Shown here: in pieces, positions 1 through 32,379 of the stretch | Position numbering within the stretch: position 1 is the stretch's first letter | How the letters are laid out: each line of letters opens with the position of its first letter | Assembly: GCA_012840125.1 (NCBI GenBank) | Contig: DULZ01000040.1 | Location: 1 to 32,379 of the forward strand | Source: Clostridia bacterium | GTDB lineage: Bacteria > Bacillota > DULZ01 | Direction: 5' to 3' | DNA length: 32,379 nucleotides | Translations under genes and position numbers: made by a program | The notes under the pieces: generated by a model | Database searches by the model: none | What the model was told of the DNA's origin: nothing | What the model saw: only the letters and a program-made list of their open reading frames with translations

Positions 1-125
1 AAAGCAGGAACAGTGGCCGAATGTCGCAGGAATCGCGGCCGGATGTGACAGGAATCCTGCCCGGATGTCACAGGATTAGTGCCCGGATACGGCGAGAGGG
101 CTGGCCGGATGGCGCAGGAATACTC
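1..125. repeat. Five direct repeats, 22-bp period, IS21-end-like
   Basis: Five imperfect copies start at 15, 37, 59, 81 and 103, an exact 22-bp period (about two helical turns). The core is GSCCGGATGTSRCAGGAAT. Bases 1-14 look like the second half of another copy, so the array continues left of the window. Copy 4 (81-102) is the most decayed. Closely spaced directly repeated transposase-binding sites are known from the ends of IS21-family elements; assigning this array to such an end is inference, because no transposase gene or terminal dinucleotide can be seen here. Bases 126-211 hold no other recognisable signal apart from the upstream extension of the next reading frame. Confidence 0.6.
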
Positions 126-211
126 AATGGATCAAATATTCGTTATCACGACGGCGATTTTGATTTGGCAGGTGGATCACTTATAGTTTCTTAAATATTC
201 CAAAGGATTGT

Positions 212-898
212 TTGGTCGGCAGCACCATTTTCAAAAAGTTGTTTTACGAAAATGCTAATTTGTCTTCCGGAGATAAATCTTTGTTGGCAGATGTCATACA
301 CAAGGTGGAATGGGTCTATTGTCTCAAACCTGAGACGATCAATATACCGGCATACAAGGACGAGGTGCGAGAGTACCCGGAGATTGAGGTTATAGAAGTC
401 GTGGTAAATAAAGATTACAAGCTTCAAAGAGTAGCCGAAATTATCATGAGAGCTATCCCGTACCCGATGCTGCTGATTTTTAAGCATGAAGATAAGAAAC
501 GGTTTTTTGTCGCTCACCAGAGGACAAGCCAAAGTGACAGCAGCAAGAATACCATTGAGGAATTCGTGACTACCGACTGGTTAGCGGGGGATAGCCCTTT
601 ATTTGCAAGGCTTGATATCAAGCAAATGAGGTTTACTAATCTCTATACCCTCTACAGTGACATTGTAGACGCCATCAGTATTTATAACCTGTCTGCCATT
701 ACGCCTACCACCGGTGATCTAACAGGTGCTGAGGCAAGAAAGCTTCTGGCCATGGTAGAGGAAATAGACCGGGAGATTGATAGCTTAAGGTCTAAACTAA
801 GAAAGGAAACCCAGTTTAATCGCAGAATGGAACTGAATATAGAAATTAAGAAATTGGAACGGAGAAAAAATGTGTTGTTTGGAGGAGGGAAAGAATGA
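212..898 (+). CDS. DUF4391 domain protein of a Type III restriction-modification locus
   Basis: A protein of about 228 residues resembling the DUF4391 family, which commonly sits beside Type III mod/res genes or associated helicases; its biochemical role is not established. The C-terminal 60 residues are rich in Glu, Lys and Arg and look like a coiled coil. The only usual start codon in frame is TTG at 212, behind a weak AAGGA. The frame is open back to 164, and the stretch just upstream of the TTG reads FLNIPKDC, resembling the MFNIPK-like N-terminus I recall for the family. The authentic start may therefore have been lost or altered close to the upstream repeat array. The stop overlaps the start of mod (ATGA at 895-898), so the two are translationally coupled. 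Family assignment is by recognition, not by a search. Confidence 0.72.
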   Translation: MVGSTIFKKLFYENANLSSGDKSLLADVIHKVEWVYCLKPETINIPAYKDEVREYPEIEVIEVVVNKDYKLQRVAEIIMRAIPYPMLLIFKHEDKKRFFVAHQRTSQSDSSKNTIEEFVTTDWLAGDSPLFARLDIKQMRFTNLYTLYSDIVDAISIYNLSAITPTTGDLTGAEARKLLAMVEEIDREIDSLRSKLRKETQFNRRMELNIEIKKLERRKNVLFGGGKE

Positions 899-2811
899 TA
901 GAGACAAAACTCACAGGCAAAACTCCCGATCTAGCGGAAGAGAATATTAAAAGGCTGATGACGCTCTTCCCTGAAGTGGTGACAGAAGGAAAGGTGGATT
1001 TTGAAAAGCTAAAACAACTCTTGGGTGAATACGTCGATGACAGTAACGAACGCTACAATTTCACTTGGAACGGGAAAGGGCGAGCCCTGCGCTTGTCCCA
1101 AACACCTTCCCTGGGAACGTTAAGGCCGTGCAAGAAAGAGAGTAAGAACTGGGAGACAACTCAGAACCTTTATATTGAGGGCGATAACCTAGAAGTGTTA
1201 AAGCTTTTGCAAAAAAGCTATTATGGAAAGATCAAAATAATATACATAGATCCGCCATACAATACTGGGACCGACTTTGTTTACAAGGATGATTTTCACG
1301 ACAGTATTGAAAACTACAAGAGAATCACAGGACAAGTTGATGGTAATGGCAATTTAATATCCACCAATCCAGAAACTAGCGGTCGTTACCATACGGACTG
1401 GCTAAATATGATGTATCCAAGGTTAAGACTTGCAAGAAATCTGCTAAGTGATGATGGAGTCATTTTTATTAGTATTGATGATAATGAGGTGCATAATCTA
1501 AGAAAGATTTGTGATGAAGTATTCGGAGAGGAGAACTTTGTTGCACAGTTTGTTTGGGTCAAAAAGAAAAAAGGGAGTCATTTGTCAAGAACAACGCGAA
1601 GTATGACAGAATATGTTATGTGCTATGCTAAGGTAATTGAAAAAGTCGAGTTATATGGTGAAGATGCTTATAGTGATAAGCAACAACCATTGGCAAAAAG
1701 AACAAACTCAATTAAACAACTCATTTTTCCAAAAAATACTGTAAGAACGACACTGGGTGATGGGGTATATAAAGCCAATAAATATGGAGAAGGAACAACG
1801 GCCTTAACTTTTAAGAACGATATTATTGTTGCAAAAGGGATTGTACGGTCAGAGATCATTGTCGAAGGACCATTTGTCTGGACACAAACTAAACTAGATG
1901 AGGAAATAAAGAGTGGTACCATTGTCTATTTATCAAAAAAATTCGGCTTTAATGTGCTACGCTCAGATCAAAGTGAAAAGATTAAACGGCCACCTACTCT
2001 AATTGATAATAAAATAAATGTCGGCACCAATGAAGATGCATATCAGGAGGCTTTAGAACTATTCGGGCGAGAGGGTATTATGAGTTACCCAAAACCCGTA
2101 TCATTGATCAAATTCTTAGTAAATACAATAACCTACTTCAATAAAGACGCAATAGTCCTCGACTTCTTTGCCGGCTCAGCTACTACAGCCCATGCTGTAA
2201 TGCAACTTAACGCCGAAGACGGCGGCAAGCGTAGATTTATTATGGTCCAGCTTCCTGAGCCGGTCGATGAAAAATCGGAAGCCTATGAGGCCGGCTTTAA
2301 AAACATCAGCGATATAGGCAAAGCTCGGATCTGCCGTGCAGGTGAGAAAATAAAAGCAGAATATAAGGATGAGCAAAACATAGACCACCTGGATATCGGC
2401 TTTAAAGTGTTTAAACTTGACACTTCTAATATCCGGAAATGGCAGCCGGATTATGATAATTTAGAGCAGTCCTTATTCGATTATATAGACAACTTTGTGG
2501 AAGGCAGGACGGAACTGGATGTTGTCTTTGAGATCATGCTCAAATACGGTCTTGACCTGGCCTACCCGGTTGATGAGTTTACCATTGCCGGTAAGAAAGT
2601 CTATTCTATTGGTTATGGTATGCTCATGATTTGTCTTGATGATGAAATTACCACAGAGGTCGCCCGGGGCATCTTGGCAAAAATTAAAGAATTATCTCCG
2701 GAAAGCAGCCGGGTGGTATTTAAGGATAATGGATTTAAGTCGGACAGCAATAAGACTAATATCAAGGAGATATTCAAATCCGGCGGGATTGAAGAGTTTA
2801 TCACCATCTAG
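895..2811 (+). CDS. mod: Type III restriction-modification DNA methyltransferase (Mod)
   Basis: An adenine-N6 DNA methyltransferase of the beta class, 638 residues, within the usual range for Mod. Catalytic motif IV DPPYNTG is at residues 119-125 and the AdoMet-binding motif I, DFFAGSATT, at 423-431. Motif IV preceding motif I is the beta-class order. The region between (roughly residues 215-390) is the expected target recognition domain. That part is very AT-rich: bases 1681-1740 are 28 percent GC, against 50 percent for 2221-2280 in the conserved part. Mod acts with Res, sets the target specificity and methylates one strand of an asymmetric site. The ATG at 895 overlaps the upstream stop, and GGAGG at 882-886 lies inside that gene. 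The res gene follows after 15 bases. Confidence 0.95.
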   Translation: MIETKLTGKTPDLAEENIKRLMTLFPEVVTEGKVDFEKLKQLLGEYVDDSNERYNFTWNGKGRALRLSQTPSLGTLRPCKKESKNWETTQNLYIEGDNLEVLKLLQKSYYGKIKIIYIDPPYNTGTDFVYKDDFHDSIENYKRITGQVDGNGNLISTNPETSGRYHTDWLNMMYPRLRLARNLLSDDGVIFISIDDNEVHNLRKICDEVFGEENFVAQFVWVKKKKGSHLSRTTRSMTEYVMCYAKVIEKVELYGEDAYSDKQQPLAKRTNSIKQLIFPKNTVRTTLGDGVYKANKYGEGTTALTFKNDIIVAKGIVRSEIIVEGPFVWTQTKLDEEIKSGTIVYLSKKFGFNVLRSDQSEKIKRPPTLIDNKINVGTNEDAYQEALELFGREGIMSYPKPVSLIKFLVNTITYFNKDAIVLDFFAGSATTAHAVMQLNAEDGGKRRFIMVQLPEPVDEKSEAYEAGFKNISDIGKARICRAGEKIKAEYKDEQNIDHLDIGFKVFKLDTSNIRKWQPDYDNLEQSLFDYIDNFVEGRTELDVVFEIMLKYGLDLAYPVDEFTIAGKKVYSIGYGMLMICLDDEITTEVARGILAKIKELSPESSRVVFKDNGFKSDSNKTNIKEIFKSGGIEEFITI

Positions 2812-2826
2812 GGAGGTATGGTCTGA

Positions 2827-5814
2827 ATGAAGCTTAAATTTGATAAAAACCTTGAATATCAACAGCAGGCCATAGCTTCCGTGGTTGATTTGTTTAGAGG
2901 CCAAACACCTATGCAGAGCAATTTTTCCGTGTCGCCTTATAATGGGCAAATCGGTATGTTTAACACGGAAAACGGAATTGGCAATCGGCTGGAGTTGGAT
3001 GAAGAAGAGATACTAAAGAACCTGCAGGAAGTCCAGCTCAGGAATGGCCTGCCGCAGACCAAGTTCTTGAGAGCCGGGGAGTATGATTTTGATATTGAGA
3101 TGGAAACCGGCACAGGCAAGACCTATGTGTACTTAAGAACGATCTTGGAACTCCATAAAAACTATGGGTTTTCTAAATTTATCATCGTTGTTCCCAGTAT
3201 TGCCATAAAAGAAGGGGTGTATAAGACTTTACAGATTACCGAGGAGCATTTTAAGGAATTATATGACAATCCAATCTACAACTATTTTGTCTATGACAGC
3301 AGCAAGTTGGAACAGGTCAGAAGCTTTGCGGTAAGTGACAATGTTGAGATAATGATTATCAACATTGACGCTTTTAGAAGGAGTTTTACGGATCCCACCA
3401 AGGAAAACAAGGCTAATATTATTCATAGACCCAATGACAGGTTGAATGGCATGAAACCCATTGAGCTCATTCAAGAGACCAGGCCCATCGTTATTATCGA
3501 CGAGCCGCAATCGGTTGATACTACTCCTAAAGCCAAAGAGGCCATCAAATCCCTTAAACCGTTGTTTATCTTACGTTATTCGGCCACCCATGTGGAAAAG
3601 CATAATCTGGTTTACAAGCTGGATGCCGTGGACAGCTATAATCTAGGTCTAGTTAAGCAGATAGAAGTCGCCGGCTTCACGACTAAAGACTACCATAATA
3701 CGGCATATCTAAAACTCTTGTCGGTGGACAACAAAAAATCTCCTATAACAGCAAGAATTGAGCTGGATGTCAGGGACAGAAAAGGTGTGGTCAAACGGAA
3801 ACCGGTAACAGTTAAATGTGGCGATGACCTTTATGAAAAATCCGGTGGCCGTGACGTCTATGAAGGGTACATTGTCGGCGAGATTTATTGTGAGGAAGGA
3901 AATGAATACGTTGCCTTTACCAGCAAGCCCGATATCCTGCGGATAAACCAGCCGATAGGAGACGTGGATGACCTGTTCTTAAAAGAACAGCAGATTAAGA
4001 AAACCATCGAGGAGCATTTAGATAAAGAATTGAAGCTTAACCAGCGGGGCATCAAAGTGTTGAGCCTGTTCTTTATAGACCGGGTAGCAAATTATCGTTA
4101 CTATGATGAAAACGGGAATCCCCAAAAAGGCATCTATGCTAAGCTCTTTGAAAAACATTATAAAGCCCTCCTCAGGCAGCCGAAGTATAAATCCCTGCTC
4201 AAGGATGGGGAGGATTTGGATACCGCGGCTGAAGAAGCCCATAACGGCTATTTTTCACAAGATAAAAAAGGTGTTTTCAAGGATACCAGTGGTTCTACCC
4301 AAGATGATGAGGATACCTATAACCTCATCATGAAGGACAAGGAGCGCCTGTTATCTTTTGACAGTAAGCTGAGGTTCATCTTCTCCCATTCGGCATTGCG
4401 GGAAGGCTGGGATAACCCCAATGTGTTCCAGATATGCACCTTGAATGAAACCAAAAGTGAAGTCAAAAAACGTCAGGAGATTGGCCGAGGCCTGCGCCTT
4501 TGTGTAAACCAGGCAGGAGAACGCCAGTACGATTCTTCCATCAACACCCTGACGGTGATCGCTAATGAAAGCTATGAGGAATTTGCAGCGGCTCTCCAGC
4601 AGGAATATGAAACTGACAGCGGCATAAGGTTTGGTGTTATTGAAAGCCATGTTTTCGCCAATATACCCGTCAGACAATTGGACGGAAGTGTCAAATACCT
4701 GGGGCAGGAAGCCTCCGAGGCTATATTTAAAGCGTTTTTGGTTGGCGGCTATATCGATGAGACCGGGAAAGTGCAGGATAAGCTCAAAATTGATCTAAAA
4801 GACAACAAGTTAAATGTACCGGCGGAATATGAACATGTCAAAGAAGAGATTGCCGCTCTTGCCAGGAAACTGTGCAGCGGTCTTAAGATCAGGAACCACA
4901 GCGATAAGAAGACCGTTCAGCTTAACAAGCAGGTTTACCTGGACCCTGAGTTCAAAAAACTATGGGACAAAATAAAATACAAGACAACCTATTCAGTGGA
5001 TTTTGACAGCAAAGAGCTCATTGAAGCATGCTGCCAAGAAATGCAGGAAAGCCTGACTGTCAGTTCTCCGAAGCTGATATATACGAAAGCAGGACTCGAT
5101 ATTAGTGCCAGCGGCGTTGTGGCGGAAGAGTCCGATAGATACGCGGTGCCTTTGGAGAACCAGCGGGATCAACTGCCGGATATCATTACCTATCTCCAGA
5201 ACGAAACCAATCTAACCAGAAGAACTATTGTGGAGATATTAACGAAGAGCAAGACTCTTCACCTTTTCAAGAAAAATCCACAAAGGTACATGGAGCAGGT
5301 AGCCCAGATTATCACTTCAAAAATGAGGCTCATGATCGTGGATGGGATCAAGTACACTAAGTTAGGCGATGATCATTACTATGCCCAAGAGCTATTCGAG
5401 ACGGAAGAGCTTATCGGCTACTTATCTAAGAACATGATCAAGAGTAAGAAATCCGTTTATGAATACGTGGTCTATGATAGTGCTACGGAAGAAAGCTTTG
5501 CCAAGAGCTTTGAGAGCAATAGCAGGGTCAAGTTGTATGTAAAGCTTCCAAGTTGGTTTACCGTGCCGACACCTTTAGGCAGCTATAATCCTGATTGGGC
5601 CGTGCTCATTGATGTGGACGGCCAGGATAAACTTTACTTTGTCCTGGAAACAAAGGCTAACACAATGACTGACGCCCTGAGACCAACGGAAAAGGCTAAG
5701 ATTGATTGCGGCAAGAAGCATTTTGGGTCCCTAGGTACCGGAGTAACCTTTGAAGATGTGGATAGTTTTAAGAAATTTATCGAGGAGAAAGTGGTAATAG
5801 AGCCGGGCGTATAG
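2827..5814 (+). CDS. res: Type III restriction endonuclease Res subunit
   Basis: A superfamily 2 helicase/translocase fused to a nuclease, 995 residues, a normal full length for Res. Walker A is METGTGKT (residues 92-99), motif II is DEPQ (225-228) and motif III is SAT (252-254). Motif VI lies in a segment reading QEIGRGLRL. The C-terminal nuclease shows PD (922-923) followed by ETK (941-943), a PD-ExK core. All key residues are present, so the enzyme looks active. It needs ATP and the Mod subunit to cut DNA near unmodified inverted sites. The Shine-Dalgarno GGGAGGT begins at the last base of the mod stop codon. A three-codon ATG-GTC-TGA frame (2818-2826) sits between it and the ATG at 2827. 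Confidence 0.95.
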   Translation: MKLKFDKNLEYQQQAIASVVDLFRGQTPMQSNFSVSPYNGQIGMFNTENGIGNRLELDEEEILKNLQEVQLRNGLPQTKFLRAGEYDFDIEMETGTGKTYVYLRTILELHKNYGFSKFIIVVPSIAIKEGVYKTLQITEEHFKELYDNPIYNYFVYDSSKLEQVRSFAVSDNVEIMIINIDAFRRSFTDPTKENKANIIHRPNDRLNGMKPIELIQETRPIVIIDEPQSVDTTPKAKEAIKSLKPLFILRYSATHVEKHNLVYKLDAVDSYNLGLVKQIEVAGFTTKDYHNTAYLKLLSVDNKKSPITARIELDVRDRKGVVKRKPVTVKCGDDLYEKSGGRDVYEGYIVGEIYCEEGNEYVAFTSKPDILRINQPIGDVDDLFLKEQQIKKTIEEHLDKELKLNQRGIKVLSLFFIDRVANYRYYDENGNPQKGIYAKLFEKHYKALLRQPKYKSLLKDGEDLDTAAEEAHNGYFSQDKKGVFKDTSGSTQDDEDTYNLIMKDKERLLSFDSKLRFIFSHSALREGWDNPNVFQICTLNETKSEVKKRQEIGRGLRLCVNQAGERQYDSSINTLTVIANESYEEFAAALQQEYETDSGIRFGVIESHVFANIPVRQLDGSVKYLGQEASEAIFKAFLVGGYIDETGKVQDKLKIDLKDNKLNVPAEYEHVKEEIAALARKLCSGLKIRNHSDKKTVQLNKQVYLDPEFKKLWDKIKYKTTYSVDFDSKELIEACCQEMQESLTVSSPKLIYTKAGLDISASGVVAEESDRYAVPLENQRDQLPDIITYLQNETNLTRRTIVEILTKSKTLHLFKKNPQRYMEQVAQIITSKMRLMIVDGIKYTKLGDDHYYAQELFETEELIGYLSKNMIKSKKSVYEYVVYDSATEESFAKSFESNSRVKLYVKLPSWFTVPTPLGSYNPDWAVLIDVDGQDKLYFVLETKANTMTDALRPTEKAKIDCGKKHFGSLGTGVTFEDVDSFKKFIEEKVVIEPGV

Positions 5815-5859
5815 GCAGAAACGTGAACGATAAGCTGACGGAGTTGGAGGCTTGATGAC

Positions 5860-6729
5860 ATGCGCTACGAAGGAAATGTATTCCGCCCCCCCAGCGAAGC
5901 TTACAGCCTGATTATCCAGGCCACCATCGGCTGTGCCCACAATAGATGTACTTTTTGCGGCATGTACAAGAACGAAAGATTCAGGATCAAGGCGCTTGCC
6001 GACATCGTGGAGGATATGGAACTGGCGCGGCGGTATTACCCGCGGGTGGAGCGGGTTTTCCTGGCGGACGGGGACGCCTTGTGTATTCCTTTTGTCAGGT
6101 TAAAAGAAATCCTGCTCCACATTAAGGAGATCTTTCCCGAATGCGAAAGAGTGGGCATTTACGCTTCCCCAAAGGATATTTTGCGCAAGTCCCTTGAGGA
6201 ATTAACTGAGCTGAGAGACTTGGGCCTGGGCATCATCTACATGGGGTTGGAAAGCGGCAGTGATGACATCTTAGCCGCCGTTCATAAAGGTAATACCGCT
6301 GAAGAGGCCATTCGAGCCGGTAAGAAAGTGGTGGAAAGCGGGATTAAACTGTCTGTTACCGTCATTTCCGGCCTCGGAGGCCGGGCCAAGTGGGAGGAAC
6401 ATGCCGTTAAGACCGGTGAGGTGCTAAGTGCTATGGATCCCCATTATGTGGGGTTGCTTACCCTGATGTTGGTGGAAGGCACGGAGATGAAGCGACAGGT
6501 GGATGCCGGGGAAATGGAACTCTTGTCCCCGGAAGAGATCATGCGGGAGACGAGGCTGATGCTGGAGCATACCGATGTGACCGGCTGCATTTTCCGGAGT
6601 AACCATGCTTCCAACTATGTAACCTTAAAAGGCACCCTGCCCCAGGATAAGGCTGCCCTCATCCGGGCTATTGACAGGGTGTTGGCCGGAGGTTATCACT
6701 ACAAGCCGGAATTCTTGAGAGGATTATAA
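5860..6729 (+). CDS. Radical SAM protein with a CX4CX2C cluster motif
   Basis: A 289-residue radical SAM protein resembling a family of uncharacterised Elp3/MiaB-like proteins. The cluster-binding cysteines are C25, C30 and C33 (GCAHNRCTFCGMYK), giving spacing CX4CX2C rather than the common CX3CX2C. Similar GCSHNxCTFC motifs occur in this family as I recall it. A glycine-rich segment (GLESGSDD, near 138-145) fits the SAM-binding beta strand. GGAGG lies nine bases upstream of the ATG. The gene is higher in GC than the restriction locus 45 bases upstream, so it probably marks the return to host backbone. It ends at a strong bidirectional terminator. The substrate is unknown. Confidence 0.85.
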   Translation: MRYEGNVFRPPSEAYSLIIQATIGCAHNRCTFCGMYKNERFRIKALADIVEDMELARRYYPRVERVFLADGDALCIPFVRLKEILLHIKEIFPECERVGIYASPKDILRKSLEELTELRDLGLGIIYMGLESGSDDILAAVHKGNTAEEAIRAGKKVVESGIKLSVTVISGLGGRAKWEEHAVKTGEVLSAMDPHYVGLLTLMLVEGTEMKRQVDAGEMELLSPEEIMRETRLMLEHTDVTGCIFRSNHASNYVTLKGTLPQDKAALIRAIDRVLAGGYHYKPEFLRGL

Positions 6730-6762
6730 AAGGACTCCCCGGGTCGACCGGGGAGTGCCTTT
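6728..6762. terminator. Bidirectional intrinsic terminator between convergent genes
   Basis: A perfect 9-bp stem (ACTCCCCGG, 6734-6742, with CCGGGGAGT, 6748-6756) is extended by AAAGG/CCTTT pairing around one bulged G. An A-run on the left and a T-run on the right allow it to serve both the radical SAM gene (plus) and the flavoprotein gene (minus). Confidence 0.85.
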
Positions 6763-6780
6763 AAGATGTGCAGGCTTGCT

Positions 6781-7338
6781 TCAGGACACGAGCTGTCTTC
6801 CGGCGGTAAAGGCCTGGACCATCAGGCATTGATTGCTCTTGGCCGTGTCCGGGCTTATGGCGGCGGAAGCTATCAGGGTATCAACCACGTTTAAACCGAA
6901 GAGGCTGGCGAGCATCTTGGCCGTGTATTCAAAGTATGCCTTGTGGCGGTCTGGGTTGGGATTGGCCTGGGAATAGATCATCAAGGTGTTCTTGATACCG
7001 AAGCGGGGTTTCAGGTTGGCGTCGGTTAATACGTAGAAACGATCAAAAAGCTTCTTAACCTGGGAAGAGACTTGCCACATGTAGACGGGAGAGCCGATAA
7101 TTATGGCATCGGCCTGGGCGATTTCATCATAGATGGGCGTTAAGTCGTCTTGCTGGCCGCATTCCGGCTTCTGCCGGCAGGTCAAGCAGCTTTGGCAGCT
7201 TTTGAAGTCCAGTTCATTGAGGTAGTAAACCTTTACTTCAGCACCGGCGTCCTTTGCTCCCTTGGCAGCTTCTTCTACCAGCGCCGCCGTGTTCCCGTAG
7301 CGCTGGGGACTGCCTACGAAAGCAATGACTCTTTTCAT
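6781..7338 (-). CDS. Iron-sulfur flavoprotein / NADPH-dependent FMN reductase family
   Basis: A 185-residue flavodoxin-fold protein. The N-terminal FMN-phosphate loop reads GSPQRYGNT (residues 9-17), and IIGSPVYMW (about 75-83) matches the second flavin loop. A compact cysteine motif, C48, C51, C54 and C60 (CX2CX2CX5C), is the 4Fe-4S site typical of archaeal and clostridial iron-sulfur flavoproteins, which shuttle electrons and may detoxify oxygen species. The exact physiological donor and acceptor are unknown. The start ATG is preceded by AAAGGAGG at an ideal distance. The gene points towards the upstream radical SAM gene and away from the ATPase unit, so it forms its own transcript. Confidence 0.88.
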   Translation of the reverse strand: MKRVIAFVGSPQRYGNTAALVEEAAKGAKDAGAEVKVYYLNELDFKSCQSCLTCRQKPECGQQDDLTPIYDEIAQADAIIIGSPVYMWQVSSQVKKLFDRFYVLTDANLKPRFGIKNTLMIYSQANPNPDRHKAYFEYTAKMLASLFGLNVVDTLIASAAISPDTAKSNQCLMVQAFTAGRQLVS

Positions 7339-7483
7339 GGGGAAACCTCCTTTACGGGTGTATTAAGGAAACCATTCACATGTTCCGGCAGCGACCCTTT
7401 GTGTGTTTTTTGTATTTATGGTGATGTATTCTAAAAGTAGTCAGGATTTTCCTGCCGGTTTCTGTGTCAATTGAAAAAAGGAA

Positions 7484-7512
7484 TAGACAAATGTAACGAC
7501 ATTTACTATAAT
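7484..7512 (+). promoter_or_regulatory. Sigma-A promoter for the riboswitch-ATPase transcript
   Basis: A -35 box TAGACA (7484-7489) and a perfect -10 box TATAAT (7507-7512) are separated by 17 bases. Transcription would start near 7519, directly before the 5' strand of the riboswitch P1 helix. Confidence 0.8.
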
Positions 7513-7520
7513 TTTACTTG

Positions 7521-7616
7521 AGTAGGGGAGTAACCGCCCAATATGGGTACGTAAAGCCGTCAGTTCGGCCCTGCATGCCCGGTTTTACGTGATTGATGAA
7601 GAGGTGAGACCTACAT
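7521..7616 (+). promoter_or_regulatory. yybP-ykoY (Mn2+) riboswitch aptamer
   Basis: The sequence carries the hallmark loop GGGGAGTA (7525-7532) and GCCGTCAGTTCG (7556-7567). The short helix CGCCC/GGGTACG region lies at 7536-7551. A long helix pairs CGTAAAGCCG (7550-7559) with CGGTTTTACG (7580-7589). P1 pairs GTAGG (7522-7526) with CCTAC (7610-7614). The 3' strand of P1 is also the 5' arm of the terminator that follows, so metal-stabilised aptamer folding should prevent termination (an ON switch), as known for this class. It controls the P-type ATPase gene downstream. Confidence 0.92.
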
Positions 7617-7646
7617 TCATTGCCATGAATGTAGGTCTTATTATTT
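7607..7646 (+). terminator. Riboswitch expression-platform terminator
   Basis: A perfect 14-bp stem: AGACCTACATTCAT (7607-7620), loop TGCC, ATGAATGTAGGTCT (7625-7638), followed by TATTATTT. Its 5' arm contains CCTAC (7610-7614), which the aptamer needs for P1, so aptamer and terminator are mutually exclusive. Confidence 0.92.
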
Positions 7647-7691
7647 GCCATACTTTAGGTAAGCGGATAAAAAGAAGGAGGAAACGAGTTT

Positions 7692-10400
7692 ATGGAAAAC
7701 AAACCTTGGTTTGCCCTGCCTGCTGCCGAAGTGGCGGAGACCCTGCAGGTGGACCCGCAGCGAGGGTTGAGCACCCGGGAGGTGGAAGACAGGCGGCAGA
7801 AGTACGGGATCAATGCCCTTAAAGAGAAACCGCCGCGGAGCATCCTCTCCATGTTTATCGACCAACTGAAAGAAACCTTGATCCTGATTTTGATTGCCGC
7901 CGCCGTCGTTTCCGGCGCCTTGGGTGAATGGATTGACAGCATTGTCATTCTAGTCATCGTGATCTTGAACGCGGTGCTGGGTGTGGTTCAGGAGAACAAA
8001 GCAGAACAGGCTTTGCAGGCCTTGAAGGAAATGACCAAAGCCACCGTCAAAGTGCTGCGGGAGGGGCAGGTCAGCCAGGTGAATGTGGAAGAACTGGTAC
8101 CGGGGGACATCGTGCTGCTGGAAGCAGGGGATGCTATCCCTGCCGATGCCCGTCTCCTGGAAGCGGCTTCTTTCATGGTCAATGAGGCGGCCCTGACCGG
8201 GGAGTCCGTGCCGGTGGAAAAAGACGTGCCTGTGCTGGAAAAGAGTGAGGTGCCCATTGCAGAGCGGCACAACATGATTTTCATGGGTACTTATGCCACC
8301 GGTGGCCGGGCCAAGGCAGTGGTGACCGGGACCGGTATGAACACGGAACTGGGCAAGATCGCCCAGATGCTGGATGAAGGGGCCCCTGACCCCACGCCGC
8401 TGCAGCAGCAGCTGGCCCGCCTGGGCAAGACTTTAGGGAAAGCCGCCGGGGCCATTGTGGTTGTGGTGTTCCTGACCGGGCTCTTGCGCGGCGGGGAACT
8501 CCTGGAGATGTTTATGACGGCGGTGGCGCTGGCGGTGGCCGCCATTCCCGAAGGGCTGCCGGCGGTGGTTACCATTGTCCTGGCTTTGGGCGTTACCAGG
8601 ATGAGCAAGCGCAACGCCGTGATCCGGCGGCTGCCCGCCGTGGAGACTTTAGGGGTGGCCACGTATATTTGTTCGGATAAAACCGGTACTTTGACCAAGA
8701 ACGAGATGACCACCACGGATATCTACTTACCCAGCGGTACCTTCCAGGTGACCGGTACCGGCTACGACCCGCAGGGGGACTTCTTGACGGAAGCAGGGGA
8801 GACCTTTGACCCCGCCGCCAACCGGGATTTGCAACTCTTGCTCTTAGGCGCCGCCCTCAATACCGACGCCCGGCTGGTGCGGAAGGAAAAAGGGTACCAG
8901 ATCATCGGTGATCCCACGGAAGGCGCACTGGTAGTAGCGGCGGCTAAAGCCGGTCTCGATAAAGGAACGGCGGAGAGCCGGTTCCCGAGGCTGGCGGAAA
9001 TACCCTTTGATTCCGGCCGGAAAATGATGACCACCTTCCACAAATTAAGTGAAGAAGGGGTATACAGCTTCACCAAAGGTGCGCCCGACGTGCTGCTGGC
9101 CCGCTGTGCCGGTATCCACCAGGAGGGCCGCGCCCGGGTCATGTCTGAGGAGGAAAGAAATCTCTTGCTGGAGATCAACTCCCAGTATGCGTCCCAAGGG
9201 AAGCGGGTGCTGGCCATGGCTTACCGTCAGTGGGAGGACATACCCGAGCCCATGACCCCGGAAGCGGTGGAACAAGGGCTGACTTTCCTGGGTTATTTCG
9301 TCATGATCGACCCGGCCAGACCGGAGGCCAAAGCGGCGGTGGCCGTAAGCCACAATGCCGGTATTCAGACGGTGATGATTACGGGGGACCACAAGGATAC
9401 CGCTCTGGCCATTGCCAGGGATTTGGGCATCTGGCAGGAGGGTGATCACTGCCTGACGGGTGTGGAACTGGTTAAACTCTCCGCCGAGGAACTGCAAGAC
9501 ATCGTGCTGCACACGACGGTTTATGCCCGGGTTTCCCCGGAAGACAAGTTAAGGATTGTGGACGCTCTCAAGGCAAAGGGGCAGGTGGTGGCCATGACCG
9601 GGGACGGGGTGAACGACGCGCCGGCCCTCAAACGGGCGGATATCGGTTGTGCCATGGGCATCACCGGTACGGAAGTGTCCAAAGAGGCTTCCGACATGGT
9701 GCTCTTGGATGACAACTTTGCCACCATTGTCAACGCTGTGGAAGAAGGCAGGACCATCTACAACAATATCCGCAAAGCCATTTATTACTTGCTGTCTTGT
9801 AACGTCGGTGAGATCGTGGCTATCTTCGGCGCTATTTTGGTGGGACTGGGCAGCCCCTTGACCCCGGTCCAGATCCTGTGGATGAACCTGGTGACCGACG
9901 GGCTGCCGGCCTTGGCGCTAGGGGTGGAGCCGCCGGAAAAGGATATCATGAACCGGCCGCCCCGGGACAGCAGGGAAGGCGTCTTTGCCGGGGGCGTGGG
10001 ACTGAAAATCATAATCCAAGGTATGCTGATGGGGCTTTTGGCCCTCTCCGCTTACTGGCTGGCCCTGTCCTGGGGACGCTCTCTGGTGGAAGCCCACACG
10101 ATGGCTTTCTTGACCATGTCCCTCTCCCAATTGGTTCATTCTTTCAATGCCAGAAGCCTGGATCACTCCCTTTTCTACCTGGGAGTTGCCACGAACCGTC
10201 ATTTGGTTTATGCCTTTACGGTGTCCTTGCTGCTCCAACTGGCAGTGGTGTTCGTCCCGTTCCTCAGCTCCGTATTTGGTACTACTGTGCTCAACGCCCA
10301 TGACTGGGCCGTGGTCTTAGGATTGAGCATCCTACCCCTACTGGTGGTAGAGATTTGGAAAGCCTTTACCCATCCCAAAGCTGCTCCCCAGCACAATTAG
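7692..10400 (+). CDS. P-type Ca2+/Mn2+-transporting ATPase (type IIA, SERCA-like)
   Basis: A 902-residue cation pump. It has an N-terminal cation-ATPase domain, TGES of the actuator domain (169-172), PEGLP in the fourth membrane helix (P286, E287), the phosphorylated Asp in DKTGT (D329), the TGDGVNDAP hinge, and membrane ligands N704 and E707 (NVGE) and N732, T735, D736 (NLVTDGLPA). This set matches the two-site SERCA-type calcium pumps, of which some bacterial members also export Mn2+. Control by a Mn2+ riboswitch argues that Mn2+ efflux is the physiological or an additional role here; that is inference. AAGGAGG precedes the ATG. The gene stands alone in its transcript and ends at a long bidirectional hairpin. 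Confidence 0.93.
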   Translation: MENKPWFALPAAEVAETLQVDPQRGLSTREVEDRRQKYGINALKEKPPRSILSMFIDQLKETLILILIAAAVVSGALGEWIDSIVILVIVILNAVLGVVQENKAEQALQALKEMTKATVKVLREGQVSQVNVEELVPGDIVLLEAGDAIPADARLLEAASFMVNEAALTGESVPVEKDVPVLEKSEVPIAERHNMIFMGTYATGGRAKAVVTGTGMNTELGKIAQMLDEGAPDPTPLQQQLARLGKTLGKAAGAIVVVVFLTGLLRGGELLEMFMTAVALAVAAIPEGLPAVVTIVLALGVTRMSKRNAVIRRLPAVETLGVATYICSDKTGTLTKNEMTTTDIYLPSGTFQVTGTGYDPQGDFLTEAGETFDPAANRDLQLLLLGAALNTDARLVRKEKGYQIIGDPTEGALVVAAAKAGLDKGTAESRFPRLAEIPFDSGRKMMTTFHKLSEEGVYSFTKGAPDVLLARCAGIHQEGRARVMSEEERNLLLEINSQYASQGKRVLAMAYRQWEDIPEPMTPEAVEQGLTFLGYFVMIDPARPEAKAAVAVSHNAGIQTVMITGDHKDTALAIARDLGIWQEGDHCLTGVELVKLSAEELQDIVLHTTVYARVSPEDKLRIVDALKAKGQVVAMTGDGVNDAPALKRADIGCAMGITGTEVSKEASDMVLLDDNFATIVNAVEEGRTIYNNIRKAIYYLLSCNVGEIVAIFGAILVGLGSPLTPVQILWMNLVTDGLPALALGVEPPEKDIMNRPPRDSREGVFAGGVGLKIIIQGMLMGLLALSAYWLALSWGRSLVEAHTMAFLTMSLSQLVHSFNARSLDHSLFYLGVATNRHLVYAFTVSLLLQLAVVFVPFLSSVFGTTVLNAHDWAVVLGLSILPLLVVEIWKAFTHPKAAPQHN

Positions 10401-10418
10401 GGATGACGGTTGACAAAT

Positions 10419-10468
10419 AACAAACCGGTGCGGTCGTAAAGCAGTGCTTCCGGCCGCGCCGGTTTGTT
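10419..10468. terminator. Bidirectional terminator, 18-bp stem
   Basis: Bases 10419-10436 pair with 10451-10468 over 18 positions with only two G-U type pairs; the 14-base loop includes GCAGTGC. The hairpin separates the ATPase gene from the convergent phosphorylase gene and touches the stop codon of the latter. The tail is only TTTA on the plus strand, so rho-independent efficiency is uncertain. Confidence 0.7.
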
Positions 10469-11238
10469 TACATTTTCATCCGGGCCTGTGCGCAGTCACA
10501 ATGATTTTGATCCAGGTTTACAGTCTTGATAAGGTCGATAAACATGTTGGTCAGGCTGGCTCTGTTCTTGTTCACCGCCCCCATGATTTCTTCCAACCGG
10601 TGGTCATGGGCGATGCCGGTGGCCCAGTTGGTGATGATGCCGACCCCGGCGTAGCAAAGGCCGAGCTCTTTGGCCAGGACCACTTCCGGGATCCCCGTCA
10701 TCCCGACCACATCGGCGCCGAGTTTTTGGTACATGCGGATTTCCGCGGCCGTTTCGAACCGGGGTCCTTCCGTGCCCACATAGACCGCTTCCCCGGCGAT
10801 GGCGATCCCGTGCCGGGGAGCTTTTTCCGTGATGAGGCGCCTGAGCTCCCGGCAATAAGGGTCGGCCATGGAAGTATGTATCACCCCGTCCTGGCCGTCA
10901 AAGAACGTGGAAACCCGGTTCTTGGTAAAGTCGATGAAATCAGTGAAGATCACCAGCTCCCCGGGCTTGTACTTCGGGTTCAGGGATCCCACCGCATTGG
11001 TGGCGAAGACGTGGGTGACCCCCAGTTCTTTCAAAGCCCAGATATTGCCCCGGTAGTTGACCCGGTGGGGTGGTGTATGGTGATGTACCCCGTGGCGGGC
11101 TAAAAAGATGATTTCCCGACCGGCGTCTTCCTGCACCGTCACCCGGACCTCACCGTAAGGGGTGCTCACCTGTTTATCCTCTAATCTGCCTTCCAGTTGA
11201 TAGATGCCTGTGCCTCCTATGATGGCGGCTTTGAACAT
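10468..11238 (-). CDS. mtnP: S-methyl-5'-thioadenosine phosphorylase (PNP/MTAP family)
   Basis: A 256-residue purine nucleoside phosphorylase family 2 enzyme that cleaves methylthioadenosine (or methylthioinosine) with phosphate, in methionine salvage. Visible signatures are the N-terminal phosphate loop IIGGTGIY (6-13), RHGVHHHTPPHRVNYRGNI with the phosphate-binding His cluster (about 49-67), TNAVGSL (about 80-86), and EGPRFETAAEI followed by GMTGIPE, the base and methylthioribose pocket. The family also includes methylthioinosine phosphorylases, so the exact nucleoside is not settled. GGAGGAG sits before the ATG. No other methionine-salvage gene is adjacent; it appears to be a single-gene transcript. 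Confidence 0.88.
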   Translation of the reverse strand: MFKAAIIGGTGIYQLEGRLEDKQVSTPYGEVRVTVQEDAGREIIFLARHGVHHHTPPHRVNYRGNIWALKELGVTHVFATNAVGSLNPKYKPGELVIFTDFIDFTKNRVSTFFDGQDGVIHTSMADPYCRELRRLITEKAPRHGIAIAGEAVYVGTEGPRFETAAEIRMYQKLGADVVGMTGIPEVVLAKELGLCYAGVGIITNWATGIAHDHRLEEIMGAVNKNRASLTNMFIDLIKTVNLDQNHCDCAQARMKM

Positions 11239-11330
11239 GGACCTCTCCTCCGACTCTTTTTCTTATTAGTCTACCTTAAGTGGTCAGGCAAAGCCAAGGG
11301 TGGAGGCCGGTGATGGGCCACATTTTGTTA

Positions 11331-11359
11331 TTGACACCGGCTTTTTCTAAAGATACCAT
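11331..11359 (+). promoter_or_regulatory. Promoter for the small four-cysteine protein
   Basis: A perfect -35 TTGACA (11331-11336) and a weak -10 TACCAT (11354-11359) with a 17-base spacer, about 50 bases upstream of the small gene. The rest of 11239-11410 shows no other clear signal. Confidence 0.55.
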
Positions 11360-11410
11360 AAGAGAAAAGAACAAATAGTATTTAAGAAAAATGCAGGCAG
11401 GAGGAAACCA

Positions 11411-11557
11411 ATGGAAATCCGGCAGTATGGCTGTCAAGGATGCTCGAAAAGCTGCTCCATCCAGGTGGAACTGGAACAGGGCCGGGTGACCGGTGTCACC
11501 GGTCACGGCTGCCAAAAAGGCAAGGACATGGTGTTGGATTTTGTTTTAATGGATTAA
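11411..11557 (+). CDS. 48-residue four-cysteine protein, molybdopterin-oxidoreductase-like Fe-S motif
   Basis: A short gene that is easily missed. It reads MEIRQYGCQGCSKSC at the start and has cysteines at 8, 11, 15 and 34 (CX2CX3CX18C). This spacing, with a Gly-rich turn before the last Cys (GHGCQKG), resembles the 4Fe-4S segment at the N-terminus of molybdopterin oxidoreductases and DUF1667-like small proteins. Support for reality: AGGAGG seven bases before the ATG, a TTGACA promoter upstream and an intrinsic terminator seven bases after the stop. A role as a small Fe-S or metal-binding electron carrier is inferred; no partner gene is obvious, since both neighbours are on the other strand. 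Confidence 0.75.
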   Translation: MEIRQYGCQGCSKSCSIQVELEQGRVTGVTGHGCQKGKDMVLDFVLMD

Positions 11558-11563
11558 TCCAAT

Positions 11564-11595
11564 AAAAAGGCTGCTCCCGGGGGAGCGGCCTTTTA
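11564..11595. terminator. Bidirectional intrinsic terminator
   Basis: AAAAGGCTGCTCCC (11565-11578) pairs with GGGAGCGGCCTTTT (11581-11594) with one G-U pair and a tight loop. A-run and T-run flank the stem on both sides, so it serves both the small gene (plus) and the CofE-like gene (minus), whose stop codon it overlaps. Confidence 0.8.
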
Positions 11596-12768
11596 TTCGG
11601 AGGCATAATTGTCAAAATAGCCTTGTACTAATACTATAGGTGTTCCTTTATCCCCGCTGCCGCTGGTCAGGTCACACAGGCTGCCTACCAGGTCGGTAAT
11701 CCGCCTGGGTGTAGTCCCCAGGGACAGCTTCACCGCTTCTTTTTCCTTGAGGCGCTGTTGGATGGCGGCCTGTATTTCTTCCGGCGTCAAGTCTTTCAGT
11801 TCACTGTCGGCCAGGTATTTTAGCTTCATTTCATTGGGAGTGCCGGCTAATCCCGGGGTATAGCCGGGGGAAACCACCGGATCCGCCAGTTCCCAAATCT
11901 TGCCTACCGGATCCTTGAAGGCACCGTCGCCATAGATCATGACTTCCACGTGCTTACCCGTCTGGCGGTGCAGAGCCTTTTGCACCGCCAGGACGAAGGC
12001 TTCGCAGTCCCGCGGGAAAAGTTTCACGGTGTCTTCCGAGGCGGCATTGGCGCCCAATAGGCCGAATTCGGGGTTGTAGCCGCTGTTGTTGATGGGCTGG
12101 GTCAGGATGTCATCCAGGGTGTACACCACACGGGCACCGGCAGTCTGGAGCATCCGCTTGGTACGAAACCGTTCATGAATGTTGGCGACCAGTACCTGGT
12201 CCGTATATGCCAGAATGTGGCGCGGGTCATTGGCCAGGATGATTTCCATCTGCCCTGCCGGGGCCAGTTCCTTGTACATGCGCACATAGTCCACGCCGGT
12301 GAACAGGTGGGGCACGACCTCCCCGAAGAGCTCACGGTATTTTGCTTCGGTGAGGACATCGCTGTACGGGTTGATGCCCAGCTCGTCCATCCGGTCGATA
12401 TCCATCAGGTGGTTCCCGACTTCGTCGGCGGGGTAATTGAGCAACAGGTATATTTTCTTGCCGCTGAGGGCTATTCCTTTCAGGATCAGGGCAAACCGGT
12501 TCCGGCTGAGGATGGGAAAGACTACACCGATACTGCCGGTGAACTTCCGCGCAATGTCGGCGGCAATATCCGTTACCCTGGCGTAATTCCCCTGGGCTCT
12601 GGCCAGCAGGGATTCGGTAATGCCGATAATGTCCCGGTCATGGATGGCAAAATTCTCCGAACGGGCTGCGGTCAGAACTGATTGGACAACGATTTCCACC
12701 AGATCGTCTCCTGCTTTCACGATCGGTGCCCGAATGCCCCGGACCGTAGTCCCTACCATTCTGGTCAT
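11593..12768 (-). CDS. Coenzyme F420-0:L-glutamate ligase-like protein (CofE superfamily)
   Basis: A 391-residue protein that I recognise as the large clostridial relative of CofE, the GTP-dependent ligase that adds glutamate to F420-0. Family-like segments include the N-terminal VRGIRAPIVKAGDDLVEIV, the GITESLLARAQGNY region (about 50-63), FPILSRNRF and MIYGDGAFKDPVGK (about 274-287). Canonical CofE is about 250 residues; this form has a long insertion and C-terminal extension. No other F420 biosynthesis gene is in the window, and F420 is not typical of Clostridia, so the true acceptor may be another molecule. GGAGGAG precedes the ATG. It appears monocistronic. The fold assignment is more certain than the substrate. 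Confidence 0.72.
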   Translation of the reverse strand: MTRMVGTTVRGIRAPIVKAGDDLVEIVVQSVLTAARSENFAIHDRDIIGITESLLARAQGNYARVTDIAADIARKFTGSIGVVFPILSRNRFALILKGIALSGKKIYLLLNYPADEVGNHLMDIDRMDELGINPYSDVLTEAKYRELFGEVVPHLFTGVDYVRMYKELAPAGQMEIILANDPRHILAYTDQVLVANIHERFRTKRMLQTAGARVVYTLDDILTQPINNSGYNPEFGLLGANAASEDTVKLFPRDCEAFVLAVQKALHRQTGKHVEVMIYGDGAFKDPVGKIWELADPVVSPGYTPGLAGTPNEMKLKYLADSELKDLTPEEIQAAIQQRLKEKEAVKLSLGTTPRRITDLVGSLCDLTSGSGDKGTPIVLVQGYFDNYASE

Positions 12769-12996
12769 AGCTGCTCCTCCTTAAACGATACTCGCCTCAT
12801 GCACAGCGGCTTGACAGGCATTTTTTGCAAAAAAAAGAATGGCGGAATATTCATATTATCCACCATTACAGTTTACTACATTCAGGAGGGCGAATCCAGC
12901 CCGGATCCGAACGATGAGGTATATTTTCTGCCGAATGAACGGATAAGCACATTTAATATGTATATTTATTAAGAATAACTCGTATTATAAATAAGC

Positions 12997-13024
12997 TTGT
13001 ACCTCGTCTAACTTGTGATAAAAT
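12997..13024 (+). promoter_or_regulatory. Probable promoter for the receiver/MshEN-CheX pair
   Basis: TTGTAC (12997-13002), a 16-base spacer and TAAAAT (13019-13024), 36 bases upstream of the response-regulator start, in a strongly AT-rich stretch. The rest of the 292-base gap (12769-13060) shows no convincing gene; a 96-codon frame there runs mostly antisense to the CofE-like gene and has no ribosome binding site. Confidence 0.5.
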
Positions 13025-13060
13025 TATAAATATAGACAAATCATCACTAGGAGGGAGAGC

Positions 13061-13444
13061 ATGGGAGACAAAGGATTGTCGGTACTGCTGGTAGATGATT
13101 CGTTGCTGGTGCGGAAGCAGTTGCGGGGGATGCTAGAGGAAATGAACTGCACGGTGCTGGAAGCGGCCAACGGCGTGCAGGCTGTGGACATAGTGGCTAA
13201 GGATAAGCCTGATCTGGTCTTGATGGATATCGTCATGCCAGAAACGGACGGGATTGAGACACTGAAAAAGATCAAGGAGATCAATCAGGCGGTAAAAATC
13301 GTGATGGTTTCTTCGGTGGGCACCCAGTCTTACTTGAAAGAAGCCATCAAGTCGGGGGCCTTTGATTTCCTGCAGAAGCCGGTGGACAAAGAAGCGCTGC
13401 AAAGGTTGGTCGGGAAACTGCAAAAAGCGGGGAGTGAAGCCTGA
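13061..13444 (+). CDS. CheY-like single-domain response regulator
   Basis: A 127-residue stand-alone receiver. The acidic pair is D12-D13, the phosphoryl acceptor D56 (LVLMDIVMP), the switch Ser S84 or S85 (MVSS) and the conserved Lys K106 (QKPVD). There is no output domain, so it must act by protein contact like CheY, or by being phosphorylated as a sink. AGGAGGGAGAG precedes the ATG. Its TGA overlaps the ATG of the next gene (TGATG), so the two products are made together, and the next protein carries a CheX-like phosphatase domain that probably dephosphorylates this receiver. No histidine kinase is nearby. Confidence 0.93.
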   Translation: MGDKGLSVLLVDDSLLVRKQLRGMLEEMNCTVLEAANGVQAVDIVAKDKPDLVLMDIVMPETDGIETLKKIKEINQAVKIVMVSSVGTQSYLKEAIKSGAFDFLQKPVDKEALQRLVGKLQKAGSEA

Positions 13445-14319
13445 TGTTTAGCCAGTATTTCGGTCAATATCTACTGAACCGGGGTATTGTAGCCGGGGAA
13501 GTGCTGCTTAAGGCTCTGGAAGCCCAGCAGCAGTCCCATGTGAAGTTAGGAGTTTTAGCCGTGGGAGCGGGATTGTTGACCGCCGCCCAGGTGGAGGAGA
13601 TCCACCGGGAACAGACCAGGCAGGACAAGAAGTTCGGGGAAATCGCCATGGAAAAAGGGTATTTAACCCAGGCGCAGTTGGAGGAGCTGCTGGCCTCCCA
13701 GAAACAGGGACACCTGCAGCTGGGCCAAGCTCTCATTGATGCCGGGGCCCTGACCTTTGAACAATTGGAAAAAGCCCTCCAGGATTATCAGAAGGAGTAT
13801 AGTTTCAGCGACAAGGAATTCGCCTCCGTGCAGGAAGGTAATGTGGAGCTGCTGTTGGCAAGAACTCTGCAGCTGGACCCCGGTGAGGAATACTTGAACA
13901 GCTACATCTACCTGTTTGCGCGGAACTTGGTGCGGTTTGTGGACCCCCATGCCTGGCTGGAACCGGTGGACGGGGGCAGCAAAGACCGGTTGGCCGGTGC
14001 CTGGTCCGTAGAACAGCAGATCGAAGGGGAGTTTGCCTTGAAGACCGGTATCACCGGGAGCGAGCAGGGCTTCTGTAAGCTGGCCTCCGCCTTCGCCGGG
14101 GAAAAAATCGAGGCCATGGGAGAACTGGGGCAGGCTTCGGTGGCTGAGTTCCTGAACCTGCACAACGGTATTTTCCTGGTGAACATGTCCAACCTGGGCA
14201 TGGAATTGAAACTGCAGCCGCCGGTGGTTAAGGAAGGGGCTTTAGGCTGGCAAGGGGATCACCGTGCCTTCAAAGTTAACTTCCCGGGTGGACAATTTGC
14301 GCTGCTGCTGCAAGGATAA
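13444..14319 (+). CDS. MshEN-type c-di-GMP-binding repeats fused to a CheX-like phosphatase domain
   Basis: A 291-residue two-part protein. The N-terminal part has four motif copies starting at residues 6, 35, 64 and 93, an exact 29-residue period. Each has an F/LG start, a Gly eight positions later and Leu/Gln positions as in the MshE N-terminal (MshEN) c-di-GMP-binding motif: FGQYLLNRG, LGVLAVGAG, FGEIAMEKG, LGQALIDAG. The C-terminal part (about 125-291) resembles CheX/CheC phosphatases: a LASAFAGE segment (213-220), then E235 and N238 in AEFLN. The usual Asp/Ser four residues before the Glu is Ala231. It is coupled to the CheY-like gene by TGATG overlap. The likely job is c-di-GMP-gated dephosphorylation of that receiver; this is inference. 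There is no membrane segment. Confidence 0.75.
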   Translation: MFSQYFGQYLLNRGIVAGEVLLKALEAQQQSHVKLGVLAVGAGLLTAAQVEEIHREQTRQDKKFGEIAMEKGYLTQAQLEELLASQKQGHLQLGQALIDAGALTFEQLEKALQDYQKEYSFSDKEFASVQEGNVELLLARTLQLDPGEEYLNSYIYLFARNLVRFVDPHAWLEPVDGGSKDRLAGAWSVEQQIEGEFALKTGITGSEQGFCKLASAFAGEKIEAMGELGQASVAEFLNLHNGIFLVNMSNLGMELKLQPPVVKEGALGWQGDHRAFKVNFPGGQFALLLQG

Positions 14320-14321
14320 AC

Positions 14322-14357
14322 AAAAGGAAACGGCTGGCAACGGCCGTTTCCTTTTTT
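14322..14357. terminator. Bidirectional intrinsic terminator
   Basis: A perfect 13-bp stem (AAAAGGAAACGGC, 14322-14334, with GCCGTTTCCTTTT, 14343-14355) and an 8-base loop; the T-run extends to 14357. It ends the signalling operon on the plus strand, and it lies just past the cblS stop on the minus strand. Confidence 0.9.
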
Positions 14358-15120
14358 AGCCCACAATCCTGCCGATGTAGGTGATGGGCAGGGAAAAGTC
14401 CCGGTACAGGGTTTCCCCGCTGCCTGGCTCCACGGCGGCTACGAGGCAGGTGGCCGGCCCGGCTGATTTGGTCAAAGGCAGCGGGCAGCGGGAGTCCACC
14501 TGCAGCCGGCCGCCGCAGGACCGGGTCAGGAGCTCGGCTTCGTAGCGGATCCCCTTGGAACCCACCGGCGCCATCTCATGCACCTGGGGGTACTGCAAAA
14601 GCTTGACCACGGTGTTGAAACTGATAATGTCCGGGTCATCCAAGTCCACTTCGGCCCCAACTTTAGGTATCCCAAAGCAGTAGATTTCGTGACCGGGTCT
14701 CACCTTTCCGATGCGGAGCTCTTCTTTCCCCGCCAGGGCAACGACGGTGATGCCGATACCGCTTTGCCTGGTCACAAAGTTTTCCTCGGTACTGCCGGTC
14801 AGGTGGCATTTGCCTTCTAAGCCCAGCAGTTTTAGTTCGTGTTGGATGCCGGCGAGGATTTCCCGGCCGCTGGGTTCCATTTCCAGCGTGAGGCAGTCGG
14901 AGATCAGCACCGGTCTGGCTCCCACCGCCAGCAGTTCCAGCAGGGGGACCCGGGCGGCGCAGCGCCCCACAATGAAATAGGGAACCTGCAATGCATCCAA
15001 TTCCTTGGCGCCCACGGCGCCGATGGAATCACAAGCGACCAGGATCCTTTGGCTGTCGTCGAGCTCAATGATGCTTAAATCGCGCACTTGGGTAATTTTC
15101 GGCCAAATCCCGGTGTTCAT
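14356..15120 (-). CDS. cblS: Alpha-ribazole kinase (CblS), AIR-synthase-like
   Basis: A 254-residue protein of the PurM/AIR-synthase-like fold resembling CblS, which phosphorylates alpha-ribazole so that it can be joined to cobinamide in cobalamin salvage. Family-like segments are ILVACDSIGAVGAKE (26-40), VGRCAARVPLLELLAVGA (about 51-68) and GSTEENFVTRQSGIGITVVA (about 108-127), which contain the nucleotide-binding acidic and Gly-rich residues. The start lies 10 bases downstream of the cblT stop, and the unit is headed by a cobalamin riboswitch, which fits the assignment strongly. A weak ribosome site (GGTGAG) suggests coupling to cblT. Confidence 0.8.
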   Translation of the reverse strand: MNTGIWPKITQVRDLSIIELDDSQRILVACDSIGAVGAKELDALQVPYFIVGRCAARVPLLELLAVGARPVLISDCLTLEMEPSGREILAGIQHELKLLGLEGKCHLTGSTEENFVTRQSGIGITVVALAGKEELRIGKVRPGHEIYCFGIPKVGAEVDLDDPDIISFNTVVKLLQYPQVHEMAPVGSKGIRYEAELLTRSCGGRLQVDSRCPLPLTKSAGPATCLVAAVEPGSGETLYRDFSLPITYIGRIVG

Positions 15121-15130
15121 GTGGTCTCAC

Positions 15131-15640
15131 CTATACCATGTTTCCCAAAGCGCGGTACAGGACGTATGCCAGCACCGTATTGACCAGGGCCGCCACCGTG
15201 AGAGGCAGTACCATCCCGTAAAAGATTCCAGGGCCTAGGATGGGCACCAGGCTTAAAGGCATTAGCACGCCGTTGATGAACACCGCCGCGGCGACGGCGA
15301 TGACCCCATTGGTCTTGTGGAGCAGCAAGGCAAAGAGGGAGACGGCCACGGCCATTTGCAGCGCAACTAGCAGGTGGATCGGCAGGGACAGGGGAAAACC
15401 GGCACTATAGGCGCTGGCCAGGTGCCCCAAGGCGGCGATGACCAGTCCTTCTTTCCAGCCCAACAAGGCTGCACCCAGAAAACCAGGCGCCGAGTCCAGG
15501 GCCACCGTCCCGGTCGGGCTGGGGATTTTCAGCATGGCGCCAATGACGCTCAGGGCGATGAATAAAGCCATCAAGACCAGGCGCTTCACTTGCCAAAAGC
15601 TTTGCACATTCTGTTTGATTTTGGTTTCCGGTACGGACAT
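15131..15640 (-). CDS. cblT: Alpha-ribazole transporter (CblT), ECF-type S component
   Basis: A 169-residue integral membrane protein with about five hydrophobic helices and the features of an energy-coupling-factor S component: a KRLVLMALFIALS first helix (19-31), then a conserved loop with SPTGTVALDSAPGF (41-54) and a Gly/Ala-rich helix. It is followed by cblS and preceded by a cobalamin riboswitch, the arrangement known for CblT, which imports alpha-ribazole. The ECF ATPase and T components are not in the window and would be shared from elsewhere. AAGGAGG lies seven bases before the ATG. Confidence 0.82.
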   Translation of the reverse strand: MSVPETKIKQNVQSFWQVKRLVLMALFIALSVIGAMLKIPSPTGTVALDSAPGFLGAALLGWKEGLVIAALGHLASAYSAGFPLSLPIHLLVALQMAVAVSLFALLLHKTNGVIAVAAAVFINGVLMPLSLVPILGPGIFYGMVLPLTVAALVNTVLAYVLYRALGNMV

Positions 15641-15680
15641 GTGGATTCCTCCTTGTGTTTGTGGTTTGGTTCAAGACAAA

Positions 15681-15724
15681 ATTAAAAGTCCCCGGCACAA
15701 TAATCCATTACGCCGAGGACTTTA
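15681..15724 (-). terminator. Cobalamin riboswitch expression-platform terminator
   Basis: On the minus strand AAAGTCCTCGGC (15723-15712) pairs with GCCGGGGACTTT (15696-15685) with one wobble, and is followed by TAATTTTG. It lies between the aptamer and cblT, so premature termination when cobalamin is bound is the likely mechanism. Confidence 0.82.
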
Positions 15725-15773
15725 CCATCATCCTCATTGCTTCCCCTCCTTTCTACGAGAAGGCGGATCAAGC

Positions 15774-15945
15774 ACTGATAGGCAGGTCTCCTGGCTCCCG
15801 GGTCATCCTCCCCTCGCCTTCCCACCAAGAACTTGGCAGTGGCTTATGAGGTTTGTCCCCGTCTACAGTGGCGGGACCGCGTCTTTTGGGGTATGGCTGC
15901 CCCTTGACTTCCCTATTCTCCCGAAATGGGCACCTACCAGCTTGT
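15774..15945 (-). promoter_or_regulatory. Cobalamin (B12) riboswitch aptamer
   Basis: Read on the minus strand, it contains the B12 box AGCCAGGAGACCTGCC (15796-15781), the conserved GGTCCCGCCACTGTAG (15877-15862) and the upstream segment GGTGCCCATTTCGGG and AGGGAAG (15934 to about 15910). It lies between ktrA and cblT and reads into cblT-cblS. Cobalamin-responsive repression of alpha-ribazole salvage is the expected outcome. Confidence 0.93.
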
Positions 15946-15962
15946 ATGCGGTTGTTATTTCG

Positions 15963-15991
15963 ATTCTACTCAAAGACCGGGGCAAAAGCAA
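15963..15991 (-). promoter_or_regulatory. Promoter of the B12 riboswitch-cblTS transcript
   Basis: On the minus strand a -35 TTGCTT (15991-15986), a 17-base spacer and a -10 TAGAAT (15968-15963). The -35 box abuts the ktrA stop codon (15994-15992), so the cbl unit is separable from ktrBA transcription. Confidence 0.6.
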
Positions 15992-16654
15992 CTAGGCCTT
16001 GAAGTTTTCTTTTTCAAAAGCGGGCATGTTTTTCTTGGCGCCAAAAACGATCATCATGTCGTCTTTCTGGAGCACCGTGGAGGCTGCCGGCAATACCGGT
16101 TCGTTATCGTGGTAAATCAACATGATCCAAATGCCGAACCGGTTGTTGGTATTCAAGCTGGCGATGGTTTTGCCGTGAAATCCTTTGCCGATAGGCATTT
16201 GTTCGATGACAAAGCCTTGAGGCAGTTCCAGGATGTCCACCACCCGGTCGTTGGATATCAGCTTGGCCAACCTGCGCCCGGTGTCCCGCTCCGGGAATAG
16301 GATCCGGTCTACGCCCATTTTCTCCAAAATGCTGCCGCGGCGCTCGCTGGAGGCCTTCGCCGAGACGGGAATACCGGCCTCTTTGAGAATATGGGTGGCA
16401 ATGAGGGTTGCCTCCAAGTCCTGTCCCATGGCCACCACCGCTTCATCGAAATTCTTCTCAGCCACGATGCGGCTCAATTCATCTTCATTTTCCACCACAT
16501 CGACGATGGCGCCGGAAACAATCATGGGCCGCACGTCTTCGATGGCGTTTTCATCTTTGTCGATGGCATAGACATCATGGCCCAATTCATACAGGGTTTC
16601 AATTACGCCGCGGCCAAAACGGCCTACGCCGACTACCAACACTGATTTTTTCAT
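15992..16654 (-). CDS. ktrA: Potassium uptake regulatory subunit KtrA (TrkA family)
   Basis: A 220-residue cytosolic protein with an N-terminal RCK_N Rossmann domain. It shows VVGVGRFGRGV (6-16), the nucleotide-binding Gly motif, with D32 at the end of the second strand, followed by a C-terminal RCK_C domain ending near LQKDDMMIVFGA. Such rings bind ATP/ADP or NAD and, in the C-terminal domain, c-di-AMP, and gate the KtrB channel. The start has GGGGAG upstream. It lies 37 bases after ktrB and is probably cotranscribed. No c-di-AMP riboswitch was recognised upstream of the pair. Confidence 0.93.
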   Translation of the reverse strand: MKKSVLVVGVGRFGRGVIETLYELGHDVYAIDKDENAIEDVRPMIVSGAIVDVVENEDELSRIVAEKNFDEAVVAMGQDLEATLIATHILKEAGIPVSAKASSERRGSILEKMGVDRILFPERDTGRRLAKLISNDRVVDILELPQGFVIEQMPIGKGFHGKTIASLNTNNRFGIWIMLIYHDNEPVLPAASTVLQKDDMMIVFGAKKNMPAFEKENFKA

Positions 16655-16691
16655 CTGGAGAAACTCCCCTATGTCTTATTATTGTTCTGAT

Positions 16692-18014
16692 TTATCCTAT
16701 TAAAATATCCTCTTTCATGTAACGCACCCGCCGGTAGTCTTCCTTGGTGAGGAAGACGATCAGGGTCAAGACGCCGATGCGGCCGACAAACATGAACAGG
16801 GCGAGGAGGGTTTGTGCCAGGGGACTTAAAGTCCCGGTGTCGATCATGCTAAGCCCGGCCGTGGTCAAAGCAGATACCACTTCAAATAATGCCGGAAAGA
16901 ATGACAGGTGTTCCAGCAGCATTAAGATTAACGTACCGCCGCTAACCAGGATGAAAGCAAAAACTGTCACAGTAAAAGCCTTCAGCACGTTATCCCGCGG
17001 TATTTCCCGCTCCATCACCACTACGTGATTCCGGCCCCGGGCTATGGCCCAGACGGCGAGGATGATGACGGCAAAGGTGGTGGTTTTAATACCGCCGCCT
17101 ACGGAACCGGGGCTGGCACCGATGAACATGAGCAGGGTCATGAGAAACTGGAAAGGTTCGTTCCAACTTACTACCGGAAAAGTAGTAAATCCCGCCGTTC
17201 TGGTGGTGGCATGGAATAGGCTTTGGATGATTTGGGTGTGGACCGGCAGGCCCTTCAGCAGCCCGTTGTACTCGGTGCCGAAAAAGAAACCGGCTCCGAA
17301 TAACGTAACGCCGGCGGTTACCAGCAGTACTAACCGGCAATGGAGGCTCAGTCTCTGGCGGCGGTGCCGCGGCCAAGTCACCAGTTCCTGCAGCACCACA
17401 TAACCCAGGCTGCCGAGCAAGACCAGCATTATGACGGTGATGCTGGCCAGCGGGTAAGGGATGAATCCCTCCAGGCTGCGGTCGTACAGGGTAAAGCCGG
17501 CCCCGTTGAAGGCGCTGACGGCGTGAAAGAGGGCGATAAACAATCCTTTGACGGTGCCTTCCTGCCACAGGCCCGGCACGCCACAGGCCAGCAGTACAGT
17601 ACCGATCAGTTCGATCATCAGAGACAAGAGCACAATACTGCGTACCAAGCTCCGGATGCCTGCGATGCTAAAATAATTGCGGTCCTGCACCACCAGCGCC
17701 TGGTACCCCAGATTGATTTTCATGCCGAGAAACAGCAGCACAATTGTGGCGAATACCATTAAGCCGAGGCCGCCGATTTGCACTAACAGCATGATCACGA
17801 TCTGGCCGAAAATGGTCCAGTGGCTGTTGGTATCGACGACTACCAGTCCGGTAGAGGTTAAAGCGGACATGGCGGTAAACCATGCCTGTACAAAGGAAGT
17901 GGTACCCGGTTGGGTTGAGGACCAGGGCAGCAAGAGAAGGAGGGCTCCCATCAGGCTGACGGCGCCGTAACCTATGACCAGTAATCGCCCCGGTTTCAAG
18001 AGTTGCTTTTGCAT
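16692..18014 (-). CDS. ktrB: Potassium uptake channel subunit KtrB (TrkH family)
   Basis: A 440-residue integral membrane protein with the four-fold pore repeats of the Trk/Ktr/HKT superfamily. The selectivity segments are recognisable as STGLVV (about 54-59), NGAGFT (about 171-176), TRTAGFTT and TTAGLSM. Each supplies the single pore Gly. The N-terminal KPGRLLVIGYGAVSLMGALL starts the first helix. It forms a dimeric, usually Na+-dependent K+ importer gated by KtrA, whose gene follows. It faces the divergent radical SAM operon across a 336-base intergenic region. Confidence 0.94.
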   Translation of the reverse strand: MQKQLLKPGRLLVIGYGAVSLMGALLLLLPWSSTQPGTTSFVQAWFTAMSALTSTGLVVVDTNSHWTIFGQIVIMLLVQIGGLGLMVFATIVLLFLGMKINLGYQALVVQDRNYFSIAGIRSLVRSIVLLSLMIELIGTVLLACGVPGLWQEGTVKGLFIALFHAVSAFNGAGFTLYDRSLEGFIPYPLASITVIMLVLLGSLGYVVLQELVTWPRHRRQRLSLHCRLVLLVTAGVTLFGAGFFFGTEYNGLLKGLPVHTQIIQSLFHATTRTAGFTTFPVVSWNEPFQFLMTLLMFIGASPGSVGGGIKTTTFAVIILAVWAIARGRNHVVVMEREIPRDNVLKAFTVTVFAFILVSGGTLILMLLEHLSFFPALFEVVSALTTAGLSMIDTGTLSPLAQTLLALFMFVGRIGVLTLIVFLTKEDYRRVRYMKEDILIG

Positions 18015-18088
18015 GGTTGGCTCCCGGTTTTCCTACTCATTCTTGAGTATAGTGTTGCGTTCTGTCTTGCAGGTTCCTGCTTAATATA

Positions 18089-18116
18089 ATTTTATATATT
18101 ATGGGTTAAGACGCAA
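18089..18116 (-). promoter_or_regulatory. Possible ktrBA promoter
   Basis: On the minus strand TTGCGT (18116-18111), a 16-base spacer and TAAAAT (18094-18089) in a very AT-rich stretch. A perfect GCAGGAACCTGC palindrome (18069-18080) lies just downstream in the leader. Confidence 0.4.
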
Positions 18117-18193
18117 GACTTATTACGTTAGTTTTGTCACTTTTGTCTTTGCCGGTGGTTACGGACACGGTGCCGGGCGGTGGTGGCGCCCGC

Positions 18194-18222
18194 TTTCATT
18201 GCCGGACCAAATCAGTTATAAT
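18194..18222 (+). promoter_or_regulatory. Possible promoter for the radical SAM/ABC operon
   Basis: A perfect TATAAT (18217-18222) with a poor -35 (TTTCAT, 18194-18199) at 17 bases. It would start transcription near 18229, about 25 bases before the hairpin that follows. Confidence 0.45.
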
Positions 18223-18252
18223 ACCATAAGATCGATCCCAAGAATACCTATC

Positions 18253-18287
18253 ACCTTGCGGCGGCAAGGTATATATTTTGTTTTTTC
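18253..18287 (+). terminator. Leader hairpin with T-run (possible attenuator)
   Basis: A perfect stem ACCTTGC (18253-18259), loop GGCG, GCAAGGT (18264-18270) is followed by ATATATTTTGTTTTTT. No plus-strand gene lies upstream that it could terminate, and a TATAAT is 30 bases upstream, so it may attenuate the operon that starts at 18351. Confidence 0.55.
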
Positions 18288-18350
18288 CTGGTTTGTGAAG
18301 ATGATAGCAAGATTGGGTCATAATCGCCCGTTGCTGAAGGAGAGATGCCG

Positions 18351-19352
18351 GTGGATAGTTTGGCGCTGGTCAGGAAAGCCAAAGAGGAGGCTCTGGCCGG
18401 AAAATTGCTCGACAGGGATACCATCATCGCTTTATTAGATATCGATCCTTGGTCCAAAGCAGGCGAATACTTGGGGCAGGCCGCCAGGGAAGTGGCGGCG
18501 GCAGTTTGTAAAAACCGGGCCTATTTGTGGGCGGCCATCGGGTTGGATTTTAGGGCCTGTCCCATGAGCTGCAATTTCTGTTCCCTGGGTGAACACTGGG
18601 GACTGGTAGGAGAAGAGCGGGAATTCAGCGAGACGGATATTGTCCGGGCGGTAGAAGAGTATGTGCGGGATGGGGTGCGGTGGATTGTGCTGCGCACCAC
18701 CCAGTTTTACGACCTGGAGAAACTGATTGAGCTGGTTCCCAGGATCAGGGAAACGGTGCCGGGAAGCTATCAACTGGTACTGAATGTAGGTGAGTTCGAT
18801 GCAGCGGTGGCTGCCAGAATGGCGCGGGCAGGCGTAGAGTATGTATACCACACGGTCAGGTTGAGGGAAGGGATTGACACCAAGTTTAATCCGGTGGAGA
18901 GAATGGCTACTCTCAGAGCTGTCAACAGTTCCCCTTTGCAACTAGTATACTTGGTGGAGCCGGTGGGGGTGGAACACACCAATGAGGAGATTGCCAACGC
19001 TTTTTTGACTGCCATGCAGTTTGGTGCTGTGGTGACGGGGGCCATGGCCCGGGTGCCGGTAACCGGCACTCCTCTGGGACGGCTGCCCGTTGTAGCCCCG
19101 GAAAGGCTGGCCCAAATTGCGGCAGTGACCCGCCTGGCCGCAGGTTATAGGGCGCCGGATATTTGCGTGCACCCGGCCTCAAAGCTGGCCCTCCAGTGGG
19201 GCGCCAACGTGACTGTGGTTGAAAAGGGAGCTATTCCCAGGGAAGCAGGCTGCCACACCGGCAGTTGTTGGCAAGGTTTTGATGCCGCCACAGCCAAGGA
19301 ATGGTTTGCGGCCTGCGGTTACCGGGTGTACCGGGAGGGGATCAAGGGATGA
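18351..19352 (+). CDS. Radical SAM protein, biotin synthase-like
   Basis: A radical SAM enzyme of about 333 residues resembling biotin synthase and its relatives. The cluster motif is CPMSCNFC (C70, C74, C77 from the GTG start), with normal CX3CX2C spacing. A Cys pair near the C-terminus (GCHTGSC) could bind a second metal or cluster. GTG at 18351 is chosen because AAGGAG (18337-18342) is eight bases away; an in-frame ATG at 18345 is only two bases from it. The TGA overlaps the ATG of the lipoprotein gene (ATGA), so the enzyme probably works with the transporter, on an imported or related small molecule. The substrate is unknown, and it is probably not BioB itself. Confidence 0.8.
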   Translation: MDSLALVRKAKEEALAGKLLDRDTIIALLDIDPWSKAGEYLGQAAREVAAAVCKNRAYLWAAIGLDFRACPMSCNFCSLGEHWGLVGEEREFSETDIVRAVEEYVRDGVRWIVLRTTQFYDLEKLIELVPRIRETVPGSYQLVLNVGEFDAAVAARMARAGVEYVYHTVRLREGIDTKFNPVERMATLRAVNSSPLQLVYLVEPVGVEHTNEEIANAFLTAMQFGAVVTGAMARVPVTGTPLGRLPVVAPERLAQIAAVTRLAAGYRAPDICVHPASKLALQWGANVTVVEKGAIPREAGCHTGSCWQGFDAATAKEWFAACGYRVYREGIKG

Positions 19353-20326
19353 GACGAGCTAAACTGTTATTGCTGTTGTTAATAAGCGTGGCTTTGATTC
19401 TCACGCTGGCCGGTTGCCGGGCTGCTGCCACCGGCGACAGCATCCGGGCGAGAGTTGGTACCTGGAAAACGGCGCAAACCATCCAGCCCTTCTTTTACCA
19501 GCAGTTCTTGCCGGAGGGTGATGGAGTGGAAATCGCTCCTTTTACCAATCCCGGGGACATGAAAACCGCCCTGTTGGCAGGAAGTCTTGATATGTGCGGC
19601 ACGACCCTGGTGACCGCGATTACAGCTGTTTCTAAGGGGGAACCCATTGTGGTGGTAGCGGGCATGTCCAATAGATGTTCTGCTCTTGTGGTACATAAAG
19701 ATGCCGGTATCAACAGCGTCAAAGACCTGGCAGGTAAAAAGATTGCCTATGTGCCGGGGACGATGCATCATTTGCTCCTGTTGGAAACACTAGACCGCCA
19801 CGGGCTTGACTGGCAGGAGGATGTGGAATTAATCCGGGTAGATTTCTTCGACATGGCGCAAGCACTGGCTCAAGGTACCGTCGATGCTTTTTACAGCGGG
19901 GAACCTTATCCTTCGGTGGCGGTAGCCCAGGGCTTTGGCAAAATCCTGGCTTATCCGGAGGATGATTTTGGGGTTATCAACAGTGCCATGATCACCACTA
20001 AGGACAAGATTGCCCGGGAGCCTGAATTAGTGCAGAAGCTAGTGACGGCTCATGTACGAGCCACGGAGTATTTGCTTACCCACAGGGAGGCCTGGTTACA
20101 CAAAGCGGCGGAGTTTGGGACGGATCCCGGTGTCTTGATGGTCTCAGCGGGCAATATCGATCTCTTTTGGCAAATTGACGAGAGGTATATGGAGGGCGTC
20201 CGGGTATTGGCCCAACGGATGTGGGAACAAGGTATTATTACGGAAATACCGGATATTGAGAGCATGTTTGACCTGAGATTCTTAACGGGGGCAGCAAAGG
20301 AAATAGGCCATGAAAAAGAACGGTAA
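19349..20326 (+). CDS. ABC transporter substrate-binding lipoprotein (NMT1/SsuA-like)
   Basis: A 325-residue periplasmic-binding-protein-like lipoprotein. The signal peptide has basic residues then a long Leu run and the lipobox LAGC (Cys23). The mature domain has features of the NitT/TauT/THI5 family: QPFFYQQFLPEG, LLAGSLDMCGTTLVTAI, and GVINSAMITTKD. This class binds sulfonates, nitrate, thiamine precursors and other small organic molecules; the ligand cannot be read here. The ATG at 19349 overlaps the radical SAM stop. An in-frame ATG at 19301 lies inside the upstream gene and would place the signal peptide internally, so it is not chosen. It overlaps the permease by 17 bases. Confidence 0.85.
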   Translation: MRRAKLLLLLLISVALILTLAGCRAAATGDSIRARVGTWKTAQTIQPFFYQQFLPEGDGVEIAPFTNPGDMKTALLAGSLDMCGTTLVTAITAVSKGEPIVVVAGMSNRCSALVVHKDAGINSVKDLAGKKIAYVPGTMHHLLLLETLDRHGLDWQEDVELIRVDFFDMAQALAQGTVDAFYSGEPYPSVAVAQGFGKILAYPEDDFGVINSAMITTKDKIAREPELVQKLVTAHVRATEYLLTHREAWLHKAAEFGTDPGVLMVSAGNIDLFWQIDERYMEGVRVLAQRMWEQGIITEIPDIESMFDLRFLTGAAKEIGHEKER

Positions 20327-21107
20327 ACCCATAGACCCGGCGGGGTTTGTTATCCCGGCGGTCCTACTGGTCTTATGGCATCTGGTTACTGCTGCCGGAA
20401 TGATACCGGAGTATTTATTCCCCGGTCCGGCCAAACTGGCTGCGGTCTTCCTGGATTTTGTGGCCGGCGGTCTCCGTTTAACTCCTTACGCGGGTGCTTT
20501 TTGGGCCCACTTGTGGGCGAGTATGCTCAGGGTATTAGGCGGTTTCGGCTTGGCTGCCCTGGCAGGGCTTTCTCTGGGATTGCTCACCGGGAGACTTACC
20601 CTGGCCCGCCGGCTTTTTGACCCTTTCGTCCATGCAGTCCGGGCTATCCCGGGGATAGGGTGGTTGCCCCTGACGATGGTATGGTTTGGCATTGGCGAGA
20701 AAACCACCGTTTTCCTCATTGCCCTGGCAGCATTTTTCCCCATTTACATTAATGCGGCCTACGGCTTCCAAACCATACCCCTCTCCCTGGTGAGGGCAGG
20801 GATGGTGCTGGGGGCCGGGAAGTGGACTCTGTTTACCAGTGTTATTCTGCCGGCGGCTTTTCCTTCCATCCTGGTGGGGCTCAGACTGGGATTGAGCACG
20901 GCCTGAGCCTACCTGGTGTTGGGTGAGCTGACGGGTGTGAGCAGGGGCCTGGGGGCGGTGATGATGGATGCTCGCCTCTTAGGACGAGTGGAGATGATAC
21001 CGGTGGCCATGATTTGTATCGGCGTATGCGGCAAATTATCAGATATGCTGTTGGTCAAGTCTTGCAGTCTGTTTTATCCTTGCCGGGAGGATGAGTTGGA
21101 ACTGTGA
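20310..21107 (+). pseudogene. ABC transporter permease (SsuC/TauC-like), interrupted by in-frame TGA
   Basis: A binding-protein-dependent permease with several hydrophobic helices and the EAA-like cytoplasmic loop (FQTIPLSLVRAGMVLGAGKW). The frame stops at TGA 20904-20906 (codon 199) and then continues, undisturbed and homologous, to 21107: AYLVLGELTGVSRGLGAVMM. The segment before the stop ends GLSTA; family members have Trp next (AW), so the TGA replaces a TGG codon by one base. Read through, the product would be 265 residues, the normal length. Possible readings are recent inactivation, a sequencing error, or rare readthrough. TGA is a normal stop elsewhere in the window. No ABC ATPase gene follows, so the transporter would need one encoded elsewhere. 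Confidence 0.85.
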
Positions 21108-21137
21108 CCGGGTACCCGGAGTCCGTGGGGCGGTCGG

Positions 21138-21193
21138 GCCCGGTGTCAGCACGCCGCCTTCGCCGGGATGATGACTGGGGGCTTGAGTTTTTT
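21138..21193 (+). terminator. Weak terminator-like hairpin after the ABC operon
   Basis: GCCC and GTCA (21138-21141, 21145-21148) can pair with TGAC and GGGC (21172-21175, 21179-21182) around an unpaired GGT/TGG; a T6 run follows at 21188-21193 after five bases. The stem is imperfect. Confidence 0.3.
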
Positions 21194-21207
21194 GTCGTTA
21201 AATACGA

Positions 21208-21236
21208 TTGATATCGTGAAAATTAACAACTATAAT
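21208..21236 (+). promoter_or_regulatory. Strong promoter upstream of the structured leader
   Basis: TTGATA (21208-21213), a 17-base spacer and a perfect TATAAT (21231-21236). An ACGAT-TGAT-ATCGT inverted repeat (21204-21217) overlaps the -35 box and could be an operator. Confidence 0.65.
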
Positions 21237-21252
21237 ATGAATAATATTAACC

Positions 21253-21342
21253 ATGAGTGAAAGGAAACCCCTTCAGCCCGGTGCCCGGCGGCCGGCGCCG
21301 GTGGCCGGAAAGGGTAGGTTGGACAGTTTAACTTTACCTCAT
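21253..21342 (+). other. GC-rich structured leader RNA candidate
   Basis: ATGAG and AAAG (21253-21257, 21260-21263) can pair with CTTT and CTCAT (21332-21335, 21338-21342). Inside, CCCTT (21269-21273) pairs with AAGGG (21310-21314), and CCGGTGCC (21278-21285) with GGCGCCGG (21294-21301). The block is very GC-rich between AT-rich flanks. It matches no riboswitch class I recognise. It could be a regulatory leader of the next gene or a small RNA. Confidence 0.4.
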
Positions 21343-21362
21343 CATGCTGTTTGAAGTATAAT
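21333..21362 (+). promoter_or_regulatory. Second possible promoter, close to the orphan gene
   Basis: TTTACC (21333-21338), an 18-base spacer and TATAAT (21357-21362). It would bypass most of the structured leader. Confidence 0.45.
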
Positions 21363-21416
21363 AAAAGTAACAATTACTGGATTTGTCAACTGGTTAATTT
21401 AGGAAGGGGGAACGAA

Positions 21417-21953
21417 ATGGGATTGCAAACCTTTTACCTCGGTGACCTGCATCCCGGCAATTGGCATGAGATCTTCGTTTTCTGCCTTCAGTATGCGGAT
21501 AGCTTTAGTGTGCGGCTGCTGCAGTCGGATGATATAAAGAACGAAGGTTTTAAAGCCTTATTCTCACTGCCCGATATCGCCATCTCCAACTGGTGGGGGA
21601 CGAAGGACGGCATTGAGATCAAGGGCCCGTTAACAGATGAAGTGCGGAATTTGCTCTATGAACTGCAGGAACCGGCTTTTTACGGCCAATGCCCCCAGCT
21701 GTGGGATCTGAAATTGTTTTCCCAGGGCAGGGAAGTCCTGTCCATCGGTGATTTTACCCAGCGGGTGATTCACCTGACGGATGAAGAGATTGATTACCTG
21801 CTGGCCCAGGATATGGATTTCACTGACTGGGAGAATATTGCCACCACTTTTGCCGAGGGAGAAGCGGAAGTGGAAGAGGAGCTGGATGAAGAGCTCTTAA
21901 GGGAAATCGCCGGCATTATCAGCCACTGGTTAAACAGCGATAAAAAGCATTAA
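21417..21953 (+). CDS. Orphan acidic protein of unknown function
   Basis: A 178-residue protein I do not recognise. It is acidic, with no signal peptide or membrane helix. It begins MGLQTFYLGDLHPGNWHEI, is rich in aromatic residues (WW in the middle, several W and Y) and ends in a Glu-rich stretch followed by a short helix. It may be a small globular cytosolic protein. ATG 21417 is chosen because GGAAGGGGG lies just before it; the frame is open upstream to 21351, but no ribosome site precedes that TTG. It has its own promoter(s) and a strong terminator, so it is a single-gene unit. Confidence 0.75.
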   Translation: MGLQTFYLGDLHPGNWHEIFVFCLQYADSFSVRLLQSDDIKNEGFKALFSLPDIAISNWWGTKDGIEIKGPLTDEVRNLLYELQEPAFYGQCPQLWDLKLFSQGREVLSIGDFTQRVIHLTDEEIDYLLAQDMDFTDWENIATTFAEGEAEVEEELDEELLREIAGIISHWLNSDKKH

Positions 21954-21982
21954 AGTCGGGTGGAGAGGCACCCGACTTTTTT
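21952..21982 (+). terminator. Intrinsic terminator of the orphan gene
   Basis: A perfect 11-bp stem (AAAGTCGGGTG, 21952-21962, with CACCCGACTTT, 21969-21979), a 6-base loop and a T6 run. It overlaps the TAA stop. Confidence 0.92.
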
Positions 21983-22001
21983 GCCGTTTGTACCAACAAG
22001 A

Positions 22002-22099
22002 TTATCCACAGCAAAGGGAGGCAGGAAAGCTGAAAATACTTGCAAAAGGGCCCTGTTATCCACATTATCCACAGAAACTGTATCAACAACTGTTGATAA
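22002..22099. promoter_or_regulatory. DnaA-box cluster
   Basis: Three perfect TTATCCACA boxes on the plus strand: 22002-22010, 22056-22064 and 22065-22073, the last two head to tail without spacing. The palindrome TATCAACA-AC-TGTTGATA (22081-22098) supplies TTATCAACA on the minus strand (22099-22091) and GTATCAACA on the plus strand (22080-22088), each one or two mismatches from the box. All lie between two convergent genes, where no promoter is expected. The cluster is probably a DnaA binding or titration site; no dnaA or dnaN is near, so calling it the origin is not supported. Confidence 0.75.
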
Positions 22100-22117
22100 G
22101 TGAGAGCCATTAGCAGT

Positions 22118-23329
22118 TTAATCGGCTAAGAGGCGTTTTTCTCCTTTGAGCTCAAAAATGGGGCTGATGTTTTGGGTGACCTCCAAGGTGCCCAGGTACT
22201 GCCCGTTTTCATCCCGGACGGCGAAATAGCGAATGTAGATGAAAGTATCCCCTTGCTTAATCCAAAACTCTTCCACATCCTTGGCCCCGGATTTGAAGTC
22301 TTCCACCAGCTTTTTGACGATATGCACGCTGGTGGGCGGGTGGCAGTTTTCTACTTGGCGCCCCAGGACCGCCTTGGTGCGGTGGAAAATCCTGTCCTTG
22401 CTGTTAGAGAAGTATTTGACGGTATCATTGTGATCAATGAAAGTGATGTCCACCGGCAAGTGGTTGAGTAATGCCTCCAGCACCTTTACATCCAATGCAC
22501 CGGTTTCAAAACGTACCGTGCCCGTGCCGAGCAAGGAAGCCCCGCTTTGCTCCCTGTCCTCGCCGGGTTGGTACCGGCTTTCCGGTTGGTAGAGGCAGTA
22601 TCCTATTTGATCGCTCTCCTGCCTGATGGTTTCCCATTCATCTGCCGTCAAAGTGTCCAGGGCCATGGGGAAGAGGATGTTTTCTTCCTTGTAGATCATT
22701 TCTTTCACCCGGACTACCGCTGCCTCCGCAGTCTTAATCAACTTGTCCAGGGTGGCATCCGGGGACGGCATTTTGACGGCTTTAATCAAATCCCTGATCT
22801 CATCATCCACCCCCCACATCACTTTGGGCGGGGCGTTGATGCCGTATTTTTCCAGGTAGGGGAACAGCAAGATTTCTTTACGGGTGTAATGTTTATCAAT
22901 TTCCCACAGCTGGTCAAAGACTTGGGCCAGCCGGTTTTCGTATTCCTCGCTGGGCAGCCTCTTCGCTGCTTCAATTAACGGCATGATTTGTTCGTCGATG
23001 AGTCTTTCGATGGCCCGGTTCTCCTGCTGGAAGGTATGAACGGGATGGCCGGGGTCCACCGTCCTGGGGGCGGCTTGCCGGTGATATTCCGCGAGAGAAC
23101 CTTTAAACACGGCGGCATGGACATCGCATAATCGCTGGACTTCTTCCACCGGGATGCCTTCCGCGATCAAGCTGTTCTCCAGGGCGGAGATCTCTGTGGG
23201 AGAAACATCCTTAATCAAGGACGCAAACCGGTCTTTGACTTCATCCACACTCTTGCCTGCGTGCAGCTCTCTGATGAGCTCTTTCAGCACTTTTTGCTTG
23301 TGCTCGCGGTTGTTAATCAGTTCGCTCAT
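22118..23329 (-). CDS. DUF438-hemerythrin-PAS protein
   Basis: A 403-residue three-domain protein. The N-terminal DUF438 spans about 1-80 (LIRELHAGKSVDEVKDRF). A hemerythrin HHE domain spans about 95-230, with metal-ligand His/Glu in VHTFQQEN, KHYTRKEILLFPY and EENILFP. A PAS-like domain fills the C-terminal 130 residues and includes the segment FSNSKDRIFHRTKAVLGRQV (GRQVENCHPP follows). Such proteins are common in anaerobic Firmicutes and are thought to sense oxygen, NO or redox state through the diiron site and PAS cofactor; function is inferred. GAGGAGG precedes the ATG. It follows the CMD-family gene by 43 bases and is probably cotranscribed. Confidence 0.88.
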   Translation of the reverse strand: MSELINNREHKQKVLKELIRELHAGKSVDEVKDRFASLIKDVSPTEISALENSLIAEGIPVEEVQRLCDVHAAVFKGSLAEYHRQAAPRTVDPGHPVHTFQQENRAIERLIDEQIMPLIEAAKRLPSEEYENRLAQVFDQLWEIDKHYTRKEILLFPYLEKYGINAPPKVMWGVDDEIRDLIKAVKMPSPDATLDKLIKTAEAAVVRVKEMIYKEENILFPMALDTLTADEWETIRQESDQIGYCLYQPESRYQPGEDREQSGASLLGTGTVRFETGALDVKVLEALLNHLPVDITFIDHNDTVKYFSNSKDRIFHRTKAVLGRQVENCHPPTSVHIVKKLVEDFKSGAKDVEEFWIKQGDTFIYIRYFAVRDENGQYLGTLEVTQNISPIFELKGEKRLLAD

Positions 23330-23372
23330 GGTTGACCCTCCTCTGTTTTTCCGCCTGAATTATCCCAGGCTG

Positions 23373-23714
23373 TTAATTAACCGGGCTTTTGTCAGGACCG
23401 GTTTCTTCTCCCATTTCCTGGCGTAAAATCAGCATACCTTCCATGCTCTTGGGAAACCCTGCCGTCGGTGCCACCAGCATGATGGCGTGCTCGATTTCTT
23501 CCCTGGTGCACCCGGCTTTGACGGCTTTGATAATGTGGGTGCGCAGGGCATACTGGTACTGGCAGGCGGTGGAAACGGCTACCTTGATGAGCCAGCGGGT
23601 TTTTTCGTCTAAAGGACCGCTATCATGCAATATTTTACCATAATTTTCATAGGCATCGTAGACTTCCCCGTGCCTGTCCATGAAATATTTTAAGTTTCTT
23701 TCGATGACGTCCAA
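23373..23714 (-). CDS. Carboxymuconolactone decarboxylase (AhpD-like) family protein
   Basis: A small protein of about 113 residues with the all-helical CMD/AhpD fold: LDEKTRWLIKVAVSTACQYQYALRTHI, then AVKAGCTREEIEHAI. The usual CxxC of AhpD is not present: the segment reads ACQYQYALRTH, one Cys only, so disulfide reductase activity is unlikely. TTG at 23714 is chosen as start because GGAGGT lies seven bases upstream; GTG at 23729 would include the ribosome site itself. It precedes the DUF438-hemerythrin gene and follows the terminator of the hydroxyacid operon. Role unknown. Confidence 0.82.
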   Translation of the reverse strand: MDVIERNLKYFMDRHGEVYDAYENYGKILHDSGPLDEKTRWLIKVAVSTACQYQYALRTHIIKAVKAGCTREEIEHAIMLVAPTAGFPKSMEGMLILRQEMGEETGPDKSPVN

Positions 23715-23821
23715 CAGCAACACCTCCACCTGTAGCTGGTAATAGGTTGGCCTGCCGGGAGCAATCTTATGTACTGAAACCGGCTCCTAAAGACCACTTG
23801 AGGTGCACCTGGACCGCAAAG

Positions 23822-23853
23822 AAAAACAGGAGCCTGTGAGGCTAGGCTCCTGT
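23822..23853 (-). terminator. Terminator of the 2-hydroxyacid operon
   Basis: A perfect 10-bp stem (AGGCTCCTGT, 23844-23853, with ACAGGAGCCT, 23826-23835), an 8-base loop and, on the minus strand, a TTTTTC tail. The stop codon of the LarA-like gene lies inside the hairpin. Confidence 0.92.
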
Positions 23854-25104
23854 GCCAATGCGGTTCAGTAACTCACCCTCCGGTGAGAAGCTGTAATTAA
23901 ATTCTTCGAGTTGTTCCCAAGCACAATTGGGGTCAATGTCGTCGATTAAAGGTTTGGAAATGAACATTTCCGACAATTCCAGGGTGTTTTTAATCTGCAC
24001 GATCCTGGCGTTTTCCGCGCTCACCTTGCGACCGGCGCATCTTAATGCCACTTCCATGGCCGCCTGGTCACTGGGCTGGACGATGGGGACAAAGCCCCTT
24101 TCCAGGAAAGTGCTGGTAATGACATTCGCATAGGTGACCTGGTAATCGATTTTGTCAGCCAGGCGGGCGGGAATCACATCCGCCAGGCCGACACCGAGGG
24201 CGTTCCCGTGGCTTTCCGGTGTCAGGTCAAGGCAGACAATCCGGCGGATGGTGGGATGTTCCGGTTGGCGGTTGAGGCGGATGCCCATCCGCCCGGTAAT
24301 ATTGGGATCCATCCCGACGCCGCTGATGTTTTTCCCCATTTCTTGAACGACCAAAAGGTCCATGTCCGATACCGGCAGGCGGGGCATGAGCCGGCGGGCC
24401 ATTTGCAAAAGCCCCGGTTCTTCGGGAAGCATTTGTTCACTGGTGAGAAACTTGATGACGGCCGTTTGGTCTTTGGCGTTTTCCAGCACTGCCACCCCGC
24501 CCAAGATGGGAGCTTTGTTCAGGATGAGAGCACCCATTTCCGGAATCAGTTCTTCCAGTCCCATCAGGCCGTAACTGTGCACCAGTTGGGCTCCCTGGTG
24601 GTTGCCCAGGCCGATGACCATTTGTTTTACCAGGCCGCTTTCATAGGTGGCGTGAAAATCCGTGTGAGGTTTGACCCTATTTAACAGGATGATGCCGTCC
24701 AGGGAAGCGGCGATGCGGTCAAAATAAACCGGGATGTCATGGCGCACATGTCCCAGGCAAACTGTTTCCATGGAACTGGCAATGGGGGCTTGAATATATG
24801 CTTCGGTGATACCGTAGGAAGCCAGTACTTCCTTTTGACCTTCCGCCGTCGCACCGCCGTGGCTGCCCATGGCCGGGATGACCAGCGGTTCTGCGCCCTT
24901 CTGCCGCAAGAAATCGACCAGGGTTTTGACCATGAGGCTGATGTTGGCGATGCCCCGGCTGCCTACGGCAATGCCGATCCTGGCTCCCGGCTGCACCCGC
25001 AGCTCGGCGCCGGACAGCTGGTTTAACAGCTCACCTGCAACATTTTCGATGACCGGTGCCTCGAAGTCGAGACGAATTCTGACCATGGTGGGGAAGAGGG
25101 ACAT
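23842..25104 (-). CDS. LarA-like protein (DUF2088, nickel-dependent lactate racemase superfamily)
   Basis: A 420-residue protein of the lactate racemase superfamily, in which a nickel-pincer nucleotide cofactor catalyses 2-hydroxyacid racemisation or epimerisation. Visible features are IAVGSRG (45-51), the PAMGSHGGAT segment (78-86) and KPHTDFHATYESGLVK (145-160); SGLVK resembles the SGGAK of LarA, whose Lys carries the cofactor, and H147 and H151 could be ligand or base. This is a distant clade, so the substrate cannot be assumed to be lactate. ATG 25104 is used because AAGGAGG is upstream and an earlier in-frame start would overlap glcF. Cofactor genes larB, larC and larE are not in the window. 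It is the last gene of the operon. Confidence 0.82.
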   Translation of the reverse strand: MSLFPTMVRIRLDFEAPVIENVAGELLNQLSGAELRVQPGARIGIAVGSRGIANISLMVKTLVDFLRQKGAEPLVIPAMGSHGGATAEGQKEVLASYGITEAYIQAPIASSMETVCLGHVRHDIPVYFDRIAASLDGIILLNRVKPHTDFHATYESGLVKQMVIGLGNHQGAQLVHSYGLMGLEELIPEMGALILNKAPILGGVAVLENAKDQTAVIKFLTSEQMLPEEPGLLQMARRLMPRLPVSDMDLLVVQEMGKNISGVGMDPNITGRMGIRLNRQPEHPTIRRIVCLDLTPESHGNALGVGLADVIPARLADKIDYQVTYANVITSTFLERGFVPIVQPSDQAAMEVALRCAGRKVSAENARIVQIKNTLELSEMFISKPLIDDIDPNCAWEQLEEFNYSFSPEGELLNRIGTGA

Positions 25105-25130
25105 ATCAGTGATTAACCTCCTTAAGTCGA

Positions 25131-26402
25131 TTACATGATGCCTGCACTGGCCGCCAAAAGCTGGACGGGGTGCCTGACCTGAGCTTTGATGCCTCTTTGC
25201 TGTAGCCCGGCGGAGAGCTGCATGGTGCAAGCCGGGCAAGCTGTGGCCAGCACTTCCGCTCCCGTTTCGATAAAGTTATCTATTTTACCCTGAAGGATTT
25301 GTTTTGACATTTCCCCTTGGGTGAGGAAATATGACCCGGCGCCGCCGCAGCACCAGTCCGCCTGTTTCATTTCCACGAAAGTGAGGCCTGGAATGCTCTG
25401 CAGGATTTTACGGGGTTCCTCTTTGATGCCTAACCCGCGTACAAGATGGCATGGGTCGTGAAAGGTGACCCTTTTGTTTACGGGTTTTAATTCCGGGAGA
25501 GGCAAGTAGCGGGCAATGAACTGGTTCAGGTCCAGTACTTTTGCCGTAAAGGATTGTACTTGTTCCTGTTCCTCCGGGCCGAAGAAACGGGCGTATTCTT
25601 TCAGGGTGGAGGTGCAGGTGGCACAGTCGCTGACGATGTAGTCGCAGTTTTCCTGAATAAAATAGGTGACATTGGCTCTGGCTAAACGCTGGGCTTCTTC
25701 CAAGTCACCGGCGCTGTAGTGGGGACCGCCGCAGCACTGGACCGGGGGCACCACCACTTCGCAACCCAGGTGCTGCAGGTAGAGGATAGTCGCTGCGGCG
25801 ATGTCGCTGAAAAAGTTATCGGTGGCACAGCCTAAGAAATACCCGATCTTAAACTTAGGCTGCTCTACCTTTTTCAACAGCTCCGGCAGCCGGCTGCGGG
25901 CGCTTTTTGGCAAATCGACCGGGAGATAGCTTTCCAAGCGACCGAGGTTCTCAAAAAGGCTGGTGATGCGGGTGTTTCTTACCAGCCAGCGCATGCCGCT
26001 TTTGTTGTAAAAGCGGGCCAGGCTCATTACTTTCGGCAGCCGCCGGCGCCGGGACAGGACGCCGCGGTACAAGGCCTTGTGCAGGAACTTCAGACCGTTG
26101 GCCCGGTTCAGTTTCTCCCGGGCTTTGATCACCAGCTCATCCGTAGGTACGGTGGAAGGGCAGTTGACCACACAGGCCTTGCACAACAGGCAGCTTCGCA
26201 GCAATTGATCCAGTTCAGGGTCGTCACCCCAATCCTGGGCATTTTCCTGGATTAACCGGATCAAGCGAATTCTACCCCGGGCGAGTAAACCTTCGTTCTT
26301 GGTGTAGTAATAAGTAGGGCAAATGTTTTGGCAAAAGCCGCACCTGTTGCAGCGCCGTATTTGCTGCAGGAATTCTTGCTCAGTCAAGGTCTTCACCTCC
26401 AA
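25131..26402 (-). CDS. glcF: Glycolate/2-hydroxyacid oxidase iron-sulfur subunit (GlcF-like)
   Basis: A 423-residue Fe-S subunit. Two 4Fe-4S ferredoxin motifs lie at C18, C21, C24, C28 and C71, C74, C77, C81. They are followed by two CCG domains with CCGGPH and FHDPCHLVRGLG...CCGGAGSYFL, typical of GlcF, LldE and heterodisulfide-reductase-type subunits. It would pass electrons from the flavin subunits to a quinone or another acceptor. Its ATG at 26402 lies inside the last 23 bases of glcE, so translation is coupled. No membrane helix is seen. Confidence 0.93.
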   Translation of the reverse strand: MEVKTLTEQEFLQQIRRCNRCGFCQNICPTYYYTKNEGLLARGRIRLIRLIQENAQDWGDDPELDQLLRSCLLCKACVVNCPSTVPTDELVIKAREKLNRANGLKFLHKALYRGVLSRRRRLPKVMSLARFYNKSGMRWLVRNTRITSLFENLGRLESYLPVDLPKSARSRLPELLKKVEQPKFKIGYFLGCATDNFFSDIAAATILYLQHLGCEVVVPPVQCCGGPHYSAGDLEEAQRLARANVTYFIQENCDYIVSDCATCTSTLKEYARFFGPEEQEQVQSFTAKVLDLNQFIARYLPLPELKPVNKRVTFHDPCHLVRGLGIKEEPRKILQSIPGLTFVEMKQADWCCGGAGSYFLTQGEMSKQILQGKIDNFIETGAEVLATACPACTMQLSAGLQQRGIKAQVRHPVQLLAASAGIM

Positions 26403-27525
26403 GCCATGGGTGGCAGGGGAACATAATCCGGTCCGGGTCTAAGGCAGCTTTCAGTTTTTGATATAACGGGTCTACTGGAGGCTTAACCCAGCTGTAGCTT
26501 AAGGCGTAGTCCCCGCCCAGCGTCACCAACTGCTGCCGGAGCTGCTGTCGCTCTTCTGCCGGTGGGCTGATGATGACCTCGCCTAGGCCCAGATCGATGT
26601 CGCAGAAGTAGTTTTGATCTGGTTTAACCACTTGGCTTAACATGCCTGCCAGGTTCCAGATTTGTTTCTTGCCGCATCTGATGGTGAGGAGTTTTTGCCG
26701 GTCCGGCACGGTTTGCTCGTAGTACTGCCGCCAGAAATCGCGGCAGTCATCAAATACCTGCTGTTCATAGGGGGCGCAGAGTTTTTGTAGTGCCGCCAGG
26801 TGCCCGGTCACCGTCTCTTGAAAGCCGCCTAAGTTGATGACGAGCTGCCAGGCTCCGCCGGGTGCGGCAGCCTTAAATATCCTTAAAGCTGTGATGCTGC
26901 TTCGGGCCCCTCTGATTTCCCGGGCCAGCCGGTAGGCTTCCTCTACCCCAGGCAAGCCGTGCACTAACAGGGCGGAGCGCTTTTCCAACTGGGGTCTCAG
27001 TTTAAAGGTGATGGAGGTGATAATCCCCAGGGTGCCCCAGCTCCGGGCGAACAGCCGGGTGAAATCGTAGCCGCTCACGTTCTTGACGGTTTTGCCCCCT
27101 GTCATTACCCGGGTGCCATAGGGGGTGATGAATTCCAAACCCAAGATATGGTTTTGGATGGTGTCGTAGGCATAACTTTCATAGCCGGCGGCGTCTTCAG
27201 CTACCAGGCCGCCTAGGGTACGGTGACCGTGGCTTTCGACGGTTATGGGCAGGAAAAGATTATGTTCTCTCACAGCCCGGTCCAGTTCCGCCAGGGTCAT
27301 GCCCGCTTGAACCTTCACGGAAAGGTTATTCACGTCCAGGTCCTCTATGGCGTTGAGTTTCAGGGTGGAAACCAATTTCACCGGCTGTCCGGTGGGTGCG
27401 ATCAGCTGTTCCACCAGGTGTCCTTTGCCGCAGGGGATAACCCCAAATTTTACTGACCGGGCGTCACGGATGATCTGGCAGATGGCTTCCGGTGATTCAG
27501 GATAGAGCTTTTCATAAGTGTCCAT
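26380..27525 (-). CDS. glcE: FAD-binding subunit of 2-hydroxyacid oxidase (GlcE-like)
   Basis: A 381-residue FAD_binding_4 (PCMH-type) protein. The FAD pyrophosphate segment includes VIPCGKGH near the N-terminus and GLVAEDAAGYESYAYD (about 107-122); RLFARSWGTLGIIT matches the family. It is shorter and more divergent than GlcD, as for GlcE. ATG 27525 is chosen because AAAGGG lies nine bases upstream; an ATG at 27534 directly abuts it. It sits between glcD (20 bases upstream) and glcF (overlapping). Confidence 0.9.
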   Translation of the reverse strand: MDTYEKLYPESPEAICQIIRDARSVKFGVIPCGKGHLVEQLIAPTGQPVKLVSTLKLNAIEDLDVNNLSVKVQAGMTLAELDRAVREHNLFLPITVESHGHRTLGGLVAEDAAGYESYAYDTIQNHILGLEFITPYGTRVMTGGKTVKNVSGYDFTRLFARSWGTLGIITSITFKLRPQLEKRSALLVHGLPGVEEAYRLAREIRGARSSITALRIFKAAAPGGAWQLVINLGGFQETVTGHLAALQKLCAPYEQQVFDDCRDFWRQYYEQTVPDRQKLLTIRCGKKQIWNLAGMLSQVVKPDQNYFCDIDLGLGEVIISPPAEERQQLRQQLVTLGGDYALSYSWVKPPVDPLYQKLKAALDPDRIMFPCHPWLGGEDLD

Positions 27526-27545
27526 TGTTACCATCCCTTTCCCGT

Positions 27546-28925
27546 TTAGAGGTCCAGTATTTTACCCTTGTTGAAGTAGAGGGTCGGATCCAGGGCCTTC
27601 TTCACAATGGCCATGAATTCCAGGTCTGCCGGGCTGAAAGCGTGCTGCATATACGGCAGTTTCTCCAAACCGATACCGTGCTCCCCGGTCAGGGTGCCTT
27701 CTAACGCTAGGGTTTTCATGAAGATTTCCCGGCTGGCTTCTTCCACCCGGTGATATTCTTCCGGATCATCGGGGCTGTAAAGCAAGTGGGGGTGCAGATT
27801 CCCGTCACCGGCGTGGGCCATCTGGGCAATGACGATGTTGTATTTCTCCGCCACTTTAGCGACGAAACGCAGCATTTCCGGCAGTTTATGTACCGGCACC
27901 GTCACATCCTGCACCATGTAAGCAGGTTTAATCCGGCCCAAAGCCCCGTTGCCGGAACGGCGGGCCAGCCAGAGTTTTTGCCTTTCTTCCTCATCTTTGG
28001 CCATTTTAAAGTCCCGGGCGTTATTCTCCGCAAAGATTCTCCTGATGGTATCCATTTGCCGTTCCAATTCCACGGCGTAACCGTCTACTTCCACCAACAG
28101 CAGCGCTTCCGCATCCCGCGGCAATCCCAAGTGAAGGAAGTCATCGACGGCTTTGATTAACGTATTATCGAGCATTTCCAAGGTGGTAGGAACAATCCCC
28201 TGGGCAATGATGGTAGAAACGGCTTGGCCTGCTTCATCGAGGCTGGCGAAAGCCGCCGAAGCCGTCATGGTCTTTTCCGGCAGGGGACTCAGTTTTAACA
28301 GGACTTTAGTCACAATGCCAAAAGTACCCTCGGAGCCGTGGAAGATGCCGGTGAAATCGGGGGCAAACTGGCCGGCGGGAGCCAGCATGCCGGTGGTGAC
28401 CGTCTCCCCGTCCGGCAGGACCACTTCCAGGCCCAGTACGTGGTTTTTCATAACTCCGAATTTAACCCCCCGGATGCCCCCGGCACACTGGGCAATGTTG
28501 CCGCCGATAGTGGCGGATTTTTGGCTGGCCGGATCCGGTGGAAACATGAGGCCGTAAGGCTCAAGGGCATTTTGGAGGTCAAGATTGACGACGCCGGGCT
28601 CCACCAGCGCAGTGCCTGCCAAAGGATCGATGTCCAAGATGCGGTTCATCTTGGTCAGGACGAGAGAGATCCCGCCGTGCCAGGGGACGGCACTGCCGCT
28701 TAAGCAGGTCCCTGCCCCTCTGGGTACCAGGGGCAAGGAGTGCTCCGCGGCGAGTTTGACTACGGCCGTTACTTGCTCCTTATTTTCCGCAAATACGACC
28801 GCTTCCGGGGGATGGATAAAGGGGGAGGAATCATAAGCATAGACTTCTAAAGCTCTGGGGGAGGTGAGCACGTTTGCTTTTCCTACAATCTGCTGCAGCT
28901 TCGCCATAATGGGTTGTGAGAGCAT
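27546..28925 (-). CDS. glcD: FAD-linked 2-hydroxyacid dehydrogenase catalytic subunit (GlcD-like)
   Basis: A 459-residue flavoprotein of the GlcD/D-lactate dehydrogenase family. PRGAGTCLSGSAVP (49-62) and SATIGGNIAQCAGG (about 136-149) form the FAD site. The C-terminal FAD-oxidase domain has AHAGDGNLHPHLLY and GEHGIGLEKLPYM near the end. It oxidises a D-2-hydroxy acid to the 2-oxo acid; glycolate, D-lactate or another acid is possible. GGGAGGT is placed nine bases before the ATG. It lies 15 bases after the TRAP permease gene, so import and oxidation are encoded together. Confidence 0.93.
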   Translation of the reverse strand: MLSQPIMAKLQQIVGKANVLTSPRALEVYAYDSSPFIHPPEAVVFAENKEQVTAVVKLAAEHSLPLVPRGAGTCLSGSAVPWHGGISLVLTKMNRILDIDPLAGTALVEPGVVNLDLQNALEPYGLMFPPDPASQKSATIGGNIAQCAGGIRGVKFGVMKNHVLGLEVVLPDGETVTTGMLAPAGQFAPDFTGIFHGSEGTFGIVTKVLLKLSPLPEKTMTASAAFASLDEAGQAVSTIIAQGIVPTTLEMLDNTLIKAVDDFLHLGLPRDAEALLLVEVDGYAVELERQMDTIRRIFAENNARDFKMAKDEEERQKLWLARRSGNGALGRIKPAYMVQDVTVPVHKLPEMLRFVAKVAEKYNIVIAQMAHAGDGNLHPHLLYSPDDPEEYHRVEEASREIFMKTLALEGTLTGEHGIGLEKLPYMQHAFSPADLEFMAIVKKALDPTLYFNKGKILDL

Positions 28926-28940
28926 GGGCCGTCTACCTCC

Positions 28941-30218
28941 CTATTTAGTCAGTAAGTTGGGTAACCACAGCGATATGGCCGGGATGTAGGAGATGATTAA
29001 GAGGGTCAACAGGGTAACACCTAAATAGACCCAGTTGGCTTTAACAATTCTTTCAATGGTCAATTTACTCAGGCCGCAGGCGACAAATAGGTTCACGCCT
29101 AATGGCGGGGTAATCATGCCGATAGCCAGGTTGATGACCATGATGATACCGAAGTGGATCGGATCAATGCCCATCTGCACCGCCACCGGGAAGAAGATAG
29201 GCGCCAGGATGATAATCGCCGCGTTGGTCTCCATGAAGGTACCTACAATCAAGAGCATGAGGTTGACCAGGAGCAAGAAGACGTATTTGTTGCTGGAGAT
29301 GCTGATGAACCATTGGGCAATGGCATTGGGGATCATCTCCCTGGTCAGGATCAGACCGAAAGCGGAAGCGGTGGCGATAATCAGCATCACCATGGCGGTG
29401 GAAATGGCTGAGGTGCGCAAGACAGGCACCAGGTCCTTAAGGCGCAATTCTCTGTAAATAAAGAAACCTACTATTAATCCGTAAATGACGGCTACGTTGG
29501 CCGCTTCCGTGGGTGTAAAGACACCGCCGTAAATGCCCCCGAGAATGATGATGGGCATGAGCAGGGCAAAAATAGCGTCTTTAAAAGAAGTCCAAATTTC
29601 AGTTACAGAAGGTCTTTCCGAACCGATGTAATTGTTTCGCTTACTGACCATAAAAGCCACCAGCATCAGCGCCAACCCGAACAGGAGACCGGGGATGAAG
29701 TCGGCCATGAATAACCCGCCGATGGAAGCACCGGTGACCACGCCGTAGGTGATCATGGGAATACTGGGCGGGATGATGACTCCGATACATCCGGAGCTGG
29801 CTTGGGTGGCACTGGCAAATTCAAGGGAATAACCCTGCCTGACCATGCCTGGGATCATGATGGAACCGATGGCGGCCACCGTGGCCGGTGATGAACCGGA
29901 AATGGCGGCAAAGAACATGGACGCCAGAATGGTCACCAGTGCCAGTCCGCCGGGCAGGAAGCCGATGAGGGAATTGGCAAACCGGATCAGTCTTTTGGAG
30001 ATGCCCCCTCTTTCCATCAACGCTCCGGCGATCATGAAAAACGGGATGGCCATGAGAGGAAAGGAGTCCGTGGCGGCAAACATCTTCTGGGCTACTACCA
30101 TCGTTGGCACGGTCTTGGCGGTGGCTAGTGCGATGACGGAGGCGAGTCCTAGGCTGACCGCTACAGGCACGTTTAAGAGGATGAGGATGATAAAACTGCC
30201 AAACAGTATTGCACTCAT
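28941..30218 (-). CDS. dctM: TRAP transporter large permease (DctM)
   Basis: A 425-residue membrane protein with about 12 hydrophobic helices and the DctM/SiaM architecture. Signature segments are SFPLMAIPFFMIAGALM (52-68), SGSSPATVAAIGS (109-121) and FTPTEAANVAV near the middle, which line the Na+ and substrate sites. It uses a Na+ or proton gradient to take up organic acids delivered by DctP. Its ATG overlaps the dctQ stop (ATGA at 30218-30215). Confidence 0.95.
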   Translation of the reverse strand: MSAILFGSFIILILLNVPVAVSLGLASVIALATAKTVPTMVVAQKMFAATDSFPLMAIPFFMIAGALMERGGISKRLIRFANSLIGFLPGGLALVTILASMFFAAISGSSPATVAAIGSIMIPGMVRQGYSLEFASATQASSGCIGVIIPPSIPMITYGVVTGASIGGLFMADFIPGLLFGLALMLVAFMVSKRNNYIGSERPSVTEIWTSFKDAIFALLMPIIILGGIYGGVFTPTEAANVAVIYGLIVGFFIYRELRLKDLVPVLRTSAISTAMVMLIIATASAFGLILTREMIPNAIAQWFISISSNKYVFLLLVNLMLLIVGTFMETNAAIIILAPIFFPVAVQMGIDPIHFGIIMVINLAIGMITPPLGVNLFVACGLSKLTIERIVKANWVYLGVTLLTLLIISYIPAISLWLPNLLTK

Positions 30219-30718
30219 TGACTTTCCTCCTCAGGGGCAAAGAGTTTTGCCAAGGTGGCTTGCAAGAAGGAGATGGCCATTAAAACTGTTCCCACCGGCA
30301 CAGCGGCGTAGGCCCAGTACATGGGTATTTCCATGGCAGGGGACAGCTGCCCGGCGTTAAAAATGCCTTGCACTACTTTGAATGACAATACGGCAATGAC
30401 GATGCAAAAGATGATGGAAATAATGCCGGCTAAGAGGCAAGCGAATCTGTAGACGGTTTTTGGCAAAAGGCGGACAAAGGCTTCCACCCCGATGTGAGCG
30501 CCCTCTTTGGCACCGAGGCTGGCCCCGATAAATACCGTCCAGACCATCAAGTAGCGGGCAAGCTCTTCCGACCAGGGCAAGGAACCTTTGACCACAAAAC
30601 GGAAAAACACTTGCAGCCCCACGACGACAATCATGGCAGATAAGGCAGCGACGACGATGGCGGTTTGCACTTTGTCCAGAAAAGTCAGGAGCTTTACTTC
30701 GTTCTGTGTTTTGGCCAA
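30215..30718 (-). CDS. dctQ: TRAP transporter small permease (DctQ)
   Basis: A 167-residue protein with four hydrophobic helices and the DctQ motif FRFVVKGSLPWSEELARYLM (42-61), followed by GASLGAKEGAHIGVEAF. It pairs with DctM. It follows dctP after 79 bases that hold a stem-loop, and the last codons overlap dctM. GGAGGGATAAGC lies before its start. Confidence 0.95.
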   Translation of the reverse strand: MAKTQNEVKLLTFLDKVQTAIVVAALSAMIVVVGLQVFFRFVVKGSLPWSEELARYLMVWTVFIGASLGAKEGAHIGVEAFVRLLPKTVYRFACLLAGIISIIFCIVIAVLSFKVVQGIFNAGQLSPAMEIPMYWAYAAVPVGTVLMAISFLQATLAKLFAPEEESQ

Positions 30719-30762
30719 TGCTTATCCCTCCAATCGCACTAAACAGTGTCCTAAGGAAAGAG

Positions 30763-30790
30763 GCAGGGCTGGAGTTTCCTTCAGCCCTGC
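30763..30790 (-). other. Intercistronic stem-loop between dctP and dctQ
   Basis: A perfect 9-bp stem (GCAGGGCTG, 30790-30782 on the minus strand, with CAGCCCTGC, 30771-30763) with a 10-base loop; there is no T-run, only CTCTTTCC. It probably stabilises or partly terminates the dctP message so that the binding protein is made in excess, which is common for binding-protein operons. Confidence 0.7.
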
Positions 30791-30797
30791 GTCATGA

Positions 30798-31847
30798 CTA
30801 CTTCTGGGCATCTAGTACTTTCTGGATCACGTCCTCGCCGATTTCCGCTTTAAACTGCTCGTAGACGGGCTGCATAGCGGCAAACCACTTGTCTTTATCA
30901 ACTTCGATGACTTGCATTCCTTTTTCTTTCAGGATTTCAAGGTATTCTTCGTCCATTTGCCGGATGAGGCTCCGCTCATAATCCCTGGCTTCCAGCGCAG
31001 AGGACATGATGATTTCCTGATCCTCAGCACTGAGGCTGTCCCAAAGGGCCTTGCTGATGAGCAGGGGAGCAGCGGCGTAGAAATGGCCCGTCAAGGAGAG
31101 GTAGTCCTGCACTTCATAGAAATTGGATGTATAGATAATGGGAATGGGGTTCTCCTGGGCATCAACGGTTTTCTGCTGCAAGGCGGTGAACAGTTCACCG
31201 AAAGCCATGGGGGTGGGATCCGCGCCGATGGTCCGGAAGGAAGCCATGTGGATCTTGTTCTCCATGGTGCGGATCTTCATGCCTTTCATGTCCTCCGGTA
31301 AGGTCACGGGCACTTGGGAGTTGGTGACATGACGGAACCCGTTTTCCCAGTAGCACAAACCTTTAATGCCGACACTCTCCAGCGTATTCAGGATATCGGT
31401 GCCGATTTGCCCGTCCAGGACCTGGTATGCTTTATCTCTTTCCTGGAAAATAAAGGGGAGGTCAAACACTAAGAAAGAGTTAGCAAACCCGGCTAAAGGA
31501 GCCGTGAAAACGATAGTCATATCCAATGTACCCAGCTGCAAGCCTTCAATCATTTCCCGCTCGCCGCCCAACTGGGAGCTGTGGAAAACGTCGATCTTGA
31601 TGCGGCCGTCGGTTCTTTCCGCTACCAACTCAGCAAACTTCTCCAGACCTAACTGGTAAGGATGATCGGGGGCTAACACGTGACCTGCTTTCAAGTTCAT
31701 GGACGGCTTGGCCGCATCGGCGGCATTGCCGGAATTGTCACCGGAAGAGCTGGGGGTTTGGCTGCCGCCGCCACCACATCCAACGGTCAAACCCATCACT
31801 AAACCGATGATGATCAGCAAGGCAATCACTTTATTGACTTTCAACAT
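30798..31847 (-). CDS. dctP: TRAP transporter substrate-binding lipoprotein (DctP)
   Basis: A 349-residue extracytoplasmic binding protein. The signal peptide is a hydrophobic helix with lipobox TVGC and a Gly-rich linker. DctP-family segments are LAPDHPYQLGLEKFAELVAER, the conserved Arg region IRTMENKIHMASFRTIGADPTPM and ALQQKTVDAQENPI. The carboxylate-binding Arg fits an organic acid ligand. ATG 31847 is chosen: an upstream in-frame ATG at 31934 would put 29 residues before the signal peptide and nearly touch the preceding gene. Confidence 0.93.
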   Translation of the reverse strand: MLKVNKVIALLIIIGLVMGLTVGCGGGGSQTPSSSGDNSGNAADAAKPSMNLKAGHVLAPDHPYQLGLEKFAELVAERTDGRIKIDVFHSSQLGGEREMIEGLQLGTLDMTIVFTAPLAGFANSFLVFDLPFIFQERDKAYQVLDGQIGTDILNTLESVGIKGLCYWENGFRHVTNSQVPVTLPEDMKGMKIRTMENKIHMASFRTIGADPTPMAFGELFTALQQKTVDAQENPIPIIYTSNFYEVQDYLSLTGHFYAAAPLLISKALWDSLSAEDQEIIMSSALEARDYERSLIRQMDEEYLEILKEKGMQVIEVDKDKWFAAMQPVYEQFKAEIGEDVIQKVLDAQK

Positions 31848-31938
31848 AACTGGCTTCACCTCTCCGAATTTTTTGAAATAGGGTGCGGTGCACCTCGTCA
31901 CCATTCTCATGGGAAACACCGGCCATTCGTTCAATTAA

Positions 31939-32379
31939 CTAGTTGCCTAAAAGTTGTAACAATTTGGCCTTTTCTTCTTCGCTCATGCCGTAGACATGTT
32001 CTTCATCCGGGAACTGGCCGGATTTTACTTCTTGCACATATTGGCTGATGCCTTCCAAGATGGTTTGATTCAGGTTGGCGTATTTCTTGACGAATTTTGG
32101 TACGAACCGGTCAAAGAAGCCGAGAATGTCGTGGACGATGAGCAATTGCCCGGCCGCATCATCGCCGGCACCTAAACTGATGACGGGGATTTTGACTGCC
32201 TTCGTGATGGCGCTGAGAACCGCCGGCGGAACGGCTTCTACCAACAAGAGGGATGCGCCGGCTTGTTCGATGGCTTTGGCGTCTTCCACGAGTTTGAGAG
32301 CAGCTTCGGCAGTACGGCCTTGGGCTTTAAAACCTCCCAACTGGGCGAGGGATTGGGGCGTAAGACCGATATGACCCAT
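31939..32379 (-). CDS. panB: Ketopantoate hydroxymethyltransferase-like protein (PanB), C-terminal part
   Basis: Truncated by the window edge: the 146 residues seen correspond to the C-terminal half of PanB. GHIGLTPQS (2-10) and GGFKAQGR match the family, and the catalytic Glu is E48 in LLLVEAVPP. PanB makes ketopantoate from 2-oxoisovalerate and methylene-THF. Here the usual IGIGAG...DGQ segment reads LGAGDDAAGQ, replacing the Asp before Gly-Gln by Ala, and there is a short Lys/Glu-rich C-terminal extension, so it may be a divergent paralogue. It lies 91 bases before dctP on the same strand, probably in the same operon. Bases 31848-31938 contain a ribosome site (GAGAGGTG) for dctP but no convincing promoter. 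Confidence 0.8.
   Translation of the reverse strand: MGHIGLTPQSLAQLGGFKAQGRTAEAALKLVEDAKAIEQAGASLLLVEAVPPAVLSAITKAVKIPVISLGAGDDAAGQLLIVHDILGFFDRFVPKFVKKYANLNQTILEGISQYVQEVKSGQFPDEEHVYGMSEEEKAKLLQLLGN

Follow-up and report, generated by a model that had tools for sequence, protein, structure and literature searches.

A conserved gene pair of a CheY-like receiver and a CheX-type phosphatase with a probable c-di-GMP input in a Clostridia bacterium

A 32,379-nucleotide stretch of DNA from a Clostridia bacterium (hereafter the window) carries a two-gene phospho-signalling module that is real and conserved and that has, as judged from its sequence, a probable c-di-GMP input. One gene encodes a CheY-like receiver, and the other a protein in which an array of MshEN_N motifs precedes a CheX-like phosphatase domain. 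The explanation that we favour, with a probability of roughly 0.5, is that the pair acts as a dedicated phospho-switch whose phosphatase would be tuned by c-di-GMP.

A receiver gene paired with a CheX-type phosphatase

The two open reading frames overlap by a single base, the stop codon of the receiver gene and the start codon of its partner being joined as TGATG, which agrees with the overlapping arrangement described in the first-pass annotation. The main features are:

13049..13056 (+), ribosome-binding site AGGAGGGA, 5' of the receiver gene, seen directly in the sequence
13061..13444 (+), CheY-like single-domain receiver gene, 127 aa, intact (Pfam Response_reg, E=1.1e-31)
13444..14319 (+), MshEN_N(x4)-CheX gene, 291 aa
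13888..14319 (+), CheX-like phosphatase domain, residues about 149-291 (Foldseek: 3hm4, 1squ, 6vpw, 3hzh)
14146..14157 (+), catalytic pair E235 (14146-14148) and N238 (14155-14157), matching E and N of Thermotoga CheX in the alignment
14322..14360 (unstranded), inverted repeat with T-rich flanks, 3' of the second stop codon; the plus strand also ends in a T run

Upstream of the pair, a promoter scan returned only a chance-level site, and no c-di-GMP riboswitch was found there within the window. The inverted repeat is probably an intrinsic terminator between the pair and the convergent gene at 14356-15120; the terminator scan flagged its minus-strand orientation, at a total number of sites that is about the chance level.

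The receiver is a single domain without an output domain. Its active site comprises the phospho-acceptor D56, the acid pocket D12/D13, S84 at the position of CheY Thr87, and K106; all 40 partner receivers compared share D12, D13, D56 and K106, and each carries S or T at position 84. Given this conservation, the receiver should be phosphorylatable. Its best match within the host genome is the canonical CheY, at 43% identity, which makes the window receiver an additional CheY-like protein, a paralogue of CheY.

The C-terminal domain of the partner had been called CheX/CheC-like, with E235 and N238 as its key residues, and both the structural comparison and the alignment support this assignment. 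An AlphaFold2 model built from a 14-sequence alignment (pLDDT 87.4, pTM 0.77) retrieved CheX structures at the top of a Foldseek search, with a best E-value of 5e-10 and target-normalised TM-scores of 0.70-0.77 over the first twelve matches. The matches include the Borrelia CheX-CheY-BeF3 complex (3hzh), and FliY and FliM were also recovered. Pfam CheX scores the window protein at 22.7 bits, below its cut-off of 27, and matches 11 of 14 relatives, the best with an E-value of 4e-11. Among full-length homologues, N238 is kept in 35/35 and E235 in 34/35, the single exception being an E-to-D change. In the CheC/CheX/FliY family the water that hydrolyses the phosphate is positioned by the asparagine, and the acidic residue makes contact with the lysine of the receiver (PMC3035606). 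The fold, the E-x-x-N pair and a presumed single-domain receiver substrate are common to the window protein and the CheX/CheC/FliY phosphatases, such as the CheX proteins of Thermotoga, Borrelia and Desulfovibrio, and we infer that the CheX domain acts as a phosphatase on its own receiver.

Relatives were collected from a scan of genome contigs, from 399 genomes belonging to the window's phylum and from 395 belonging to the phylum of a Syntrophaceae relative, and MshEN_N-CheX proteins were found in both Bacillota and Thermodesulfobacteriota. An adjacent receiver gene on the same strand accompanies all 34 full-length homologues with readable flanks, upstream in 25 and downstream in 9; a 35th (L083) lies at a contig end and was left out of this count. 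By contrast, none of 20 stand-alone CheX genes, found with the same profile in different genomes and lacking the N-terminal array, lies within about 1 kb of a receiver (Fisher p=3e-15, relatedness ignored), so the pairing is specific. Both the co-occurrence with CheY-like genes that the first-pass annotation had proposed to count and its reading of the locus as a two-gene unit are borne out, the pairing of a phosphatase domain with a receiver strongly so. The gene order takes 2 changes on a maximum-likelihood tree, compared with 8 when labels are shuffled, indicating that the order is inherited with clades.

The MshEN_N repeat array

The same annotation had seen four motif copies with a 29-residue period and read them as two MshEN modules. 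The four copies and the period are exact, with starts at residues 5, 34, 63 and 92; the earlier positions (6, 35, 64 and 93) had been counted one residue on. The motifs are of the MshEN_N type: NCBIfam NF053729 ('c-di-GMP_motif, MshE-related') matches the 291-aa protein with E=4e-21 and 74.5 bits (cut-off 38), each adjacent motif pair, made up of two 24-residue motifs and a 5-residue linker, exceeds the cut-off alone (41.2, 41.7 and 48.1 bits), and all 14 relatives scanned are matched. The profile match and the 35 homologues rule out chance repeats. In the suggested HMM search for MshEN and CheX within one protein, NF053729 thus supplied the first, Pfam CheX stayed under its threshold, and Pfam MshEN (PF05157), a 90-position model for the domain of secretion and pilus ATPases that covers more of MshEN, found no match to the window protein. 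The 53-residue MshEN_N motif is therefore present and the full MshEN domain absent; with no PF05157 match and no ATPase, a full MshEN or a fragment of a secretion ATPase is ruled out. FumaraseC_C, DUF4388 and EpsG gave sub-threshold matches in the same region and were rejected as its identity. The four copies are:

13456..13527 (+), motif 1, residues 5-28: an aromatic residue replaces R/K at the first position; F6-G7 and Q28 kept
13543..13614 (+), motif 2, residues 34-57: K34-L35-G36 ... Q57, with His54 at the position of the MshE pocket leucine
13630..13701 (+), motif 3, residues 63-86: canonical, satisfying the 24-residue pattern given in PMC5013675
13717..13788 (+), motif 4, residues 92-115: no basic residue; Y115 replaces Q; G94 present

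Like MshE, PilB/PilF, NfrB and the other fusions among the MshEN_N proteins described by Wang et al. 2016, the window protein has R/K-h-G ... Q motifs at a 29-residue period. It differs from them in having four copies, no MshEN_C and no ATPase, and in departures within motifs 1, 2 and 4 that are conserved. These departures are visible across the alignment of 35 full-length homologues, where motif 1 has Y or F at the basic position in 34/35 and keeps FG in 34/35, and motif 4 has no consistent basic residue, a glycine in 16/35 (changed in 19/35) and a terminal Y or F. Motifs 2 and 3 keep K/R-h-G, with the glycine in 35/35 for both and the glutamine in 35/35 (motif 2) and 34/35 (motif 3); G36 and Q57 of motif 2 are thus invariant, and H54 is found in 28/35. 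Even in relaxed form, the residue pattern given by Wang et al. 2016 (PMC5013675) is strictly fitted by motif 3 only, motif 2 failing at His54 and motifs 1 and 4 at their first residue. In the same source, loss of pocket leucines in XpsE goes with loss of c-di-GMP binding. The missing basic residue of motif 1, the pocket histidine of motif 2 and the degeneracy of motif 4 all count against the explanation that we favour.

This conservation weakens the idea of two modules and points to motifs 2 and 3 as the most canonical pair, flanked by degenerate copies. A family profile places the MshE structure 5HTL (PDB) on residues 30-102, that is, on motifs 2+3, and the AlphaFold2 model superimposes on the MshE-c-di-GMP complex 5HTL over 57 columns with an rmsd of 1.1 Å, but with an E-value of 1.1. 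We prefer one predicted c-di-GMP site, probably at motifs 2+3 with degenerate copies on both sides, over two predicted sites at motifs 1+2 and 3+4.

One family within the window's phylum (L038-L042) has eroded or missing MshEN motifs and retains both the receiver and CheX. The pair therefore does not require c-di-GMP sensing; the receiver-phosphatase link is its core and the nucleotide sensor a removable part. We looked for loss of GGDEF in these genomes and did not find it, as 15-19 GGDEF matches remain; the c-di-GMP input can thus be dispensable even where GGDEF genes are many. These loci offer a natural series for loss of the sensor part.

Both this lineage and the mismatch of three motifs out of four with the published pattern for binding fit an account in which CheX is a dedicated receiver phosphatase and the array, having lost c-di-GMP binding or binding something else, is a scaffold for docking or oligomerisation. 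We regard this as rather unlikely, since a scaffold would not obviously need the R/K-h-G and Q of motifs 2 and 3 that nearly all 35 divergent homologues keep, and the c-di-GMP model matches 14/14 scanned relatives.

Proposed mechanism, alternatives and known systems

The host genome, examined by targeted searches, encodes 7 GGDEF domains. Contig 44 carries flagellar genes with CheB-CheA-CheW, and contig 95 a separate CheD-CheR-CheC-CheY-FliM-FliY-MCP cluster (names from translated sequences and CheC matches), so the canonical CheY has its own CheC and FliY. The gene for the window receiver lies outside the che/fla clusters. CheW searches yielded one CheW-sized and one CheA-sized gene and, as only one CheA was found, it is the likely phosphodonor of the window receiver. 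GGDEF and CheW occur in 17/17 carriers of the pair, which is uninformative given their background in the sample of the window's phylum (GGDEF in 371/399 genomes, 93%; CheW in 337/399, 84%).

In the mechanism that we propose for a c-di-GMP-tuned phosphatase, the receiver would be phosphorylated on D56, most likely by CheA, and its partner would remove the phosphate by the CheC/CheX/FliY mechanism, E235 contacting the active-site lysine of the receiver and N238 orienting the attacking water. The N-terminal array would bind c-di-GMP, with motifs 2+3 most likely taking up a single molecule, and the bound nucleotide would alter, in one direction or the other, how the CheX domain engages the receiver. 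It is plausible, as the first-pass annotation had suggested, that c-di-GMP sets receiver dephosphorylation; it would thereby set the lifetime of the phospho-receiver and link the messenger to a chemotaxis-type output. On balance, the chances are about even that c-di-GMP directly controls the phosphatase of a dedicated receiver, and so the lifetime of its signal, in a two-protein module that is widespread in Bacillota and Thermodesulfobacteriota.

It is improbable that the partner is instead a c-di-GMP effector that docks on the phospho-receiver, or on the motor through its FliM/FliY-like fold, with the receiver controlling its localisation and phosphatase activity secondary or absent. FliY and FliM were indeed among the fold matches, and effectors acting on the motor through CheY-like proteins exist, as illustrated by Cle in a passage of PMC6200980; however, the catalytic E and N, conserved across full-length homologues apart from the one E-to-D change, are what an active phosphatase would have. 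Still more doubtful is a phosphate sink, in which a receiver without output of its own drains CheA at a rate set by a c-di-GMP-tuned phosphatase: a single-domain CheY paralogue outside the che/fla clusters and a single CheA, found beside CheW, are consistent with it, but a second motor-binding CheY fits equally and CheA specificity is itself inferred.

c-di-GMP usually enters chemotaxis at the motor (YcgR), or at the receptor or methyltransferase (PilZ adaptors). If our preferred mechanism is true, c-di-GMP would enter elsewhere, at the dephosphorylation of the receiver, and would act on the rate constant that governs how long the response lasts. The Cle proteins of Caulobacter are CheY-like c-di-GMP effectors and likewise connect c-di-GMP with CheY-like proteins; there c-di-GMP binds the receiver itself, whereas in the window pair it would bind the phosphatase partner. 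The Rap phosphatases of Bacillus provide a ligand-controlled phosphatase of a single-domain receiver, and differ from the window protein in having an unrelated fold and a peptide, not c-di-GMP, as their ligand. Their amide-based chemistry is similar to that of the CheX family (PMC3035606), and entry of c-di-GMP at the receiver is cited for Cle in the passage of PMC6200980.

The first-pass annotation knew of no such system, a view that is weakened by Wang et al. 2016 (PMC5013675), where the chemotaxis phosphatase CheX is one of the domains that MshEN is said to be associated with. The same domain pair is given there in one sentence, and the passage holds nothing on a partner receiver, gene order, conservation or function. 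In the open-access PMC literature we found no report of receiver pairing or function for MshEN-CheX, Wang et al. 2016 alone naming both domains. If true, the mechanism would provide a direct biochemical link from a second messenger to phosphorylation signalling, of which we found none described, and a candidate protein receptor of c-di-GMP for those Bacillota that have the pair. The idea is testable with two purified proteins, since both partners are small, predicted to be soluble and encoded by adjacent genes.

Genomic surroundings and related loci

The pair sits amid metabolic genes, flanked by genes for an F420 ligase-like protein and an AIR synthase-like protein that look unrelated to it. 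Among relatives the pair persists and its neighbours vary; a close relative (L003) still has the F420 ligase-like neighbour upstream. Elsewhere in the host genome, contig 78 carries a separate stand-alone CheX (L145:1275-1787) that overlaps the end of a hemerythrin-like gene.

Several related loci depart from the common architecture. In Clostridium lacusfryxellense (L014:5001-5636) the MshEN-CheX frame stops early within the CheX domain and the receiver gene is intact. In the phylum of the Syntrophaceae relative, eight proteins of 240-310 aa (L098, L099, L101, L102, L104, L105, L107 and L108) have a DnaJ-like N-terminus followed by MshEN-like motifs; Pfam DnaJ falls just under threshold in the four that were scanned, and a fusion of a J-domain with c-di-GMP motifs is possible. 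A 137-aa protein at L091 consists mostly of MshEN-like motifs and lies directly 5' of, and on the same strand as, an ORF for a CheB-like receiver-methylesterase.

Within the window, a type III restriction-modification pair (DNA methylase and ResIII helicase-endonuclease) occupies 895-5814 (+), and a 200-aa ORF without a Pfam match at E 1e-5 lies at 21351-21953 (+). Two FAD-oxidase-type subunits, a CCG iron-sulphur subunit, a lactate racemase-like protein and a TRAP transporter at 23842-31934 (-) likely form a hydroxy-acid utilisation cluster. A cobalamin riboswitch at 15764-15952 (-) (Rfam RF00174, 96 bits) lies upstream of the substrate-binding component of an ECF transporter at 15131-15640 (-), which suggests that this component belongs to a cobalamin-related transporter.
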